This document shows, in pieces, positions 1 to 64,000 of a stretch of DNA of 64,000 nt; the first letter of the stretch is position 1; each line of letters begins with the position of its first letter. The stretch lies in assembly GCF_026968045.1 (NCBI RefSeq), contig NZ_JAPVBQ010000001.1, forward strand, positions 372,001 to 436,000. Reading direction: 5' to 3'. The position numbers were made by a program, and so were the translations under genes. The stretch comes from Modestobacter sp. VKM Ac-2977 (GTDB taxonomy: Bacteria > Actinomycetota > Actinomycetes > Mycobacteriales > Geodermatophilaceae). The notes beneath the pieces are model-generated. The model did not search any database. It saw only the letters and a program-made list of their open reading frames with translations, and was not told where the DNA came from.

Positions 1-711
1 GTCTGGCGCGAGCGCGGCTTCGCCGACAGCACCGAGACGCTGATCGCCGAGTTCGCCCCGGACGCCGCGCGGATGTCCCAGGCGGAGGCGGACGCCGCGG
101 GCCTGCTGCCCAGCTGGGTCGGCGACGAGGAGCTGCACCTGTCGCACCGGTCCAACCTGCTGGCCAAGGACCCGGGGTTCTACCGGTCCCGGTTCCCCGG
201 CGACCCCGACGACCTGCCCTACCTGTGGCCCGGCGCCGACGACGTGCCGCCCACAGCTGCGCCCGAGGGGGTCCCGGTCTGGGTGATGCGGCCCCGGGCG
301 CACCCCGAGCTCGGCGTGGCGCTGGCCACCGGCGTGGTCGGCCTCGGCACACAGTCGGGCATCGACGTCGACGCGACCGGTCAGTCGGCGGCCGAGCTGC
401 GGGCGCTGTCGAAGGAGCTCTCCGGCCGTCGCCCGGCCAAGGACCTGCGTCAGCTGTCGGCGTTCCTGGACGAGGTGGCGCCCGGGGACCTGGTCGGGCT
501 GCCGGTCGAGCACGGCGCCGGCCTGCTGCTCGGTGAGGTCGTGGGGGACTACGCCTTCGCCGGCCGGGAGCTGCTGCCGCACCGCCGTCCGGCGCGGTTC
601 GCGGCCGTGGTGCCGCGGTCGGCGGCGCGGCCGCCGGCCACCCTGCAGGACCCGCGGGCGCTGTTCCGGGTCGTCCTCGACCCCGACGCCGTCCCGGCCG
701 GTCTCCGCTGA
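1..711 (+). CDS. Pyrimidine dimer DNA glycosylase-like protein fused to a PUA-like domain (5' truncated)
   Basis: The reading frame is open from base 1, so the true start lies outside the window; 236 residues are visible. The first ~80 residues (VWRERGF, HLSHRSNLLAKDP, DDLPYLWP) match the C-terminal half of the MSMEG_6728/Pyr_excise family, distant relatives of T4 endonuclease V. From about residue 90 a second module follows (VWVMRPR..., LRQLSAFLDEV.PGDLVGLPV, GEVVGDYAF, HRRPARF). It resembles the PUA/EVE-like N-terminal domain found in some Mrr-type restriction proteins. Usual family members are about 170 residues and lack this tail. The gene ends 31 bp before a convergent gene. The N-terminal catalytic region cannot be checked here. 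The first-domain assignment is fairly secure; the second is fold-level inference. Confidence 0.7.
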   Translation, partial: VWRERGFADSTETLIAEFAPDAARMSQAEADAAGLLPSWVGDEELHLSHRSNLLAKDPGFYRSRFPGDPDDLPYLWPGADDVPPTAAPEGVPVWVMRPRAHPELGVALATGVVGLGTQSGIDVDATGQSAAELRALSKELSGRRPAKDLRQLSAFLDEVAPGDLVGLPVEHGAGLLLGEVVGDYAFAGRELLPHRRPARFAAVVPRSAARPPATLQDPRALFRVVLDPDAVPAGLR

Positions 712-742
712 CCTCCCGACCGCCGGGGCGGCAGGAGGTCGC

Positions 743-1615
743 TCACCCCAGGCCGGCGCTGACCTCCTCGACCGCGTCCCGCAGCCGCTCGCGCGCCTCG
801 GGCAGGTGGGTCGGTTCCCGGGCGGCGTGCACGAACCACCAGGCGCCGGCGTAGAGGCGCCGGAGCCAGACGAACGGCGCGAGCTCTGCGTCGCTCACCG
901 GATCGGGCATCGCGTCCAGCGCCGCCCGGCCGTCGAGGCGGGCCGAGCAGCGCAGGCTGGCCAGGTCCCAGGCGCGCGGGCCGCGCGAGGTGTCCTCCAG
1001 GTCGGTCCAGCGCAGCCCCTCACCGGTGACCAGCAAGTTCCCCGGGTGCGTGTCGCCGTGCAGCGTCATCTCCGCGCCGACCAACCGAGGCCGAAGGGCG
1101 GTCACCAGCTCGCCGACCTCGCGGAGCACGGTCCGGTCGGCTCCCAGTTCGGTGCCGGAGCCGACGAAGACCGCCAGGTCCTCCAGCGACCGGTCCAGCG
1201 GCGAGCCGGTCCACAGCGGGGGCAGCGTGCCGAGCACCTCGTGCAGCTCGGCCAGTGACCGGCCGGCCTGCTCCGCGGTCGGTCGATCCGGCGACACGTC
1301 GACATGTCGCCAGAACGACACCGTGAGCCCGTCGTGCTCGTGCGGTCCCGGCGGCAGCAGGTCCGACGGCGGCACGACCGCCGCCCCGGCCACGGTCAGC
1401 GCTGCGGCCAGCGCCACCTCCCGGGTGAACGGCCGGCGGATCTCCGGACGGAGCAGCGGCGTGTAGACGGCCACCCGGGCCACCACCGGCGCCGGGCGCA
1501 GGTGCACCACCGCGTTGACGCCCCAGGACAGCAGCGCCGGGTCCTCGACGGGCAGGCCGTGCTGCCGGGCGACGGCGACAGCCGCGGCGACGGCCTGCTC
1601 GACCGACGCCGTCAC
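743..1615 (-). CDS. Aminoglycoside phosphotransferase (APH) family protein
   Basis: A 290-residue protein of the APH/choline-kinase-like fold. The catalytic loop reads HGDTHPGNLLV (Brenner-type HGDxHxxN) and is followed by WTDLED, which supplies the metal-binding Asp. These proteins transfer phosphate from ATP to small hydroxyl substrates; the substrate here cannot be told. The GTG start at 1615 is chosen because it gives a 4-nt GTGA overlap with the stop of the upstream thioesterase gene. Three minus-strand genes (VOC protein, thioesterase, this one) are chained by identical GTGA overlaps and should be co-translated. Membership of the fold does not imply antibiotic resistance. Confidence 0.82.
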   Translation of the reverse strand: MTASVEQAVAAAVAVARQHGLPVEDPALLSWGVNAVVHLRPAPVVARVAVYTPLLRPEIRRPFTREVALAAALTVAGAAVVPPSDLLPPGPHEHDGLTVSFWRHVDVSPDRPTAEQAGRSLAELHEVLGTLPPLWTGSPLDRSLEDLAVFVGSGTELGADRTVLREVGELVTALRPRLVGAEMTLHGDTHPGNLLVTGEGLRWTDLEDTSRGPRAWDLASLRCSARLDGRAALDAMPDPVSDAELAPFVWLRRLYAGAWWFVHAAREPTHLPEARERLRDAVEEVSAGLG

Positions 1616-2013
1616 GACCCGGGCAGCGGCACGTTCTGCAGTCGCACCTGCCCTCGGGCGGCGATCTTGCCGTCCTCGCGGGTGAGGGTGACCAGCCACA
1701 GCTGCAGCGTCTTCCCCTGCTGCACCGGCTCGGCGACGACGTCGAGCCGGCCGGCGGTCATCGGGCGCAGGAAGTCGGTGCTGTTGTTCACGCCCACCGC
1801 GAACTGGCCGCGCTCGGCGACCGCCGCGCTCGCGCCCACGCTGGCGGCGCCCTCCACGATCGTGCAGTAGACGCCGCCGTGCACGACTCCCCAGGGCGTG
1901 TGGTGCTCCGGCCCGACCTCGACGTGCCCGGTGACCCGGGTGCCGGTGACCTCGGCCAGCTCGAACCCGGTGGCCGCGACGAACGCGCTGGTGGCCGTCA
2001 GGTCCGGCGTCAC
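1612..2013 (-). CDS. PaaI-family hotdog thioesterase
   Basis: A 133-residue single hotdog domain. The motif HTPWGVVHGGVYCTIVE near residues 40-57 is the PaaI/YdiI-type active-site region, with HGG and an acidic residue on the long helix. This family hydrolyses acyl- or aryl-CoA thioesters in the cytoplasm. The GTG start at 2013 overlaps the stop of the VOC gene (GTGA), and the stop overlaps the start of the phosphotransferase gene. Start and product class are well supported; the acyl group is unknown. Confidence 0.85.
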   Translation of the reverse strand: MTPDLTATSAFVAATGFELAEVTGTRVTGHVEVGPEHHTPWGVVHGGVYCTIVEGAASVGASAAVAERGQFAVGVNNSTDFLRPMTAGRLDVVAEPVQQGKTLQLWLVTLTREDGKIAARGQVRLQNVPLPGS

Positions 2014-2378
2014 GCGGCGTCCCAGACCAGGCAGAACGGGTGCCCGACCGGGTCGGCGTAGACCCGGAAGTCCCCACCGCCGCCGGGCAGCCGGCGGGCA
2101 CCCAGCTCCAGGACCTGCGGCTCGGCGACGTCGACGTCGGCGACCCGGATGTCCAGGTGGAACTGCTGCGGCCGGGCCGGGTCCGGCCAGTCCGGCGGCT
2201 GGAGGTCCGGGGCCTGCTGGAAGGCGATCCGGTACCCGGCGCCGGTGACCACCACCCAGTCGTCGCCGGGCTCGCCCTGCACCTCCATGCCGAGCAGGCC
2301 GGCGTAGAAGGTCGCCAGGGCGTGCGCGTCGGGGGCGTCGATGACCACGGAGTGCAGCTGACCGATCATGGCGGCCAT
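2010..2378 (-). CDS. VOC (glyoxalase/bleomycin-resistance-like) family protein
   Basis: A 122-residue protein with the two beta-alpha-beta-beta-beta modules of the vicinal oxygen chelate superfamily: HSVVIDAPDAHALATFYAGLLG in the first half and FHLDIRVADVD...GHPFCLVWD in the second. It is probably a small metal-binding lyase, dioxygenase or binding protein; substrate unknown. ATG at 2378 and ATG at 2369 are both possible starts; GGGAGAGG lies directly upstream, which favours the second ATG by spacing. It heads the three-gene minus-strand chain down to 743. Confidence 0.85.
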   Translation of the reverse strand: MAAMIGQLHSVVIDAPDAHALATFYAGLLGMEVQGEPGDDWVVVTGAGYRIAFQQAPDLQPPDWPDPARPQQFHLDIRVADVDVAEPQVLELGARRLPGGGGDFRVYADPVGHPFCLVWDAA

Positions 2379-2468
2379 CCTCTCCCGGCCCTGCCCGGGC
2401 CCACCAGCAGGTGTCCGGCCGGCGACCCCGCGCGCTGGTCAGCGCGGAGCGTGTCGCACGATCAGGGC

Positions 2469-3026
2469 ATGGCCGCACCCGACTCCGCCCCGCAGCTCGG
2501 CACGTTGACCTGGCTCCCGGCCGCCGACCACCTGGAGCTGCTCGGCCAGCCCGTCGCCGCGGCGCTGCCGTCGCTGACCGGGCCGGCCTGGGTGGCGTCC
2601 ATCGACGACGAGGCCGCCGACACCGCGGCGTTCACCGACGTCTACGAGGTCCCGGCCGCCGCCTCGGCCAACTGCGTGGTGGTCGCCGCGCGCCGGTCGG
2701 GGGAGACCACGCTGGCCGCCTGCCTCGTGCTGGCCACCACCCGCGCCGACGTGAACGGGCTGGTCCGGCGGCACCTGGGGGCGCGCAAGGCCTCGTTCGC
2801 GCCGCAGGACGTCGCGGTCGCGGAGAGCGGGATGGCCTACGGCGGGATCACCCCGGTCGGGCTGCCGGCGTCCTGGCCGGTGCTGGTCGACGCCGCGGTG
2901 GTCGCCAGCGAACTCGTGGTGATCGGTTCGGGCACGCGGGGCAGCAAGCTCGCCGTCTCCGGCGCCGTGCTGGCCGGGCTGCCGGGCGCGGAGGTGCTCG
3001 AGGGGCTGGGCCAGCCGATCGGCTGA
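2469..3026 (+). CDS. YbaK/EbsC-type aminoacyl-tRNA deacylase
   Basis: A 185-residue single-domain protein of the YbaK/ProX trans-editing family, which hydrolyses mischarged aminoacyl-tRNAs such as Cys- or Ala-tRNA(Pro). The conserved lysine region (GARKASFAP) and the GGITPVGLP loop are visible in the C-terminal half. The ATG at 2469 sits just before the conserved N-terminal sequence and is the natural start. It is divergent from the VOC gene, with about 90 bp between them for promoters. The next small gene begins 20 bp downstream. Confidence 0.83.
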   Translation: MAAPDSAPQLGTLTWLPAADHLELLGQPVAAALPSLTGPAWVASIDDEAADTAAFTDVYEVPAAASANCVVVAARRSGETTLAACLVLATTRADVNGLVRRHLGARKASFAPQDVAVAESGMAYGGITPVGLPASWPVLVDAAVVASELVVIGSGTRGSKLAVSGAVLAGLPGAEVLEGLGQPIG

Positions 3027-3046
3027 CCGTGCCTACCCTCGGGGGC

Positions 3047-3196
3047 GTGTCAGAGCGCGATCAGGAACCCGCACCGCCGCGCCCCGAGCGGGCACCCGAC
3101 GACAGCGACGTCGGCTGGGGGGAACGGCTGACCGACTCCGACGACGACGACCTCCGCTACCTGGAGGACCGCCCGCCGCACTGGGGCAGCGACTAG
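3047..3196 (+). CDS. Small conserved acidic protein
   Basis: A 49-residue protein starting at GTG 3047. It is rich in Asp/Glu and Pro and ends in a YLEDRPPHW..D tail. I recognise this tail from small uncharacterised actinobacterial proteins, but no function is known to me. The start follows the YbaK-like gene by 20 bp in the same direction, which suggests co-transcription. The last 4 bases overlap the stop of convergent mscL. No transmembrane or metal-binding motif is visible. Confidence 0.6.
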   Translation: MSERDQEPAPPRPERAPDDSDVGWGERLTDSDDDDLRYLEDRPPHWGSD

Positions 3197-3612
3197 GCGC
3201 GGTGCCGGGCCTCCGACTCGGACGCCGGCGGCTGCCCGTGCTGGGCCTGGAGCAGATCGCGGATCTGGACCAGCAGCTCGGTCTGGGTGGGCAGCACCGG
3301 CCCGGTCTGCTCACCGCGCTCGCGGCGCTCGAACAGCGCCTTCATCGGGAGCACGACCACGAAGTAGATGACCGCCGCGGTCAGCACGAAGGTGATCAGC
3401 TGGTTGACGAAGTCGCCCCAGGGGAAGTCCTGCCCGTCGATCTCGAACGTGCCGCCCTGCACGCCGCCGCCCGCGACCAGCCCGATCAACGGGCGCAGGA
3501 ACGACTCGGTGAACGAGGTGACCACGGCCGTGAACGCGGTGCCGATGACCACCGCCACCGCCAGGTCGATGACGTTCCCGCGGAGCAGGAAGTCCTTGAA
3601 GCCCTTGAGCAC
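3193..3612 (-). CDS. mscL: Large-conductance mechanosensitive channel MscL
   Basis: A 139-residue inner-membrane channel that opens under hypo-osmotic shock. The N-terminus LKGFKDFLLRGNVIDLAV is the family signature of helix S1/TM1. TM2 (ITFVLTAAVIYFVVVLPM) and a charged C-terminal helix follow. The GTG at 3612 is preferred over GTG at 3621 because it gives the usual short N-terminus and a GAGAGG ribosome site 8 nt upstream. The stop overlaps the convergent small acidic gene by 4 nt. Confidence 0.95.
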   Translation of the reverse strand: MLKGFKDFLLRGNVIDLAVAVVIGTAFTAVVTSFTESFLRPLIGLVAGGGVQGGTFEIDGQDFPWGDFVNQLITFVLTAAVIYFVVVLPMKALFERRERGEQTGPVLPTQTELLVQIRDLLQAQHGQPPASESEARHRA

Positions 3613-3658
3613 GCACGGCACCTCTCGGTCGCGGGGACCTCGCTGCGGAGCCCCATGA

Positions 3659-4315
3659 TCACGGCCGGCCGAGCGTAACGGTGAGCGTCGCGGTCGCCGC
3701 GGCAGCGGCCAGCCGCGCCGCGGTGCCCGGGGAGACCGCCAGCACCAGCAGTCCGCCGTCGGCCGTGGCGCCCGCCGTCGGACCGTCGGTCACCGCAGGC
3801 GTCGGTGCGGTGAGCACGCGGGCGCCGCTGGCGACCACCTCGACGACCGGGGCCGCGGTCGCGCCGGGCGCCCCGGCGGCCAGCACGTCGACCCGGTCAC
3901 CGGCGCGCAGCAGCGTCGCCACCGCGAGGTCGGCCAACCGCACCGGTGCCGCGACCTGGCCGTCGGGGACCGCGGACCACAGCCCCGGCCCGACCAGCCG
4001 GACGTCGCTCACCGGCTCCCCGGCACGCACCGGCGCAGCCAGCTGCTGACCGGTCAGCGCGGCAGGGTCGCCCTCGGTGCCCGCGGGGACCAGACCGGTG
4101 GGCAGCCCGGCTGCCGCCAGGTCGCCGGCGGTCAGCACCGTGCCGGCCGGGAGGTCGGCCGTGGCGACGACGACCGGCGTGGTCGCCACGGCGGGCCCAG
4201 CCGGGCCCGTCGGCGGGGGACGCAGCGCCAGGACCAGCGCCAGGCACACGAGCGCCGCCGCGGCCACCTGCCGCAGCAGGAGCACGGGCGAGCGCGGACG
4301 GCGGAGGCGGGGCAC
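3659..4315 (-). CDS. SAF-domain (CpaB/RcpC-like) membrane-anchored protein
   Basis: A 218-residue protein with an arginine-rich N-terminus and a signal anchor (VLLLRQVAAAALVCLALVLAL). A SAF domain follows (ATADLPAGTVLTAGDLAAAGLP...), as in the pilus-assembly protein CpaB/RcpC, then a beta-rich RcpC-like region ending in TATLTVTLGRP. Actinobacteria often carry this gene next to fmdB and mscL, as here. The start is GTG 4315; no strong ribosome site is visible. Its role outside Flp-pilus loci is unknown. Confidence 0.8.
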   Translation of the reverse strand: MPRLRRPRSPVLLLRQVAAAALVCLALVLALRPPPTGPAGPAVATTPVVVATADLPAGTVLTAGDLAAAGLPTGLVPAGTEGDPAALTGQQLAAPVRAGEPVSDVRLVGPGLWSAVPDGQVAAPVRLADLAVATLLRAGDRVDVLAAGAPGATAAPVVEVVASGARVLTAPTPAVTDGPTAGATADGGLLVLAVSPGTAARLAAAAATATLTVTLGRP

Positions 4316-4425
4316 ATGGCGACGCTAGGAGCGGCGGGGGTGTCCGTCCCGTCGCGGCGTGGAGCTGTGGACGGCGGGCCCGGCTGTGGACCGGCGGCAG
4401 CGCGCTGCCGCCGTCCGTGCGCCGG

Positions 4426-4803
4426 TCAGTTCGCGGCCTTGCCCCCGCTGCCACTGGACGACGAGCTGCTCGACGACGACGCCGTGCTGCTGGCCTTGCT
4501 GCTGGAGTCCTTGCTGCCGCTGGACTCCTTGGTCCCGCCGGAGTCCTTGCTGCTGCTGCTGGACTCCTTGCTCCCACCGGAGTCCTTGGCGCCGCCGGAG
4601 CCGGTGGACGCACCCTCGCTCTTGCGGCTGTCGGTCCGGTAGAAGCCCGAGCCCTTGAAGACCACGCCGACCGAGCCGTAGACCTTGCGCACCGGCGCCT
4701 CGCACTCGGTGCAGGTGGCGACCGCGGGGTCGGTGAACGACTGCACGACCTCGAACTCGTGCTTGACCTCGGGGTTGGTGCAGACGTACTGGTAGGTGGG
4801 CAC
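4426..4803 (-). CDS. FmdB-family zinc-ribbon-like protein with Ser/Gly/Lys-rich tail
   Basis: A 125-residue protein. Residues 1-60 match the FmdB/CxxC regulatory family (PTYQYVC, KHEFEVVQSFTD, FKGSGFYRTDSR). The family usually has two CxxC pairs; here the first is C-T-N-P with no second cysteine, while CTEC is intact, so the zinc ribbon looks degenerate. Residues ~65-125 are a low-complexity Ser/Gly/Lys tail built on a KDSGG/KESS repeat. GTG 4803 is chosen because the family starts (M/V)PTYQY and GAGGAG lies 10 nt upstream. Function is unknown; regulatory roles are only inferred for the family. Confidence 0.82.
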   Translation of the reverse strand: MPTYQYVCTNPEVKHEFEVVQSFTDPAVATCTECEAPVRKVYGSVGVVFKGSGFYRTDSRKSEGASTGSGGAKDSGGSKESSSSSKDSGGTKESSGSKDSSSKASSTASSSSSSSSSGSGGKAAN

Positions 4804-4953
4804 GGTGCTGGAGCTCCTCGTCCGATCCGAGCCGGGCTGGCACTCCGCCCCGGCGACTGCCAATGATGCGCCGCGCGGCCCGGCCACGTCCATGTCTGCC
4901 GGGCGAGTGTGACGTTCGCGTCGGAGCGGGCCTGCGCGATGGCCCCTGGACGC

Positions 4954-5907
4954 CTACGTCTCCGGCTCCGGCAGCACCTCGTCCAGCCAGGCGTCGTACT
5001 CGTCCCCGGTCATGGGCCGGGCTCCGTCGAGCGCCGTGTCGAGCAGGCTCGAGGGCTCGTCCGGGGCGGCAGCGACCCACACCCAGGTGTCCTCCTCCTG
5101 ACCGAGCAGGACCTGCGAGGCGTCGGTCGTGAAGGACCAGCGGTGCGCGGCCACCTGGCGGCAGGAGCGAAGCGTCTCGATGGCGAGGGCACCCGGTGTG
5201 GTCCCGGCGGCGCACGGGTCGCCCTCGACGGCGGTCGCGGCGTCGCGGAACAGCTGGAGCTCGGCGCCCCGGACCCCGTCCACGGGCAGGTAAGGGGTCA
5301 CGATCAGTTCGCCGCCGGTGTGCTGCGGCAACTGCCGCTGATACCCGTCCACGGTGGTGACCCAGGGCCGCGACAGGGTGCCGACCTCCGTGAGCACCCG
5401 TTTGTCGTACCAGCCCTGCCGTGCTCCGGGGAACCACACGGCAACGGAGGCGACCACGCACGTGACGATCACGAGCGTCGTCCCTCTCCGGACGGCACCG
5501 GGCCACTGGAGCGCGGCCATGAACGGGAAGGGCAGTGCCGCGGCGGCAAGGAGCAGGGCGTCGGGCAGCACCGAGCGCAGGTCCGACTGGACCACGACGA
5601 GGCCGAACAGGGCGGCTGCTCCCGTTCCCATGAGCCCGAGGGTGAGCCCGCGCGCGAACGAGCCGGACGGTTCCGGGTCGGGCGGGCCGGTCACCCGGTC
5701 GATCCCGGTGGCAAGCGCCACCGCGGCAACGGTCAGCAGCCCCAGCACCAGCAGCACGGCGGTCTCCCCACCGAACGACGACGCGATGACCGTCGGCGTG
5801 CCGATCAGCGCAGTGGCCACTCCGAGGACAGCCGCCGAGGCGACGTGCCGGAGCGCTCGGGCAGGCACGCGCGAGGGCTTGGGGCGAGGAGCCGACGGGG
5901 CCTGCAC
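4954..5907 (-). CDS. Uncharacterised multi-pass membrane protein
   Basis: A 317-residue protein from GTG 5907. The N-terminal half contains about five hydrophobic helices (VASAAVLGVATALIGT; AVLLVLGLLTVAAVALATG; LTLGLMGTGAAALFGLVVV; LPDALLLAAAALPFPFMAAL; TTLVIVTCVVASVAVWFPGA). The C-terminal ~150 residues are hydrophilic and probably extracytoplasmic, with two Cys (DPCAAG, RSCRQV) that could form a disulfide. It ends in an acidic tail. I do not recognise the family. It lies at the start of a segment that separates fmdB from the cyclo-ligase gene. Confidence 0.65.
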   Translation of the reverse strand: MQAPSAPRPKPSRVPARALRHVASAAVLGVATALIGTPTVIASSFGGETAVLLVLGLLTVAAVALATGIDRVTGPPDPEPSGSFARGLTLGLMGTGAAALFGLVVVQSDLRSVLPDALLLAAAALPFPFMAALQWPGAVRRGTTLVIVTCVVASVAVWFPGARQGWYDKRVLTEVGTLSRPWVTTVDGYQRQLPQHTGGELIVTPYLPVDGVRGAELQLFRDAATAVEGDPCAAGTTPGALAIETLRSCRQVAAHRWSFTTDASQVLLGQEEDTWVWVAAAPDEPSSLLDTALDGARPMTGDEYDAWLDEVLPEPET

Positions 5908-5966
5908 GCGCGGAGTGTGGCAGGCCGGCGGTCGGATGCGCGGCAGTTGCCGGATACCGTTCGACC

Positions 5967-6449
5967 GTGGCCTCCCCGTGGCTCGACGAGCAGCAACAGC
6001 GCACCTGGCGGGCCTGGCTGGCCGTCGCCGAGCTGCTGCCGCGCACGCTCGACGCCCAGCTCCAGCGGGACGCCGGCCTCACCCACGCGGCCTACGTGGT
6101 GCTCGCGATGCTGTCCGAGGCACGGGGCGGGAACCTGCGGATGAGCGACCTGGCGCGCACCGCGAACCAGTCGCAGAGCCGGCTCTCGCACACCGTGGCC
6201 CGACTGGAGGAGCGGGGGTGGGTGCGCCGCGAGAAGGCAGCCGAGGACCGCCGCGGCAACGTGGCCGTGCTCACCGACGCCGGCCGGGACGTCGTGGAGC
6301 GGGTCGCGCCCGGGCACGTGGCCGCCGTCAAGGAAGGGGTGTTCGCCGCGCTGACCCCCGCGCAGACGCAGGCGCTGGAGGAGGCGCTCGGCGCCGTCCT
6401 CGACCGGCTGGACCCCGACGCCACGCTGCGGGCGCACGAGCCCGGCTGA
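5967..6449 (+). CDS. MarR-family transcriptional regulator
   Basis: A 160-residue winged-helix regulator. The recognition helix region (LARTANQSQSRLSHTVARLEERGWVRREKAAEDRRGN) and the beta-wing (VAVLTDAGRDVVE) are typical of MarR/DNA-binding dimers that respond to small ligands. The GTG start at 5967 gives a normal N-terminal dimerisation helix. The LLM oxidoreductase starts 43 bp downstream on the same strand and is the likeliest co-transcribed partner or target. No clear operator was found. Confidence 0.88.
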   Translation: MASPWLDEQQQRTWRAWLAVAELLPRTLDAQLQRDAGLTHAAYVVLAMLSEARGGNLRMSDLARTANQSQSRLSHTVARLEERGWVRREKAAEDRRGNVAVLTDAGRDVVERVAPGHVAAVKEGVFAALTPAQTQALEEALGAVLDRLDPDATLRAHEPG

Positions 6450-6491
6450 GCAGCGGGAAGCCCGCCCACCGGGGCGGTGTTGGCAGCAGTG

Positions 6492-7520
6492 ATGTCCGAG
6501 ACCCCGCTGCCCCTGTCCGTGCTCGAGCTGGCCACCGTCGGGTCCGGGCAGACCACCGCCGACGCCCTGGCGCACACCGTCGCCGTCGCGCAGGCCGCCG
6601 ACCGGCTCGGCTACCGGCGGCTGTGGGTGGCCGAGCACCACAACATGCCGGCGGTGGCCAGCACCAACCCGCCGGTGCTCATCGCCCACCTGGCCGCGGT
6701 GACCGACCGGATCGCCGTCGGCTCCGGCGGGGTCATGCTGCCCAACCACGCGCCCCTGGTGGTGGCCGAGCAGTTCGCCCTGCTCGAGGCGCTGCACCCG
6801 GGGCGGATCGACCTGGGCATCGGCCGGGCCCCGGGCACCGACCAGCACACCGCACTGGCGCTGCGCCGTGACCCGAAGCTGCTGTCGGCCGAGCAGTTCC
6901 CGCAGGACCTGCTCGACCTGCTCGGGCTCTTCGGTGACCAGCGGGTCGAGGGCGGGCTGGCCGAGCGGTTCGCCGCCACGCCGGCCGCCGTCTCGGCGCC
7001 CCGGGTGGTCCTGCTGGGCTCCAGCAGCTACTCCGCACAGCTGGCCGGGCAGCTCGGGCTGCCGTTCACCTTCGCCCACCACTTCGGCAGCCCGCACGCC
7101 GTCGCCGCGTTGGAGCTCTACCGGGAGTCCTTCCGGCCCTCGGACGCACTGCACCGGCCGTACGCCGTCGTCACCGCGAGCACGCTGGTCGCCGACTCCG
7201 ACGAGGAGGCCCGCCGGCTGGCGCTGCCCGGTCAGCTGATGCGGCTGTCCATCCGCACCAACCGGCTGCGCCCGGTGCCCAGCCTCGCGGAGGCGGCCAC
7301 CGACCCGGAGCGGGCCGCCGCGGAGGGGATGCCGAGCAACGCGATCGTCGGCGGCCCGGAGCGGGCGGTCACCGAGCTGCGGCAGCTGGCCGCCGACACC
7401 GGCGCCGACGAGCTGATGGTCACCGCCTCCACCCACGGCGTGGCCGAGCGGGTGCGGAGCCTGGAACTGTTGGCCGACGCCTGGGGGCTCGCCCCGGCCG
7501 GGCAGGCCACCGCGGCCTGA
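6492..7520 (+). CDS. LLM-class flavin-dependent oxidoreductase (luciferase-like)
   Basis: A 342-residue TIM-barrel protein of the bacterial luciferase-like monooxygenase family. Conserved features are the N-terminal strand LSVLELATVGSG, RLWVAEHHNMP, VGSGGVMLPNHAPLVVAEQF and IDLGIGRAPG. The length is normal for the FMN/F420-dependent group I subfamily often annotated as alkanal monooxygenase-like. The ATG at 6492 is preferred to a GTG 15 nt upstream because it falls directly before the conserved first strand. It lies downstream of a MarR regulator in the same direction. Substrate unknown. Confidence 0.88.
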   Translation: MSETPLPLSVLELATVGSGQTTADALAHTVAVAQAADRLGYRRLWVAEHHNMPAVASTNPPVLIAHLAAVTDRIAVGSGGVMLPNHAPLVVAEQFALLEALHPGRIDLGIGRAPGTDQHTALALRRDPKLLSAEQFPQDLLDLLGLFGDQRVEGGLAERFAATPAAVSAPRVVLLGSSSYSAQLAGQLGLPFTFAHHFGSPHAVAALELYRESFRPSDALHRPYAVVTASTLVADSDEEARRLALPGQLMRLSIRTNRLRPVPSLAEAATDPERAAAEGMPSNAIVGGPERAVTELRQLAADTGADELMVTASTHGVAERVRSLELLADAWGLAPAGQATAA

Positions 7521-7550
7521 GGCGCCGGCCGGGCAGACCACCGCGGCCGT

Positions 7551-8276
7551 TCAGCGCAGGTGGCGGAGGAAGGCGGCCGGGTCGGTGAGGAACTGCCGCC
7601 AGTGGACGGTGAGCTCCAGCTCTTCCCACTGCGTGGGCCTCAGACCCCATTCGCCGACCTCCACCAGCTGGGCGCCCGGCAGTGCGGCGACGACGGGGGA
7701 GTGGGTCGCGACGACGACCTGCGCCCCCCGGTCCACCAGCGCGAGGAGATGCGAGACCAGGGCCAGGCTGCCGCCGAACGACAGGGCGGCGTCCGGCTCG
7801 TCGAGCAGGTAGGTGCCCTTCCCGGCCGCGCGGCTGGTGAACACCTCGAGGAACGCCTCGCCGTGGGACAGCTCGTGGAAGACGGGTTCCGGTCGGTCCG
7901 TCGGATTGGCCTCGAGGTAGCTGTAGAGGCCGTGCAGCGTCTCGTCCCGGAGGAAGTACCCCCAGCGGGACGCGCCAGGGCTGCGCTCGACCACGAGCCC
8001 GAGCGACTCCGGCTCGCTGGCGCGGGTGCGGTGCCGGGCGCCGGTCGACCCGCCCTCGGGATTCAGCCCCAGGGTGGTAGCGATCAGTTCCATCACCGTC
8101 GACTTGCCCGAGCCGTTCTCGCCGACCAGCACGAGGGCGCCGGCCGGCAGCTCCAGCCCCTCGGTGACCAGCTGCGCGACGGCAGGCACGGTCATCGGCC
8201 ACTGCGCTCGCTGCTGGTCGCTCAGCGATGGCGCACCGGGATCGGGCTTGAGACGGCGGATCGGTCGCAGGTCCAC
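7551..8276 (-). CDS. AAA/ABC-type ATPase, copy 1 of a tandem pair
   Basis: A 241-residue stand-alone ABC/SMC-fold ATPase of the kind grouped as predicted ATPases in COG3910. Visible are Walker A (GENGSGKST, residues ~50-58), a signature-like LSHGEAFLE, Walker B with catalytic Glu (LLDEPDAALS) and the H-loop (ATHSP). No membrane segment or nuclease domain is present. GTG 8276 is used, with AGGA 7 nt upstream. The matching ATG used as an alternative in copy 2 is out of frame here by one base. It is a close paralogue of the upstream gene at 8354-9076. Physiological role unknown. Confidence 0.82.
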   Translation of the reverse strand: MDLRPIRRLKPDPGAPSLSDQQRAQWPMTVPAVAQLVTEGLELPAGALVLVGENGSGKSTVMELIATTLGLNPEGGSTGARHRTRASEPESLGLVVERSPGASRWGYFLRDETLHGLYSYLEANPTDRPEPVFHELSHGEAFLEVFTSRAAGKGTYLLDEPDAALSFGGSLALVSHLLALVDRGAQVVVATHSPVVAALPGAQLVEVGEWGLRPTQWEELELTVHWRQFLTDPAAFLRHLR

Positions 8277-8353
8277 CCGGCCATCCTGGCCCCGGGGTAC
8301 GACCTCCGACGTCGTCCGGCGACCGGTCCACCCCCGGCTGGCGCCCCGGTCGT

Positions 8354-9076
8354 TCAGCGCAGGTGCCGGAGGTAGGCAGCCGGGTCGCTGAGGAACTGCC
8401 GCCAGTTGACGGTGAGCTCCAGCTCGTCCCACTGCGCGGGCCGCATCCCCCAGTCACCGACCTCCACCAGCTGGGCTCCCGGCAGGGCGGCGACGACGGG
8501 GGAGTGGGTGGCGACGACGACCTGCGCACCGGACGCCACCAGGTCCAGCAGCACCGTGACCAGCGCCAGGCTGCCGCCGAAGGACAGCGCCGCATCGGGC
8601 TCGTCCAGCAGGTAGGTGCCGCCCCCGCCGCCGGCCCGCCGGGTGAGGACCTCGAGGAACGCCTCCCCGTGGGAGAGCTCGTGGTAGCTCGGGTCGGGGC
8701 TGCCGATCCCCTCCAGGTGGCTGTACAGGGTGTGCAGCGTCTCGTCGCGGAGGAAGCAGCCCCACCGGGACGCGCCGGGGCTGCGCTCGACGACCAGCCC
8801 GAGCGACTCCGGCTCGCTGGGCCGGGTGCTGAACCGCGTGTGCACCGTGCCGCCCTCCGGGTTGAGCCCCAGCGTGACGGCGAGCAGCTCCATCACCGTC
8901 GACTTGCCCGACCCGTTCTCACCGACCAGCACCAGCGCGCCGTGCGGCAGCTCCAGGCCGGTGTCGAGCAGCTGGGCGACCGCCGGCACGGTCAGCGGCC
9001 ACTGCGCGCGGTCCTCGCTGGTCGGGGCGGGCCGGCCGGGATCGGGTCGGAAGCGGCGGATCGGTCGGCTGTCCAC
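8354..9076 (-). CDS. AAA/ABC-type ATPase, copy 2 of a tandem pair
   Basis: A 240-residue paralogue of the gene just downstream, with the same motifs: GENGSGKST, LSHGEAFLE, LLDEPDAALS, ATHSP. Long stretches are identical between the two proteins, including GLVVERSPGASRWG and VVVATHSPVVAALPGAQLVEV. GTG 9076 is preferred (AGGA with 8-nt spacing). An in-frame ATG at 9085 is possible but leaves no room for a ribosome site. A Gly-rich insertion (RRAGGGGG) precedes Walker B. It lies 77 bp upstream of copy 1 on the same strand. Confidence 0.82.
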   Translation of the reverse strand: MDSRPIRRFRPDPGRPAPTSEDRAQWPLTVPAVAQLLDTGLELPHGALVLVGENGSGKSTVMELLAVTLGLNPEGGTVHTRFSTRPSEPESLGLVVERSPGASRWGCFLRDETLHTLYSHLEGIGSPDPSYHELSHGEAFLEVLTRRAGGGGGTYLLDEPDAALSFGGSLALVTVLLDLVASGAQVVVATHSPVVAALPGAQLVEVGDWGMRPAQWDELELTVNWRQFLSDPAAYLRHLR

Positions 9077-9114
9077 GCCGGTCATCCTGGCCCGCGGGTA
9101 CGACGACAAGGACG

Positions 9115-9182
9115 TCGTCCTCCGGCCCTGCTGCAGGGGCCCGCGCCGAGCGTGCGAGGCGTGGGGGGCAGCGGGGTCCTTC
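9115..9182 (-). repeat. Dispersed hairpin repeat, copy A
   Basis: Read on the minus strand, this segment (GAAGGACCCCGCTGCCCCCC ... GCGGGCCCCTGCAGCAGGG) is a near copy of 33535-33601 on the plus strand. Both copies can fold into a long imperfect hairpin with an outer stem built on CGCTG/CAGC and an inner CGCC/GGCG stem. The sequence sits in the intergenic region upstream of the ATPase pair. No gene is visible in it. Confidence 0.65.
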
Positions 9183-9218
9183 GACTGATCACGGGGACGA
9201 GGGCGGGGACAGCGGGCG

Positions 9219-10736
9219 TCAGCGGCCCAGGTGCCGCCAGCGGCGGGTGCGAGCGCGCATCCGTTCGACGTCGTCCCGGCCGAGGAGCCCGGCAAGCTCC
9301 TCGGCCAGCACCCGGCCCAGTCGCTGGCAGAACTCCACCGGCTCGTCCGCGGCGTCGGGCCGCTCGGGCACCACCCGGTCGACGATCCCGGCCCGCCACA
9401 GGTCGGTGGCCCGCACGCCCTGCGAGGCGGCGAGCTCGTCGGCCCGGTCGACGGTGCGGTGCACGATCGCCGACGCGCCCTCCGGGGGCAGCGGGCCCAG
9501 CCAGCCGTTGGCCGCGGCCAGCACCCGGTCGGCCGGCACGAGGGCCAGCGCGCCGCCGCCGGTGCCCTGGCCGAGCAGCACGGCGAGGGTCGGCGCCGGC
9601 AGCGTCACCATGTCCTGCAGGCAGCGCGCGATCTCCCCGGCCAGCCCGCCCTCCTCGGCGGCGACCGACAGCGCCGCGCCCGGGGTGTCGATCAGGGTGA
9701 GCAGCGGCAGCCGCAGCTCCGCCGCCAGCCGCATCCCGCGCCGGGCCTCGCGCAGCGCACCTGGGCCCAGCGGTGCCGACAGCGACTGGCCGCGCCGGTC
9801 CTGGCCCAGCACGACGCAGGGCGCACCGCCGAAGCGGGCCAGTGCGAGCAGCAGCCCGGGGTCGGACTCGCCGGCGCCGGTGCCGTTGAGGGTGACGACG
9901 TCGGTCGCCGCCGTCCGCAGCAGCTGACGTGCCCCCGGGCGCTCCAGCCGCCGGGACGCGGTGACCACGGCCCAGGCGCTGCGGCCGTCCTCCGGGTCGT
10001 CGGCGTCCGTGCCGTCGCCGTCGACCGGGCCCTCGACCGAGGCGGCGCGGTGCCAGGTCTCCCGGGCGGCGAGCACCCGCAGCGCCCGGTCGGCGACGTC
10101 GGCCAGCTCGTCGACCGGGACCACGCCGTCGATCAGCCCACGCGAGGCCATGTTCTCCGAGGTCTGCACCCCCGGCGGGAAGGGCTCCCCGTACAACGCC
10201 TCGTACACCCGGGGGCCGAGGAAGCCGATCGCCGCGCCCGGCTCGGCGATCGTCACGTGCCCCAGCGAGCCCCAGGAGGCCAGCACCCCGCCGAACGTCG
10301 GGCCGCGCAGGTAGACCAGGTAGGGCAGCCCCGCCTCCTTGTGCCGGGCGATCGCCGCGGTGATGCCGATCATCTGCAGGAACGCGACCGTGCCCTCCTG
10401 CATCCGGGTCCCCCCGGAGACCGGCGCGGCCAGCAGCGGCAGCCCCTCGTCGGTGGCCCGGTCCACCGCCGCCATCAGGCGCTCCGCGGTGGCGACGCCG
10501 ATCGACCCGGCGAGGAAGCCGAACTCCCCGGCCACGACGGCGACCCGCCGGCCGCGCAGCGTGCCCTCGCCGGTGACGACCGCCTCGTCCTGGCCGCTCT
10601 TCTCGGCCGCGCGGGCCAGCTCTGCGGCGTAGGCGTCCTCGACCTCGCGCGGGGGCACGCTGGAGTCCCAGGACAGCCAGGACCCCGGGTCGAGCACGAT
10701 GTCCCGCAGCGCCCGGGCGTCCAGCCGGGAGCTCAC
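9219..10736 (-). CDS. Acyl-CoA carboxylase carboxyltransferase-like protein
   Basis: A 505-residue crotonase-fold carboxyltransferase. The N-terminal half is AccD-like (EGTLRGRRVAVVAGEFGFLAGS, SGGTRMQEGT) and the C-terminal half is AccA-like (LLTLIDTPGA, LLGQGTGGGALALVPADRVLAAANGWLGPLPPEGAS). Such proteins transfer carboxyl from carboxybiotin to an acyl-CoA; a biotin carboxylase/BCCP partner would be needed elsewhere. No zinc ribbon is present. GTG 10736 gives a GTGA overlap with the stop of the CaiB-like gene, so the two should be co-translated. Possible role in acyl-CoA or branched-chain metabolism; substrate unknown. Confidence 0.82.
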   Translation of the reverse strand: MSSRLDARALRDIVLDPGSWLSWDSSVPPREVEDAYAAELARAAEKSGQDEAVVTGEGTLRGRRVAVVAGEFGFLAGSIGVATAERLMAAVDRATDEGLPLLAAPVSGGTRMQEGTVAFLQMIGITAAIARHKEAGLPYLVYLRGPTFGGVLASWGSLGHVTIAEPGAAIGFLGPRVYEALYGEPFPPGVQTSENMASRGLIDGVVPVDELADVADRALRVLAARETWHRAASVEGPVDGDGTDADDPEDGRSAWAVVTASRRLERPGARQLLRTAATDVVTLNGTGAGESDPGLLLALARFGGAPCVVLGQDRRGQSLSAPLGPGALREARRGMRLAAELRLPLLTLIDTPGAALSVAAEEGGLAGEIARCLQDMVTLPAPTLAVLLGQGTGGGALALVPADRVLAAANGWLGPLPPEGASAIVHRTVDRADELAASQGVRATDLWRAGIVDRVVPERPDAADEPVEFCQRLGRVLAEELAGLLGRDDVERMRARTRRWRHLGR

Positions 10737-11974
10737 GTGGCGTGCCCGTCCTCGACGTCGGCGCCCTCGCCGTCGGGCTGCGGCACGCCCTCGGTCGGCC
10801 CGGTCAGCCACCTCCGGATCGCCTCGCCGTCGGCGCCCAGCACCGGCGGCGGGGTGTGGTCGCGACGGGTCGTCTCGGTCTCGCCGTCGGTGCCGGGGGC
10901 GAAGAAGCGCAGCGGCGGGCCGGGCAGGGTGAGCGGCCCGGCGGTCGGGTGGTCGACGGAGATCGCCAGCCCCTGGGAGAGGGTCTGCTCCCAGGCGTAG
11001 ACCTCGTCCAGGGTGCGCACCTTGCCGGCCGGCACGCCGGCCGCGGCCAGCCGGGCCAGCAGCTCCTCGGCCGGGATCTCGGCGAAGGCGGTCTCCAGCA
11101 GCTCGATCACCCGGGCGCGGTTGCCCACCCGCTCGCCGTTGGTGGCCAGGCCCTCGGCGTCGGGGTCGAAGCCGAACTCGGTGCACAGCCGGCGCCACAG
11201 GCCCTCGCTGCCGCAGGAGAGCTGCACGCTCCCGCCCGCACAGCGGAACAGGCCGTAGGGGGCGATCGAGGGGTGGTGGTTGCCCTGCCCGCGGTTGACC
11301 TGGCCGGCGACGGTGTACGCCGTCCCCTGGAAGGCGTGGACGCCGACGACGGCGGCCAGCAGCGAGGTCCGCACCACCTGGCCGACCCCGGTGCGCTCCC
11401 GCTCGTACAGCGCCGCGAGCACGCCGTAGGCGCCGTACATGCCGGCCAGCAGGTCACCGATCGGGACGCCGACCTTCTGCGGGTCCTCCGGGCCGGAGCC
11501 GGTGAGCGACATCAGCCCGGCCTCGCCCTGGGCGATCTGGTCGTAGCCGGCGCGCTGGCCCTCGGGGCCGTCGTGGCCGAAGCCGCTGATCGACAGCTGC
11601 ACCAGCCGGGGGTTGAGCTCGGCGAGCACGTCGGTGCCGAAGCCGAGGTGGGCCAGCGTGCCGGGCCGGAAGTTCTCCAGCAGCACGTCGGCGCGGCGCA
11701 CCAGTTCGGTCAGCACCTCCTTGTCCGCGTCGTCCTTGAGGTCGAGGGTGATCGACTCCTTGTTGCGGTTGGCGGAGAAGAAGTACGTCGACTCCCGGCC
11801 GGCGCCCTCGGGCTGGACGAACGGCGGGCCCCAGCCGCGGCTGTCGTCACCGCTGCCCGGGCTCTCCACCTTGATCACCCGGGCGCCGAGGTCGCCGAGC
11901 ATCATCCCGGCGTGCGGTCCGGCCAGGGCGCGGGTCAGGTCGACGACGAGGACGCCGTCCAGGGGGCCACTCAC
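10733..11974 (-). CDS. CaiB/BaiF family CoA-transferase
   Basis: A 413-residue class III CoA-transferase. Family features are the N-terminal LVVDLTRALAGPHAGMMLGDLGARVIKVE, NRNKESITLDLK, VLLENFRPGTLAHLG and the catalytic-Asp motif VGVPIGDLLAGMYG. The enzyme moves CoA between carboxylates in catabolic pathways. GTG 11974 is the natural start, with GGAAGGA about 10 nt upstream. Its stop overlaps the start of the carboxyltransferase gene, which suggests a two-step acyl-CoA pathway. The C-terminus carries an unusual acidic tail (DGEGADVEDG). Confidence 0.88.
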   Translation of the reverse strand: MSGPLDGVLVVDLTRALAGPHAGMMLGDLGARVIKVESPGSGDDSRGWGPPFVQPEGAGRESTYFFSANRNKESITLDLKDDADKEVLTELVRRADVLLENFRPGTLAHLGFGTDVLAELNPRLVQLSISGFGHDGPEGQRAGYDQIAQGEAGLMSLTGSGPEDPQKVGVPIGDLLAGMYGAYGVLAALYERERTGVGQVVRTSLLAAVVGVHAFQGTAYTVAGQVNRGQGNHHPSIAPYGLFRCAGGSVQLSCGSEGLWRRLCTEFGFDPDAEGLATNGERVGNRARVIELLETAFAEIPAEELLARLAAAGVPAGKVRTLDEVYAWEQTLSQGLAISVDHPTAGPLTLPGPPLRFFAPGTDGETETTRRDHTPPPVLGADGEAIRRWLTGPTEGVPQPDGEGADVEDGHAT

Positions 11975-12041
11975 GAGGGTGGGGTCCTTCCAACGAGACG
12001 ACGGAGACGTCGGTCACCCTCTCACCGGTCCGCCGCGCGCG

Positions 12042-12617
12042 TCAGTCGAGCTGCCACCAGCCGGCAGACGGGGTGACGACGGCGGTCACCCGGCGGTCGT
12101 GCGGCCCGGCCGGCAGCTCGGCCACCAGCTCCTCGTCGAACACCACCGCGACCACCGTCGCGCCGGGGCGGGCGTGCGCCAGCGCGCGGTCGTAGAAGCC
12201 GCCGCCGCGACCCAGCCGCGTGCCGTCGGCGGCCACGGCCAGCGCCGGGACGACGACCACGTCGGCTGCGGCCAGCGCACCGGGCGGCAGGCGGGGGCCG
12301 GTCGGCTCGAGCAGCCCGAAGCGGCCGGGAGCCAGCCGGCCGTCGTGCTCGGCCCAGGAGAGCTCCCGCCCGCGCGCCGGCACCACCGGGAGCAGCAGCC
12401 GGCCGGGCAGTGCGTGGGGCAGCCGGCCGGCGCCGGGCTCCTCGGGGGCGGGCACGTACGCGGCGACCACGGAGCTCCCGCCGAGCCGCTCGGCGAGCGT
12501 CGTGGCCAGCGCCTCGGCCGCCGCGGCGCGGGCTGCCGGTGACCGGGCTGCGCGTCCGGCCAGCAGGGGCGGGCGCAGTGCGGCCTTCGCACTCACCACC
12601 TCGGGGGAGTCGGCCAT
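12042..12617 (-). CDS. 5-formyltetrahydrofolate cyclo-ligase
   Basis: A 191-residue enzyme converting 5-formyl-THF to 5,10-methenyl-THF with ATP. The C-terminal motif RLGRGGGFYDRALA is the family nucleotide/Mg site, and VPALAVAADG precedes it. The ATG at 12617 is 27 bp from the divergent galU start, so the two promoters must overlap. This cyclo-ligase/galU/glp arrangement is conserved in actinobacteria. Confidence 0.93.
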   Translation of the reverse strand: MADSPEVVSAKAALRPPLLAGRAARSPAARAAAAEALATTLAERLGGSSVVAAYVPAPEEPGAGRLPHALPGRLLLPVVPARGRELSWAEHDGRLAPGRFGLLEPTGPRLPPGALAAADVVVVPALAVAADGTRLGRGGGFYDRALAHARPGATVVAVVFDEELVAELPAGPHDRRVTAVVTPSAGWWQLD

Positions 12618-12644
12618 GGCGGCAGGCTAGTTACGCTGCCCGGC

Positions 12645-13589
12645 ATGTCGAGTGAGTCCGTCCCGAGCCCACGCCCGGCCACGAAGTCCGTCATCCCGGT
12701 CGCCGGGATGGGAACCCGCTTCCTCCCCGCCACCAAGGCCGTCCCCAAGGAGCTGCTGCCGGTCGTCGACCGGCCGGCCCTGCAGTACATCGTCGAGGAG
12801 GCCGCCCGGGCCGGCGTCGGCGAGGTGCTCATGGTGACCGGGCGCAACAAGGGCAGCATCGAGGACCACTTCGACCGGACGCCGGAGCTGGAGACCGCCC
12901 TGGAGGCCAAGGGCGACCAGGGCCGGCTCGACGCGGTGCACGAGTCCACCGACGTCGCGCAGGTCTTCTTCGTGCGCCAGGGCGAGGCGAAGGGCCTGGG
13001 CCACGCCGTCCTGCAGGCCGAGGCATTCGTCGGCGACGAGCCGTTCGCGGTGCTCCTCGGCGACGACATCATCGACGCCCGCGACCACCTGCTCGAGCAG
13101 ATGCTCGCCGTGCAGGCCGAGCACGGCGGCGCGGTGATCGCGCTGCTCGACGTGGGGGCCGACAACATCTCCAAGTACGGCGCTGTCGCCGTCGAGGAGG
13201 CCAAGGTCTCCGGGGACGCCGCCGGCGACGAGGTCTTCCGGGTCACCGGCATGGTCGAGAAGCCCCCGGCCGACGAGGCGCCCAGCACGCTGGCGATCAT
13301 CGGCCGGTACGTGCTGCCCCCGGAGGTCTTCCCGGCGATCCGGGACACCCCGCCCGGCCGCGGCGGGGAGATCCAGCTGACCGACGCGCTGCTCAAGCTG
13401 GTCGAGGACGGCATGCCCGTGCACGGCGTGGTCTTCTCCGGCCGCCGGTACGACACCGGCGACAAGCTCGACTACCTCAAGGCGGTCGTCCGGCTGGCGG
13501 TCGAGCGTGAGGACCTGGGCCCCGCGTTCGGCCCGTGGCTGCGCGACTTCGTCGCCGACCTGCCCGCCGAGGGCGCGTCGCCCGCCTGA
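12645..13589 (+). CDS. galU: UTP--glucose-1-phosphate uridylyltransferase GalU
   Basis: A 314-residue nucleotidyltransferase making UDP-glucose, the precursor for cell-surface polysaccharides. Signature pieces are PVAGMGTRFLPATKAVPKE near the N-terminus, LLGDDIID and VTGMVEKP, and the length is normal. The ATG at 12645 begins a short hydrophilic leader before the Rossmann-like core. UDP-glucose could feed the two polysaccharide loci in this window. The glp gene follows after a 97-bp gap containing alternative stem-loops. Confidence 0.95.
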   Translation: MSSESVPSPRPATKSVIPVAGMGTRFLPATKAVPKELLPVVDRPALQYIVEEAARAGVGEVLMVTGRNKGSIEDHFDRTPELETALEAKGDQGRLDAVHESTDVAQVFFVRQGEAKGLGHAVLQAEAFVGDEPFAVLLGDDIIDARDHLLEQMLAVQAEHGGAVIALLDVGADNISKYGAVAVEEAKVSGDAAGDEVFRVTGMVEKPPADEAPSTLAIIGRYVLPPEVFPAIRDTPPGRGGEIQLTDALLKLVEDGMPVHGVVFSGRRYDTGDKLDYLKAVVRLAVEREDLGPAFGPWLRDFVADLPAEGASPA

Positions 13590-13609
13590 GCGGCCCCTCC
13601 AGAGGGCAC

Positions 13610-13676
13610 CATCGGGCCCAGGTCCGTCATCGGCGCCGTGACCGGCGATCCGGGCGCGGGGCTGGCCCGATGACGG
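13610..13676 (+). other. Two overlapping inverted repeats between galU and glp
   Basis: CATCGGGCC at 13610-13618 pairs with GGCCCGATG at 13664-13672. CCGTCATCGG at 13624-13633 pairs with CCGATGACGG at 13667-13676. Both are perfect and share the right arm, so the two stems exclude each other. The right arm ends at the GGAGGG ribosome site (13675-13680) of the next gene. The arrangement could act as a terminator/antiterminator or ribosome-site switch; this is inferred from sequence only. Confidence 0.5.
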
Positions 13677-13686
13677 AGGGACGACG

Positions 13687-15183
13687 GTGGTGGGGATGAG
13701 CGACGACAGCACACGCGGGTGGATCTCCGGCGGAGGCCGGGACACGACCCAGCTGGACCTGACGAGCGGCGGGCTGGTCCCGTCACCACGGGACAACCGG
13801 CTGGTCTCCGGCCCGGCGCCGGTGGTCACCCACGACACCGTGCAGGTCGACCGGTCGGTGTTCTCCTCCGACCGGGTCCCCTCGCCGGCCATCGCCACCG
13901 GCGACCGGTCACCGGACCCGATGGCCGACACCGGCTCGGTCGACGTGTCCGGGGTCCGGCTGCGCCCCGTCGAGCACCACCTGGACGAGATCCTCGGCGC
14001 CGTCCCCCAGCCCGACCCGATCGAGCTCGCGGTGCTCGACGCCCAGGGGCTGCTCTGCGCCGAGCTGGTCACCAGCCAGCGCTCGCTGCCCGCCTTCGAC
14101 CAGGCCGGCCTCGACGGGTACGCCGTCCGCGCGGCCGACATCGCCACCGCGACCGTCGAGCAGCCCGTCGACCTCGCCGTCGTCGGTGAGACCGCCGCCG
14201 GCGAGGGGGAGCCGACCTCGATCAGCGCCGGCCTCGCCCAGAAGGTCGCCGTGGGCGCGATGCTGCCGGCCGGTGCCGACGTCGTCGTCCCGGCCGCCTG
14301 GACCGACCAGGGCGCCGCCCGGGTGCGGGTCTTCGCCGCGCTCGCGCCGGGCAGCTACGTCCGCCGGGTGGGGGACGACGTCGCGACCGGTGACACCGCG
14401 GTGGAGATCGGCACCCCCATCGGGCCGGCCCAGATCAGTCTGCTGGCCGCCGTCGGGCGCGAGCGGGTCGCGGTGCGGCCGCGTCCGCGGATCACGGTGC
14501 TGTGCGCCGGGGACGAGCTCGTCGACGTCGGCGCGGTCGCCGGCCCCGGCCAGCAGGTGGACGTGAACAGCTACGCGCTGGCCGCCGCGGCGCGGGACGC
14601 CGGCGCCGCGGCCTACCGGGCGGGGATCATGCCCAACGACCGGCGGCGGATGGTCGAGCTGCTGGAGGGCCAGATGCTCCGCAGCGACATCGTCCTGGTC
14701 GCCGGCACCTTCGCCAACGGCGGCCACGACCTGCTCCAGGAGGCGCTGGACGAGCTCGGTGGGGTCACCTTCACCCAGGTGGCCATGCACCCCGGCCCGG
14801 TGCACGCCTTCGGCAAGCTCGGGCCCGACGCCGTCCCGGTGATCTGCGTGCCCGGTGAGCCGGTCGCCGCCCTGGTCGCCTTCGAGGTGTTCGTCCGCCC
14901 GGCGATCCGGCTGATGCTCGGCAAGCGCCAGCTGTTCCGGCGCACCGTGCAGGCCGTCTCCGCCCAGCAGCTGCTCTCGCCGCTGGGGTACCGGCAGTAC
15001 CTGCACGGCCAGGTCATGCGCCACCCCGACGGCGGTTACGTCGTCGAGCCGATCGGGGACGGCGACCAGGCCATGCTCGCCCGGATGGCCCGCGCCAACT
15101 GCCTGATCGTGGTGGACGAGGACGTCACCGAGGTGTCCGCCGGGGGACTCGTGACCGTCATGCCGATGCTGCTCGGGGGCTGA
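13687..15183 (+). CDS. glp: Gephyrin-like molybdotransferase Glp (MoeA-like), cell-division associated
   Basis: A 498-residue MoeA/gephyrin-fold protein. After an ~85-residue Ser/Thr/Asp-rich N-terminal extension it has MoeA domain III pieces (LPAFDQAGLDGYAVRAAD), LPAGADVVVPA, an MPT-binding-like domain (ITVLCAGDELV) and the C-terminal barrel. The catalytic GGVS.G loop of true MoeA is replaced by AGTFANGGHD, so molybdate insertion is doubtful. In Corynebacterium the homologue Glp binds SepF and the membrane receptor GlpR/SepX, and sepX lies two genes downstream here. GTG 13687 is chosen because GGAGGG lies 6 nt upstream; ATG 13696 is an alternative. Confidence 0.82.
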   Translation: MVGMSDDSTRGWISGGGRDTTQLDLTSGGLVPSPRDNRLVSGPAPVVTHDTVQVDRSVFSSDRVPSPAIATGDRSPDPMADTGSVDVSGVRLRPVEHHLDEILGAVPQPDPIELAVLDAQGLLCAELVTSQRSLPAFDQAGLDGYAVRAADIATATVEQPVDLAVVGETAAGEGEPTSISAGLAQKVAVGAMLPAGADVVVPAAWTDQGAARVRVFAALAPGSYVRRVGDDVATGDTAVEIGTPIGPAQISLLAAVGRERVAVRPRPRITVLCAGDELVDVGAVAGPGQQVDVNSYALAAAARDAGAAAYRAGIMPNDRRRMVELLEGQMLRSDIVLVAGTFANGGHDLLQEALDELGGVTFTQVAMHPGPVHAFGKLGPDAVPVICVPGEPVAALVAFEVFVRPAIRLMLGKRQLFRRTVQAVSAQQLLSPLGYRQYLHGQVMRHPDGGYVVEPIGDGDQAMLARMARANCLIVVDEDVTEVSAGGLVTVMPMLLGG

Positions 15184-15184
15184 G

Positions 15185-15802
15185 CTGGACCCGTCCCTGC
15201 ACCCGGGCTGGCCGGCCCGGCTGGCCTGGGGGCCGGTCGAGCTGCACCCGCTGCGCCGCGAGGACGCCCGCGAGTGGGCCCGGCTGCGCACCGCGAACGA
15301 GGCGTGGTTGCTGCCCTGGGAGCCCTCCACCGGGCTGACCTGGTCCCAGCGGCACACCCCGGCGGCCTACCGGGCGATGCGCCGGGCGGCGTCCCGGCGC
15401 GCCCGGGTCGGGACGTCGCTGCCCTTCGCGGTGCGGTACGAGGGGCGGCTGGCCGGTCAGGTGACCGTCGACAACGTCGTCCGGGGGGCGCTGCGCTCCG
15501 GGAGCCTGGGCTACTGGGTCGACCAGGCCGTGGCCGGGCGGGGCGCGGCCTCGCTGGCGGTGGCGCTGGTCTGTGACCACGCCTTCGGCCCGGTGGGGCT
15601 GCACCGGCTGCAGGCCGACATCCGGCCGGAGAACGGGCCGAGCCGGCGACTGGTCGAGCGGCTGGGCTTCCGGCAGGAGGGGCTGTTCCGCGACTACCTG
15701 GACATCGACGGGGCGTGGCGGGACCACCTCGGCTACGCCTTGCTGGCCGGGGAGAACCCCGGTGGTGTGCTGGCCCGGTGGCGCGACCGCGCGCCACGCT
15801 GA
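15185..15802 (+). CDS. RimJ/RimL-like GNAT N-acetyltransferase
   Basis: A GNAT-fold protein of about 205 residues that acetylates N-termini or amino groups of proteins. Family features are VELHPLRREDAREWARLR, GYWVDQAVAGRGAAS (acetyl-CoA loop) and GLHRLQADIRPENGPSRRLVERLGF. The frame is closed upstream by a TGA at 15152, and no ATG or GTG occurs before the conserved N-terminus. CTG at 15185 directly after the glp stop (TGAGCTG), with GGGGG 5 nt upstream, is therefore the likely start. TTG 15308 would remove ~41 conserved residues. It is conserved between glp and sepX in actinobacteria. Confidence 0.8.
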   Translation: MDPSLHPGWPARLAWGPVELHPLRREDAREWARLRTANEAWLLPWEPSTGLTWSQRHTPAAYRAMRRAASRRARVGTSLPFAVRYEGRLAGQVTVDNVVRGALRSGSLGYWVDQAVAGRGAASLAVALVCDHAFGPVGLHRLQADIRPENGPSRRLVERLGFRQEGLFRDYLDIDGAWRDHLGYALLAGENPGGVLARWRDRAPR

Positions 15803-15980
15803 GCGGCCGGGCGGGGACGCCGACGCGCCGGTTGCGCCGGCGACGCGCCGACACACCGGGAGACGTCCCGGGTATCGGCAGTCCGCGGCCTTACCTTGAC
15901 TCCCGAGTGACGGATGTGACTCGTGTGGCCCCAGGGATGGGGTCGTTCCGCTGGGCCAGGGATGGATCGGGGTGTTCGAG

Positions 15981-16679
15981 ATGGGATCGGGCGTACTGCT
16001 GGCCGCTCTCGTCGTGCTGTGGTTCGTGGTCCTGGTGCCGATGGTGGTCACCCGGGGCGACACGCACACGGTGAACGGTGCAGCCAACTCAGGACGGACC
16101 CTGCAACGACGGCGGCCCGTGGACCCGGTGGTCCACGCCGAGACCGAGCGGGTGAGCATCGACCGGGCACAGCTGCGCAGCAGCGGTGAGCTGCAGGTCG
16201 ACGTGCACGCCCGGCGTCGCCGCACACTGGCCGGGCTCGTCGGCCTCGCCGTGCTGGCGCTGGTCGGTGCGCTGGCCTACCGGTCGTGGCTGTGGGCGCC
16301 GCAGGTGCTGCTGGACCTCGCCGTCGTCGGCTACCTGATGGTGACCGCGGCCGCGGCCAAGCGGGAGCGGCGGACCGCCGCCCGCCGTGCGGCCCGGGCC
16401 GCCCAGCGCCCGCCGCGCGCCCGCCCCGTGCAGCAGCGTCCGGCGGCTGTTCGCCCGGAGCCGGCGCCCGCACCGGCCCCGGTGGCGGCCGAGACCGGTC
16501 AGGTGCACCCCAGCCTGCCGCTGGCCCCGGTGCACCCGCTGCGCCCCGGACGGGTGGTCGCGGCTCGCACCCCGGCTCCGGCCGGCTGGCAGCAGAGCGC
16601 CGTGGTCGGTCTGGACGACGAGGACATCGGCTTCGCCGACATCGACGTCTACGCGCCGAAGCGCGTCGTCAACGGCTGA
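15981..16679 (+). CDS. sepX: SepX/GlpR-like divisome membrane protein
   Basis: A 232-residue protein with an N-terminal transmembrane helix (SGVLLAALVVLWFVVLVPMVV). A cytoplasmic stretch and two more hydrophobic segments follow (TLAGLVGLAVLALVGALAY; VLLDLAVVGYLMVTAAA), then a Pro/Ala/Arg-rich tail ending VVGLDDEDIGFADIDVYAPKRVVNG. Topology and the location downstream of glp and a rimJ-like gene match SepX of Streptomyces / GlpR of Corynebacterium, which tie Glp to the FtsZ ring. ATG 15981 is chosen because homologues begin right at the first helix; GTG 15972 is possible. The tRNA-Ala gene follows 64 bp later. Confidence 0.78.
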   Translation: MGSGVLLAALVVLWFVVLVPMVVTRGDTHTVNGAANSGRTLQRRRPVDPVVHAETERVSIDRAQLRSSGELQVDVHARRRRTLAGLVGLAVLALVGALAYRSWLWAPQVLLDLAVVGYLMVTAAAAKRERRTAARRAARAAQRPPRARPVQQRPAAVRPEPAPAPAPVAAETGQVHPSLPLAPVHPLRPGRVVAARTPAPAGWQQSAVVGLDDEDIGFADIDVYAPKRVVNG

Positions 16680-16743
16680 GGAGGACCTCCGGCGCTGCCC
16701 CCGTGCAGCGCCGGAGGAACCGGACGGTAAGCTCTCCGTCCGA

Positions 16744-16817
16744 GGGGCTGTGGCGCAGTCCGGTAGCGCACCTCGTTCGCATCGAGGGGGTCAGGGGTTC
16801 AATTCCCCTCAGCTCCA
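16744..16817 (+). tRNA. tRNA-Ala (anticodon CGC)
   Basis: Acceptor stem GGGGCTG (16744-16750) pairs with CAGCTCC (16810-16816), followed by discriminator A. The anticodon arm is CCTCG-TTCGCAT-CGAGG, giving anticodon CGC. The T-arm AGGGG-TTCAATT-CCCCT is intact. The 3' CCA is not encoded (ACCCC follows), so it must be added post-transcriptionally. A strong hairpin follows directly. Confidence 0.93.
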
Positions 16818-16822
16818 CCCCG

Positions 16823-16861
16823 GTCAGGCCGGGCCCACCAGGGCCCGGCCTGACGCGTTTT
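16823..16861 (+). terminator. Rho-independent terminator after tRNA-Ala
   Basis: A perfect 14-bp inverted repeat (GTCAGGCCGGGCCC at 16823-16836, complement at 16841-16854) with a 4-nt loop is followed by GCGTTTT. It terminates the tRNA-Ala transcript and probably sepX read-through. Stem strength and the short T-run make this the clearest classical terminator in the window. Confidence 0.85.
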
Positions 16862-16992
16862 CCGGTGGATGCACCCGCCATCAGGCTGTCCGTGACGCCG
16901 AGTACACGAGGAGTGAGCGCCGCACGGTGGGTGGCGCAGCCCCTGCCTCCGGCATCTCCTTCCCACAAGATCGGTCTGGTAGCTCTTCCCGG

Positions 16993-19809
16993 GTGAGCGG
17001 GAGGCGCAGCAGCGCGCGGTCCAGGTGGTCGGCCCGGTGGACGAGGAGGTCAGGGCGCGCGCTGCTGGTGCTGACGCTGCTCATCGGCGGGACGCTGGCG
17101 GGGGTGCCCGGACGGGCGGAGGCAGCCTCGCTGCCGGCGGGTTTCACCGTCCAGGACCTGCCGAGCGGCCAGGACGAGGCGCTGACCGACTTCGCCTTCG
17201 CGCCGGACGGCAGCTGGTTCACCACCGGCAAGAACGGCCGGGTCGCCTGGGTGTCGGCCGACGGGCGGGCGCGCACCCTGGCCGAGCTCTCGGTCATCAC
17301 CGTGCAGGACCTGGGGCTGACCGGGCTGGCCGTACCCGCCGACTACGCCACCAGCCGACGGATCTACACCGCGCGCACGCTGCTGGTCGAGGGCCGGTGG
17401 ATGATGCGGTTGAGCTCGTGGGCGGTGACCGGCGCTCCGGAGCCGACCGGCCTGGCGGACGAACGGGTCATCTGGGATCTGGAGAGCCACGCCGACGTGC
17501 ACACCATGGCTGCGCTGGTCCCGGACCCGGACGGCTCGCTCTGGGTGGCCATCGGGGACGCCGCCGACTACCGGTACGTCGACGAGCGTGCTCTCGGTGC
17601 CCTCGACATCGACGACGGTCGCGGCAAGGTGCTGCACGTCCTCCCGGACGGTCGGGGGGTGTCGAGCAACCCGTACTACGACCCGGCCGCCCCCTCGTCC
17701 TGGCGGAGTCGCGTCTACGCGAGCGGCTTCCGCAGCCCCTTCCGGATGAGCCTGGACCCGGCCAGCGGGGCGCCGGTGCTCGGCGACGTCGGCTGGCAGA
17801 CCTGGGAGGAGGTCGACCTGGTCCGCCCGGGAGCGAGCTACGGATGGCCGTGTTGGGAGGGTGAGGTCCGGACTCCCGGGTACGCCGACCTCGCTGCGTG
17901 CCAGGGGGTGACCCAGTCGTCTCCGCTGTACACGTACGTGCACGGCCCGCGCGGCACGAGCATCACCGGCGGCATCGTCTACACCGGTGCGAGCTACCCG
18001 GAGGAGTACCGCGGCGCCTACTTCTTCGGGGACTACGCATCCGGGCGCGTCTACACGATGCAGTACGACGACCAGGGGGAGGTGGTCCGCGAACCGGAGG
18101 CCGAGGGATTCGGCGTCGGGAACGGCCTGCCGGTCAAGTTCGCCGCGGCTCCCAACGGGGACGTCGTGTACGCCGACATCGGCGGCAGCGTGCTCAAGCG
18201 ACTGGTCTACGTGCCCGGCAACCGGGCCCCCACCGCGCTGGGGACGCTCAGCATCGACCCGGCCACCGGGACGGTGAGCTTCGACGGCACGGCCTCCAGT
18301 GACCTGGACGGCCAGTCACTGACCCACGAATGGGACTTCGGGGACGGCACCCGGGCCACCGGAGCCACAGTGGTCCACACCTATCCGCAGGGAGGCGCGA
18401 GCTACACCGCCCAGCTGACCGTCACCGATGCGCTCGGCGCGACCGGGACGACGACGCTCCAGGTCGTCCCGTCCAACGGCGCCCCGGTCATCACGCTCAC
18501 CGCGCCCCCGGTGGACCGGCTCTTCGCCGTCGGGGAGACCGTCTCGGCCAGCGGGACGGCCACCGACCGGGAGGACGGCGCCCTGCCCGTCACCTGGAGC
18601 GTGCTCCTCGTGCACTGCAGCGGCGGGTACTGCCACGACCACCCCGGGGAGTCCTTCACCGGCGCCTCGTTCTCCCGTCCGTTCGACGACCACGGGGACC
18701 AGACCCGGCTGGAGATCGTCGCCAGTGCGCAGGACTCCTCCGGAGTGCGCGTCCGGCAGGCCTTCGCGGCCAGGCCCCGGCTCCGGACCCTGACCGTGGA
18801 GGCCAGTACGCCCAGCGCGATCACCGTCAACGGAGTCGCGCGCGCCAGCGTCCCGATCACCGCCGGGGCGACGGTCTCGTTGGTCGCGCCGGAGGTCGCC
18901 ACCGACGGCGTGGCCACCTTCGAGCGGTGGTCCGACGGAGCTGACCGGGCCCGCACCCTGACCATGCCCGACCAGGACCTGGTCATCGGCGCCGACTACC
19001 TGACCCCGATCGACCGCCGGTACGCCACCGATCCGGGGGTCCGGGGCGTGCTGGGGGCGCCCGTCGCCCCGGAGGCCGGGGACGCCGAACTCCGCCACCG
19101 GGTGTACGTCGGAGGCCGGATGTACTGGTCGCCACGGGCCGGCGCCCACGAGGTGCACGGTGCGATCGTGACCACCTACCTGGCTGAGGGCGGTGAGCTC
19201 CGGCACGGTGAGCCGGTGACCGACGAGGCGCCGACCTCCGACGGCGTCGGCCGGTACAACCACTTCGCCGCAGGCACCTCGGTGTACTGGACACCGGGCA
19301 CCGGCGCTCACCAGGTGGGCGGGGACATCCGGGGCCGCTGGTCCGCGATGGGCTGGGAACTCAGCATCCACGGCTATCCCCGTGGCTCGGAGCGGAGCAC
19401 GCCGGACGGGCGTGGACGCTACAACGACTTCCAGAACGGCGGGATCTACTGGTTGCCCGGCGTCGGGCCCCGCAGCGTGTACGGCGCGATCTACGGCACG
19501 TGGGCACGCTCCGGTTGGGAGGGCGGGCAGTTGGGCTTCCCGCTCACCAACGAGAACGGCACCCCGGATGGCGTCGGTCGGTACAGCCACTTCGAGGGCG
19601 GATCCATCTACTGGACGCCGTTCACCGGGGCGCACCGGATCGCGGGCGCGATCCGGGACCGGTGGGCCGCCCTCGGCTGGGAGCGCTCGTACCTCGGCTA
19701 TCCCACGAGCGACGAGTACGGGATCCCGGGCGGACGCCGGTCTGACTTCCAGGGCGGTTCGATCACCTGGGACGCTGCCACCGGCCGGCTGACCGAGTTC
19801 CGTCGCTGA
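16993..19809 (+). CDS. Secreted sugar-dehydrogenase-like / PKD / LGFP-repeat protein
   Basis: A 938-residue exported protein. An Arg-rich signal peptide (ALLVLTLLIGGTLAGVPGRAEA) leads to a six-blade propeller domain (residues ~45-410) like glucose/sorbosone dehydrogenases (DFAFAPDGSWF, GFRSPFRMSLDP, GDYASGRVYTM). A PKD domain (~415-495, HEWDFGDGT) and a beta-rich stretch with Cys residues follow. The last ~265 residues carry about five LGFP-type repeats (GAI..RW...GWE..LG.P...E). LGFP repeats are thought to hold proteins to the mycolata/actinobacterial envelope. GTG 16993 is chosen for the best signal peptide; GTG 16927 is possible. It is convergent with the GT2 synthase, 5 bp apart. Confidence 0.78.
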   Translation: MSGRRSSARSRWSARWTRRSGRALLVLTLLIGGTLAGVPGRAEAASLPAGFTVQDLPSGQDEALTDFAFAPDGSWFTTGKNGRVAWVSADGRARTLAELSVITVQDLGLTGLAVPADYATSRRIYTARTLLVEGRWMMRLSSWAVTGAPEPTGLADERVIWDLESHADVHTMAALVPDPDGSLWVAIGDAADYRYVDERALGALDIDDGRGKVLHVLPDGRGVSSNPYYDPAAPSSWRSRVYASGFRSPFRMSLDPASGAPVLGDVGWQTWEEVDLVRPGASYGWPCWEGEVRTPGYADLAACQGVTQSSPLYTYVHGPRGTSITGGIVYTGASYPEEYRGAYFFGDYASGRVYTMQYDDQGEVVREPEAEGFGVGNGLPVKFAAAPNGDVVYADIGGSVLKRLVYVPGNRAPTALGTLSIDPATGTVSFDGTASSDLDGQSLTHEWDFGDGTRATGATVVHTYPQGGASYTAQLTVTDALGATGTTTLQVVPSNGAPVITLTAPPVDRLFAVGETVSASGTATDREDGALPVTWSVLLVHCSGGYCHDHPGESFTGASFSRPFDDHGDQTRLEIVASAQDSSGVRVRQAFAARPRLRTLTVEASTPSAITVNGVARASVPITAGATVSLVAPEVATDGVATFERWSDGADRARTLTMPDQDLVIGADYLTPIDRRYATDPGVRGVLGAPVAPEAGDAELRHRVYVGGRMYWSPRAGAHEVHGAIVTTYLAEGGELRHGEPVTDEAPTSDGVGRYNHFAAGTSVYWTPGTGAHQVGGDIRGRWSAMGWELSIHGYPRGSERSTPDGRGRYNDFQNGGIYWLPGVGPRSVYGAIYGTWARSGWEGGQLGFPLTNENGTPDGVGRYSHFEGGSIYWTPFTGAHRIAGAIRDRWAALGWERSYLGYPTSDEYGIPGGRRSDFQGGSITWDAATGRLTEFRR

Positions 19810-19814
19810 GACGG

Positions 19815-21839
19815 TCAGGTCCTGACGGCCGCCGGCGCCAGCCAGGAGAGCCGGAGCTGTGCCGCGGCACGGGCCCGCTGACGACTGCTGACGTACCCCT
19901 CGGCGACCGCCAGGTCCCCCAGACGTACCCAGCCGGCCTCCCGGGTGGCCTGGAGGTCCAGCAACTCGCGTAGCTGGGCCGGGGTCAGGGCACCCTGGGC
20001 CACCAGTGCCTCACCCAGCCGCCGGTTGCCCAGGACCGGTCGCAGGCGAGCGAGCTGCACCGGCCGCGCCTCCGCCAGCTTGTTGATCGACACGAGGAGC
20101 ACCGGCGTGAAGCAGACGACCGCGGTCAGCCCAGCCCACACGTACAGCGCCGGGTACTCGTGCTGCAGCAGCTGGCCGGTGAGCATCGCGGACAGGGCGA
20201 TCCCCAGCCACAGCAGGTGCGGGCGGAAGGTGCGCCAGGTGTCCCCGGTGGCGGCGCTGCCCTTCGCGGTGACCACGTAGGCCAACGGCCGCCCGGCCAG
20301 CTGCGCAGCGGCGGCCGCCACGTACACCGGCGCCGTGCACAGGTCCAGCAGCATCCCGGTGGCCCCCCACGAGCGGCGCTCGTGCTCCACCAGGTTGAAC
20401 CGGCGCAGGCAGGTGGTGAAGACCAGCCCGGCGATCAGGTTGGCGGCGAACAGGGCGCCCCACTCGCCCAGGGGCAGATCGGTCACCGCCACCCCGCCGA
20501 CCAGGTACAGGACGGAGAGGGTGATGCCACCCACCCAGGCGATCGCCGTCGTGGGGTAGTGCGTCTGCAGGGCGAGGAAGGACAGGCGTTGCTGCCGGGT
20601 GCGCATCTGCGGGAACAGTCGCCCGGAGTGCTGCCGGACGATCTCCCAGATGCCGTAGGCCCAGCGCTTCTGCTGGCTGAAGAAGTCCGTCCAGGTGGCC
20701 GGGCCCTCGCCGACGGCCACCACGTCCGGGGTGTAGACGCCCTTCCAGTCCCGTCCCGTCGCCTCGTTGACCGCGGCGTAGACGGCCATCGAGGTCAGGT
20801 GGTCCTCGATGATGCAGTCCTGGTAGCCACCGATCTGACCGAACGCAGCCGGCCGGTACAGGTGGTTCGTGCCGATCAGCAGCGGTGCGCCGTGGCCGTT
20901 GCCGCCGCGCTGGATGATCCCGTGGAACAGGTAGGCGAGCTCGGCCGAGCCGCGAGCCACGAACGACTCGGTCAGGTTGCCGTACACCTGGGGGGCGACC
21001 ACGAAGGCGACGTCGGGGTCGGCGAAGTAGCCGAGCGTGCGCTCGAGGAAGTTCGGGAACGGGATGTGGTCAGGGTCCATCTGGGCCACCACGTCGTAGT
21101 CCTGCTCGTTGCCGGCCCGCCAGCTGTTGTGGTTGCCGTGCTTGGTGCGCGCCCGGAACGGCCCGCTGGCCTGGTTCCACTCGGGCACCCCCCTGCGACT
21201 GAAGTGCCTGACGCCGAGCTCCGCGCACCGTCGCCGCACCTCGGGGTCGTCGCCCTCGTCCAGCAACCAGACGTCCAGCGGCCCGTCGTGCCTGATCCGG
21301 GTCATCGCCCGCAGGGTCGCCATCACCAGCTCGAGCGGTTCCTTGCCGGGCACGATCGTCGTCAGCACGGCGACCCGCAGGCCGGGCTCCGGTCGCATCG
21401 GCACGGGGTCCTTCGCCTGGCCGGCGTGGTACATGACCGTCCAGGTGCGCAGACCGCCGATCAGCTGCAGCAGGATCATCACCAGCAGTCCCGCGATGGC
21501 CAGGGTGTCGACGAGGGGGTGTGCCCGCAGCACCGGGAGGTTGCCCGGCAGCAGCAGGTACCCGGCCATCCCCAGCGACAGGAGCACGTGCCCCCAGCCG
21601 AGCGCCAGCACACCCCGCCGCTGGCCGGGCGTCAGCACCTCCCGGTACCGCACCTGGTCCGTGCGCGGCTGCAGAGCACCGGTGACCTCGGTCGCGGTAC
21701 GGCCGTACAGTCGTCCGGTCTCTCGGCGTTCGGGTCGGACGGCAGGAGCGGTTCCACTCACCTCGGTCACCGGCTCAGCGTCCGTGCCAGCGCGGCCCGG
21801 GACCAGCGACGGCCACCCGGAGGAGGTACGTCCGATCAC
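19815..21839 (-). CDS. Membrane GT2 polysaccharide synthase with C-terminal MshEN-like domain
   Basis: A 674-residue processive-type glycosyltransferase. Two N-terminal helices precede a GT2 catalytic domain with DEG, the substrate/metal motif DPDH, the base motif IEDH and QQKRW (QxxRW). About five helices follow, forming a translocation channel as in cellulose and hyaluronan synthases. Residues ~600-660 (RRLGEALVAQGALTPAQLRELL ... RLGDLAVAEGYV) form a tandem RLG...G pattern typical of MshEN/GspE-N domains, known c-di-GMP binders in MshE. The start is GTG 21839. The divergent neighbour is a GH26-like hydrolase. The link to c-di-GMP is inferred. Confidence 0.82.
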   Translation of the reverse strand: MIGRTSSGWPSLVPGRAGTDAEPVTEVSGTAPAVRPERRETGRLYGRTATEVTGALQPRTDQVRYREVLTPGQRRGVLALGWGHVLLSLGMAGYLLLPGNLPVLRAHPLVDTLAIAGLLVMILLQLIGGLRTWTVMYHAGQAKDPVPMRPEPGLRVAVLTTIVPGKEPLELVMATLRAMTRIRHDGPLDVWLLDEGDDPEVRRRCAELGVRHFSRRGVPEWNQASGPFRARTKHGNHNSWRAGNEQDYDVVAQMDPDHIPFPNFLERTLGYFADPDVAFVVAPQVYGNLTESFVARGSAELAYLFHGIIQRGGNGHGAPLLIGTNHLYRPAAFGQIGGYQDCIIEDHLTSMAVYAAVNEATGRDWKGVYTPDVVAVGEGPATWTDFFSQQKRWAYGIWEIVRQHSGRLFPQMRTRQQRLSFLALQTHYPTTAIAWVGGITLSVLYLVGGVAVTDLPLGEWGALFAANLIAGLVFTTCLRRFNLVEHERRSWGATGMLLDLCTAPVYVAAAAAQLAGRPLAYVVTAKGSAATGDTWRTFRPHLLWLGIALSAMLTGQLLQHEYPALYVWAGLTAVVCFTPVLLVSINKLAEARPVQLARLRPVLGNRRLGEALVAQGALTPAQLRELLDLQATREAGWVRLGDLAVAEGYVSSRQRARAAAQLRLSWLAPAAVRT

Positions 21840-21913
21840 GATGGGGCCGGGGACCTCCCCCGGACGAGGGATCGTCCCAGGCGTCGCGCACTCGGGACTC
21901 CCATCCTGAGGAC

Positions 21914-23020
21914 GTGGACGTCCTGCCAGCCCCTCGTGCCCGCCACGTCCGATCGGCGGTGCGCGGACCGCGCGTCCTGGGGGCCGGTGCGGCCGTTGCC
22001 GTTGCGGCGCTCGTGGCGTACGTAGTGTTCATGGCCCCTGCCGCGCGACCCGCCCAGCCCGCTACGGCGCTCCCCGGCCCGACGCACTCGGCCTCCCCGA
22101 GCCCGGACCCGCCGGCCGCCGTCCCGGAGCCGGCGCAGACCCCCACGCTCGGCATCTCCGCCGCGTCGATCCAGGAGCTGGACGCCTTCATCGCGGCCAC
22201 CGGGACCCGCCCGGAGGTGTTCGACGTCTTCGAACCCTGGTCGGCGGATCGCCCGCTGGACCTCGACCTCGCCGACGCCGTGGAGTCCCGGGGCGCTCGG
22301 CTGTCGGTGACCTGGGAGCCGTGGGACCCCGCCGGCCCCCGCACCGACCAGCCCGCCTACAGCCTCGCCTCGATCGTGGGAGGCGCCCACGACGACTACA
22401 TCGACCGGTACGCGACGTCGGTCCGCGCGCACGGGCGGCCCCTCACGATCCGGCTCATGCACGAGATGAACGGCAACTGGTACCCGTGGGGCAGCGGCGT
22501 CAACGGCAATCGGGACGGCGACTTCGTCCGGGCCTGGCAGCACGTCCAGGGCCGCTTCGCCGCCCTGGGCGTCGACAACGTGGAGTGGCTCTGGGCACCG
22601 AACGCGGTCTACCCCGGAGGCGCACCGCTGGGCCCGCTCTTCCCCGGGGACGCTGCGGTCGATGCCGTGGGCATCAGCAACTACAACTGGGGCGCTCGGA
22701 CGCACGACGGGCACAGCACCGCGTGGACCGACTTCGGGTCCCTCTTCGACGAGAGCATCGCCGAGGTACGCGCGCTCACCGCCCGGCCCCTCTGGGTGGC
22801 CGAGGTCGGCAGCTCCGGTTCGGGCGGCAGCAAGGCCGGCTGGATCACCGAGATGATGGCCGCGGTCCAGCAGCGGCCGGACATCACCGGCCTGGTGTGG
22901 TTCGACCACATCGACGTCCGTGCCGACGTCGACTGGCGGATCGAGACCGAGCCGGACGCCGCAGCTGCCTGGAGAGCAGCTGCCCGGTCCCGGCCGCAGG
23001 TCGCCGACTCGATGGGCTGA
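21914..23020 (+). CDS. GH26-like secreted/membrane-anchored glycoside hydrolase
   Basis: A 368-residue protein with one N-terminal hydrophobic segment (VLGAGAAVAVAALVAYVVFMA) and a Pro/Ser-rich linker. The TIM-barrel domain resembles GH26 beta-mannanases: the acid/base region is IRLMHEMNGNWYPWG, the nucleophile region WVAEVGSSG, and WLWAPN is also present. It could trim or release the polymer made by the divergent GT2 synthase, as hydrolases do in cellulose-type systems. The start is GTG 21914. Only 74 bp separate the two divergent starts. Confidence 0.78.
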   Translation: MDVLPAPRARHVRSAVRGPRVLGAGAAVAVAALVAYVVFMAPAARPAQPATALPGPTHSASPSPDPPAAVPEPAQTPTLGISAASIQELDAFIAATGTRPEVFDVFEPWSADRPLDLDLADAVESRGARLSVTWEPWDPAGPRTDQPAYSLASIVGGAHDDYIDRYATSVRAHGRPLTIRLMHEMNGNWYPWGSGVNGNRDGDFVRAWQHVQGRFAALGVDNVEWLWAPNAVYPGGAPLGPLFPGDAAVDAVGISNYNWGARTHDGHSTAWTDFGSLFDESIAEVRALTARPLWVAEVGSSGSGGSKAGWITEMMAAVQQRPDITGLVWFDHIDVRADVDWRIETEPDAAAAWRAAARSRPQVADSMG

Positions 23021-23030
23021 CGTCCGCCCG

Positions 23031-24554
23031 TCAGAACCAGGAGGGGAGCCACATCCGCTGCAGCCACTCCGGGTGCGACAGCGGCTGGCCGGTGAGCACC
23101 GGGTGGAAGAAGGCGAACGTCACCACGACCACCGCCACGTACAGGCAGACGACGGCCAGCCCCACCTGGCGGCGCAGCGCGGAGGCGGCCGGTGGGCCCA
23201 GCACGTCCTGCAGCACGAACACGACCGCCAGCACGAAGAACGGCAGGGCCGGGGCCATGTAGAAGATGAACATCGTCCGGTCGAGGTTGATGAACCAGGT
23301 GCCCCAGCCGGCGGCGATCGCGGTCGCGGCGACCACGGCCGCCGGGTCGTGGCGGGCGACGATCCGCCACCCGAGCCACAGCAGCGCCGGGGTGAAGAGC
23401 CACCACAGCGTCGGCGTGCCCAGCATGAGCATGTACCGGACGACCTGGTCACCCGCGGCGTCGGTGAGCCCCTGCGGGTTCCACAGCAGGATCGGCCGGC
23501 CGTCGACCAGCCAGGACCACGGGCTGGACTCCCACGGGTGCGGGCTCGACAGCCCGCTGTGGAAGTCCAGCCACTCGCCGTGCATGTGCCACAGCGAGCG
23601 CAGCGCGTCCGGCACGAAGCCGAACGAGGTGTCCGGGTTCTCCGCGGCCCAGTGCCGGCCCTGCGCGTTCTCCCCGCGGAACCAGCCGGCGAAGGAGGCC
23701 AGGTAGGTCAGCACCGGGACGACGGCGAGCGCCCAGGTCGCCCCGGGCAGGCCGCGGCGCAGCGCCGTCCAGGTGGGCCGGGCGACCCCCGCCTCCCGCC
23801 AGGCTGCCCGGTCCCAGAAGAGCGAGAGCACCGCGAACAGGGCCAGGAACCAGACCCCGCTCCACTTCACCGCACAGGCGCAGCCGAACAACACCCCGGC
23901 GGCGATCCGCCAGCCCCGCGGGCCGAGCCGGAACCCGGCCGCGGTCACCCGGTCGGCGCCGTCCCGGACGCGTTGCCGCACCTGGTCCCGGTCGACCACC
24001 AGGCAGGCGACCGCGCTGACCACGAAGGCCTGCAGGAAGACGTCCAGCAGCCCGATCCGGCCGAGGGTGAAGGAGAAGCCGTCGACCGCCAGGAGCAGGC
24101 CGGCGAGCAGGCCCAGCAGCGTGGAGCCGGTCAGCCGGCGCGCCAGCCGGGTGAGGACGACGACCGCCACCGTCCCGGCCACCGCGCTGGGCACCCGCCA
24201 GCCCAGCGGTCCGTACCCGAACAGCTGCTCGCCCGCCGCGATCAGCCACTTGCCCAGCGGCGGGTGGACGATGAACGTGTAGCCGCGGTTGTACTCGTAG
24301 CCGAGCTCCAGCATCTCGGCGCCCTCGGGCGGGTAGTAGGCCTCGTCGAACACGAGCTCGGTCGGGTAGCCGATGTCCCAGAGCCGGGCCACCAGGGTCA
24401 CCAGCCCGAGCACGGCGGTGAGCACCGCGGCCAGCACCCGGTCGGTCGGCAACGGCGGGGTGCCCTGCCGGCGGGGCCGGGGGAGCGGCGGGAAACGGCG
24501 CGAGACGGGTGCCCCGGGAGCCGACTCCGTGCGTTCCGGGACCAGCACCGCCAT
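23031..24554 (-). CDS. Dolichyl-phosphate-mannose--protein O-mannosyltransferase (PMT family)
   Basis: A 507-residue multi-pass GT39/GT-C enzyme. The catalytic acidic loop reads LVFDEAYYPPEGAEM, followed by VHPPLGKWLI, and about nine to ten hydrophobic helices follow. Actinobacterial Pmt transfers mannose from polyprenyl-phosphate-mannose to exported proteins, acting with Sec export. ATG 24554 gives the usual short cytoplasmic N-terminus. It is divergent from rsmI, a pairing conserved in actinobacteria. Secreted proteins with Ser/Thr/Pro-rich linkers in this window are possible substrates. Confidence 0.9.
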   Translation of the reverse strand: MAVLVPERTESAPGAPVSRRFPPLPRPRRQGTPPLPTDRVLAAVLTAVLGLVTLVARLWDIGYPTELVFDEAYYPPEGAEMLELGYEYNRGYTFIVHPPLGKWLIAAGEQLFGYGPLGWRVPSAVAGTVAVVVLTRLARRLTGSTLLGLLAGLLLAVDGFSFTLGRIGLLDVFLQAFVVSAVACLVVDRDQVRQRVRDGADRVTAAGFRLGPRGWRIAAGVLFGCACAVKWSGVWFLALFAVLSLFWDRAAWREAGVARPTWTALRRGLPGATWALAVVPVLTYLASFAGWFRGENAQGRHWAAENPDTSFGFVPDALRSLWHMHGEWLDFHSGLSSPHPWESSPWSWLVDGRPILLWNPQGLTDAAGDQVVRYMLMLGTPTLWWLFTPALLWLGWRIVARHDPAAVVAATAIAAGWGTWFINLDRTMFIFYMAPALPFFVLAVVFVLQDVLGPPAASALRRQVGLAVVCLYVAVVVVTFAFFHPVLTGQPLSHPEWLQRMWLPSWF

Positions 24555-24608
24555 GCCGGCCAGGGTATGTGGCCGGGCTGGGCGAGCCGGCGTGACAGGC
24601 TCGGCCGC

Positions 24609-25448
24609 ATGACCGGACGACTCGTGCTGGGCGGGGCACCGCTGGGACAGCCCGGCGACGTCGGCCCGCGGCTGCGGCAGGCGATGGCCGACGCCGACGT
24701 CCTGGCGGTCGAGGACACCCGGCGGCTGCACCGGCTGGCCAAGGACCTCGAGGTGACCCTCACCGGCAAGGTGGTCACCTTCCACGAGACCGTGGAGCGG
24801 TCGCGGCTGCCCGGGCTGGTGGCGGCGATGACCGAGGGCCGCACGGTGCTGCTGATCACCGACGCGGGCATGCCGTCGGTCTCCGACCCCGGCTACACGC
24901 TGGTGCGGGCGGCGATCGAGGCAGGCATCGAGGTGACGTCGGTGCCCGGGCCGTCGGCTGTCGTCACCGCGCTGGCCGTCTCCGGGCTGCCGTGCGACCG
25001 GTTCACCTTCGAGGGCTTCCTGCCGCGCAAGGGCGGGGAGCGGCGGTCGGCACTGGCCGCGCTGGCCGCCGAGCCGCGCACGATGGTGTTCTACGAGTCG
25101 CCGCACCGGCTGGCCGACGCCCTGATCGACGCGGCCGAGGCGCTCGGCGCCGACCGACCCGCCGCCGTCTGCCGGGAGCTGACCAAGACCCACGAGGAGG
25201 TCCGCCGCGGTTCCCTGGCCTCGCTGGCCGAGTGGGCCGCCGAGGGCGTGCGCGGCGAGATCACCCTGGTGGTCGCCGGCGCGGTCGCCGGCCCGGCCAC
25301 CCTGACGCCGGCCGAACTGGCCGCCGAGGTCGCCGCGGAGGAGGCCGCCGGCGCCGACCGCAAGGAGGCGATCCGCACCGTCATGACCCGCACCGGCCTC
25401 CCGAGACGAGACGTCTACAACGCAGTCCTGGCCGCGAAGCGCCCCTGA
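24609..25448 (+). CDS. rsmI: 16S rRNA (cytidine1402-2'-O)-methyltransferase RsmI
   Basis: A 279-residue SAM-dependent tetrapyrrole-methylase-fold enzyme that methylates C1402 in the ribosomal P site. Family motifs are LAVEDTRRLHRL, LITDAGMPSVSDPGY, VPGPSAVVTALAVSGL and FEGFLPRKG. The C-terminal ~40 residues (DRKEAIRTVMTRTGLPRRDVYNAVL) form the HTH_61-like helical tail seen in the family. The ATG at 24609 is 54 bp from the divergent pmt start. Confidence 0.95.
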   Translation: MTGRLVLGGAPLGQPGDVGPRLRQAMADADVLAVEDTRRLHRLAKDLEVTLTGKVVTFHETVERSRLPGLVAAMTEGRTVLLITDAGMPSVSDPGYTLVRAAIEAGIEVTSVPGPSAVVTALAVSGLPCDRFTFEGFLPRKGGERRSALAALAAEPRTMVFYESPHRLADALIDAAEALGADRPAAVCRELTKTHEEVRRGSLASLAEWAAEGVRGEITLVVAGAVAGPATLTPAELAAEVAAEEAAGADRKEAIRTVMTRTGLPRRDVYNAVLAAKRP

Positions 25449-25465
25449 CCCAGCCCCCGCCGTCG

Positions 25466-25521
25466 CGGTTGTGCACCGGTCGTCGGTCGGGGGTCGACCG
25501 ACCGGCGGTCAGCGCACAACG
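25466..25521. repeat. Palindromic repeat, 3' flank of the DUF559-like gene
   Basis: GTTGTGC (25468-25474) pairs with GCACAAC (25514-25520), and CGGTCGG (25484-25490) with CCGACCG (25498-25504). The left arm GTTGTGCAC..TCGTCGGTCGG recurs at 26439-26461 on the other side of the gene. The stop codon of the minus-strand gene (25509-25511) lies inside the right arm. It could serve as a bidirectional terminator for this gene and rsmI. Confidence 0.65.
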
Positions 25522-26381
25522 CCGAGCGCGGCGGCGATCCGTGCGACCAGTCGACCCGGCTGGCGCAGGTCGGCCGCGGTCACGAAGAGCACGCGCCAAC
25601 CGGCCGCCGTCAGCCGGTTGAGCCGTTGCCGGTCGCGGGCGAACTGGCCGGGCTCCGCGTGCCAGAGCCCGTCGTACTCCAGCGCCACCTGCTGCTCGGC
25701 CCAGCCGAAGTCCACCCGGGCGACGACGCGGCCGCCGTCCAGCACCCGGAACTGGGCGACCGGTGCCGGGAGACCGCTGTCATAGACCAGCAGGCGCAAC
25801 CGGGACTCCTGCGGGGACTCGGCGAGTCCGTCGGCCAGGGCCACGGCACGGCGGGCGCGCCGACTGCCCGGTCCGAGGGCGGTGCCGGCCAGCCAGCGCA
25901 CCTCCTCGAGGTCGGCGCCGGCGAGCACCACCAGCTGATCGACGGCGGCCACGGCCTCGACCAGGGGCAGCGCCGAGGCCAGCCGCACCGCGGTCGCCTC
26001 GGGTGTCGTCAGCTGCACGCCCTGGTGCCGGACGACGGTGCGTGCCTCCATGTCCGCGCGCCGGACCCGTAGTCCGGGGACCCGCACGGGATGACCGCCC
26101 GGCCAGCGGGTGACCTCCACGTCGTCGTCCGCCGAGGCGAGGGGGACTCCCCACAGCGCGGCCGCGCTCACCCCGGTGACCACGTCGTCCGGCAGCAGCA
26201 GCCGGCCCGCAGCCATCGCCCGCAGCTCGTGCGTGACCGGGACCTCGCGGTGCACGTAGACGTCGGGGAACAGTCGTCTCCAGCAGTGCCTGCGGAGCTG
26301 GGCCGTCGTCAGCGCGCCGTCCCGGACGGCGTCGGACCCCCGGAACGGCGTGTGGCGGAGGTCGTCGGGCACGGCGAGCAC
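25509..26381 (-). CDS. AbiEi-like / DUF559 endonuclease-fold domain protein
   Basis: A 290-residue protein. The N-terminal part (ALTTAQLRRHCWRRLFPDVYV) resembles the winged-helix start of AbiEi-like antitoxin proteins. The C-terminal part (RVDFGWAEQQVALEYDG ... RDRQRLNRLTAAGWRVLFVT) is a very-short-patch/DUF559 endonuclease-like fold with the D...E.D..W pattern. Many actinobacteria carry several such genes of unknown function. GTG 26381 is chosen for the conserved start region; GTG 26372 is possible. The gene is bracketed by two related palindromes. No partner toxin gene is adjacent. Confidence 0.7.
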   Translation of the reverse strand: MLAVPDDLRHTPFRGSDAVRDGALTTAQLRRHCWRRLFPDVYVHREVPVTHELRAMAAGRLLLPDDVVTGVSAAALWGVPLASADDDVEVTRWPGGHPVRVPGLRVRRADMEARTVVRHQGVQLTTPEATAVRLASALPLVEAVAAVDQLVVLAGADLEEVRWLAGTALGPGSRRARRAVALADGLAESPQESRLRLLVYDSGLPAPVAQFRVLDGGRVVARVDFGWAEQQVALEYDGLWHAEPGQFARDRQRLNRLTAAGWRVLFVTAADLRQPGRLVARIAAALGVVR

Positions 26382-26432
26382 GCCCGCACCCTGCCGTCCC
26401 GGCCCCACACGCCGCGTCCGTCGTCCACAGGC

Positions 26433-26497
26433 TCCGCCGTTGTGCACTCATCGTCGGTCGGGCGGACCTGAACCGACGACGAGCGCCACAACGGCGA
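26433..26497. repeat. Palindromic repeat, 5' flank of the DUF559-like gene
   Basis: CGCCGTTGTG (26435-26444) pairs perfectly with CACAACGGCG (26487-26496), and inside it TCGTCGGT (26451-26458) pairs with ACCGACGA (26472-26479). It shares the core GTTGTGCAC..TCGTCGGTCGG with the element at 25466-25521. It lies between the divergent flank of this gene and the 3' end of corA. Confidence 0.65.
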
Positions 26498-26503
26498 GCC
26501 GGG

Positions 26504-27613
26504 CTAGAGCCAGCCGGTGCGCTTGAAGCCGCGGTGCAGGGCGAGGCAGGCGAAGAGCATCAGCAGCAGCGCGGCCGGGTACGCCCAGCGCTCGTCGAGC
26601 TCGGGCATGTACACGAAGTTCATGCCGTAGATGCCGGCGATGGCGGTGGGCAGCGCGATGATGCCGGCCCAGGCCGAGATCTTCCGCATGTCCTCGTTGT
26701 CGGCCAGCGAGGTGCGGGCCAGCGACGCCTGCAGGATCGACGTCAGCAGCTCGTCCAGGCCGGTCACCTGGTCACGCACCCGGAGCGCGTGGTCCTGGAC
26801 GTCCCGGAAGTAGGAGCGCATCGCCTCGGGCACCAGCTCGTTCGGTCGGTCGACCAGCGTGGACAGGGGCAGCTCCAGCGGCAGCACCGCCCGGCGCAGC
26901 TGCATCAGCTCCCGCTTGAGCTGGTAGATGCGGCCGCTGTCGTCGGTGCGGCTCGGGCTGAACACCGAGGTCTCGACCTCCTCGACGTCCTGCTCCACCT
27001 CGCCGGCTACCTCCAGGAAGTCGTCGACGACGTGGTCGGCGATCGCGTAGAGGACGGCGGAGGGGCCGTTGCACAACAGGTCCGGCTGCTCCTCCAGCTG
27101 GGTGCGCAGCTGCCCCAGTTCCCCGTGCGTGCCGTGCCGGACGGTGATCACGTGGTCGCGGCCGATGAAGACCATGATCTCCCCGGTGATCAGCACCTCG
27201 CTGGTGGCGGTCAGCTGGTCGTGCTCGACGTAGCTGGCCGTCTTGAGCACCATGAACATCGCCTCGTCGTAGCGCTCCAGCTTGGGCCGCTGGTGGGCGT
27301 ACACGGCGTCCTCGACGGCGAGCGGGTGCAGTCCGTAGTGCTCCCCGATCGCGGTGAGCTCGGCCTCGGAGGGCTCGTAGAGCCCCAGCCAGACGAACCC
27401 GCCCCGGTCGCGGGCCACCTGCAGCGCCTCGGACGGCGCGACGTCGAGCCGCTCGCCCTGCACGTAGACGGCGCAGTCGACGACCGGGTCGTCGGTGTCC
27501 CGCTCAGGCTGCTTCTCGCGGGGCGCGCCTGCCGGGCGTGGGCGGAGCGTCTGCGGGAGTTCGGCCGGCGTCCCGGGGGTGCGCCTGCTGGTCGTGCTGT
27601 CGGTGTCGGTCAC
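26504..27613 (-). CDS. corA: CorA-family Mg2+/Co2+ transporter
   Basis: A 369-residue channel subunit. It has an acidic cytoplasmic domain (residues ~45-300) and two C-terminal helices with the selectivity motif YGMNF in the loop before TM2 (AYPAALLLMLFACLAL). A basic end, RGFKRTGWL, follows. CorA works as a pentamer. GTG 27613 is chosen over upstream codons because GGGAGGA lies just upstream. The first ~45 residues are a disordered Pro/Arg/Thr-rich leader. Confidence 0.93.
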   Translation of the reverse strand: MTDTDSTTSRRTPGTPAELPQTLRPRPAGAPREKQPERDTDDPVVDCAVYVQGERLDVAPSEALQVARDRGGFVWLGLYEPSEAELTAIGEHYGLHPLAVEDAVYAHQRPKLERYDEAMFMVLKTASYVEHDQLTATSEVLITGEIMVFIGRDHVITVRHGTHGELGQLRTQLEEQPDLLCNGPSAVLYAIADHVVDDFLEVAGEVEQDVEEVETSVFSPSRTDDSGRIYQLKRELMQLRRAVLPLELPLSTLVDRPNELVPEAMRSYFRDVQDHALRVRDQVTGLDELLTSILQASLARTSLADNEDMRKISAWAGIIALPTAIAGIYGMNFVYMPELDERWAYPAALLLMLFACLALHRGFKRTGWL

Positions 27614-27767
27614 CGGTCCTCCCTCGGGTCTGTCGGGGTCCAGCATCCCCGGCCCACCACCCGCGGGTCTCACCCCGGCGGGTGAGACGTGCGCCGGTGG
27701 CGCTGCGGTCGGCCGCCGGAACGCCCGACCTGATCCGGGACACCCGTTCCGCGATCAGGAGATCCCC

Positions 27768-28424
27768 GTGCCCAGCGCCGTCCTCGACGCCCCCCGCGCC
27801 ACCCCCGCCGTCGCCCCGGCGACCGTGCGCCCGGTGCGGCTGCCGGCGACCGTCGCCGCCGCGGGCGGGCTCTCCGTGCTGGAGGCACTGGCGCTGCTCG
27901 CCCTCGGGCTGACCAGCCTGGAGGGCGTCTTCGGTTCCGGGGTGCGCCCCTCCGGCTGGCTCGTCGCCGGCACCCTGCTGCTGCTCGCCGGATGGGTCGT
28001 GCTGTGCGCCGGCGGTGGGGCCGGCCTCGTCGACGGAACCGGCCGGCTGCTGCTGGTCGCCGTCGCCTGCGGGGAGATCGCCCTGCTGGTCGTGCTCTGC
28101 GCGGTGGGGCTGGTCGGTGCGAACGGGGTCCTGCTGGTGGCGATCGGCCCGATCGGCGGCCTGCCGGTGCCCGCGCTGGCGCTGCTGGGCCTCGCCGTCC
28201 CCACCGGGAAGCTGCTGCTGGCCAGCGCGCCGTCCGCGCTCGCCTGGGTCGCCGCCGGAGGGCGCCCGCGGCCGGCCCGCCGGGCACCCGTGGTCGAGCA
28301 CCGCGTGCTGCGGGGCGTCACCGTGGCCGGCATCGGGCTGGCGCTGGCCGCCGTCGCGCTGGTGGGCGTGCCCGCGGAGGACCTCTCCGCACCGAGCACC
28401 GTCGCGGTCACCGACGCCCCCTGA
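27768..28424 (+). CDS. Uncharacterised membrane protein
   Basis: A 218-residue hydrophobic protein from GTG 27768, with AGGAG 6 nt upstream. Five likely helices are visible, among them [60 protein letters not shown] and [18 protein letters not shown]. The end is polar ([10 protein letters not shown]). No enzymatic motif is visible. It lies 46 bp upstream of metG and could be co-transcribed with it; function unknown. Confidence 0.68.
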
Positions 28425-28470
28425 GGACGCGCCGGTCAACCCGGTGGACGCCGGTCACTACCCTCAGGCC

Positions 28471-30291
28471 GTGACAGATCGGCACATCCTCACCGCCGTC
28501 GCGTGGCCCTACGCCAACGGCCCGCGGCACATCGGCCACGTCTCCGGGTTCGGCGTCCCCTCCGACGTCTTCAGCCGGTTCCACCGGATGTCCGGCGACC
28601 AGGTGCTGATGGTGAGCGGCACCGACGAGCACGGGACGCCGATCACGGTCGCCGCGGACGCCGAGGGCATCACCCCGCGGCAGATCGCCGACCGCAACAA
28701 CCGGGTCATCGTCGACGACCTGGTCAGCCTGGGGCTCAGCTACGACCTGTTCACCCGGACGACGACGGCCAACCACCGCGCGGTGAGCCAGGAGATCTTC
28801 CTCGGGCTGCTGAAGAACGGCTACGTCTTCCCGCAAACCACGCTGGGCGCGATCAGCCCGTCGACCGGCCGCACCCTGCCCGACCGCTACATCGAGGGCA
28901 CCTGCCCGATCTGCGGCTACGACGGCGCCCGCGGCGACCAGTGCGACAACTGCGGCAACCAGCTGGACCCGATCGACCTGGTGAACCCGGTCAGCCGGAT
29001 CAACGGCGAGACGCCGAAGTTCGTCGAGGAGGAGCACTACTTCCTGGACCTGCCGGCGTTCACCCGGGCGCTGGGCGACTGGCTGGGCACCCGGGGGAAC
29101 TGGCGCCCCAACGTCCTGAACTTCAGCGTCAACCTGCTCTCCGACCTCAAGCCGCGCAGCTACACCCGGGACATCGACTGGGGCGTGCCGGTGCCGCTGG
29201 ACGGCTGGCGGGACCGGCCGGACAAGCGCATCTACGTCTGGTTCGACGCCGTGGTGGGCTACCTGTCGGCGTCGATCGAGTGGGCCCGCCGGTCCGGTGA
29301 CCCGGAGGCCTGGCGGCAGTGGTGGCAGGCGCCGGACTCCGACGCCTACTACTTCATGGGCAAGGACAACATCGTCTTCCACTCCGAGATCTGGCCGGCC
29401 CAGCTGCTCGGCTACAACGGGGCGGGCGACAAGGGCGGGACGCCGGGCTCCTACGGCCGGCTCAACCTGCCCACCGAGGTGGTCTCCAGCGAGTTCCTGA
29501 CCATGGAGGGGCGGAAGTTCTCCTCCTCGCGCAACGTGGTCATCTACGTCCGCGACTTCCTCTCCCGCTACGACGCCGACGCGCTGCGCTACTTCATCGC
29601 CGTGGCCGGCCCGGAGAACCAGGACACCGACTTCACCTGGGCGGAGTTCCTGCGCCGCAACAACGACGAGCTGGTCGCCGGGTGGGGCAACCTGGTCAAC
29701 CGCTCGGTGTCGATGGCCGCCAAGAACGTCGGCGCCGTCCCGACCCCGGGTGAGCTCACCGACGCCGACCGGGCGCTGCTGGCCACCACCTCCGGGGCCT
29801 TCACCGCCGTGGGTGACCTGCTGTCGCGCAACCGGCAGAAGGCGGCGGCGACCGAGGCGATGCGGGTCGTCGGTGAGGCGAACAAGTACCTGTCGGACCA
29901 GGCGCCGTGGAAGCTCAAGGAGGACCCGGCCCGCCGGGACACCGTCCTGCACACCGCGCTGCAGGCGATCAAGGACTGCAACGCCCTGCTGACGCCGTTC
30001 CTGCCGCACTCCTCGCAACAGGTGCACGAGCTGCTGGGCGGCACCGGCGTCTGGTCGGTCGCCCCGCAGGTGGTCGAGACCGAGGACCTGGACGACGGCT
30101 CGCCGTACCCGGTCATCACCGGGCCCTACGACCAGGGGCAGGCCGTCTGGGCGTCCACGCCGCTGCCGCCGCCGGGCACGCCGCTCGCCCCGCCGAAGCC
30201 GGTGTTCACCAAGCTCGATCCCTCGATCGTGGAGGAGGAGCTGCGTCGCCTGGAGGAGGGCGGCCAGAGCGGGTCGGACGGCGAGGCGTGA
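28471..30291 (+). CDS. metG: Methionyl-tRNA synthetase
   Basis: A 606-residue class I synthetase. The HIGH motif is HIGHVSG and the KMSKS loop appears as RKFSSSRN, the variant found in actinobacterial MetRS. The zinc knuckle CPICG...CDNCG is intact with one visible Cys4 set. The anticodon-binding helical domain ends near residue 560, followed by a short acidic tail. No C-terminal EMAP/tRNA-binding domain is present. GTG 28471 begins right at the Rossmann fold. tatD follows 37 bp later, as in many actinobacteria. Confidence 0.95.
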
Positions 30292-30328
30292 CCTCCCGGA
30301 CCACCACAATGGCCCTCCTGGTGGAGGC

Positions 30329-31201
30329 GTGAGCCGGTCGGCGTCCTCGCGGGCGAACCGGCGGGGTGAGCCGCCGCCGTCCCCGGAGCCGCTGCCGTCC
30401 CCGGCGGTCGACAGCCACACGCACTTCGACATCGCCGTGGGCGGTGAGGACCGGGAGCCCACCGACGCGGAGGTGGACGAGGCGATCGCGGCCGCCGTGG
30501 CCGTCGGCGTCCCGCGGCTGGTGCAGGTCGGGGTGGACGTCGGGTCCTCGCGCTGGTCGGCCGCGCTGGCGGCCCGGCACCCGAACGTGCTGGCGGCGGT
30601 GGCGCTGCACCCCAACGAGGCGGGGGCCGGGGCGGCGACCGAGGCGGCGCTGGCCGAGATCGACCAGCTCGCCGCGCTGCCCCGGGTGCGGGCGGTGGGG
30701 GAGACCGGCCTGGACCGCTACCGCACCGGCCCCGAGGGCTGGGCCGCCCAGGAGGCCTCCTTCCGGGCGCACATCGACATCGCCAAGCGGCACGGCATCG
30801 CGCTGGTCATCCACGACCGCGACGCCCACGACGAGGTGCTCCGGGTGCTGGACGACGAGGGTGCGCCCGAGCACACCGTCTTCCACTGCTTCTCCGGGGA
30901 CGCCGGGTTCGCCCGGGCCTGCCTCGAGCGCGGCCACGTGCTGTCCTTCGCCGGCACGGTCACCTTCTCCAGCGCCGGCGCCCTGCGCGAGGCGGCGGCG
31001 CTGACCCCGCTGGACCAGCTGCTGGTCGAGACCGACGCCCCGTTCCTGACCCCGGCACCGCTGCGCGGGCGCCCGAACTCCGCCCGGCTGGTACCGCACA
31101 CGGTCCGGGCGCTGGCCGAGGTCACCGGGGTGCCGCTGGACCAGCTGTGCGCGGCCCTGACCAGCACGGCGGAACGGGTCTTCGGCTCCTGGGACGACTG
31201 A
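30329..31201 (+). CDS. tatD: TatD-family metal-dependent hydrolase/DNase
   Basis: A 290-residue TIM-barrel metallo-hydrolase. Metal ligands are visible in VDSHTHFD, AVGETGLD, VIHDRDAHDE, FHCFSGD and LVETDAPFL. TatD proteins have 3'-5' exonuclease activity and roles in DNA repair and oxidative-damage clearance. The first ~25 residues (RSASSRANRRGEPPPSPEP) are a disordered extension. A small CCACCA...TGGTGG hairpin (30301-30324) overlaps the region of the ribosome site before GTG 30329. Confidence 0.92.
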   Translation: MSRSASSRANRRGEPPPSPEPLPSPAVDSHTHFDIAVGGEDREPTDAEVDEAIAAAVAVGVPRLVQVGVDVGSSRWSAALAARHPNVLAAVALHPNEAGAGAATEAALAEIDQLAALPRVRAVGETGLDRYRTGPEGWAAQEASFRAHIDIAKRHGIALVIHDRDAHDEVLRVLDDEGAPEHTVFHCFSGDAGFARACLERGHVLSFAGTVTFSSAGALREAAALTPLDQLLVETDAPFLTPAPLRGRPNSARLVPHTVRALAEVTGVPLDQLCAALTSTAERVFGSWDD

Positions 31202-31249
31202 GGCGGGTGGGCCGCCCCCCGGTCAGCTGAACCGGGGCACACTGGGGGA

Positions 31250-32083
31250 GTGGGCCGCCTCATCGCCGTCGTGCTCTTCATCGCCTTGATGGTCCCGGCC
31301 GCCATGCTGGCCCGGGGCTGGTCACTCGCGTCCGGTCGCCGGGCCGTGGCCTCCGCCGGTGTCGAGTTCGTGCCGGTGACGCCGGAGGCGACCGCGCAGC
31401 TGGCCCGCCAGGCCACCCATGCCCACCGGGTGCGGCTGTTCGGGTTGCTGCTCGGGCTGGCGCTGGTGGTCAGCACGGTGGTGCTGTTCGCCGAGGCGTC
31501 GGTCTTCCTCTGGGTGCCCGCCCTCGCCGTGGGCCTGCTGGCCGGCGTGCTGCTGGCGGAAGCGACCCGGCCGCGGCCGCGCTGGGCGACGACCAGCCCG
31601 CCCCGCCGGCCCCGGCGGTCGGAGCAGATATCGCTCTGGCTGCTGTGGACCATGCGCGCTGTGGTCGCGGGGGTGGTGCTCACCGCCCTGCTGCAGGTCG
31701 ACGACCTGGCGTCGCCGGTCGTCGCGACGGCGACGGCGGTGCCGCTGGCCGGTTGGCTGCTGGCCGAGGCGGCCCTGCTGCGGGTGTGGCTCCGCCCGCT
31801 CCCCGCCGAGGGCGCCGACGTGCCGGTCGACGAGGCGCAGCGCACCTGGACCGCGCACCTGTCGGTCGCCGCGGCCAGCGTGCTCGCCCTGCTCCCGATG
31901 GGGGCGCTGCTGCTCCGTGCCGCGATCGACCTCGGCGACCGGGTGAGCTCCGACGGCGCCGGGCTGCTGCCGGTGGCCCTCGTCGCGGGCGGGTTCTCCG
32001 CGATCATCGCCGGGCTGGTGGTGGCCGGCTTCCTGGTGACCTGGTTGCGCCCGGTGCGGCAGACCACGCCCGCGCTGGCCTGA
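31250..32083 (+). CDS. Uncharacterised multi-pass membrane protein
   Basis: A 277-residue protein with about seven hydrophobic helices: LIAVVLFIALMVPAAMLA; LFGLLLGLALVVSTVVLFA; VPALAVGLLAGVLLAEA; LWTMRAVVAGVVLTALL; TAVPLAGWLLAEAALL; SVAAASVLALLPMGALLL; and AIIAGLVVAGFLVTWL. Arg/Pro-rich loops lie between them. No family motif is recognised. The start is GTG 31250. It lies between tatD and the rpfB leader on the same strand. Confidence 0.68.
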   Translation: MGRLIAVVLFIALMVPAAMLARGWSLASGRRAVASAGVEFVPVTPEATAQLARQATHAHRVRLFGLLLGLALVVSTVVLFAEASVFLWVPALAVGLLAGVLLAEATRPRPRWATTSPPRRPRRSEQISLWLLWTMRAVVAGVVLTALLQVDDLASPVVATATAVPLAGWLLAEAALLRVWLRPLPAEGADVPVDEAQRTWTAHLSVAAASVLALLPMGALLLRAAIDLGDRVSSDGAGLLPVALVAGGFSAIIAGLVVAGFLVTWLRPVRQTTPALA

Positions 32084-32261
32084 GGCGGTCCGGGCCCACC
32101 GGTCGGCTGTGGCCTTGCGCACGGCCGGGATGCGGGTGATCACGCTCTCTCGCGGCGCGTTTCTCACCCACCGTGTCGGCGCGCCTGCGGAGGGCTGAGT
32201 CGACATGGTGGTTTCTTGATCCCGCACCGTTCTCTTCCGTCAGGCGTTCGTTATCGTGCCG

Positions 32262-32343
32262 TGACCGACAAGCCGGGGTGGGGAACACCTGGGCGCTCGT
32301 TCCTGCCCGGGTGACCGCTCCCGGACCCGGAGCTCGTCGGGCC
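32262..32343 (+). promoter_or_regulatory. Probable c-di-AMP (ydaO-type) riboswitch upstream of rpfB
   Basis: The 330-bp region before rpfB contains CCGACAAGCCGG (from 32265), GGTGGGGAACACC, CCCGGGTGACC and GGACCCGGAGCTCGTCGG. These follow the order of conserved blocks in actinobacterial ydaO/yuaA leaders (CCGACAAGCC, GGGGGAACC, GGGGTGA, GAACCCG..CTCGTCGG). CCGAC (32265-32269) and GTCGG (32336-32340) would close the first stem. Known rpf leaders in Streptomyces carry this c-di-AMP switch. The internal GGGGTGAATC block is diverged, so this is moderate. Confidence 0.5.
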
Positions 32344-32413
32344 GCACGGTGAGGGGCGCCGCCCTCCGGGTGAGGTCCGTCGGCTGTCGCCCTCGTTCCC
32401 CTGCCCGGGCCCC

Positions 32414-33532
32414 GTGACCCGTGGATGTGTTGTGCACCGATCGCTGAAGTCGATTCTCTTCGTCCTGGTCCTCCTGGGCCTGGTGGGCGGTTCCGCTGCC
32501 TACTTCGCTGCCCAGAAGACGGTGACCCTGACCGTCGACGGCCAGTCGCGCGAGGTGCGCACCTATGCCGGCACGGCCGCTGAGGTGCTGGCCGACGAGG
32601 GGCTGGAGCCCGCGTCGCAGGACGTCGTCCTGCCCGACCCCGGCGACGCGATCGGCGACGGCGCCACGATCGTGCTCAACCGCGCCCGTCCTTTGACGCT
32701 GACCGTCGACGGGGTGCGCACCGACGTCTTCACGACGGCCCTCTCGGTCGACGGCGCACTCGCCGAGCTCGGGTACCGCACCGACGAGCTGGTGCTCTCC
32801 GCCAGCCGCAGCCAGCGCCTGCCGCTGGACGGCATGGACCTCGCCATCACCACCAACAAGGACGTCACGCTGATCGCGGACGGCCAGCAGCGCGTGGTCA
32901 CCACCACCGCGGCGACCGCCGGTGACCTGCTGGCCGAGCAGGGCATCGCCCTGTCGCCCACCGACCGCACCTCGATCTACCCGCAGCAGCCTCTGCTGGA
33001 CGCGATGGTCCTGCGGGTCACCCGGGTCGTCGTCACCGACGTGACCGAGGTCCAGCCGCTGGACTACGCGACCGTCGAGACGCCGGACCCGAACGCCTTC
33101 CAGGGGCAGCGCACCGTCACCCAGCGGGGGGTCGAGGGCGCGCAGACGGTCACCTGGCGGGTCACCGTCACCGACGGGGTCGAGACCGGCCGCGAGCAGC
33201 TGGGTGTCGAGGTCAGCACGCCGCCGGTCGACCAGCAGGTGGCCGTCGGCACGAAGGAGAAGCCGGCTGCACCGGCGCCCGTGGTCAGCGCCGACGGCCT
33301 GAACTGGTCCGCGCTGGCCGCCTGCGAGTCCGGTGGCCGGCCCACCGCGGTGAGCGGCACCGGCAAGTACCGCGGCATGTACCAGTTCTCCACCGGCACC
33401 TGGGCCGCCGTCGGGGGTAGCGGTGACCCGGCCGCCGCGTCGGCCGAGGAGCAGACCATGCGGGCGCAGATGCTGTACGCCCGTTCCGGCGCGGGGCAGT
33501 GGCCGCACTGCGGTCCCCGCCTGTTCGGGTGA
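32414..33532 (+). CDS. rpfB: Resuscitation-promoting factor RpfB
   Basis: A 372-residue secreted, membrane-anchored peptidoglycan hydrolase. It has one N-terminal helix ([22 protein letters not shown]), three DUF348 repeats ([59 protein letters not shown]), a G5 domain (~205-280) and a C-terminal lysozyme-like Rpf domain ([14 protein letters not shown]...[12 protein letters not shown]) whose catalytic Glu is in ACESGG. Start candidates are GTG 32414 and GTG 32432; both keep the helix. It lies downstream of a probable c-di-AMP riboswitch and just before rsmA. Confidence 0.93.
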
Positions 33533-33534
33533 TG

Positions 33535-33601
33535 AAGGACCTCGCTGCCCCCCGCCACTCGCAGGCTCGCGGCGGGCCCCTGCAGCGAGGCCGGAGATGA
33601 C
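33535..33601 (+). repeat. Dispersed hairpin repeat, copy B (between rpfB and rsmA)
   Basis: CCTCGCTG (33540-33547) pairs with CAGCGAGG (33583-33590), enclosing CCCGCC/GGCGGG. The sequence is a close relative of 9115-9182 on the opposite strand, including identical GGGCCCCTGCAGC. The right end (CCGGAG) supplies the ribosome site of rsmA. It may act as an rpfB terminator, but there is no T-run. Confidence 0.65.
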
Positions 33602-34451
33602 GGCCCTGCTCGGTGCGGCCGCGATCCGCGAGCTGGCGCAGCAGTTGGACCTGCGACCGACCAAGACCCTCGGGCAGAACTTCCTGCACGACGCCAACAC
33701 GATCCGCAAGATCGTCCGGACGGCCGACCTGCAGGACGACGACGTCGTCTGCGAGGTCGGGCCGGGCCTCGGGTCGCTGACCCTGGGGCTGCTGCCCGCC
33801 TGCGCACACGTGACCGCGGTGGAGATCGACCCCCGGCTGGCCGACCAGCTGCCGGTGACCGTCGCCCAGCGGGCCCCGGACGTGGCCGGGCGGCTCACCG
33901 TGGTGACCGCGGACGCCCTCCGGGTGCAGGAGCTGCCCGGGCCCCCGCCCACCGCCCTGGTGGCCAACCTGCCCTACAACATCGCCGTCCCGGTGCTGCT
34001 GCACCTGCTGGAGCTGGTGCCCACGATCCGCACCTCGCTGGTGCTGGTCCAGGCCGAGGTCGCCGACCGGCTCGCCGCCGCACCCGGCACCCCCGCCTAC
34101 GGGGTGCCCAGCGTCAAGGCCGCCTGGTACGCCGACGTCCGCCGGGCCGGCAACGTCCCGCGGCCGGTCTTCTGGCCGGTCCCCAACGTCGACTCCGGGC
34201 TGGTCGCGCTGACCCGCCGCCCGGCGCCGGACGGCGATCGGGCGGCCACCTTCGCCGTCATCGACGCGGCCTTCGCCACCCGGCGCAAGGGCCTGCGCGC
34301 GGCGCTGGCCCGCTGGGCCGGCAGCCCGGCCGCCGCCGAGGTCCGGCTGCGCGCGGCCGGCATCGACCCGACCACGCGGGGGGAGCAGCTGTCGGTCACC
34401 GACTTCGCCCGGCTCGCGGCCACCGACCCGGTCACCGCGGAGGAGCGGTAG
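33597..34451 (+). CDS. rsmA: 16S rRNA (adenine1518/1519-N6)-dimethyltransferase RsmA
   Basis: A 284-residue SAM-dependent methyltransferase (KsgA) that dimethylates two adenines near the 3' end of 16S rRNA. Motifs are [34 protein letters not shown] (SAM), [10 protein letters not shown] and the catalytic [15 protein letters not shown]. The ATG 33597 is next to CCGGAG. ispE follows 67 bp later, the conserved actinobacterial order. Confidence 0.95.
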
Positions 34452-34518
34452 CGGGTGCCGCGGCCGGCAGGCGGGGTGCACCGGTGGACGACGGTGGACC
34501 GGCGGGCAGGATGACCGG

Positions 34519-35487
34519 GTGAGCAACGCGACCGCAGGCGGCCCCGGCCGGCTCGCCGGCAACGGCGCCGTCACGGCGCGGGCGCCGGCGAAGGTCAACG
34601 TGCACCTCGGCGTGGGGCCGCTGCGGGCCGACGGCTTCCACGAGCTGGAGACGGTCTTCCTCGCCGTGTCGCTGTTCGACACGGTCACCGTCCGCCGTTC
34701 CGAGGGGCTCTCGCTCACCGTCCGCGGCGAGGGCACGGGGAGCAGTGCCGGCCCGGCGAGCGTGCCCACCGACCAGCGCAACCTGGTCTGGCAGGCCGCC
34801 GAGCTGCTGGCCCGGCACGCCGGGGTGGCGGCCGATGCGCACCTGACCGTGGACAAGTCGATCCCGGCCGCGGCCGGGCTGGCCGGCGGCAGCGCGGACG
34901 CGGCGGCCACGCTGGTCGCGCTCGACGCACTGTGGGGGACCCGGGCGACCCGCGGCGACCTGGCCGCGCTCGCCGCACAGCTGGGCAGTGACGTCCCCTT
35001 CAGCCTGCTCGGCGGGGTGGCACTGGGCACCGGGCGCGGCGAGCGGCTGACGCCGGTGCTCGCCCGCCGTCGCTGGGACTGGGTGCTCGGCATCGCCGGG
35101 GAGGGGCTGTCCACCCCCACCGTCTACGGCGAGCTGGACGCCGAACGGGAAGCCGGGACCCTGCCCGACGGCGAGCTGATGGCCGCCACCGGGCCGGTGC
35201 TCGCCGCGCTGCACAGCGGTCCGGCGGCGGCGCTGGCGGCCGCGCTGCACAACGACCTCCAGGCGCCGGCGCTCCGGCTGCGTCCGGAGCTGGACCGGGC
35301 GATGCGGGTCGCGACCGAGGCCGGGGCCCGGGCGGCGCTGGTCAGCGGCTCCGGCCCGACGGTGGCGGCGCTGGCCGAGGACGAGGACGCCGCCGTCCGG
35401 CTGGCCGACGAGCTCGCCGGTGCCGGGGTGTTCCGGACCGTGCGGGCAGTGCACGGCCCGGTCCACGGCGCCCGTCTGGTGGGCTGA
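34519..35487 (+). CDS. ispE: 4-diphosphocytidyl-2-C-methyl-D-erythritol kinase IspE
   Basis: A 322-residue GHMP kinase of the MEP isoprenoid pathway. APAKVNVHLGVGPLRADGFHEL lies near the N-terminus, the ATP loop is IPAAAGLAGGSADAAAT, and the third motif is ALVSGSGPTVAAL. The product pathway feeds polyprenyl-phosphate, the lipid carrier used by both polysaccharide loci and by Pmt here. The start is GTG 34519. It is followed by the tRNA-Gln gene. Confidence 0.95.
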   Translation: MSNATAGGPGRLAGNGAVTARAPAKVNVHLGVGPLRADGFHELETVFLAVSLFDTVTVRRSEGLSLTVRGEGTGSSAGPASVPTDQRNLVWQAAELLARHAGVAADAHLTVDKSIPAAAGLAGGSADAAATLVALDALWGTRATRGDLAALAAQLGSDVPFSLLGGVALGTGRGERLTPVLARRRWDWVLGIAGEGLSTPTVYGELDAEREAGTLPDGELMAATGPVLAALHSGPAAALAAALHNDLQAPALRLRPELDRAMRVATEAGARAALVSGSGPTVAALAEDEDAAVRLADELAGAGVFRTVRAVHGPVHGARLVG

Positions 35488-35616
35488 ACCCCGGCCGACC
35501 GTCGCCCGTCCAGCCACCGTCCGACGTCCCCGGGGGCGGTCCTGGGTGCCCGCACCCGACCTCGGCCCTAGGCTCAGGGGTGGGCCGCCGCGGTTCTGCC
35601 CCGGCGGGCCGGTTGA

Positions 35617-35692
35617 TGGGGGATGGGGTAATCGGCAGCCCGCCGGCCTTTGGAGCCGTGCAGTCTCGGTTCGAGTCCGAGTCCCCCAGCCA
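35617..35692 (+). tRNA. tRNA-Gln (anticodon TTG)
   Basis: Acceptor TGGGGGA (35617-35623) pairs with TCCCCCA (35682-35688), followed by G73 and an encoded CCA (35690-35692). The anticodon loop CTTTGGA gives TTG. The T-arm TCTCGG-TTCGAGT-CCGAG is intact. The outermost pair of the anticodon stem seems mismatched. Unlike tRNA-Ala in this window, CCA is in the DNA. It lies between ispE and glmU. Confidence 0.9.
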
Positions 35693-35744
35693 GTCAGCGC
35701 CGACGCGCGCCGCCAGACCGTCGCCATCGCGAGGAGTTCGTTCC

Positions 35745-37280
35745 GTGACCCTGCAGGACACCCCCACCACGGACGGCGCCGTCGGCGCCGTCGTCGTCCT
35801 CGCCGCCGGGCAGGGCACGCGGATGCGGTCGCGCATGCCCAAGGTGCTGCACCCGATCGGCGGCCGCTCGCTGCTGGGGCACGTGTTGGCGGCGGCCGCC
35901 CCCCTGCTGGCCGCCCAGACCGTCGTCGTCGTCGGATCCGGGCGGGAGGCGGTGGCCGAGCACCTCAGCGCGGTCGCGCCGGAGGCGCTGCCGGTGGTGC
36001 AGGAGGAGCAGCTGGGCTCCGGGCACGCCGCGGCGGTCGCGCTGGACGCGCTCACGGAGGTCGCGGGTGCGGTGCTGATCCTCAACGGGGACGCGCCGCT
36101 GCTGCGCGAGGAGACGCTGACCGCACTGGTCCGGGCGCACCAGCAGGCCGGCGACGTGCTGACCGTGCTCACCGCCGAGGTGGCCGACCCGACCGGCCTG
36201 GGGCGGATCGTCCGGGACGCCGGCGGCGCGGTGCGGGCGATCGTCGAGGAGCGGGACGCCGACGACGCCCAGCGCGCGATCCGCGAGGTCAACGCCGGGG
36301 TGTACATCGGCGACGCCGCCGCCGTCCGGGAGGCGCTGACCAGGGTCGGGGCCGCCAACGACCAGGGGGAGCAGTACCTGACCGACGTCCTCGGCCTGCT
36401 GGTGGCCGACGGTGCCCCGGTCGGCGGGCACCGTGCGGCCGACCCCGACGACACCCTGGGCTGCAACGACCAGCGTGAGCTGGCCGCCCGGCGCCGCACG
36501 ATGAACGACCGGGTGCTCGACGACCTCATGCGGGCCGGGGTGGTCGTGGTGGACCCGCAGACCACCTGGGTCGACGTGACCGTCGAGGTGGCGGCGGAGG
36601 TCGTCCTGCACCCCGGCACGCAACTGCTCGGCGCGACCACCGTCGGTGCCGGCGCGGTCGTCGGCCCGGACAGCACGCTCGTCGACACCGAGGTGGGGGA
36701 GGGGGCGTCAGTGGTCCGGTCGCACGTCCAGCTGGCCGAGATCGGCCCGGCGGCGACCGTCGGCCCGTTCAGCTACCTCCGCCCGGGCACCCGGCTCGGC
36801 CGCGCGGCGAAGGTGGGGGCCTACGTCGAGACCAAGAACGTCCAGCTCGGCGAGGGCTCCAAGGTGCCGCACCTGTCCTACGTCGGCGACGCGACCATCG
36901 GGGACCACAGCAACATCGGCGCGGCGACGGTGTTCGTCAACTACGACGGCGTCGACAAGCACCGCACCACGGTCGGCGACCACGTGCGGATCGGGTCGGA
37001 CACCATGCTCGTGGCGCCGGTCACCGTGGGGGACGGCGCCTACACCGCAGCCGGTTCCGTGATCACCACCGACGTCCCGCCCGGGGCCATGGGCGTCGCC
37101 CGGGCCCGCCAGCGCAATGTGGCAGGCTGGGTCGCGCGGCGCCGTCCGGGCACCCCCGGCGCAGAAGCAGCAGCAGCGGCCGACGACGCAGCGGCCGCCG
37201 CAGCCACCGACACACGGACCACCGAGTCCGCGGACCGGCCCCCGGCCGCGACGGACGACGACCAGCAGGGGCGATCATGA
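35745..37280 (+). CDS. glmU: Bifunctional GlmU (glucosamine-1-P acetyltransferase / GlcNAc-1-P uridylyltransferase)
   Basis: A 511-residue enzyme making UDP-GlcNAc. The N-terminal nucleotidyltransferase domain has LAAGQGTRMRSRMPKVLHP, the Mg-binding NGDAPLL and NAGVYIGD. The C-terminal left-handed beta-helix acetyltransferase has hexapeptide repeats, YVETKNVQLG and NYDGVDKHRTTVGDH. A ~50-residue Ala/Asp-rich tail follows, a common actinobacterial extension. GTG 35745 is chosen because GAGGAG lies 8 nt upstream and it begins right before the core. The stop overlaps the prs start (ATGA). Confidence 0.95.
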   Translation: MTLQDTPTTDGAVGAVVVLAAGQGTRMRSRMPKVLHPIGGRSLLGHVLAAAAPLLAAQTVVVVGSGREAVAEHLSAVAPEALPVVQEEQLGSGHAAAVALDALTEVAGAVLILNGDAPLLREETLTALVRAHQQAGDVLTVLTAEVADPTGLGRIVRDAGGAVRAIVEERDADDAQRAIREVNAGVYIGDAAAVREALTRVGAANDQGEQYLTDVLGLLVADGAPVGGHRAADPDDTLGCNDQRELAARRRTMNDRVLDDLMRAGVVVVDPQTTWVDVTVEVAAEVVLHPGTQLLGATTVGAGAVVGPDSTLVDTEVGEGASVVRSHVQLAEIGPAATVGPFSYLRPGTRLGRAAKVGAYVETKNVQLGEGSKVPHLSYVGDATIGDHSNIGAATVFVNYDGVDKHRTTVGDHVRIGSDTMLVAPVTVGDGAYTAAGSVITTDVPPGAMGVARARQRNVAGWVARRRPGTPGAEAAAAADDAAAAAATDTRTTESADRPPAATDDDQQGRS

Positions 37281-38257
37281 GCGCGATCAGGCAGACCACC
37301 AACAAGAGCCTGATGCTCTTCTCCGGCCGGGCCTACCCCGAGCTGACGATGGAGATCGCCGGGCACCTCGGCGTCACCCCCACCCCCACCTCGTCCTACG
37401 AGTTCGCCAACGGTGAGCTCTTCGTGCGGTTCGAGGAGTCGGTGCGCGGCTGCGACGCCTTCGTGGTGCAGAGCCACACCGCACCGATCAACACCTGGCT
37501 CATGGAGCAGCTGATCATGGTCGACGCGCTGAAGCGCGCCTCGGCCAAGCGGATCACCGTCGTCGCCCCGTTCTTCCCCTACGCCCGGCAGGACAAGAAG
37601 CACCGCGGCCGCGAACCGATCTCCGCCCGGCTGGTCGCCGACATGTTCAAGACCGCCGGAGCCGACCGGCTGATGACCGTCGACCTGCACACCGCCCAGA
37701 TCCAGGGCTTCTTCGACGGCCCGGTCGACCACCTCTTCGCCATGGACCTCCTCATCGAGGAGGTCAAGCGCAAGTGGGGCCACTGCGACCTCACCGTCGT
37801 CTCCCCGGACTCCGGCCGCGTCCGCGTCTCCGAGCGGTGGAGCGACAAGCTCGGTGGCACCCCGCTGGCCTTCATCCACAAGACCCGCGACGTCACCCGG
37901 CCCAACGAGGTCGTCGCCAACCGGGTCGTCGGTGAGGTCGAGGGCCGCGTCTGCATCCTGGTCGACGACATGATCGACACCGGCGGCACGATCGCCAAGG
38001 CCGCCGAGACGCTGTTCGAGGCCGGCGCCGCCGACGTCATCATCGCCGCCACCCACGGGGTGCTCTCCGGGCCCGCGGTCGACCGCCTGAAGAACAGCCG
38101 GGTCAGCGAGGTGATCATCACCAACACGCTCCCCATCGAGCCCGAGCGTCGGTTCGACAAGCTGACCGTGCTCTCCATCGCCCCCCTGCTCGGCCGGGCG
38201 ATCAAGGAGGTCTTCGAGGACGGTTCGGTGACGAGCTTGTTCGGTGGGGCGAGTTAA
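37277..38257 (+). CDS. prs: Ribose-phosphate pyrophosphokinase (PRPP synthase)
   Basis: A 326-residue class I PRPP synthase, supplying nucleotide, His and Trp pathways. Motifs are SYEFANGELFVRFEESVRGCDAF (split family signature), FPYARQDKKHRGREPIS, DLHTAQIQGFFD and the PRPP loop VDDMIDTGGTI. It is coupled to glmU by an ATGA overlap. A long hairpin lies ~120 bp downstream of the stop. Confidence 0.96.
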   Translation: MSAIRQTTNKSLMLFSGRAYPELTMEIAGHLGVTPTPTSSYEFANGELFVRFEESVRGCDAFVVQSHTAPINTWLMEQLIMVDALKRASAKRITVVAPFFPYARQDKKHRGREPISARLVADMFKTAGADRLMTVDLHTAQIQGFFDGPVDHLFAMDLLIEEVKRKWGHCDLTVVSPDSGRVRVSERWSDKLGGTPLAFIHKTRDVTRPNEVVANRVVGEVEGRVCILVDDMIDTGGTIAKAAETLFEAGAADVIIAATHGVLSGPAVDRLKNSRVSEVIITNTLPIEPERRFDKLTVLSIAPLLGRAIKEVFEDGSVTSLFGGAS

Positions 38258-38671
38258 ATTGCGACCCTCTGGGCCGCATCGCGGCCAGGAGGCGTTCCCG
38301 ACGTGAGTTGAGCCGTTTCCCGCGGGGGCGGCAGGGACCCTCCGGGCCCCGTGCCGACCCCGCGGACGGACCCACCTGCTGATCCCGGCGGGAGCCTTCG
38401 GCCCCGCGCCGGGATCAGCAGACGCCCTGCGGGCGATGGGTCCGGGGTTCCCACCGCTGGTGGCGTTCGTTCCTCTCCGGCTGGTGGCGTTGGTGCGTCC
38501 CCACCCAGGTGCTCGTCTCTGACGCTCGGGCGCTCAGGTACGCTCGTGGAGTTGCCCGGCGAGGGAGCGGTTCTCCGACTCCGTGATCGACGTGCGTCTG
38601 CCCTCCAGGGGTGTGCCGCGCTCGTGCGCTGAGCACACAGACCCGATCCACCTGTTGAGGAGCACACCACC
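38258..38671 (+). other. 414-bp intergenic region between prs and rplY
   Basis: No gene is visible here. The region contains a perfect 15-bp inverted repeat (38376-38421), then the direct repeat GCTGGTGGCGTT (38452 and 38480 areas), and a possible -10 hexamer TACGCT (38539-38544) without a convincing -35. It ends in TGAGGAG, 9 nt before the rplY GTG. The long leader suggests post-transcriptional control of rplY, but no known RNA family was recognised. Confidence 0.55.
38376..38421 (+). terminator. Strong hairpin downstream of prs
   Basis: CTGCTGATCCCGGCG (38376-38390) and CGCCGGGATCAGCAG (38407-38421) form a perfect 15-bp stem with a 16-nt loop. There is no T-run after it, so it may be a Rho-assisted or RNA-processing terminator of the glmU-prs transcript, as is common in high-GC bacteria. 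Confidence 0.65.
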
Positions 38672-39367
38672 GTGGCTGAATTCCGCCTCGCCGCCGAGCC
38701 CCGCACCGAGTTCGGCAAGGGCAGTGCCCGCCGTACCCGTCGCGAGGGCCGCGTCCCCGCCGTCCTGTACGGGCACGGCCAGGACGTCGTCCACCTGTCG
38801 CTGCCGGCCCGCGAGTTCGCCGCGGCCCTGCGCAACGGCGGCACCAACGTGCTGCTGACCATCGAGATGGACGGCAAGGACCAGCTGGCGTTGACCAAGG
38901 CGATCCAGCGGGACCCGATCACCCGCATCCACGAGCACGTCGACCTGCTGCTGGTCCGCCGCGGTGAGAAGACCACCGTCGAGGTCCGCGTCCTGATCGT
39001 CGGCGAGCCGGCCCCGGACACGATCAGCAACCACCAGCTGAACAGCGTCCTCGTCGAGGCCGACGCCACCGACCTGCCGGAGACGATCGAGGTCGACATC
39101 ACCGGCCGCACCGCGGGCAACGGCATCACCGCCGGCGACCTGCCGCTGCCGGCCGGCGCGACGCTGATCACCGACCCGGAGGCGCTGGTCATCGGCTTCC
39201 TGGGTGCGCCGACCGCCGCCGAGCTGGAGGCCGAGCTGGAAGAGGCCGAGGCCGAGGCCGGCATCGAGCGCGAGGAGTCCGACGCCGACGGCGACGTCGT
39301 CCCCGAGCCGCAGGACCAGGGCAGCGGCGAGTCGATGGACTCCGCCGAGAAGTCCAGCGACGCCTGA
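38672..39367 (+). CDS. rplY: 50S ribosomal protein L25/general stress protein Ctc
   Basis: A 231-residue CTC-type L25. The N-terminal 5S-rRNA-binding domain reads EPRTEFGKGSARRTRREGRVPAVLYG. The TL5-like beta domain follows, and a ~45-residue acidic tail (EEAEAEAGIEREE...) ends the protein. The CTC form is often stress induced. GTG 38672 has TGAGGAG 9 nt upstream. It is followed by a strong terminator-like hairpin and pth. Confidence 0.95.
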   Translation: MAEFRLAAEPRTEFGKGSARRTRREGRVPAVLYGHGQDVVHLSLPAREFAAALRNGGTNVLLTIEMDGKDQLALTKAIQRDPITRIHEHVDLLLVRRGEKTTVEVRVLIVGEPAPDTISNHQLNSVLVEADATDLPETIEVDITGRTAGNGITAGDLPLPAGATLITDPEALVIGFLGAPTAAELEAELEEAEAEAGIEREESDADGDVVPEPQDQGSGESMDSAEKSSDA

Positions 39368-39393
39368 CCGGTCCGCTGACCGAGAGCACGACC

Positions 39394-39426
39394 CGCAGGG
39401 GCGCCGGCACCGCCGGCGCCCCTGCG
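39394..39426 (+). terminator. Hairpin between rplY and pth
   Basis: CGCAGGGGCGCCGG (39394-39407) pairs perfectly with CCGGCGCCCCTGCG (39413-39426) across a 5-nt loop. No T-run follows. It lies 26 bp after the rplY stop and 30 bp before the pth start, so it probably attenuates read-through into pth. Confidence 0.75.
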
Positions 39427-39456
39427 GCGTCTCCCGCGCCCGCCCCCGCACCCCCG

Positions 39457-40044
39457 GTGTCGGAGGGGCCGTTCCTGGTGGTCGGGCTGGGAAACCCCGG
39501 CCCCGGCTACGCCGGCAACCGGCACAACGTCGGGGCGATGGTGCTGGCCGAGCTCGCTGCCCGGGCCGGCGTCAGGTTGTCGCCCGGCAAGGGGCCCCGG
39601 GCCCGGTCGCTGTCCGGGGAGGGCCGGCTCGCCGACCGGCGGGTGGTGCTGGCGGTGCCGTCCAGCTACATGAACGAGTCCGGCGGCCCGGTCCGCGGGC
39701 TGCTCGACTACCACCACCTGCCTCCCACCGACCTGGTCGTGGTGCACGACGAGCTCGACCTCGACTTCGAGGTGGTGCGGCTCAAGCGCGGTGGCGGGGA
39801 GGGCGGGCACAACGGTCTGCGCTCCATCTCCCGCTCCACCGGCACCCGCGACTACCTGCGGGTCCGGGCGGGGATCGGCCGGCCGCCCGGTCGGCAGGAC
39901 CCCGCCGACTACGTCCTCAAGGACTTCTCGGCGACCGAGCGCAAGACGCTCGAGCTGTTCATCGGCGAGGCGGCCGACGCCACCGAGCTGCTGCTCGAAC
40001 GCGGTCTGGAGGCTGCGCAGAACGTCGTCCACCCCCGTAGCTGA
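39457..40044 (+). CDS. pth: Peptidyl-tRNA hydrolase
   Basis: A 195-residue esterase that recycles peptidyl-tRNA. The motif LVVGLGNPGPGYAGNRHNVG contains the catalytic His. PSSYMNESGGPV and VVHDELDLDFEVVRLKRGGGEGGHNGLRSI cover the active-site Asn and Asp regions. GTG 39457 gives a short family-like N-terminus. In many actinobacteria mfd follows pth; here the surface-polysaccharide locus begins instead. Confidence 0.95.
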   Translation: MSEGPFLVVGLGNPGPGYAGNRHNVGAMVLAELAARAGVRLSPGKGPRARSLSGEGRLADRRVVLAVPSSYMNESGGPVRGLLDYHHLPPTDLVVVHDELDLDFEVVRLKRGGGEGGHNGLRSISRSTGTRDYLRVRAGIGRPPGRQDPADYVLKDFSATERKTLELFIGEAADATELLLERGLEAAQNVVHPRS

Positions 40045-40266
40045 CCACCGTCGGTACGCACCGTCGCCCGGACGGGTGGTCACGGCCGTGGTCCCGGTCC
40101 CAACGGGTGACGCCACCCCGTCCGCGTTGCCCCAGCTCGTCACCGCCTGTGATGGTTGCTGAGCGTCACCAGTGCAGCGGCTCGTCCGGGTCCGCCCCGG
40201 CTACGAGCCACTCCTGTGTGTCGCCAGCGAACTGTGCGCGATCACTGCGGAGAACCTGGGGGCCCC

Positions 40267-41772
40267 ATGCTGCTCGAACGTGCGGAACCGACCGACACCC
40301 TCGGTCACCTGCCGTCGGCGGCGGCCCCGTCGCTCACGGCCGTCGAGCGCGTCCCGGACACCACCGCTCCCGCCCGGGGCGCCGCCCGCTGGGCCCGGCG
40401 GCACCGTGCCGGCCTGGTCCTCGGTGAGGCGCTGATCGCGGCGTCGGCGGCGGCCGTGGTCCTCCTCGCCCACGACGGGCCGGTCGTGGGCAGCGTCCTG
40501 TTCTGGGCCGGGCTGAGCCTGGTCCTCGCCTGGCCGGCGCTGCTCGCGGTCACCGGCGCCTACGAGGAGCGCTGGTTCGGGGTGGGCAGCGACGAGTTCC
40601 GTCGCGTCGGCCGGGCCGGCTTGCTGCTGCTGGCCGGGATGGGCTTCGTCAGCTACGCGGCCGAGCTCGACCTCAGCCGTGCGCTGGTGGTGCTCGCCGT
40701 CCCGGCGCTCACGACGGCGACGCTGGTCGAGCGCTACGCCGCACGGCGCCTGCTGCACCGTCAGCGGATGCGCGGGCGCTGCGTCAAGCGCGTGGTGGTC
40801 GTCGGCCGCGGCGGCGCGGTGCTGGACCTCGTCGACCGGCTGCACCGCACCCGGCACGCCGGACTGGACGTCGTCGGCGTCTGCGTGACGCCGGACGACC
40901 GCAGCCGGGTCGCGCGGGTGACCGACCTGCCGGTGGCGGGCCTGGAGGACGTCCTCGAGCTCGCCGGCCGGGTCGAGGCCGACACGATCGCCGTCACCTC
41001 CGCCAGTGAGACGTCGTCCCAGTACCTGCGGGTCCTGTCCTGGCAGCTCGAGGGCACCGGGCTGGAGCTGCTCGTGGCCCCCGGGCTGGTCGAGGTGGCC
41101 GGACCGCGCCTGCACATCCGGCCCTTCGACGGGCTGCCCCTCCTCTCGGTGGAGCAGCCCCGGTTCGAGGGCTGGCGCCGGGTGCTGAAGGCGGCCCTCG
41201 ACCGGTCGGTCGCCTCCGTCGCGCTGCTGCTGCTCGCGCCGGTCCTGGCTGCGCTCGCCCTGGCGGTCCGGCTGTCCGGTCCCGGGCCGGTCCTCTACCG
41301 GCAGCAGCGGGTCGGGCTCGGTGGCCAGCACTTCACGATGCTCAAGTTCCGCAGCATGGTCGTCGGTGCCGACCAGCAGGTCGCCGGGCTGGCGGCCGGC
41401 AACGAGGCCGACGGGCTGCTGTTCAAGATCCGGCAGGACCCGCGGGTGACGCCGGTCGGCCGCTGGATGCGCCGGCTCTCCCTCGACGAGCTGCCCCAGC
41501 TGGTCAACGTGCTCACCGGCGGCATGTCGCTCGTCGGGCCGCGTCCGCCGCTGCCCGACGAGGTCGCCCGCTACGACACCTCGGTCAGTCGCCGGTTGCT
41601 GGTGAAGCCGGGCCTGACCGGCCTGTGGCAGATCTCCGGGCGCAGCGACCTGCCGTGGGAGGAGGCCGTCCGGCTGGACCTCCGCTACGTGGAGAACTGG
41701 TCGCTCGCCCTGGACGTGCAGATCCTCTGGAAGACCGCACGCGCCGTCGTCTCGGCGTCCGGCGCCTACTGA
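40267..41772 (+). CDS. Polyprenyl-phosphate sugar-1-phosphate transferase (exopolysaccharide initiating enzyme)
   Basis: A 501-residue WbaP/CpsE-like initiating transferase. It has four N-terminal helices, a CoA-binding-like domain (RVVVVGRGGAVLDLVDRL, residues ~175-290) and a C-terminal bacterial sugar transferase domain (KAALDRSVASVALLLLAPV, LKFRSMVVGAD, LDELPQLVNVL, GGMSLVGPRPPLP, KPGLTGLWQISGRS). It loads the first sugar-1-P on undecaprenyl/decaprenyl phosphate at the inner membrane. ATG 40267 has GGGGG upstream. It is the first gene of the 24-kb polysaccharide locus; a 222-bp gap before it probably holds the promoter. Confidence 0.93.
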   Translation: MLLERAEPTDTLGHLPSAAAPSLTAVERVPDTTAPARGAARWARRHRAGLVLGEALIAASAAAVVLLAHDGPVVGSVLFWAGLSLVLAWPALLAVTGAYEERWFGVGSDEFRRVGRAGLLLLAGMGFVSYAAELDLSRALVVLAVPALTTATLVERYAARRLLHRQRMRGRCVKRVVVVGRGGAVLDLVDRLHRTRHAGLDVVGVCVTPDDRSRVARVTDLPVAGLEDVLELAGRVEADTIAVTSASETSSQYLRVLSWQLEGTGLELLVAPGLVEVAGPRLHIRPFDGLPLLSVEQPRFEGWRRVLKAALDRSVASVALLLLAPVLAALALAVRLSGPGPVLYRQQRVGLGGQHFTMLKFRSMVVGADQQVAGLAAGNEADGLLFKIRQDPRVTPVGRWMRRLSLDELPQLVNVLTGGMSLVGPRPPLPDEVARYDTSVSRRLLVKPGLTGLWQISGRSDLPWEEAVRLDLRYVENWSLALDVQILWKTARAVVSASGAY

Positions 41773-41877
41773 GCCGCGGGCGCGCAACGGGCAGCCACGG
41801 ACGAGCTCCGGCGTCCTCCGTCCGGGTGAGCGCACTGCTGCGAAGCGCGACGCCACTCCGTGATCGGGGGAGGGTCG

Positions 41878-41909
41878 GTGCTGGACGGCCGGCACGGCTC
41901 GTCCAGCAC
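41878..41909 (+). other. Inverted repeat upstream of the GT4 gene
   Basis: GTGCTGGAC (41878-41886) pairs with GTCCAGCAC (41901-41909) over a 14-nt loop, in the 208-bp gap between the sugar transferase and the next glycosyltransferase. It could be a weak terminator or regulatory stem. Nothing else was recognised in the gap. Confidence 0.45.
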
Positions 41910-41980
41910 GTGCAGGTCGGTCGGTCGCCGCTCCCTCGCCCCGAGGCCGGCGCCGACTCCGAGGAACGGAGCCAGAGACC

Positions 41981-43309
41981 ATGCCACCCAGGAGGTCGGG
42001 CGCCCTTCGCATCGCCCTGGTCGGGACGCGTGGCGTGCCGGCGCGGTACGGCGGCTTCGAGACCGCGGTCGAGGAGGTCGGCCGGCGCCTGGTGGAGGCC
42101 GGCCACGACGTCGTCGTCTACTGCCGCACCACCACCGGCGGACCCCGGCCGGCGACGCACCTGGGCATGCGGCTGGTGCACCTGCCGGCGCTGCGCCGCC
42201 GGTCGCTGGAGACGCTGAGCCACACGGGTCTCTCGGTCGCGCACCTGCTCACCCACCGGGTCGACGCCGCGATCGTGTTCAACGCGGCCAACGCGCCCTG
42301 GCTGCCGCTGCTGCGGGCGGCCTGCATCCCGGTGGCCACCCACGTCGACGGCCTGGAGTGGAAGCGCGCCAAGTGGGGTGGGATCGGCAAGCGCTACTAC
42401 CGCGTCGTCGAGGCGCTGTCGGTCCGCTGGTCCGACGCCCTGATCGCCGACGCGCAGGGCATCGCCGACTACTACCGCGACGAGTTCGCGGCTCCGACCG
42501 AGCAGATCGCCTACGGCGCACCGAAGACCGACGGCGCCGGGTCCGACCGGCTGCCGGCCGTGGACCTGGCACCGGGCGGCTACCACCTCGTCGTCGCCCG
42601 CTTCGAGCCGGAGAACCACGTCGACGTGATCGTCGACGGCTACCGGCGCAGTGACGCCGAGCTGCCGCTCGTGGTGGTCGGGTCGGCGCCCTACGCCGAC
42701 GACTACACCCGCCGCGTGCACGCGCTCGCCGACGACCGGGTCCGGTTCCTCGGTGGCGTCTGGGACCAGGAGCTCCTCGACCAGCTGTACGTGAACTGCG
42801 CGACGTACCTGCACGGGCACTCCGTGGGCGGGACCAACCCCTCCCTGCTGCGGGCGCTCGGTGCTGGTGCGGCGACGATCGCCTACGACGTCTCCTTCAA
42901 CCGGGAGGTGCTGGAGTCCAGCGGTCGCTACTTCCGGACGCCGGACGACGTCACCTCCGCACTGCACGAGGCCGAGCGCGAGCCCGAGAAGCTCCGCCGC
43001 CGGGGCAAGCGGGCACGGCTGCTCGCCGCCCGCTACGACTGGGACCACGTGGCGTCCCGCTATGCGGAGCTGTGCCGGAAGTTGGTCGCTCGCGAGTTCC
43101 CGCGGTCCCGCCCGAGCGGCCGCCGCCTCCGGCTCGGCCCGGCGGCCGGCACCCGGACCGACGAGTGGCCGCAGGGCGCGCTCGCCCCCGCGACACAGAG
43201 CGGCGGCGCTCCCTCACCTCGCCGGGCGCCCGTCCGGCCGGTCGCACGACCCACGGCGGCCGGCGCCGGCTCGGCGGACGTCCTGCCGGCGCGGACGGCC
43301 CAGTCGTGA
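41981..43309 (+). CDS. GT4 glycosyltransferase, DUF1972/rhamnosyltransferase type
   Basis: A 442-residue cytoplasmic GT-B enzyme. The N-terminal IALVGTRGVPARYGGFETAVEEVG is the DUF1972 signature, seen in capsule rhamnosyl/glucosyltransferases. The C-terminal donor domain contains YHLVVARFEPENHVDVIV and the GHSVGGTNPSLLRALGAG loop. The last ~75 residues are a basic, Pro/Arg-rich disordered extension. ATG 41981 precedes the core directly. Its stop overlaps the next start (GTGA). Confidence 0.9.
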   Translation: MPPRRSGALRIALVGTRGVPARYGGFETAVEEVGRRLVEAGHDVVVYCRTTTGGPRPATHLGMRLVHLPALRRRSLETLSHTGLSVAHLLTHRVDAAIVFNAANAPWLPLLRAACIPVATHVDGLEWKRAKWGGIGKRYYRVVEALSVRWSDALIADAQGIADYYRDEFAAPTEQIAYGAPKTDGAGSDRLPAVDLAPGGYHLVVARFEPENHVDVIVDGYRRSDAELPLVVVGSAPYADDYTRRVHALADDRVRFLGGVWDQELLDQLYVNCATYLHGHSVGGTNPSLLRALGAGAATIAYDVSFNREVLESSGRYFRTPDDVTSALHEAEREPEKLRRRGKRARLLAARYDWDHVASRYAELCRKLVAREFPRSRPSGRRLRLGPAAGTRTDEWPQGALAPATQSGGAPSPRRAPVRPVARPTAAGAGSADVLPARTAQS

Positions 43310-44061
43310 CCGCGCTGACGCCCCCCGTGGCCAGTCCCGATGGGGCGATCACCGACACGATCCGCCGGTTGGCCGGGGCCCAGAAGGGCGCCCAGGGTGC
43401 TCCGGCCTACTCCCGGTTCGTGAACCGGAGGCTGGGGCGGGTGCTCGCCGCCCTGGCGTTCCACGCCCGGCTCACCCCGAACGCCGTCACCGGGATCAGC
43501 GCGGTGTGCACCTTCGGCGGCATCGCCGTGCTCGCGCTGGTGCCCCCGTCCTGGCCGATGGGCGTGGCGGTCGCGCTGCTGCTGGTCGTCGGGTACGCCT
43601 TCGACTCCGCCGACGGCCAGCTGGCGCGGCTGCGGGGCGGCGGCTCCCCGGCCGGGGAGTGGCTGGACCACATGGTGGACGCGCTCAAGATCGCCAGCCT
43701 GCACCTCGCGCTGCTGATCGGCTGGTACCGCTTCGAGTACGTCGAGCGCAGCTCGTGGTTGCTGCTGCCGCTGGCCTTCTCGGTCGTGTCGGTGGTGTTG
43801 TTCTTCGCCACCCTGCTCAACGAGTCCCTGCGCGCCCAGCACGGCGCCCGCACCCGGGCGGCGTCGACCGGAGAGCGGCCCAGCGTGCTGCGTTCGTTGC
43901 TGGTCGCCCCCACCGACTACGGGGTGCTCTGCCTGGTCTTCCTGCTGCTCGGGGCGCCCTCGGCGTTCCTCTGGGCCTATGCGTTGCTCGCGGCGGTCAC
44001 GGCGGGCTTCCTGGCCCTCGCCGCCGTCCGGTGGTTCCGAGAGATGGGCAGGTTGACCTGA
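43306..44061 (+). CDS. CDP-alcohol phosphatidyltransferase family membrane enzyme
   Basis: A 251-residue integral membrane enzyme with about six helices. The family signature D(x)2DG(x)2AR(x)8G(x)3D(x)3D is complete: DSADGQLARL, then GEWLDHMVD. These enzymes move a phospho-alcohol from a CDP-activated donor to an acceptor. In this locus the role may be polymer decoration or a special lipid anchor rather than bulk phospholipid synthesis. It is translationally coupled at both ends (GTGA with the GT4 gene, TGATG with the next). A cytidylyltransferase gene at the right edge could supply the CDP substrate. Confidence 0.87.
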   Translation: MTALTPPVASPDGAITDTIRRLAGAQKGAQGAPAYSRFVNRRLGRVLAALAFHARLTPNAVTGISAVCTFGGIAVLALVPPSWPMGVAVALLLVVGYAFDSADGQLARLRGGGSPAGEWLDHMVDALKIASLHLALLIGWYRFEYVERSSWLLLPLAFSVVSVVLFFATLLNESLRAQHGARTRAASTGERPSVLRSLLVAPTDYGVLCLVFLLLGAPSAFLWAYALLAAVTAGFLALAAVRWFREMGRLT

Positions 44062-44756
44062 TGAGCGATCCCTCGACCGATGCGGCCAGCACCTCCGGCC
44101 GGACCGCCCCACGCCGGCGCCGGCTGGTCCTCGCCGGGGCGGTCCTGGTGGTGGTGGCGCTCGTGCTGTGGGGCGTCCTCACCGGTGGGGACGACGGCGG
44201 CGGTGCCCAGGCGACCGGAGAGACCTCGGCCCCTCGGTCGAGCGCCGGCGCCACGTCGGGTTCGGCGGCGAGTCCCTCGTCGGCCGCTCCGGTGCCGCCG
44301 ACGGTCAGCGCCGCCCCGGCTGCCACCGCCCCGACAGAGGGCGGCGACGAGCTCCCGCCCAGTCTGCCGCCGGTGGGTCTGACCGACTCGGCCGCCGTCG
44401 GCGACGGCGTGACCGCCGCTCTCACCGCCGTCCGCGCGATCCAGGGCGAGGGCACGGGCCCGGGCAACGTCGCCGGTCCGGCGGTGGCGGTGACGGTGCG
44501 GCTCACCAACGGGACCGCCGAACAGATCGTCCTGGACGGGGCGGTCGTCTCCCTCGCGTACACCGCCGACGCACTTCCTGCCTCGCCCCTGGACGACCCG
44601 TCTGCAGCGCCGCTGTCGGGCGTGCTGGAACCCGGCTCGTCGGCCGAGGGGGTCTACGTGTTCTCGGTCCCCGCCGATCGACGTGGCGTGGTGACCGTGG
44701 CGATCGGTCACGCCCCCGGGGTTCCCTACCTGGTCTTCACCGGCTCGGTCGACTGA
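44061..44756 (+). CDS. Single-pass membrane-anchored protein with DUF4352-like beta domain
   Basis: A 231-residue protein. An Arg-rich segment leads into one helix (LVLAGAVLVVVALVLWGVLTG) and a Ser/Ala/Pro/Thr-rich linker (~50-110). A C-terminal immunoglobulin-like beta domain follows (VTVRLTNGTAEQIVLDGAVVSL, VLEPGSSAEGVYVFSVP), similar to DUF4352/telomeric-repeat-binding-like extracellular domains. The linker is a plausible target of protein O-mannosylation. It overlaps the previous gene by one base (TGATG). Function unknown. Confidence 0.75.
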   Translation: MSDPSTDAASTSGRTAPRRRRLVLAGAVLVVVALVLWGVLTGGDDGGGAQATGETSAPRSSAGATSGSAASPSSAAPVPPTVSAAPAATAPTEGGDELPPSLPPVGLTDSAAVGDGVTAALTAVRAIQGEGTGPGNVAGPAVAVTVRLTNGTAEQIVLDGAVVSLAYTADALPASPLDDPSAAPLSGVLEPGSSAEGVYVFSVPADRRGVVTVAIGHAPGVPYLVFTGSVD

Positions 44757-44773
44757 CCCGAGGACCTCGTCCA

Positions 44774-44820
44774 GCCGACCGCCGACCGCCGGCCGCCCTG
44801 ATGCGGGCACGGCGGTCGGC
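44774..44820 (+). terminator. Hairpin terminator after the DUF4352-like gene
   Basis: GCCGACCGCCG (44774-44784, repeated at 44781-44791) pairs with CGGCGGTCGGC (44810-44820). The direct repeat in the left arm allows two registers. It lies 17 bp after the stop and separates the first transcription unit of the locus from the giant secreted-protein gene. Confidence 0.72.
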
Positions 44821-44949
44821 GGATGCCGTGCTGCCGACCCCGGCCACGGTCGGGGCATCCGCCTGAGGGGTGACCCTGCGTCACCGCAGTCCGTCGACCG
44901 GGTGCAAAACCCCAGGTAAAGCACCCGATCAGGCGACGGGTGCAGCCTG

Positions 44950-44977
44950 GTGACCCACCCTTCGTCACGCTTAGTAT
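44950..44977 (+). promoter_or_regulatory. Candidate promoter for the giant secreted protein
   Basis: GTGACC (44950-44955) and TAGTAT (44972-44977), 16 bp apart, resemble a sigma-70/HrdB-type -35 and -10. The -10 is an AT-rich island in high-GC DNA. The start codon of the next gene is 48 bp downstream. This is sequence inference only. Confidence 0.45.
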
Positions 44978-45025
44978 CGGCTGGCCCGACCGGGCACTGA
45001 CTCAGCGCGAGCGGGGACGACGAGC

Positions 45026-48000
45026 ATGGACGCAACACCGAGGACGCCCAGCCGGGTGTGGATCGCCGGACTGCTGAGCAGCCTGCTCTTCGCAGGAGTG
45101 CTCGGGGGCCTGCTGCCCGGTGGGGTGGCGCGCGCGGACACCGCTCCGCTGGAGCCCACCGCAGCGGCCACCCCCACGACGGTCGCCGCCGATGCGCTGC
45201 CCACCGTCCAGATCAACGGTGTCGCCTGGTCGCAGGTCGTCGTCGGCAACACCGTCTACGTCGCCGGGGACTTCTCCACCGCGCGCCCAGCAGGTGCGCC
45301 GGCCGGCACGCAGGAGACGGTCCGGAACAACCTCCTGGCCTACGACATCCGGAGCGGGGAGCTCATCACCTCCTTCGCCCCCGACCTCAACGGCAAGGCG
45401 CTGGTGGTGACCGCCTCGCCAGACGGCTCGCGCATCTACGTCGGCGGCGACTTCGACAAGGCCAACGGCCAGACCCGCTACCGGGTGGCTGCCTACAGCA
45501 CCGCCACCGGTGAGCTCATCGCGAACTTCCGCCCGAGCTTCAACGCCCGGGTGTACGCACTCGCCGCCACCGACGACACCGTCTACGTCGGTGGGTCCTT
45601 CACGGCCATCGGCTCGGCCAGCCGTGAGCGGCTGGCAGCGGTGGCCGCGTCCAACGGCGCGCTGCTCCCCTGGGCGCCGGTGCCCGGTGTCGGCTCGACG
45701 GACGGGAACGACCTGCCCCGGATCCGGGACGCGAACGGGCAGTACGTCGAGAACCCGCAGAACGCCAAGACGAGCAACATCGTCCTGGCGCTGGTGGTGA
45801 CCGGCGGGGGCGACCAGGTCGTCGCGGCCGGACGTTTCGACACGCTCAACGGCACCCGGTCGACCGGCGTCGGTGCGCTGGACCCGGTGACCGGCGCGAC
45901 GCGGCCCTTCGCGGTCGGCCAGCTCCTCACCAACCAGGGTGTCAACTCCGCCGTCTACAGCCTCAGCACCGACGGCACCAACGTCTACGGCACCGGGTAC
46001 GACTACTACGGCCCCGGCAACCTCGAGGGCTCCTTCGGCGCAACCGCCGACGGTGGCGTGCTGACGTCGATCAACGACTGCCACGGCGACACCTACTCCA
46101 GCTTCCCGGCCAACGGCGCGCTCTACCTGGCGTCCCACGCCCACGTCTGCAGCAACATCGGTGGCTTCCCCGAGACGGAGCCGCAGACCAAGCAGTACGC
46201 GACCGCGGTGACCACGGTCGCCACCGGCACCGTGGGCTCGGGCACCATCGACGACGCGCGCACCCTCATGGGCAAGCCGGCGGGGTCCTTGCTGCCCTGG
46301 TTCCCGACGTTCACCGCCGGCACGTACACCGGTCAGTCGCAGGCAGGGTGGTCGGTCACCGGCAACGACCAGTACGTCGTCTACGGCGGCGAGTTCCCGA
46401 AGGTCAACGGGGCCGCGCAGCAGGGGCTGGTCCGGTTCGCCGTCCCCTCGATCGCGCCCAACCGTGTCGGCCCGAGCTCAACGGGGCTCACCCCGACCGT
46501 CGTCGCCCTGTCGGCCGGCACCGCTCGGGTCAGCTGGACGACGAGCCACGACCAGGACAACGAGAACCTGACCTACCGCGTCCACCGCGACGGCGACACC
46601 ACCAGCCCGGTCCACGAGGTCACCCGGGCGTCGACCTTCTGGAACACCACGTCGCTCGCCTTCGTCGACACGGGCCTCAGCGGCGGTGAGCACACCTACC
46701 GCGTCAGCGTCACCGACCCGATGGGCAACCAGGTCACCTCCGGGTGGGTGTCGGTCGAGGTGACGGCGGGCAGTCCGTCGGAGCCGCGGCCGTACGCCCA
46801 GGCGGTCGTCGCCGACGGCGCCCAGGACTACTGGCCCCTCGGCGAGCGCTCCGGTTCCATCGCCTACGACTACGCCGGAGGGTCTGACCTGGCGGTGAAC
46901 TCCCGGGTGTTCCTGAACCACCCGGGTGCGCTCAGCGGTGACCCGGACACGTCCTTCGGCTTCGGCGGCCAGGGCCTGGCCGCGACCACCACGGCGATCC
47001 CCGGACCCAACACCTTCGCCGTCGAGGCATGGTTCCAGACCACCTCCCGCAGCGGCGGGAAGGTCGTCGGGTTCGGCAACCGGAACACCGGTGACAGCAG
47101 CAGCTACGACCGGCACGTCTACCTGGACGGCGCAGGGCGGGTCGTCTTCGGGGTGTACCCGGGCAGCGAGCAGAAGATCAGCAGCTCGGCCGGCTACAAC
47201 AACGGCGCCTGGCACCATGTCGTGGCCTCCCTCAGCCCGGCCGGCATGGCCCTCTACCTCGACGGCGAGCTGATCGGCACCAACCCGGCGGTCACAACGG
47301 GGCAGCCCTACAGCGGCTACTGGCGCATCGGCGGCGACAGCAGCTGGGGCGGCACCGGCAAGTACCTGACCGGGCGCATCGACGAGGTGGCCGTCTACCC
47401 GTCGGCCCTGTCGGCCGACGTGGTGACCAGCCACTACACGCTGGGGGCAACGGGGAAGGCGACCAACGTCGCCCCGGTGGCGTCGTTCACCTCCTCGGCG
47501 ACCTTCCTGGACGCCACCCTCGACGGCTCGGCCTCGGCCGACCGGGACGGCAGCATCGCGTCCTACGCATGGGACCTCGGCGACGGCGCGACGGCGACCG
47601 GGCGCACCACGACGCACACCTACTCGGCCGCCGGCACCTACCCGGTGACACTGACGGTGACCGACGACGACGGTGCCCGGTCGGTGGAGACCGGCGCCGT
47701 CACGGTGACCGCCCCGCCGGCGAACGTGGCGCCGTCGGCGGTGTTCAGTTCGTCGGTGGTGGGGCTGGTGGCGTCGTTCGACGGTGCGGGGTCGGCTGAT
47801 CCTGATGGGTCGGTGGCGTCCTACGACTGGGACTTCGGTGACGGTGCGAGTGGTGCCGGTGCGGCGGTGGAGCACACCTATGCCGAGGCGGGTGTGTACC
47901 AGGTCGTGCTGACGGTGACCGATGACGACGGTGCCACCGGCAGGGTCGAACAGTCGGTGACGGTGTCGGCCCCGGCGGAGCCGCCGGTCCCCGAGGTCCC

Positions 48001-49666
48001 CGAGGTCCCCGAGGTTCCCGAGGTCCCGGCGGGGGAGCCGCTGGCGGTGGACGGTTTCGAGCGGACGGTGGCCAGTGGGCTGGGTCAGGCGGAGACCGGG
48101 GGTGCGTGGTGGGTCTCCGGCGGGGTGACGTCGGTGTCGGAGGGCGCGGCGGTCCTGGAGGTGCCCAAGGCCGGTGGGTCGAGCTCGGTGTGGCTGAACT
48201 CGGTGTCGGTGCAGGACGTGGCGTTGGAGACGACGTTCTCGCTGGAGCAGGCGCCCACCGGTGGTGGGACGTACGCCTATGTCACTGCACGGCGGACGCC
48301 GGCGAACTTCTACCGGGGTGTGCTGAAGTTCCTGGCCGATGGCCGGGTGACGGTCGGGGTGTCACGGGTGGTGGCCAACAAGGAGACGACGTTGCGGTCG
48401 GTGACCGTTCCGGACCTGACGTACGTGCCGGGCACGGTGCTGCGGGTGCGGTTGGACGTCAGTGGCAGCGGCACCACCACGCTGGGCGCCAAGGTGTGGG
48501 TGGACGGCACGGCTGAGCCGGTCGACTGGCAGGTCAACGCCACCGACGACACCGCGGAGCTGCAGGCGGCCGGCGGGGTCGGGGTCTCGACCTACGTGTC
48601 GGGTTCGGCCACCGTCGTCCCGGTGCGGATGCGCGTCGACGACTTCTGGGCCGGCCCCGCCGGCACGGTGCCCGCCGCAGGGGAGGTCCCGGCGGAACCG
48701 GCGAACGTGGCGCCGTCGGCGGTGTTCAGTTCGTCGGTGGTGGGGCTGGTGGCGTCGTTCGACGGTGCGGGGTCGGCTGATCCTGATGGGTCGGTGGCGT
48801 CCTACGACTGGGACTTCGGTGACGGTGCGAGTGGTGCCGGTGCGGCGGTGGAGCACACCTATGCCGAGGCGGGTGTGTACCAGGTCGTGCTGACGGTGAC
48901 CGATGACGACGGTGCCACCGGCAGGGTCGAACAGTCGGTGACGGTGTCGGCCCCGGCGGAGCCGCCGGTCCCCGAGGTCCCCGAGGTCCCCGAGGTTCCC
49001 GAGGTCCCGGCGGGGGAGCCGCTGGCGGTGGACGGTTTCGAGCGGACGGTGGCCAGTGGGCTGGGTCAGGCGGAGACCGGGGGTGCGTGGTGGGTCTCCG
49101 GCGGGGTGACGTCGGTGTCGGAGGGCGCGGCGGTCCTGGAGGTGCCCAAGGCCGGTGGGTCGAGCTCGGTGTGGCTGAACTCGGTGTCGGTGCAGGACGT
49201 GGCGTTGGAGACGACGTTCTCGCTGGAGCAGGCGCCCACCGGTGGTGGGACGTACGCCTATGTCACTGCACGGCGGACGCCGGCGAACTTCTACCGGGGT
49301 GTGCTGAAGTTCCTGGCCGATGGCCGGGTGACGGTCGGGGTGTCACGGGTGGTGGCCAACAAGGAGACGACGTTGCGGTCGGTGACCGTTCCGGACCTGA
49401 CGTACGTGCCGGGCACGGTGCTGCGGGTGCGGTTGGACGTCAGTGGCAGCGGCACCACCACGCTGGGCGCCAAGGTGTGGGTGGACGGCACGGCTGAGCC
49501 GGTCGACTGGCAGGTCAACGCCACCGACGACACCGCGGAGCTGCAGGCGGCCGGCGGGGTCGGGGTCTCGACCTACGTGTCGGGTTCGGCCACCGTCGTC
49601 CCGGTGCGGATGCGCGTCGACGACTTCTGGGCCGGCCCCGCCGGCACGGTGCCCGCCGCGGCGTGA
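45026..49666 (+). CDS. Giant secreted multidomain protein (propeller, Fn3, LamG, PKD, duplicated jelly-roll-like modules)
   Basis: A 1546-residue exported protein. The signal peptide is VWIAGLLSSLLFAGVLGGLLPGG. Residues ~55-480 form a delta-60/PQQ-like propeller with VYVGG/VYVAGDF strands. A fibronectin-III-like domain (~490-585) and a LamG/concanavalin-type domain (~590-800, FAVEAWFQT..., WHHVVASLS) follow, then a PKD domain (~815-895). Two copies of [PKD + PEVPEVPEVP linker + ~200-residue beta module (DGFERTVASGLGQ...VRMRVDDFWAG)] cover ~898-1217 and ~1225-1544. No sortase motif or LGFP repeat ends the protein. Likely a surface adhesin or polymer-binding protein, made within the polysaccharide locus. 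Confidence 0.82.
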   Translation: MDATPRTPSRVWIAGLLSSLLFAGVLGGLLPGGVARADTAPLEPTAAATPTTVAADALPTVQINGVAWSQVVVGNTVYVAGDFSTARPAGAPAGTQETVRNNLLAYDIRSGELITSFAPDLNGKALVVTASPDGSRIYVGGDFDKANGQTRYRVAAYSTATGELIANFRPSFNARVYALAATDDTVYVGGSFTAIGSASRERLAAVAASNGALLPWAPVPGVGSTDGNDLPRIRDANGQYVENPQNAKTSNIVLALVVTGGGDQVVAAGRFDTLNGTRSTGVGALDPVTGATRPFAVGQLLTNQGVNSAVYSLSTDGTNVYGTGYDYYGPGNLEGSFGATADGGVLTSINDCHGDTYSSFPANGALYLASHAHVCSNIGGFPETEPQTKQYATAVTTVATGTVGSGTIDDARTLMGKPAGSLLPWFPTFTAGTYTGQSQAGWSVTGNDQYVVYGGEFPKVNGAAQQGLVRFAVPSIAPNRVGPSSTGLTPTVVALSAGTARVSWTTSHDQDNENLTYRVHRDGDTTSPVHEVTRASTFWNTTSLAFVDTGLSGGEHTYRVSVTDPMGNQVTSGWVSVEVTAGSPSEPRPYAQAVVADGAQDYWPLGERSGSIAYDYAGGSDLAVNSRVFLNHPGALSGDPDTSFGFGGQGLAATTTAIPGPNTFAVEAWFQTTSRSGGKVVGFGNRNTGDSSSYDRHVYLDGAGRVVFGVYPGSEQKISSSAGYNNGAWHHVVASLSPAGMALYLDGELIGTNPAVTTGQPYSGYWRIGGDSSWGGTGKYLTGRIDEVAVYPSALSADVVTSHYTLGATGKATNVAPVASFTSSATFLDATLDGSASADRDGSIASYAWDLGDGATATGRTTTHTYSAAGTYPVTLTVTDDDGARSVETGAVTVTAPPANVAPSAVFSSSVVGLVASFDGAGSADPDGSVASYDWDFGDGASGAGAAVEHTYAEAGVYQVVLTVTDDDGATGRVEQSVTVSAPAEPPVPEVPEVPEVPEVPAGEPLAVDGFERTVASGLGQAETGGAWWVSGGVTSVSEGAAVLEVPKAGGSSSVWLNSVSVQDVALETTFSLEQAPTGGGTYAYVTARRTPANFYRGVLKFLADGRVTVGVSRVVANKETTLRSVTVPDLTYVPGTVLRVRLDVSGSGTTTLGAKVWVDGTAEPVDWQVNATDDTAELQAAGGVGVSTYVSGSATVVPVRMRVDDFWAGPAGTVPAAGEVPAEPANVAPSAVFSSSVVGLVASFDGAGSADPDGSVASYDWDFGDGASGAGAAVEHTYAEAGVYQVVLTVTDDDGATGRVEQSVTVSAPAEPPVPEVPEVPEVPEVPAGEPLAVDGFERTVASGLGQAETGGAWWVSGGVTSVSEGAAVLEVPKAGGSSSVWLNSVSVQDVALETTFSLEQAPTGGGTYAYVTARRTPANFYRGVLKFLADGRVTVGVSRVVANKETTLRSVTVPDLTYVPGTVLRVRLDVSGSGTTTLGAKVWVDGTAEPVDWQVNATDDTAELQAAGGVGVSTYVSGSATVVPVRMRVDDFWAGPAGTVPAAA
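47717..49659 (+). repeat. Tandem intragenic duplication with 981-bp period, apparently identical over 962 bp
   Basis: 47717-48678 and 48698-49659 appear to be the same sequence base for base, offset by 981. They encode a PKD domain, the PEVPEVP linker and a ~200-residue beta module. A short non-identical spacer (48679-48697) separates them. Third-position identity throughout, including silent sites, points to a recent duplication or ongoing gene conversion, or to a sequence-assembly effect. Compared with neighbouring text the repeat uses more GTG/GTC-rich GGT codons. Confidence 0.9.
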
Positions 49667-49670
49667 GGAC

Positions 49671-49709
49671 GCCGGGGCAGGCCCGGGGTCGCCCCGTGCC
49701 TGCCCCGGC
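49671..49709 (+). terminator. Hairpin terminator after the giant gene
   Basis: CCGGGGCAGGC (49672-49682) pairs perfectly with GCCTGCCCCGG (49698-49708), with an inner CGGGG/CCCCG stem. It begins 5 bp after the stop. No T-run follows. The remaining ~160 bp to the flippase gene shows no further feature. Confidence 0.78.
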
Positions 49710-49871
49710 CGGGCAACCACCCCTCTTCGGATGAGGTCACCCACCGGAGAGGGGTCGGTGGCGCCCGGCGCTGGCAGCCTGGACGTGCGCGCCCACGGCC
49801 ACCGACCCGCGGCGCAGCCGCGCGGCAGCACGTCCGGCGGCGGACGTCGACAGTGGGGGAGGGCGGGCTGC

Positions 49872-51344
49872 GTGAGTCGACTGCAGGCGCCCGGGCCGCG
49901 ACCGGAGCTCACCGCAGCGGCTGCGCAGCCTGACGAGACCGGGGCGGACGGGCGCAGCGTCTGGGCCGGCATCGTCCGCAGCGGAGGCATGCGACTGCTG
50001 GTTCTCCCGGTCTCGGCCTTGCTCGGCATCGTGGTGACCCGGCTGGTCATCGACAACTACGGCGAGGCGGCCTTCGCCCAGTACGGGTTGTTGGTCGGCC
50101 TCGGGGCACTGCTGCCGTTCGCCGACCTGGGGATGTCGGCTGCGGTGATGAACGCCGTCGGTGCTGCCCGGTCCCCGGGGACCGACGACCACGTCCGGGC
50201 GGTCCTGCTCACCGCCGTCCGCGTGCTGATCGGATCGGCCGCTGTGCTCTCGGCGGTGGCCGTGACCGTCACGCTGCTGGGACTCTGGCCGGCCCTGCTG
50301 GGGCCGGCGCTGCTGCCGGACACCGGCCCGCTGGCGGCGATGGCCTGCCTGCTGTTCATCGCGGTGGCCATGCCGATGGGCATCGGCCAGCGGGTGCTGT
50401 CCGGACTGGGGCGCAACCACGTGTCCATCGCCCTGTTCGGCCTGCAGACGCCGCTGGTCCTCCTCGTGCTCGTCGGGTTCCTGTGGGTGGGGGTCCCGGC
50501 CGGCTCGGCCATGGCGGTCGTCCCGTACGGCACGACCTTCGTCCTCGCGATCGTCTGCACGATCGTGGCGGCCCGAGCGATCCGACCGGCAGCACGCGAC
50601 GTCCTGCGCCGGGTACGGCACGTCCGCACCCAGCACGGTGCCCGGGTCTTCGGCGTCGCCTGGCCGATGCTGGTGCAGATGATCGCGCTGCCGATCGCGA
50701 TGCAGAGCGACCGGATCGTGCTCAGTCACCGCGCGGGAGTCGGCGAGCTCGCCGAGTACAACCTCGCCGCCCAGATGTTCGTACCGATCTGGGCGGTGGT
50801 GAGCTCCGCCGGGGTCACGCTGTGGCCGGTGTTCGCCCGTGCCCGGGCTCGCGGCGTCCGTCACTCCCCGGTGCCGATGGCCTGGGCCTTCGCTGGGCTG
50901 GCCGCCGGGATGGCGGTGCTGGTCGCGGCGGCATCGCCGTTCCTCGCCGACCTGGCCTCTGGCGGCAGGATCGAGCTCGGTGGCCTGCTGGTCGGGAGCT
51001 TCGCGGTGCTGATGGTCCTCCAGGGGGCGAAGTACCCCCTGGGCATGTACATGACCGATGCCCGCGGGCTCCGCTTCCAGGCGCTGATGATCGTGGCGAT
51101 GCTGCCACTGAACGTCGGGCTGTCGTGGTGGCTGGCCGGCCCGCTCGGAGCGGCCGGTCCGGTGCTCGGCTCGGTCATCGGGGTGGCCGCTTCCCAGGTG
51201 CTGGGCAACCTGCTGTACGTCCGCCGGGCACTGCGGGCCGCTGGGCGCGATGCGGCCCCGGCCGGGCCCGAGCCGGAGGCGGCAGTGGCTGCCGACCGGC
51301 CCGACCGCGTGTCCGTCGCCGACGAGGAGGGGCGGTCGCGGTGA
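49872..51344 (+). CDS. Wzx-like polysaccharide flippase
   Basis: A 490-residue MATE/MOP-superfamily membrane protein with about 12-14 helices. The N-terminal segment (MRLLVLPVSALLGIVVTRLVIDNYGEAAFAQYGLL split across TM1) and a central VFGVAWPMLVQMIALPIAMQSDRIVLS are typical of lipid-linked oligosaccharide flippases. It would turn undecaprenyl-linked repeat units to the outer face. GTG 49872 has GAGGG 8 nt upstream. The stop overlaps the next start (GTGA), opening a three-gene coupled unit. Confidence 0.88.
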   Translation: MSRLQAPGPRPELTAAAAQPDETGADGRSVWAGIVRSGGMRLLVLPVSALLGIVVTRLVIDNYGEAAFAQYGLLVGLGALLPFADLGMSAAVMNAVGAARSPGTDDHVRAVLLTAVRVLIGSAAVLSAVAVTVTLLGLWPALLGPALLPDTGPLAAMACLLFIAVAMPMGIGQRVLSGLGRNHVSIALFGLQTPLVLLVLVGFLWVGVPAGSAMAVVPYGTTFVLAIVCTIVAARAIRPAARDVLRRVRHVRTQHGARVFGVAWPMLVQMIALPIAMQSDRIVLSHRAGVGELAEYNLAAQMFVPIWAVVSSAGVTLWPVFARARARGVRHSPVPMAWAFAGLAAGMAVLVAAASPFLADLASGGRIELGGLLVGSFAVLMVLQGAKYPLGMYMTDARGLRFQALMIVAMLPLNVGLSWWLAGPLGAAGPVLGSVIGVAASQVLGNLLYVRRALRAAGRDAAPAGPEPEAAVAADRPDRVSVADEEGRSR

Positions 51345-53512
51345 CGGACGGGCCTGAGGACAGGACGCCGGGCAGCATCCCGGCGGGTGCCGACGTGCGT
51401 GTCCCCGAGCAGGACCCGGACCCGGCGGGGCGGCTGGGCATCGTGGTCGTCAACTACGGGTCGCACGACCTGCTCGAGACCCACCTGGGCGCGATGGACC
51501 TCGGTGGGTTGCCCGTCCACGTCGTCGTGGTGGACAACTTCTCCACCGCCGCCGAGCGGGAGGTCGTCGCTGCACTGGCGGGTGCCCGCGGCTGGACGTT
51601 CGTCGGTCTCCCCGACAACCGGGGCTTCGGCGCCGGCGTCAACGCCGGCGTCCGGGCCGCGCGAGCCGCGGGCTGCGTCACCTTCCTGCTGCTCAACCCG
51701 GACGCATCAGTCGCTCCTGGGGTGGTCGGGGAGCTGCGACGGCACAGCCTCCGGGAGCCCATGGCGCTGATCAGTCCCCGGATCGTCGCCCCGGACGGGA
51801 CGGTGTTCTTCGACGGGGCCGAGCTGTTCACCGACAGCGGCCGGTTGCGTGGCCGGCGCACCGGGACGACGCCGTCCGGGCCGGGGAGGACGCGGCCGAG
51901 CGGTCCGGCGACGGAGTGGGTGACCGGCGCGTGTCTGGTGGTCCACGACCAGCTGCTGCGCCGAGCCGGCGAACTGGACGAGTCCTTCTTCCTCTACTGG
52001 GAGGACGTGGAGTTCAGCCACCGCTGTCGCGCGGCCGGGGGCGCTCTCGTGGTGCGCTCGGACCTGGAGGCGGTGCACGACGCAGGCGGTACGCAGGGGC
52101 CGACGCCGGGCCGGGCCAAGTCCGCGGTCTACTACCGCTACAACTGCCGCAACCGGCTGCTGTTCGCTGCCCGGTGGTCCTCCCGCCGTGAGCTGCTGCG
52201 CTGGATGTGGGCGACGCCGGCCGTGAGCTGGGAGGTCCTGCTGCGTGGGGGACGACGCCAGCTGCTCCACCAGCCGGCGCTGGCGCTGGCTGCGATCCGC
52301 GGGTCCGCGAGTGGTCTGGTCCTTGCTGCGGGCGCGCTCCTGCGGGGCCGGCGGCGCACCGCCCGTACGGGCCCCTCGGTGCTCGTGGTGCACCCGGGCG
52401 CAGAGCTCTACGGCTCCGACCGCATGCTCGTGGAGTCGGTCGCGGGGCTCGTCGACCGCGGTGAGCGGGTCACGGTCGCGCTCCCGGTCGCCGGGCCACT
52501 GGTCGGCGAACTGGAGGCGACGGGTGCGACCGTCGTCCGCTGCCGGATGCCGGTCCTGCGCAAGAGCGCGACCACCCCGCGAGGCGCTGCGGCGCTGCTG
52601 GCGGACGCTGCGGCCGGGCTCCTGCCTGCCTGGCGGCTGCTGCGGCGCACCGGCCCCGGGCCGGTGTACGTCAACACCCTCACCATCCCGCTCTGGCCGA
52701 TGCTGGCGCGGCTGGTCGGCCGGCACGTCACGCTGCACGTCCACGAGGCCGAGGACGGTGCGCCGGCGCCGGTGCGCCGGGCCCTGGCGCTGCCGGCGGT
52801 GTTCGCCCAGCGCGTGCTGGTGAACAGCCGGTACAGCCGCGACGTGCTCGCCGCCTCGCTGTCGCGCACCGCGAGCCGGGCCGTCGTCGTGCCCAACGGG
52901 GTCGTCGGTCCCGAGGTCACCGTCCCTCCCCGTCCCCGGCTGTCGACGCCGGTCCGGCTGCTGTTCGTCGGGCGGCTGTCGCCGCGCAAGGGGCCCCAGG
53001 TCGCCCTCGCCGTGCTCGCCGAACTGTCCCGGCGCGGCGTGGACGCCCGGCTCACGCTGGCCGGCTCGACGTTCCCCGGGTACGAGTGGTTCGAGGCTGA
53101 CCTCCGGGCCCAGGTGGAGCGTGCGGAGTCCGCCCCACGGGTCGACTTCCTGGGCTTCGTCCCCGACGTCCAGGCGGTGCTGAGCGACTCCGACGTCGTC
53201 CTGGTCCCGTCCGTGCTGCCGGAGCCGTTCGGCAACACGGCGGTCGAAGCGGTCCTGGCCGCCCGGCCGGTGATCGTGAGCGCCGCCGGTGGCCTCCCCG
53301 AGGCGATCGACGGCCACACGTCCGCGCAGGGGGTGCCGCCGGGCGACGTCGCTGCCTGGGCTGATGCGGTGCAGCGGGTGATCGCTGCCTGGCCGCGCTT
53401 CGCCGCTGCCGCCCAGGTCGACGCCGGCCAGGCCCGCGCGCGTCACGCGCCGGCCCGCTACCGCGCCGAGGTCGCACGCCTGATCACGATCCCCGGAGAG
53501 GAACGCCGATGA
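51341..53512 (+). CDS. Bifunctional GT2-GT4 glycosyltransferase
   Basis: A 723-residue fusion. Residues ~30-290 form a rhamnosyltransferase-type GT2 domain (IVVVNYGSHDLLETHL, LLNPDASVAPG as DxD region, ESFFLYWEDVEFSHRCR). Residues ~345-715 form a GT4/GT-B domain (VLVVHPGAELYGSDRML, RLLFVGRLSPRKGPQVALAVL, PEPFGNTAVEAVLAARPVI with the EX7E-like region). Two sugar additions could be coupled in one protein. GTG 51341 overlaps the flippase stop; the stop overlaps the next ATG (ATGA). Confidence 0.9.
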   Translation: MTDGPEDRTPGSIPAGADVRVPEQDPDPAGRLGIVVVNYGSHDLLETHLGAMDLGGLPVHVVVVDNFSTAAEREVVAALAGARGWTFVGLPDNRGFGAGVNAGVRAARAAGCVTFLLLNPDASVAPGVVGELRRHSLREPMALISPRIVAPDGTVFFDGAELFTDSGRLRGRRTGTTPSGPGRTRPSGPATEWVTGACLVVHDQLLRRAGELDESFFLYWEDVEFSHRCRAAGGALVVRSDLEAVHDAGGTQGPTPGRAKSAVYYRYNCRNRLLFAARWSSRRELLRWMWATPAVSWEVLLRGGRRQLLHQPALALAAIRGSASGLVLAAGALLRGRRRTARTGPSVLVVHPGAELYGSDRMLVESVAGLVDRGERVTVALPVAGPLVGELEATGATVVRCRMPVLRKSATTPRGAAALLADAAAGLLPAWRLLRRTGPGPVYVNTLTIPLWPMLARLVGRHVTLHVHEAEDGAPAPVRRALALPAVFAQRVLVNSRYSRDVLAASLSRTASRAVVVPNGVVGPEVTVPPRPRLSTPVRLLFVGRLSPRKGPQVALAVLAELSRRGVDARLTLAGSTFPGYEWFEADLRAQVERAESAPRVDFLGFVPDVQAVLSDSDVVLVPSVLPEPFGNTAVEAVLAARPVIVSAAGGLPEAIDGHTSAQGVPPGDVAAWADAVQRVIAAWPRFAAAAQVDAGQARARHAPARYRAEVARLITIPGEERR

Positions 53513-54525
53513 CCGCGTCGGACACCACCCCTGCGCCCACCCGTGCGGACGGCGGACGGAGCCTGCCCGACAGCCGGGTGGAGGTGCTGATCGGCGTGCT
53601 GACCTTTCGCCGACCGGACGACCTGGCCGCCCTGCTCCCCGTCCTGCTCGAGCAGGCTGCCGAGGTCGACCGCCCGGAGCGTCGCGTGGGCGTGCTGGTC
53701 GTCGACAACGACCCGCAGGGCAGCGCCAGGGGAGTCGTCGACGAGCTCGGCTCCGCCCTGGTGCGCTACGTCGTGGAGCCGACCCCGGGGATCGCGGCGG
53801 CGCGCAACCGCGTGCTGGACGAGGCCGAGGGGTGCACCTTCGTCGTCTTCATCGACGACGACGAGCGGCCCCGGCCAGGATGGCTCGCGCACCTGCTGCG
53901 CACCCAGGAGGAGACCGGGGCGGCCGCTGTGGCGGGTGCCGTGGTCTCGGCCTTCGAGGGGCCCCTGGACCCCTGGGTGCGCGACGGCGCGTTCTTCAGC
54001 CGGCGGAGGCTGGCCACGGGCACGGTGATCGACGTCGCCGCGACCAACAACCTGCTCCTGGACGTCGCCGCGGTCCGCGCGGCCGGGCTCCGCTTCGATG
54101 CGGCCTTCGGGTTGAGCGGGGGCAGCGACACCCTGTTCACCCGCCTGCTGGCTGCCTCGGGCGCCCGGCTCGTCTGGTGCGACGAGGCGGTGGTCACCGA
54201 CTCCGTGCCCAGCTCACGGATGACCCGGGAGTGGGTGCTGCGCCGGGCGTTCCGGTCCGGCAACTCGGCCAGCCGGGTCGACCTGGTCCTGGCCGGGAGC
54301 GCCCCTGCACGGAGCCGGGCACGCCTGCGTGGTGCACGCCGAGGTGCTCCGCGGCTGGTCGCCGGCCTGGCGCGCTGGCTGCTCGGGTGCGTCGTCGGGT
54401 CAGCTCCGCACCGGGCCCGCGGCCTGCGGACGGCCTGCCGAGGGGCCGGGATGCTCACCGGGTCGTTCGGCGTCGTCTACCACGAGTACCGCAGGGCCGG
54501 TGCCGTCACCGTCGCCGGCTCCTGA
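53509..54525 (+). CDS. GT2 family glycosyltransferase
   Basis: A 338-residue GT-A enzyme. VEVLIGVLTFRRPDDLAALL opens the nucleotide-binding fold, FIDDDERPRPGWL is the DxD region, and AATNNLLLDVAAV...LSGGSDTLFTRLL lies in the acceptor half. The basic C-terminus (RARLRGARRGAPRLVAGLARWLLG) may contact the membrane. It is translationally coupled to the GT2-GT4 fusion (ATGA). It is convergent with the GT4 gene at 54547. Confidence 0.88.
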   Translation: MTASDTTPAPTRADGGRSLPDSRVEVLIGVLTFRRPDDLAALLPVLLEQAAEVDRPERRVGVLVVDNDPQGSARGVVDELGSALVRYVVEPTPGIAAARNRVLDEAEGCTFVVFIDDDERPRPGWLAHLLRTQEETGAAAVAGAVVSAFEGPLDPWVRDGAFFSRRRLATGTVIDVAATNNLLLDVAAVRAAGLRFDAAFGLSGGSDTLFTRLLAASGARLVWCDEAVVTDSVPSSRMTREWVLRRAFRSGNSASRVDLVLAGSAPARSRARLRGARRGAPRLVAGLARWLLGCVVGSAPHRARGLRTACRGAGMLTGSFGVVYHEYRRAGAVTVAGS

Positions 54526-54546
54526 CCTCTGCGGTGGAGTCGCCGC

Positions 54547-55569
54547 TCATCCGGAGGACGTCGTCCGCCCCAGGGCACGCCGGTACGCGGCAGCGTGGTC
54601 CTGGCCGGCTCGGCTCCACTCCCGACGGCTCAGGTCGGGGCGTGCGCCGGCCGGGATGCGCTGCGCGTCCGACAGGGCTTGCAGCAGCACCGGGCCGCTG
54701 AGCTCGCCGCGGTAGCGGAGCACCCAGTCGGCCCCGACCTCGGTGGCCAGCTGCTCGTTCACCTGGTTGTCCGGCACGAGCACCGGCCGGTCCAGGGAGA
54801 GGGCCATGAGCGCGGCTCCGGAGTTGTGCATCTCCCGGTACGGGAGGACGACGAGGCTGGCCCGGCCGACCGTCGCCACGAGCTCCTCGTCGCTGAGGAA
54901 GTCCAGTGCCAACTCGACCCGGACGTCGTCGGCGGCTGCGGCCCGCAGCTCGTCGGCCAGCTCCTCCGTCATCGGCTGACCGGCGACGGCCAGCCGAGCC
55001 TGGGGTGCCTGCCCGGCGGTCGCGCCGAACGCCCGGATGAGCGCGGCCACGTTCTTGTACGGCCGGATGAACCCGGCGTAGCACGCGCGGTCCGGCTCGG
55101 CCGGAGGAGTCGGCCGGGCCGCGAACCAGTCCCGGTAGTGACCGTGCAGGACGGTGACCGTCGCGGCTCCCGGCGGCGCCGGGGTGTGCTCGTTGAGGTG
55201 CACCCGAACGGTCGTGCGGCGCGCCAGCAGCCCCAGCAGGAACCGTTGCGTGCGGCTGCGGCCCTCCTGGGGCCGCAGGTTGTGGACGGTGGCGACCACC
55301 GGCGTCGACCGGGCCCGGAGCCGGAGCAGCAGCAGGGCGAACGCAGCCTGGCGGGCGACCGTCCTGGTCCGGTCGCGTCCGGACACCAGGATCTCCGGCC
55401 AGTGCACGTGGAACACGTCGTAGCGGCTCCGCAGCGCGCGTCGCCAGGTGAACGTCAGCACCTGCAGGTCCGGCTGCTCGGTCAGACTGCGCCGCAGCAT
55501 CACCACGTAGGGGTTGGTCGTGGGGCGCGGCTCCGGGAACGACTGGAGCACGCAGATCGGTACGCTCAC
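54547..55569 (-). CDS. GT4 glycosyltransferase
   Basis: A 340-residue GT-B enzyme on the minus strand. SVPICVLQSFPEPRPTTNPYV starts the acceptor domain, with YDVFHVHWPEILVSGRDRTR. The donor domain has CYAGFIRPYKNVAALIRAF, LDFLSDEELVATVGRASLVVLPY and NSGAALMALSLDRPVLVP. This resembles GumK-like or mannosyl/glucuronosyl-type enzymes, but the sugar cannot be told. The GTG start at 55569 shares a 171-bp divergent region with the next GT4 gene. Confidence 0.87.
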   Translation of the reverse strand: MSVPICVLQSFPEPRPTTNPYVVMLRRSLTEQPDLQVLTFTWRRALRSRYDVFHVHWPEILVSGRDRTRTVARQAAFALLLLRLRARSTPVVATVHNLRPQEGRSRTQRFLLGLLARRTTVRVHLNEHTPAPPGAATVTVLHGHYRDWFAARPTPPAEPDRACYAGFIRPYKNVAALIRAFGATAGQAPQARLAVAGQPMTEELADELRAAAADDVRVELALDFLSDEELVATVGRASLVVLPYREMHNSGAALMALSLDRPVLVPDNQVNEQLATEVGADWVLRYRGELSGPVLLQALSDAQRIPAGARPDLSRREWSRAGQDHAAAYRRALGRTTSSG

Positions 55570-55740
55570 GCGGACGCTCCCACCACCCCGAGGCCGGCTG
55601 CCGGCGCAGCCCCGACCGTCGGCACCGCGGCGCCGACTCTAACGCCGCGGTCCGCGGTGGACGCGTCCCCGCCACCCCGCGCGCCCGCGACACGGTCGCC
55701 CGCGTCGGCGTCGCCGGCAGTGCGCCTACGATCACTCACC

Positions 55741-56835
55741 GTGCGGAAGACCAGGCATCAGCGGGCCCGCGTGTACGACTCGGTGCGCAGCGCGCACCTG
55801 GAGCGTGCGCACGCCCTGGCCCCGGCCTCGATCCTGCACCGGAGGTGGCGCTACGACCTCGACCCCGCACTGACCGCCGGGCTGGACCTGGTCCGCGGCG
55901 GCACGCTGGCGATGGCGGTCACCATCGCCCGGTCCGGGCTGCTGGCCGTGGAGGTCAACGAGCCGTTGCTCCGCCCGGCCCTGTGGCGGACGGCGGTGGC
56001 CGTGACCACGGCCCGGCTGGCCGCCCGGGTCCGCGGGCGCGAGGTGCTGATCGTCTCGTACGCGATCGAGAACCGGGACAACTACGCGCCCGAGCCCACC
56101 GCGCGCCTGCGCCGGCGGGTCCGCACCCGGCTGGACTGGGGGCTGAGCCGCTACACGGCCCGGCAGCTCGACCGGATCGCGTACGGCACCAGCGCGTCCG
56201 CGGAGCTGTACGCGTCGTTGCTCGGGGCCGAGCTGGCCACCTGCTCGAGCACCGTCGTACCGGCGCTGCCGGCTCCGTGCGCCTGTGCTGCGGCGGAGGA
56301 CCGGGACCCCGATCAGGTGGTCTTCGTCGGCGCCTTCTCCGCGCGCAAGGGGCTCTCGGAGCTGGTGGCCGCCTGGCCGGAGGTGGTCCGCGAGCTGCCC
56401 ACGGCGCGGCTCTCGCTGGTCGGGCAGGGGGCGATGGAGGACGTGGCGCGCGAGCTCGCGGAGCGGGTGCCCGGAGTCGACGTGGTGGTCGCGCCGCCAC
56501 GGGCGGAGATCCATCGCGTGCTGCGGGAGGCAACCGTGCTCGTGCTGCTCTCGCAGCGGACGCCGACGTGGCGGGAGCAGGTCGGGCTGCCGATCGTCGA
56601 GGGGATGTCCCACGGCTGCACGGTGGTGACCACGGAGGAGACCGGGCTCGCGGACTGGCTGGCCGGCCACGGGCACGAGGTCGTCGCCGCAGGTGCGCCG
56701 ACGGCCGACGTCGCCAGGGCGCTCGGTCGTGCCCTGCGGCGCCGCCGCTCGGCCGGGTCGGTGCTGGCGGACCTGCCGGACGTCGACGGCCGGCTGGCCG
56801 CCGACCGGTGGCTCTTCCGTCCCGGCCGGGACTGA
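55741..56835 (+). CDS. GT4 glycosyltransferase
   Basis: A 364-residue GT-B enzyme from GTG 55741. The N-terminal half is basic (RKTRHQRARVYDSVRSAHLERAH split region) and its acceptor side contains VEVNEPLLRPALWRTAVAV. The donor half has VVFVGAFSARKGLSELVAAWPEV and the nucleotide-sugar loop REQVGLPIVEGMSHGCTVVTT. Part of the same assembly line as the neighbouring transferases. It is convergent with the acyltransferase gene 17 bp away. Confidence 0.85.
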   Translation: MRKTRHQRARVYDSVRSAHLERAHALAPASILHRRWRYDLDPALTAGLDLVRGGTLAMAVTIARSGLLAVEVNEPLLRPALWRTAVAVTTARLAARVRGREVLIVSYAIENRDNYAPEPTARLRRRVRTRLDWGLSRYTARQLDRIAYGTSASAELYASLLGAELATCSSTVVPALPAPCACAAAEDRDPDQVVFVGAFSARKGLSELVAAWPEVVRELPTARLSLVGQGAMEDVARELAERVPGVDVVVAPPRAEIHRVLREATVLVLLSQRTPTWREQVGLPIVEGMSHGCTVVTTEETGLADWLAGHGHEVVAAGAPTADVARALGRALRRRRSAGSVLADLPDVDGRLAADRWLFRPGRD

Positions 56836-56852
56836 CCTCTCCGGCGGGCGCG

Positions 56853-58895
56853 CTACCCCGCCAGGTGACGCCCCAGGACCGTGCTCAGCGAGCGCGCGTA
56901 GACCGACGTGATGTGGTTGGAGTCGCGGTACACGAGGACGCCGCCGATCACCGAAGGGCACCGACCGTCGAAGCAGAAGCTGTCCCGCAGGTCGACGACG
57001 GCGGCGCCGGTCCGCTCGGCCGCCATCACCAGTGCGTCGTCCGGGAGAGCCCGGGCTTCGCTGATGGTGCAGGTATCGCCGCTGGCCACGCAGCTCGGCG
57101 GGTCCGACAGGCCGGCCTTCTCCGGCTCGGGGGTGTCGGCCAACGCGTACACCTGGGTCCCGGCGGCGATCAGCGGCTCCCACGCCGCCGCGAAGCCTCG
57201 CACGGCGGCCGCGGTGTCCGCGTGCGATCCGTAGCCGAGCCCTGACCTGGCGGAGGTGATGACCACGTCGGGGGTCTCGGACCTGAGCCGTTCGGCCACC
57301 TCCCGGTTGAACGCCTGGCAGTTGGCCGAGCCCAGGCCGACGGCGTAGGCGCACCCCGACTTGACGTAGGTCACGAGACGCCAGCCCCGCTCCTGGGCGA
57401 TCCGGGTGAGGGCCGGCATCCACTGGTTGGCGTGCGAGTCGCCGACGAGGGCGACCCGGGTCGACGACGGGGCGTCGGAGCCGTACTCACAGCGGATGAC
57501 CTCTGCCCGGGCCGCAGCCTGCTGGCAGTTCTGCTCGGTGGCGTCCCTGGTGGCGATCATCGGGTCCGGCACCACACCGTCCGGGGTCCGGCCGGCACAG
57601 CCGGCCTCCAGGGAGGCTGCGCCCACGCAGGGCAGGTCCGCAGCGGTGAAGCGCGTCAGCTCGGCCTGGGCGCTGTCGATCCGGGCCTGGCTGACACCGA
57701 ACGCCACGCCGCCCAGGCCACCGACGACCAGCATCCCGGCGACCGCGCCCACCAGCACCGGGCGCGTCCCGCGCGGGACTGCGGCGCGCGCTGCGCCGCG
57801 CCGGGGGCCACCCCCGCGGAACGGGTCCTCCACGTACTCCTTCGACAGCCAGGCGATCGGGATGGCCGCGGCCACGACCGCGACCCGGAGCGGGATGGGC
57901 AGTTCGTAGCTCGGGCCTCCGACGAGCACCGGGACGAGCACGATGAGCGGCCAGTGCCACAGATAGACGGAGTAGGAGATGTCGCCGATGAACTGGACGG
58001 GTCGGAGATTGCCGATCCGCGACGGGGAATGGCGACCGGGCACGTCCCCCGACATGATGACGGCAAGGGCGCCCAACACCGGGACGAGGGCGATGAACCC
58101 GGGGAACGGGGTCTCGCCGGACAACAGGGCGGCGGAGCCGGCGATCGCGGTCAGACCGGTCCAGCTCAGCGCCGACCTCGCCCACGCGGGGGCCCGCAGG
58201 ACCGGCACGGTCAGTGCGACCAGCCCGCCCAGCCCGAACTCCCACGCGCGGGTCGGCGTGACGAAGTAGGCCCACGAAGGGCTCTGCTGGGTCTGGTGGA
58301 CCGAGTAGGCCAGCGAGATCACCGTGATCGCCGCCACGGCCCCGATGACGGCCCCACGTGCGCGTCCGCGCTTTGCGCCCAGCACGCTGGCGGCCAGGAG
58401 CAGCAGAGGCCACAGCGCGTAGAACTGCTCCTCGACGGAGAGCGACCAGAAGTGCTGGACAGGACTGGCGTGCGACCCTGCCGCCAGGTAGTCCACCGAG
58501 GTGGCGGCCAGCGTCCAGTTCTCCACGTAGAAGGCGGCGCTGACCAGTTCGCGGCCGATCGTGTTCCAGAGCGTCTGCGGGAGCGCCACCAGGGTGACCA
58601 CGCCGACCACCAGCAGCACGGTCAGTGAGGCCGGCAACAGTCTCCGGACGCGTCGCGCGTAGAACCCGAGGAGGGAGAACGGCGCGTCGGCGGCGAGGCC
58701 GCGGCTGATGTGCAGGGTGATGAGGAAACCGGAGACGACGAAGAAGACGTCGACGCCGACGTAGCCGCCCGGCAGCAGGCGTGGCTCGAGGTGGTAGACG
58801 ACGACCAGCGTCACGGCGACCGCGCGCAGGGCCTGCAGTTCCCGTCTCACCCGGTGGCCGTCAACGGATCTGTCGACGTCTCCCACGATCGGCAC
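56853..58895 (-). CDS. OafA-like acyltransferase with C-terminal SGNH domain
   Basis: A 680-residue protein. Residues ~15-370 form an acyltransferase-3 membrane domain (RELQALRAVAVTLVVVYHL with the R-x10-H motif, GGYVGVDVFFVVSGFLIT, SLSVEEQFYALWPLLL, WHWPLIV). Residues ~430-680 form an extracytoplasmic SGNH domain (VALVGDSHANQWMPAL, catalytic DSNHITS block near the end). Such fused enzymes O-acetylate surface polysaccharide. GTG 58895 is used; no ribosome site is visible. An AT-rich palindrome lies 9 bp upstream. Four Cys in the SGNH part may form disulfides. Confidence 0.92.
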   Translation of the reverse strand: MPIVGDVDRSVDGHRVRRELQALRAVAVTLVVVYHLEPRLLPGGYVGVDVFFVVSGFLITLHISRGLAADAPFSLLGFYARRVRRLLPASLTVLLVVGVVTLVALPQTLWNTIGRELVSAAFYVENWTLAATSVDYLAAGSHASPVQHFWSLSVEEQFYALWPLLLLAASVLGAKRGRARGAVIGAVAAITVISLAYSVHQTQQSPSWAYFVTPTRAWEFGLGGLVALTVPVLRAPAWARSALSWTGLTAIAGSAALLSGETPFPGFIALVPVLGALAVIMSGDVPGRHSPSRIGNLRPVQFIGDISYSVYLWHWPLIVLVPVLVGGPSYELPIPLRVAVVAAAIPIAWLSKEYVEDPFRGGGPRRGAARAAVPRGTRPVLVGAVAGMLVVGGLGGVAFGVSQARIDSAQAELTRFTAADLPCVGAASLEAGCAGRTPDGVVPDPMIATRDATEQNCQQAAARAEVIRCEYGSDAPSSTRVALVGDSHANQWMPALTRIAQERGWRLVTYVKSGCAYAVGLGSANCQAFNREVAERLRSETPDVVITSARSGLGYGSHADTAAAVRGFAAAWEPLIAAGTQVYALADTPEPEKAGLSDPPSCVASGDTCTISEARALPDDALVMAAERTGAAVVDLRDSFCFDGRCPSVIGGVLVYRDSNHITSVYARSLSTVLGRHLAG

Positions 58896-58903
58896 GGGAG
58901 GAA

Positions 58904-58927
58904 GGTAATGGGGAATTCGCCATTACC
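58904..58927. promoter_or_regulatory. AT-rich 24-bp palindrome (candidate operator)
   Basis: GGTAATGGGGAA/TTCGCCATTACC is a 24-bp palindrome with 11 of 12 positions matched and is clearly more AT-rich than the surrounding DNA. It lies 9 bp upstream of the acyltransferase start and downstream of the Wzz-fusion gene, on which strand transcription also runs leftward. The spacing and symmetry suit a dimeric repressor site overlapping a leaderless-type start. Confidence 0.5.
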
Positions 58928-59031
58928 GAGGTGCGTGCGGGTGGACACCACTCTCCCGAGGGAATGGTGCCCACCGCGCTCGCGGGCTCCCGTCGAGGTG
59001 CCTCACCACGGGCGCCGGAGGAACTCGGTGA

Positions 59032-61440
59032 CTACGGGCGAGTGGGCACGGGTGTGGGCGCAGGCTCGACCTCGGCGGTCCCGTCCGCGGAGCTCGGCCG
59101 GAGGACGGCGCCGGAGCCCTCGACGGCGCGGCCCGGCGTCCTCCGCAACGGCAGCACCAGGCCGAGCGCCAGCGCGACGTCGGGCAGGTTGGCCGGGAGC
59201 GGACCGAAGGCCAGGTACCAGAGGCCCATCAGCAGCAGGAAGCACGTCAGCCCCGACGCCTCCCGCCGGCTCAGCAGCCGGGCGGAGCTGCGGATCAGCA
59301 GGGCGGCCATGACCAGCCCGAGGAGCAGGCCGACCGGACCCGCGTTCGACCAGAGGTCGGCCACGATCGAGTGCAGCTCGAACCGGCCGGCGAACATGTA
59401 GTTCTCGATGTACCCCTCGCCGGTGGGGATGCGGGTCACGGCGAAGCCCGCCTTGGCCAGGGCGATGTCGGCGGCGGTGGGCACGGTGCCGAGCCCGAAG
59501 CCCAGCGGGTGCTGGTGCATGAGCGCCCAGGTCGCCGTCCACTCCGGGCGGCCGCCGAGCAGCAGCGTCCCGGTCTGCTCGATCTGGGTGATGGTGCGTG
59601 CCTGGACCTCGGCGCCCAGTGCGCCGGAGACCAGCAGCTCGCGCATCGCGCTGTACGCGCCGACGGCCATGGCCGCGAGCAGGCCCGCGGTCGCCAGCGG
59701 CCTGGCCTGTCGTCCGGTCGTCGGCCGGGCCTGCCACAGCACGAGGGCACCGGCCATGACGCAGAAGCCGAAGGCGCTGCGCGCGTCGTGCACGATGTCG
59801 AGGAGGGCGAGGCCGGCCAGGGCGGCGATCGTCACCCCCGGGCGTCGGTGGGCACTGGCCAGGGCGAGGACGGTGATGGTCAGGGGCAGGGCGAGCTCGA
59901 ACTTGTAGGGGTTGTCCGACGCAGACGCGTCCATGAGCCCGCTCGCCAGCTGGCCGACCCCGTAGGCGACGCCGACGGCCGGGAACGGGAGCACGGTGCG
60001 GGCCCAGAGGAGCAGCCCGATGGCACCGACGGCCGCGAGCACCTGGAAGCTGGTCTCGGCCGCCTCCCGCCGGGCGAAGTCGTGGTCCACGCTGGACCAG
60101 CCGGCCAACAGCAGGCCGGACAGGAGGGACAGTCCGGCCAGCGCGGCGATCAGCATCGCGCCGCGGGATCGCCGGAGGACCCCGATCCACACCGGCAGCA
60201 GGACGACTGCTGCGAGCAGTGTCGTGTTCGTCGCGGCGGGGAGGTCGTGGGCGAGGCCGGTGGCCAGCAGCGCGACCACGGCGGTGACCCGGGTGGAGCG
60301 GGTGACCCCCTCACGGGGCGCGCCGGCCACCGAGCGGAGCGGTGCCCGGAGGTCCTCTCCGCGGAGCACGGCAGCCATGCGGGCGCGCCGGCCGGCGCGC
60401 GGAGCAGGTCGGCGGTCGAGCACGATGCCCAGGAGCGGGACCGGAGCGGTCGACAACGCTGTCACCACCCGCTCCAGCTGGCGGCGGGTGGTCCGGCGGC
60501 TGTCCACAGCCACCAGCACCCCGGCGAGGTCGGTACCGGTGCGCGCGACGTCCCCGATCGTCGGGACGTGCACGACCCCGGCCGTACCACCGCGGACGGC
60601 GGCCAGGTCCAGGTCTCGAGCCAGCTCTGTCGATCCCGGCGCGGTCCCGACGAGGGCGACCCGCGCGTCGGTGGCCGGTGAGAGCTCCGGCAGCGCACGG
60701 AGCAGCCCGGCGACCCGCTCCAGGCTGGCCGCTCGCGCGTCGCGCCCCGTCCTCCGGTCGACCGGCCACCTCCGGGCCCGGCGGTGGACCTCGGCGAGGA
60801 CGGGCAGCCCGGTCGCCGCGGAGACGTCGCCGGCGGTGCGCACCCGGGGGCGGAGGGACTCGGCCAGGCCGACGGCCAGCACGGCGGTACCGCCGCCCAG
60901 CACGATCCCGAGGGCGGTCAGGCGGCGGGTGTCCGGAGACGCTCGATACCGGGGTTCTCGTGCCGGGGAGATGGTGGTGACGTCGAGGACGGAACCTCCC
61001 GACCCGGCGTACAGGGTCGGGGTGAGCTCCTCCAGTTCCTCGCCCACCCGTGTCGCGATGCGCTCGGCCTGGACCGGGTCGGCCGCGTCCACCCCGATCT
61101 GCAGCACCGACGTGTCGTCGAGGACCTCGACGTCGACGGCGTCGGCGAGCTCACCGGGTCCGGCAGTCAGCTCGAGGTCGTCGATCACCGACTGCAGGAC
61201 GGCGGGTGAGGTGGCCGCTGCCGCGAGCGAGGGGAGCAGTTGCTCGCCGACCAGCGAGCTGTACCCGAGCGTGCTGGGGGTCTCGGCACGGTCCACGGAG
61301 ACGTAGACGGTGGTCTCGGCGTGGAAGACGGGCGGGGAGACGGACGCCAGGAGGAAGGACGCCCCGCCACCGACGGCTGCCGCCGCCAGGACGCTCGCCC
61401 AGCACCGGTGGACAGCGCTGACATAGTCCTTCGGCTGCAC
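59032..61440 (-). CDS. Wzz / pseudo-tyrosine-kinase / Wzy-type polymerase fusion
   Basis: An 802-residue membrane protein with three parts. Residues ~1-220 are a Wzz chain-length domain with two helices (WASVLAAAAVGGGASFLL, ALGIVLGGGTAVLAVGLAE) and SPDTRRL in the usual Pro-rich position. Residues ~255-345 resemble the CpsD/BY-kinase NTPase fold (VALVGTAPGSTELARDLDLAA ... LVAVDSRRTTRRQLERVV ... LLGIVLDRR), but the GK[ST] P-loop and Walker B are absent. Residues ~385-770 have about 11 helices and a polymerase/ligase-like loop (HQHPLGFGLGTVP). GTG 61440 has GAGGAGG 7 nt upstream. Likely polymerises the repeat unit with built-in length control; inferred. Confidence 0.78.
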   Translation of the reverse strand: MQPKDYVSAVHRCWASVLAAAAVGGGASFLLASVSPPVFHAETTVYVSVDRAETPSTLGYSSLVGEQLLPSLAAAATSPAVLQSVIDDLELTAGPGELADAVDVEVLDDTSVLQIGVDAADPVQAERIATRVGEELEELTPTLYAGSGGSVLDVTTISPAREPRYRASPDTRRLTALGIVLGGGTAVLAVGLAESLRPRVRTAGDVSAATGLPVLAEVHRRARRWPVDRRTGRDARAASLERVAGLLRALPELSPATDARVALVGTAPGSTELARDLDLAAVRGGTAGVVHVPTIGDVARTGTDLAGVLVAVDSRRTTRRQLERVVTALSTAPVPLLGIVLDRRPAPRAGRRARMAAVLRGEDLRAPLRSVAGAPREGVTRSTRVTAVVALLATGLAHDLPAATNTTLLAAVVLLPVWIGVLRRSRGAMLIAALAGLSLLSGLLLAGWSSVDHDFARREAAETSFQVLAAVGAIGLLLWARTVLPFPAVGVAYGVGQLASGLMDASASDNPYKFELALPLTITVLALASAHRRPGVTIAALAGLALLDIVHDARSAFGFCVMAGALVLWQARPTTGRQARPLATAGLLAAMAVGAYSAMRELLVSGALGAEVQARTITQIEQTGTLLLGGRPEWTATWALMHQHPLGFGLGTVPTAADIALAKAGFAVTRIPTGEGYIENYMFAGRFELHSIVADLWSNAGPVGLLLGLVMAALLIRSSARLLSRREASGLTCFLLLMGLWYLAFGPLPANLPDVALALGLVLPLRRTPGRAVEGSGAVLRPSSADGTAEVEPAPTPVPTRP

Positions 61441-61684
61441 CGAGTGACCTCCTCTCCCTCGGTGGCGATCTTCCCTGCCCGAGCGCCGCGGACAGGTGCG
61501 TCGGCCGAAAGAGGGCGCAGCGCGTGACCCGATGGGATGAGCGCGCCCGTCCGGCCGGGCGACGCAGCCGTCCGGGGGGTCGACACTCGCTGGGTCCGGG
61601 CTGGACCCGGACCGAGGTGGCCGCCCGGATGACCGCGGTGTGCACCAGTCGATGGCTCGCGTCGACGCGGGATGGGGGAAGGCA

Positions 61685-63121
61685 ATGGGCCCCGGGGGGC
61701 TGACCGAGATCGTGCGGACCGGGTGGCGTGTCATCGCTGCGCTGACGGTGGCCGGCCTGCTGGCCGGACTCTGCTGGTCGCTGGCCGCCGAGCGCACCTA
61801 CCGGGCCACCTCGAGCGTCTTCTTCTCCCTGCAGTACGGGGACTCCGCGGCCGACCTGGTCCAGGGATCGACGTACACGCAGAACCAGGTGACGTCCTAC
61901 GCCCGGCTGGCGACGACCCCGGTCGTCCTCCAGCCGGTCATCGACCGGCTGGAGCTGGGGACGACGGCACCTGAACTGGCTCGGCAGGTGGAGGCGTCCG
62001 CGCCCGTCGACACGGTCATCGTCGAGGTCACCGTCACCGGGTCGTCACCGGCACAGAGCGCCCGGATCGCCGACGCGGTCGTCGTCACGCTCTCCGAGAC
62101 CGTGGAACAGCTCGCGCCCGAGGGGGCCGACGGGGAGCCGACCGTGCGGGCCACGACGGTGGCCCCCGCCGAGGTGCCGCGGTCGGCTGCCACCCCGAAC
62201 ACGCCGCTCGACCTGGCCACCGGTCTGGCCGTCGGGCTCCTGCTGGGCCTGGGCTGGGTGTGGGCGAGGAGCACCCTGGACAACCGGGTCCGCGATGCCG
62301 CCACCCTCGCCGAGCTGACCGCGCACCCGCTGATCGGGACCATCGCCGCGCACGTCGGCCGCGCGACGCACCCGGTCGTGATGGAGACCGAGCCGCGGGG
62401 TGGCCAGGCCGAGGGGTTCCGACAGCTGCGCACCAACCTGCAGTTCCTCGACCTGCCGGCGCTGACCGGCTGGGACACCGAGAGCGGCAGCCGGACGATG
62501 GCCGTGACCTCCTCGTTGGCGGCCGAGGGCAAGTCCACGGTGGCGGTCAACCTCGCGGCGGCGCTGGCCGAGACCGGTGCCCGGGTGCTCCTCGTCGACG
62601 CCGATCTCCGCCGGCCGTCCGTGGCGGAGATGCTCGGGCTGGAGGGCTCGGCGGGCCTCACCACGGTGCTGCTGGGGCGGGCAGCACCGGCAGAGGTCGT
62701 GCAGGACTGGGGGATGTCCGGCCTGCAGGTGCTGACGTCGGGTCCGCTGCCACCCAACCCGGCCGAGCTGCTCGGGTCGCCGGCCATGACCGGGCTGCTC
62801 CGGGCCCTGCGGACGGACTACGACCACATCGTCCTCGACACCGCGCCACTGCTGCCCGTCGCCGACGGAGCCGTCCTCTCCCGCGCGGTCGACGGCGCCG
62901 TGCTCGTCGTCAACGCGACCAAGGCACGCCGCCCGCAGGTGGTGGAGAGCCTGCAGGTCCTGGAGCAGGTCGGCGCCACGGTGCTCGGTCTGGTGCTCAA
63001 CCAGGTCGACCGGGAGGAGCGGGTCTACGACTACCGCCCGGCCGAGGACGCCGACGTGCTGGCGGCCCCGGTCCTGGTGCGGGGCATCGTGACTGCGCCG
63101 ACTCCCGGTCCGTCGAGGTGA
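61685..63121 (+). CDS. Polysaccharide biosynthesis tyrosine autokinase (Wzz + BY-kinase)
   Basis: A 478-residue bacterial tyrosine kinase. Two helices bracket an extracytoplasmic Wzz domain (residues ~15-200). The cytoplasmic kinase has Walker A SLAAEGKST (~278-285), Walker A' VLLVDADLRRP and Walker B HIVLDTAPLLPVAD. The C-terminal tyrosine cluster is small (VYDY). BY-kinases control polymer length and export by cycles of autophosphorylation. ATG 61685 has GGGGGAAGG just upstream; GTG 61640 is possible. The stop overlaps the phosphatase start (GTGA). It is divergent from the Wzz-fusion gene. Confidence 0.92.
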   Translation: MGPGGLTEIVRTGWRVIAALTVAGLLAGLCWSLAAERTYRATSSVFFSLQYGDSAADLVQGSTYTQNQVTSYARLATTPVVLQPVIDRLELGTTAPELARQVEASAPVDTVIVEVTVTGSSPAQSARIADAVVVTLSETVEQLAPEGADGEPTVRATTVAPAEVPRSAATPNTPLDLATGLAVGLLLGLGWVWARSTLDNRVRDAATLAELTAHPLIGTIAAHVGRATHPVVMETEPRGGQAEGFRQLRTNLQFLDLPALTGWDTESGSRTMAVTSSLAAEGKSTVAVNLAAALAETGARVLLVDADLRRPSVAEMLGLEGSAGLTTVLLGRAAPAEVVQDWGMSGLQVLTSGPLPPNPAELLGSPAMTGLLRALRTDYDHIVLDTAPLLPVADGAVLSRAVDGAVLVVNATKARRPQVVESLQVLEQVGATVLGLVLNQVDREERVYDYRPAEDADVLAAPVLVRGIVTAPTPGPSR

Positions 63122-63702
63122 CGGGTGCCGCGGCCGCAGCGGCCGAGAGCCCCTCGTTCGCCGTCCTCCTCGTGTGCACGGCCAACATCTGCCGGTCCCC
63201 GGCCGCTGAAGCGCTGCTCCGCGCGGAGCTGGCCGCGGCAGACGACGTGGAGGTGGCCAGTGCCGGCCTGACCGCCCGGGTGGGCAGCGCGATCGCGCCG
63301 GAGATGGCGAACGCACTGGCGGTGCCCGTCACCGGTTTCCAGGCGCGGCAGGTGACCTCGGAGGTGGTGGGCGGCGCGGACCTGGTCCTCACCATGACAC
63401 GGGAGCAACGTGCTGCGCTCGTGGCCCTGGTCCCCGCCGCGGTCCGGCGGACGTTCACCCTCAAGGAGTTCGCGGCTCTGGTCGCACTGGCCGCCGGTCG
63501 CGCACGGGTCTCCGGCGCGTCGACGCGGCAGCGACTGAGCTCCGCGACGGCCGAGGCGCCACGCTTCCGCAGCGCCCGTGTCGCTGGGGCCGAGGACGAC
63601 ATCGCCGATCCGTACGGCGGGCGTCCCGCGGACTACTCGCGCGCCGCAGGGGAGATCGAGCAGGCGGTCGCCGCGCTGGTCTCCGCCGTCGGCCCGTCGT
63701 AG
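63118..63702 (+). CDS. Low-molecular-weight protein tyrosine phosphatase
   Basis: A 194-residue LMW-PTP. The P-loop is VCTANICRSPAAEALL (C-x5-R-S) and the general acid is in DIADPYGG near the C-terminus. An Ala-rich leader precedes the fold, and a ~35-residue insertion (RARVSGASTRQRLSSATAEAPRF region) comes before the acid loop. It is coupled to the tyrosine kinase by a GTGA overlap and most likely dephosphorylates its C-terminal tyrosines, as Wzb/Wzc pairs do. Confidence 0.92.
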   Translation: MTGAAAAAAESPSFAVLLVCTANICRSPAAEALLRAELAAADDVEVASAGLTARVGSAIAPEMANALAVPVTGFQARQVTSEVVGGADLVLTMTREQRAALVALVPAAVRRTFTLKEFAALVALAAGRARVSGASTRQRLSSATAEAPRFRSARVAGAEDDIADPYGGRPADYSRAAGEIEQAVAALVSAVGPS

Positions 63703-63908
63703 TCCGGACCGGGTCGCTCGTCGCTGACCAGGTCCGGCCGCGCACAGGTCGGCCACCTTGCCCGGGAATGACCGTGCGTGAGCACGAACGGGTGGACCGC
63801 GGCTCGGGACCGTCGCCTCATCGGGTGGTGGCCGGCGCATTCGTCACGTTGTGTGACCTCTGGCCCTTAGCGTCATCAGTGCATCAGCGGCACGGCAGAG
63901 GAGAGCGC
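63703..63908 (+). other. 206-bp intergenic region before the cytidylyltransferase gene
   Basis: No gene is visible. The region contains TAGCGT (63868-63873) in a CTTAGCGTCAT context, similar to the CTTAGTATCGG seen before the giant secreted-protein gene, which may be a -10. No convincing -35 is at the right distance. It ends in AGAGGAGAG, 4 nt before the ATG at 63909. Confidence 0.4.
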
Positions 63909-64000
63909 ATGACGGTGATCGGCTACGCCCCCGGGGCCTACGACCTGTTCCACATCGGGCACCTCAACGTCCTCAAGCACGCCGCCGAGCACTGTGACCG
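63909..64000 (+). CDS. Cytidylyltransferase family protein (3' truncated by window end)
   Basis: Only 30 residues are visible: MTVIGYAPGAYDLFHIGHLN and a following helix. The HIGH-type motif HIGH in AYDLFHIGHLNVLKHA marks the TagD/GCT-type nucleotidyltransferases that activate glycerol-3-P, choline-P or related phospho-alcohols with CTP. The ATG at 63909 has GAGGAGAG just upstream. In this locus it may supply a CDP-alcohol to the phosphotransferase at 43306-44061; inferred. Confidence 0.8.
   Translation, partial: MTVIGYAPGAYDLFHIGHLNVLKHAAEHCD

Follow-up and report, generated by a model that had tools for sequence, protein, structure and literature searches.

In the window, a stretch of 64,000 nt from Modestobacter sp. 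VKM Ac-2977, we found one open reading frame of 802 codons that joins a Wzz-type co-polymerase (PCP-2) domain, a degenerate BY-kinase domain and a predicted Wzy-type membrane domain. The preliminary description had proposed a triple fusion of Wzz, dead BY-kinase and Wzy in one chain, and as an architecture this was borne out by domain searches, profiles and fold comparison. The three parts occur in the order proposed, while their edges shift to residues 1-200, 201-346 and 381-765, with a linker at 347-380 (Table 1). Judged from its sequence, it probably represents a natural fusion between a PCP-2 protein and the polymerase under its control, joined by a decayed BY-kinase domain, with the active kinase supplied in trans.

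Table 1. Positions in the window of the fusion gene, its parts and selected neighbours
Feature	Positions	Strand	Evidence
Whole fusion ORF, 802 aa	59032..61440	(-)	GTG start at 61440, stop 59032-59034; full-length orthologues, alignment
Shine-Dalgarno AGGAGGT	61447..61453	(-)	6 nt before the fusion GTG start
Wzz/CpsC-type PCP-2 domain, residues 1-200	60841..61440	(-)	Acidic part between hydrophobic segments 13-35 and 174-196
Degenerate BY-kinase (pseudokinase) domain, residues 201-346	60403..60840	(-)	Without P-loop; profile and fold matches
Variable linker, residues 347-380	60301..60402	(-)	23-45 aa across 13 members; pLDDT <50 at 363-377
Putative Wzy/O-antigen-ligase-type polymerase domain, residues 381-765	59146..60300	(-)	R631-X15-G647 and H690 invariant, 21/21 sequences
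Pro/Ala-rich tail, residues 766-802	59035..59145	(-)	No tyrosine, 13/13; pLDDT <50 at 769-802
Divergent neighbour, Wzz and intact BY-kinase	61640..63121	(+)	EGKST, DADLRRP, IVLDTAP, VYDY near C-terminus
LMW protein tyrosine phosphatase domain	63163..63477	(+)	LMWPc match; ORF ends 63702
Wzx-type flippase ORF, same cluster	49443..51344	(+)	Polysacc_synt, E 3.1e-9

Reading frame and Wzz-type part

The fusion ORF is real. Its GC3 was 0.88-0.99 in each of ten 80-codon windows, and the reading frame was open in all 12 complete members; the alignment row of one of them (G021) contains a single TGA, while its ORF runs uninterrupted as far as its own stop. A frameshift or an assembly accident as source of the fusion was rejected, since the architecture is present in 13 genomes. 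An internal restart was likewise rejected, because none of the six internal ATG, GTG or TTG codons at residues 330-419 had a Shine-Dalgarno match of at least four bases.

Residues 1-200 show two transmembrane segments round an outer domain and a Wzz-type sequence, as in PCP-2 proteins, with scores below the curated cut-offs. TIGR01006 matched residues 34-218 at E 1.5e-19 (70 bits against a curated 296) and was found at E<=1 in 12 of the 13 fusion members. Pfam Wzz gave E 2.2e-4 in the window protein (21.9 bits, just under the cut-off of 25.5 bits) and was detected at E<=1 in 10/13 orthologues. Between the two hydrophobic segments, residues 36-172 are acidic (7 K/R, 23 D/E); after the second one, residues 194-380 are basic (32 K/R, 19 D/E).

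The full-length AlphaFold model had a pLDDT of 76.6 (66.9-70.5 for the other four models). When this model was compared with the PDB by Foldseek, Wzc accounted for the best 27 rows, and 22 of the 23 further rows listed were KpsE. The TM-scores of the Wzc rows were low (0.25-0.30 by query), partly because Wzc is without the polymerase part.

The BY-kinase-like and Wzy-type domains

The middle part was compared with PDB sequences as a profile of residues 196-376 alone, built from 13 sequences (profile A3). BY-kinases provided nine of the 17 matches up to E 10 and all of the six best, namely three S. aureus CapA/CapB chimeras, VpsO, BceF and Wzc, at E 7.2e-4 to 0.11 (three below 0.001). Most of the matched PDB stretches fell in the latter half of the profile, the best ones being 101-143 or 71-147 of 170. 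With a whole-protein profile the kinase matches were weaker (best E 0.014), and 7/7 rows were BY-kinases. A profile-profile comparison of the middle part with ten neighbour kinases resulted in a partial alignment of 42 columns (probability 87.7). The kinase resemblance appears to rest mostly on the last strand-helix-strand.

An AlphaFold model of the middle part alone (pLDDT 83.8, pTM 0.75) was then subjected to Foldseek. Four PDB matches had E<=0.001, all of them CapA/CapB chimeras (6e-5 to 3e-4; TM-score by query 0.58-0.65). The best 50 rows contained 38 BY-kinases and 12 other proteins, including a spliceosome helicase and transcarbamylases, with a best E of 0.0044. A structural likeness to BY-kinases, set beforehand as the check on the middle part, was thus obtained both by profile (best E 7.2e-4) and by Foldseek (CapAB).

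The preliminary description had also stated that the middle part is without P-loop and Walker B, and the alignment agrees. The P-loop pattern was absent from the pseudokinase of all 13 members; Walker B was judged not present from the alignment rather than by pattern search. Walker A, A' and B, as expected of an active BY-kinase, were not found in the fusion middle part. The one DADLR string among the fusion members lies, by alignment, in the linker of a single member. No tyrosine was found in the pseudokinase of 11/13 members. A C-terminal tyrosine cluster was not present, the tail being free of tyrosine in all 13, and the linker carries one tyrosine in one member. Helix 235-248 was taken by eye as the ring-contact helix (alpha2). 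The EX2RX2R motif was not found at this helix, and such strings occurred only before it, in two of the 13 members. The role of this motif in ring contact is taken from PMC3795738. By profile, model and motif search, the domain has the BY-kinase fold without the catalytic motifs, hence a BY pseudokinase. Mean pairwise identity among the members is 54% in the polymerase part and 38% in the pseudokinase. The latter is near the 40% of the Wzz part, which suggests that the domain is kept as a fold, not as an enzyme.

For the C-terminal part, Pfam Wzy_C gave E 0.0099 in the window protein (16.1 bits, below the cut-off of 31.7 bits) and was detected at E<=1 in 6/13 fusion members, with a best E of 5.8e-7. 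R631, G647 (R-X15-G) and H690 were invariant in the 13 fused and eight stand-alone homologues. In related ligases, R and H are an active pair. Wzy polymerases have 10-14 TM helices and RX10G/RX15G loop motifs (PMC12004945), and R631-X15-G647 looks like the RX15G motif of these loops. After residue 380 the model contains 11 helices of at least 16 residues, compared with only about five segments in the hydropathy scan. A stand-alone homologue searched against Pfam had no match at 1e-5. The profile A5, built from six fused rows and two stand-alone ones, retrieved kinases only, via the fused rows; neither it nor the best 50 Foldseek rows for the full-length model brought up a solved Wzy or WaaL. 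Based on these features, we predict that the C-terminal domain is a membrane domain of the Wzy/O-antigen-ligase type.

Distribution, neighbouring genes and origin

The preliminary description had suggested a search for the same architecture in other Geodermatophilaceae. It was found in 13 of 112 genomes of this family, four in the genus of the window and nine across three further genera. Twelve of the fusions are complete, and that of G116 is truncated where its contig ends; the orthologues are 42-52% identical to the window protein. A scan of the contigs of 84,980 species with two short patterns revealed ten loci, in Modestobacter, Blastococcus, Geodermatophilus and a Frankiales MAG. A two-pattern scan of viral contigs yielded 23 stretches, none of them a relative. 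In the order sample (E<=1e-25), 7/101 genomes matched, with two same-genus fusions and five stand-alone polymerases. The class sample gave 3/148 genomes, the window and two stand-alone polymerases, and the phylum sample (E<=1e-20) only the window itself among 149. These samples overlap, and scoring covered up to 10, 6 and 6 candidates per genome, respectively. Fusions with other polymerase families would escape these searches. Seven homologues outside Geodermatophilaceae were all stand-alone polymerases (G042, G051, G182, G183, G189, G245 and G298), and one stand-alone homologue lies inside the family (G083). No Wzz domain was found in frame with the stand-alone homologues.

Other long or Wzz-containing ORFs were seen among the loci. 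One genome (G114) has an in-frame ORF of 961 aa (L054:88-2970) with a different Wzy-like membrane domain, followed by Wzz and an intact BY-kinase. This order is the reverse of that in the window fusion, and the polymerase belongs to another family. Counterparts of its parts in G005, G017, G023 and G108 are separate matches; as a single genome shows the joined form, it may reflect a lost stop or a sequencing error. Three long Wzz ORFs (L048, L049 and L052) were rejected as further fusions, since by eye their extra length looks like a non-coding frame. Six Wzz proteins of about 290-465 aa without a polymerase (L019:1492-2724 in G008, L012, L013, L016, L022 and L024), in which a crude pattern found no P-loop, are apparently unfused PCP-pseudokinases. 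They cluster together in the Wzz tree (95/85), and the similar L028 and L029 fall elsewhere.

The gene of the divergent Wzz-kinase starts 199 nt from the fusion. A co-polymerase/kinase gene in this orientation adjoins the fusion in all 12 cases with sequence there, an assignment made by position. An alignment of the kinase part from the window and nine others showed the P-loop in 10/10. At nine fusion loci with 8 kb on the kinase side, the kinase was found in 9/9 and a phosphatase match (E<=1e-10) in 8/9, L065 having no such match at this threshold. The complete divergent BY-kinase/LMW-PTP pair that had been noted next door was confirmed by domain matches, and it is mostly conserved.

The surrounding polysaccharide cluster contains a Wzx-type flippase, several glycosyltransferases and an AT3-SGNH acyltransferase. 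The last (window 56853-58895) adjoins the fusion and perhaps acylates the polymer. The ORF at 50483-53512 combines two glycosyltransferase domains, GT2 at 321-445 and GT4 with its best stretch at 825-967. Its product is probably a two-enzyme glycosyltransferase of about 700 aa, because the first ~290 codons overlap the Wzx ORF. Beside the polysaccharide genes, at 45026-49666, lies a 1546 aa ORF with PKD and laminin-G/concanavalin-like domains; it had matches at E<=1e-10 in seven of ten fusion loci (L061-L070), where PKD repeats may match by kind. A CDP-alcohol phosphatidyltransferase domain (43072-44061) is located close to the cluster.

Trees were computed for the Wzz and Wzy parts and rooted by midpoint only. 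In the Wzz tree (54 rows) the 13 fusions formed one group at 100/100, and the ten neighbour kinases formed a separate group at 99/98. The fusions were again one group at 100/100 in the Wzy tree (21 rows), in which one stand-alone row (L006) begins with additional out-of-frame letters and the branch of L044 is long. In G245, from the same class and another family, a Wzz-kinase gene ends 7 nt before the start of a stand-alone polymerase on the same strand (L086:6216-7562 and 4862-6208), with kinase motifs present by reading. The fusion probably arose from a tandem PCP-kinase/Wzy pair like this one, by loss of the stop with a fitting frame and later decay of the kinase.

Proposed mechanism, alternatives and known systems

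In the proposed mechanism, the C-terminal domain would polymerise lipid-linked repeat units flipped by the Wzx of the cluster. The fused Wzz domain would hold the polymerase inside or at the PCP ring, so that a weak non-covalent contact is no longer needed. The pseudokinase may serve as a cytoplasmic scaffold or spacer, and phospho-cycling would be supplied in trans by the neighbour kinase and phosphatase. Several observations on other systems form the background. The complex of WzzE and WzyE has a ratio of about 8:1 with Wzy inside the ring (PMC10030265), and CpsC/CpsD captures the polymerase CpsH (PMC4574921). The BY pseudokinase EcpK was proposed as a PCP-2 scaffold (PMC12004946), and an interplay of inactive and active kinases was discussed for CapB1/CapB2 (PMC3795738). 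According to a 2025 review, the contact between PCP-2 and Wzy is still to be determined (PMC12220298).

Because an assembly of the fusion alone forces a ratio of 1:1, against the ~8:1 measured for WzzE:WzyE, we propose a mixed ring. Most simply, one or a few fusion subunits would carry the polymerase and the active kinase would provide the other subunits; we see no simpler way to reconcile the two ratios. How many polymerases a ring receives might then be fixed by subunit choice, and phospho-driven disassembly might release or stop the covalently held polymerase; we offer this reading, mixed ring included, tentatively and rate it at somewhat below an even chance. The separate tree groups of fused and neighbour Wzz speak against a mixed ring, and the missing EX2RX2R at the presumed ring helix speaks against ring entry by that contact.

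The same tree groups are what would be expected if each Wzz self-assembled, and the Wzz domains of known PCPs do oligomerise. The fusion might therefore form its own homo-oligomer at 1:1, with the neighbour kinase serving separately or at another step. We regard this as rather unlikely, since the lumen of the WzzE octamer holds one WzyE (PMC10030265), eight polymerases per ring would look crowded, and the PCP-kinase gene accompanies the fusion in every testable case.

That the C-terminal domain is a ligase, which transfers the finished glycan to an acceptor, is unlikely. Wzy_C spans O-antigen ligases and polymerases, which sequence alone cannot separate. The search of the window's own genome for polymerases used PF04932 only, with five matches up to E 0.1, and the cluster may hold a polymerase of another family. 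However, of these five only the fusion lies inside the cluster; the other four are on contig C12 or at a distance of 63 kb or more. Its partner in the same chain is a chain-length regulator, and three of the eight stand-alone homologues adjoin a PCP gene (L071 and L084) or, by reading, a gene that resembles a flippase (L006), which favours a polymerase.

The preliminary description had regarded the middle part as a possible receiver of a phospho-signal. The intact kinase/phosphatase pair beside the fusion could indeed phosphorylate the dead kinase domain and so switch the polymerase, but the distribution of tyrosines (none in the pseudokinase of 11/13 members or in any tail, and one in the linker of a single member) and the position of the EX2RX2R strings do not support this, and we consider it very improbable. 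Phosphorylation at residues other than tyrosine, or in Wzz or Wzy loops, is the possible form left to the idea; a scaffold role is the likelier one. Least probable of all is that the ORF is an operon in disguise which yields two proteins by internal initiation or linker cleavage, for although the linker is variable and modelled with low confidence and unfused Wzy homologues exist, the internal start codons are without Shine-Dalgarno matches and the frame is open in every complete member.

If the mixed ring holds true, no earlier natural PCP-2/Wzy unit with a covalent link is described as far as we could find. A natural fusion argues that PCP-2 and Wzy work side by side, and it hints at a polymerase that enters the membrane behind the position of the kinase. 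Elsewhere in bacteria the partnership of PCP and polymerase is difficult to study; here it resides in one chain, which may be purified and imaged more easily than a weak complex. The fusion is carried by some soil and rock bacteria, and the polymer it would make is probably a surface polysaccharide, with the Wzz part as the presumed setter of chain length. In the accessible parts of the open-licence literature, among the matches listed, we recognised no published Wzz-Wzy fusion or fused pseudokinase. The earlier statement that no enzyme with this architecture has been described stands within that literature, as distinct from subscription papers and domain-architecture databases.

Wzy and Wzz are separate genes in Actinoplanes clusters (PMC13390465). 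The stand-alone Wzy homologues belong to the same polymerase family and share R631, G647 and H690, without the Wzz domain. The enterobacterial common antigen system WzzE-WzyE likewise combines a co-polymerase with a polymerase, in two chains at about 8:1 compared with one chain here (PMC10030265). EcpK with EpsV in Myxococcus xanthus and HfsB with HfsA in Caulobacter have a BY-kinase fold without Walker motifs or a Tyr-rich tail, and a PCP-2 partner (PMC12004946). The fusion is another setting in which a dead BY-kinase fold is retained; in contrast to EcpK and HfsB, which are separate proteins, its pseudokinase sits between the PCP and polymerase domains. Wzc of E. coli (a PCP-2a autokinase) and the split PCP-2b pairs CpsC/CpsD and CapA/CapB have the same layout, a Wzz domain with two TM segments and then a BY-kinase fold; in structure, the whole model matched Wzc best and the middle part CapAB. 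Unlike in these three systems, the kinase of the fusion is dead, shortened and without a Tyr tail, and a whole polymerase domain follows it.
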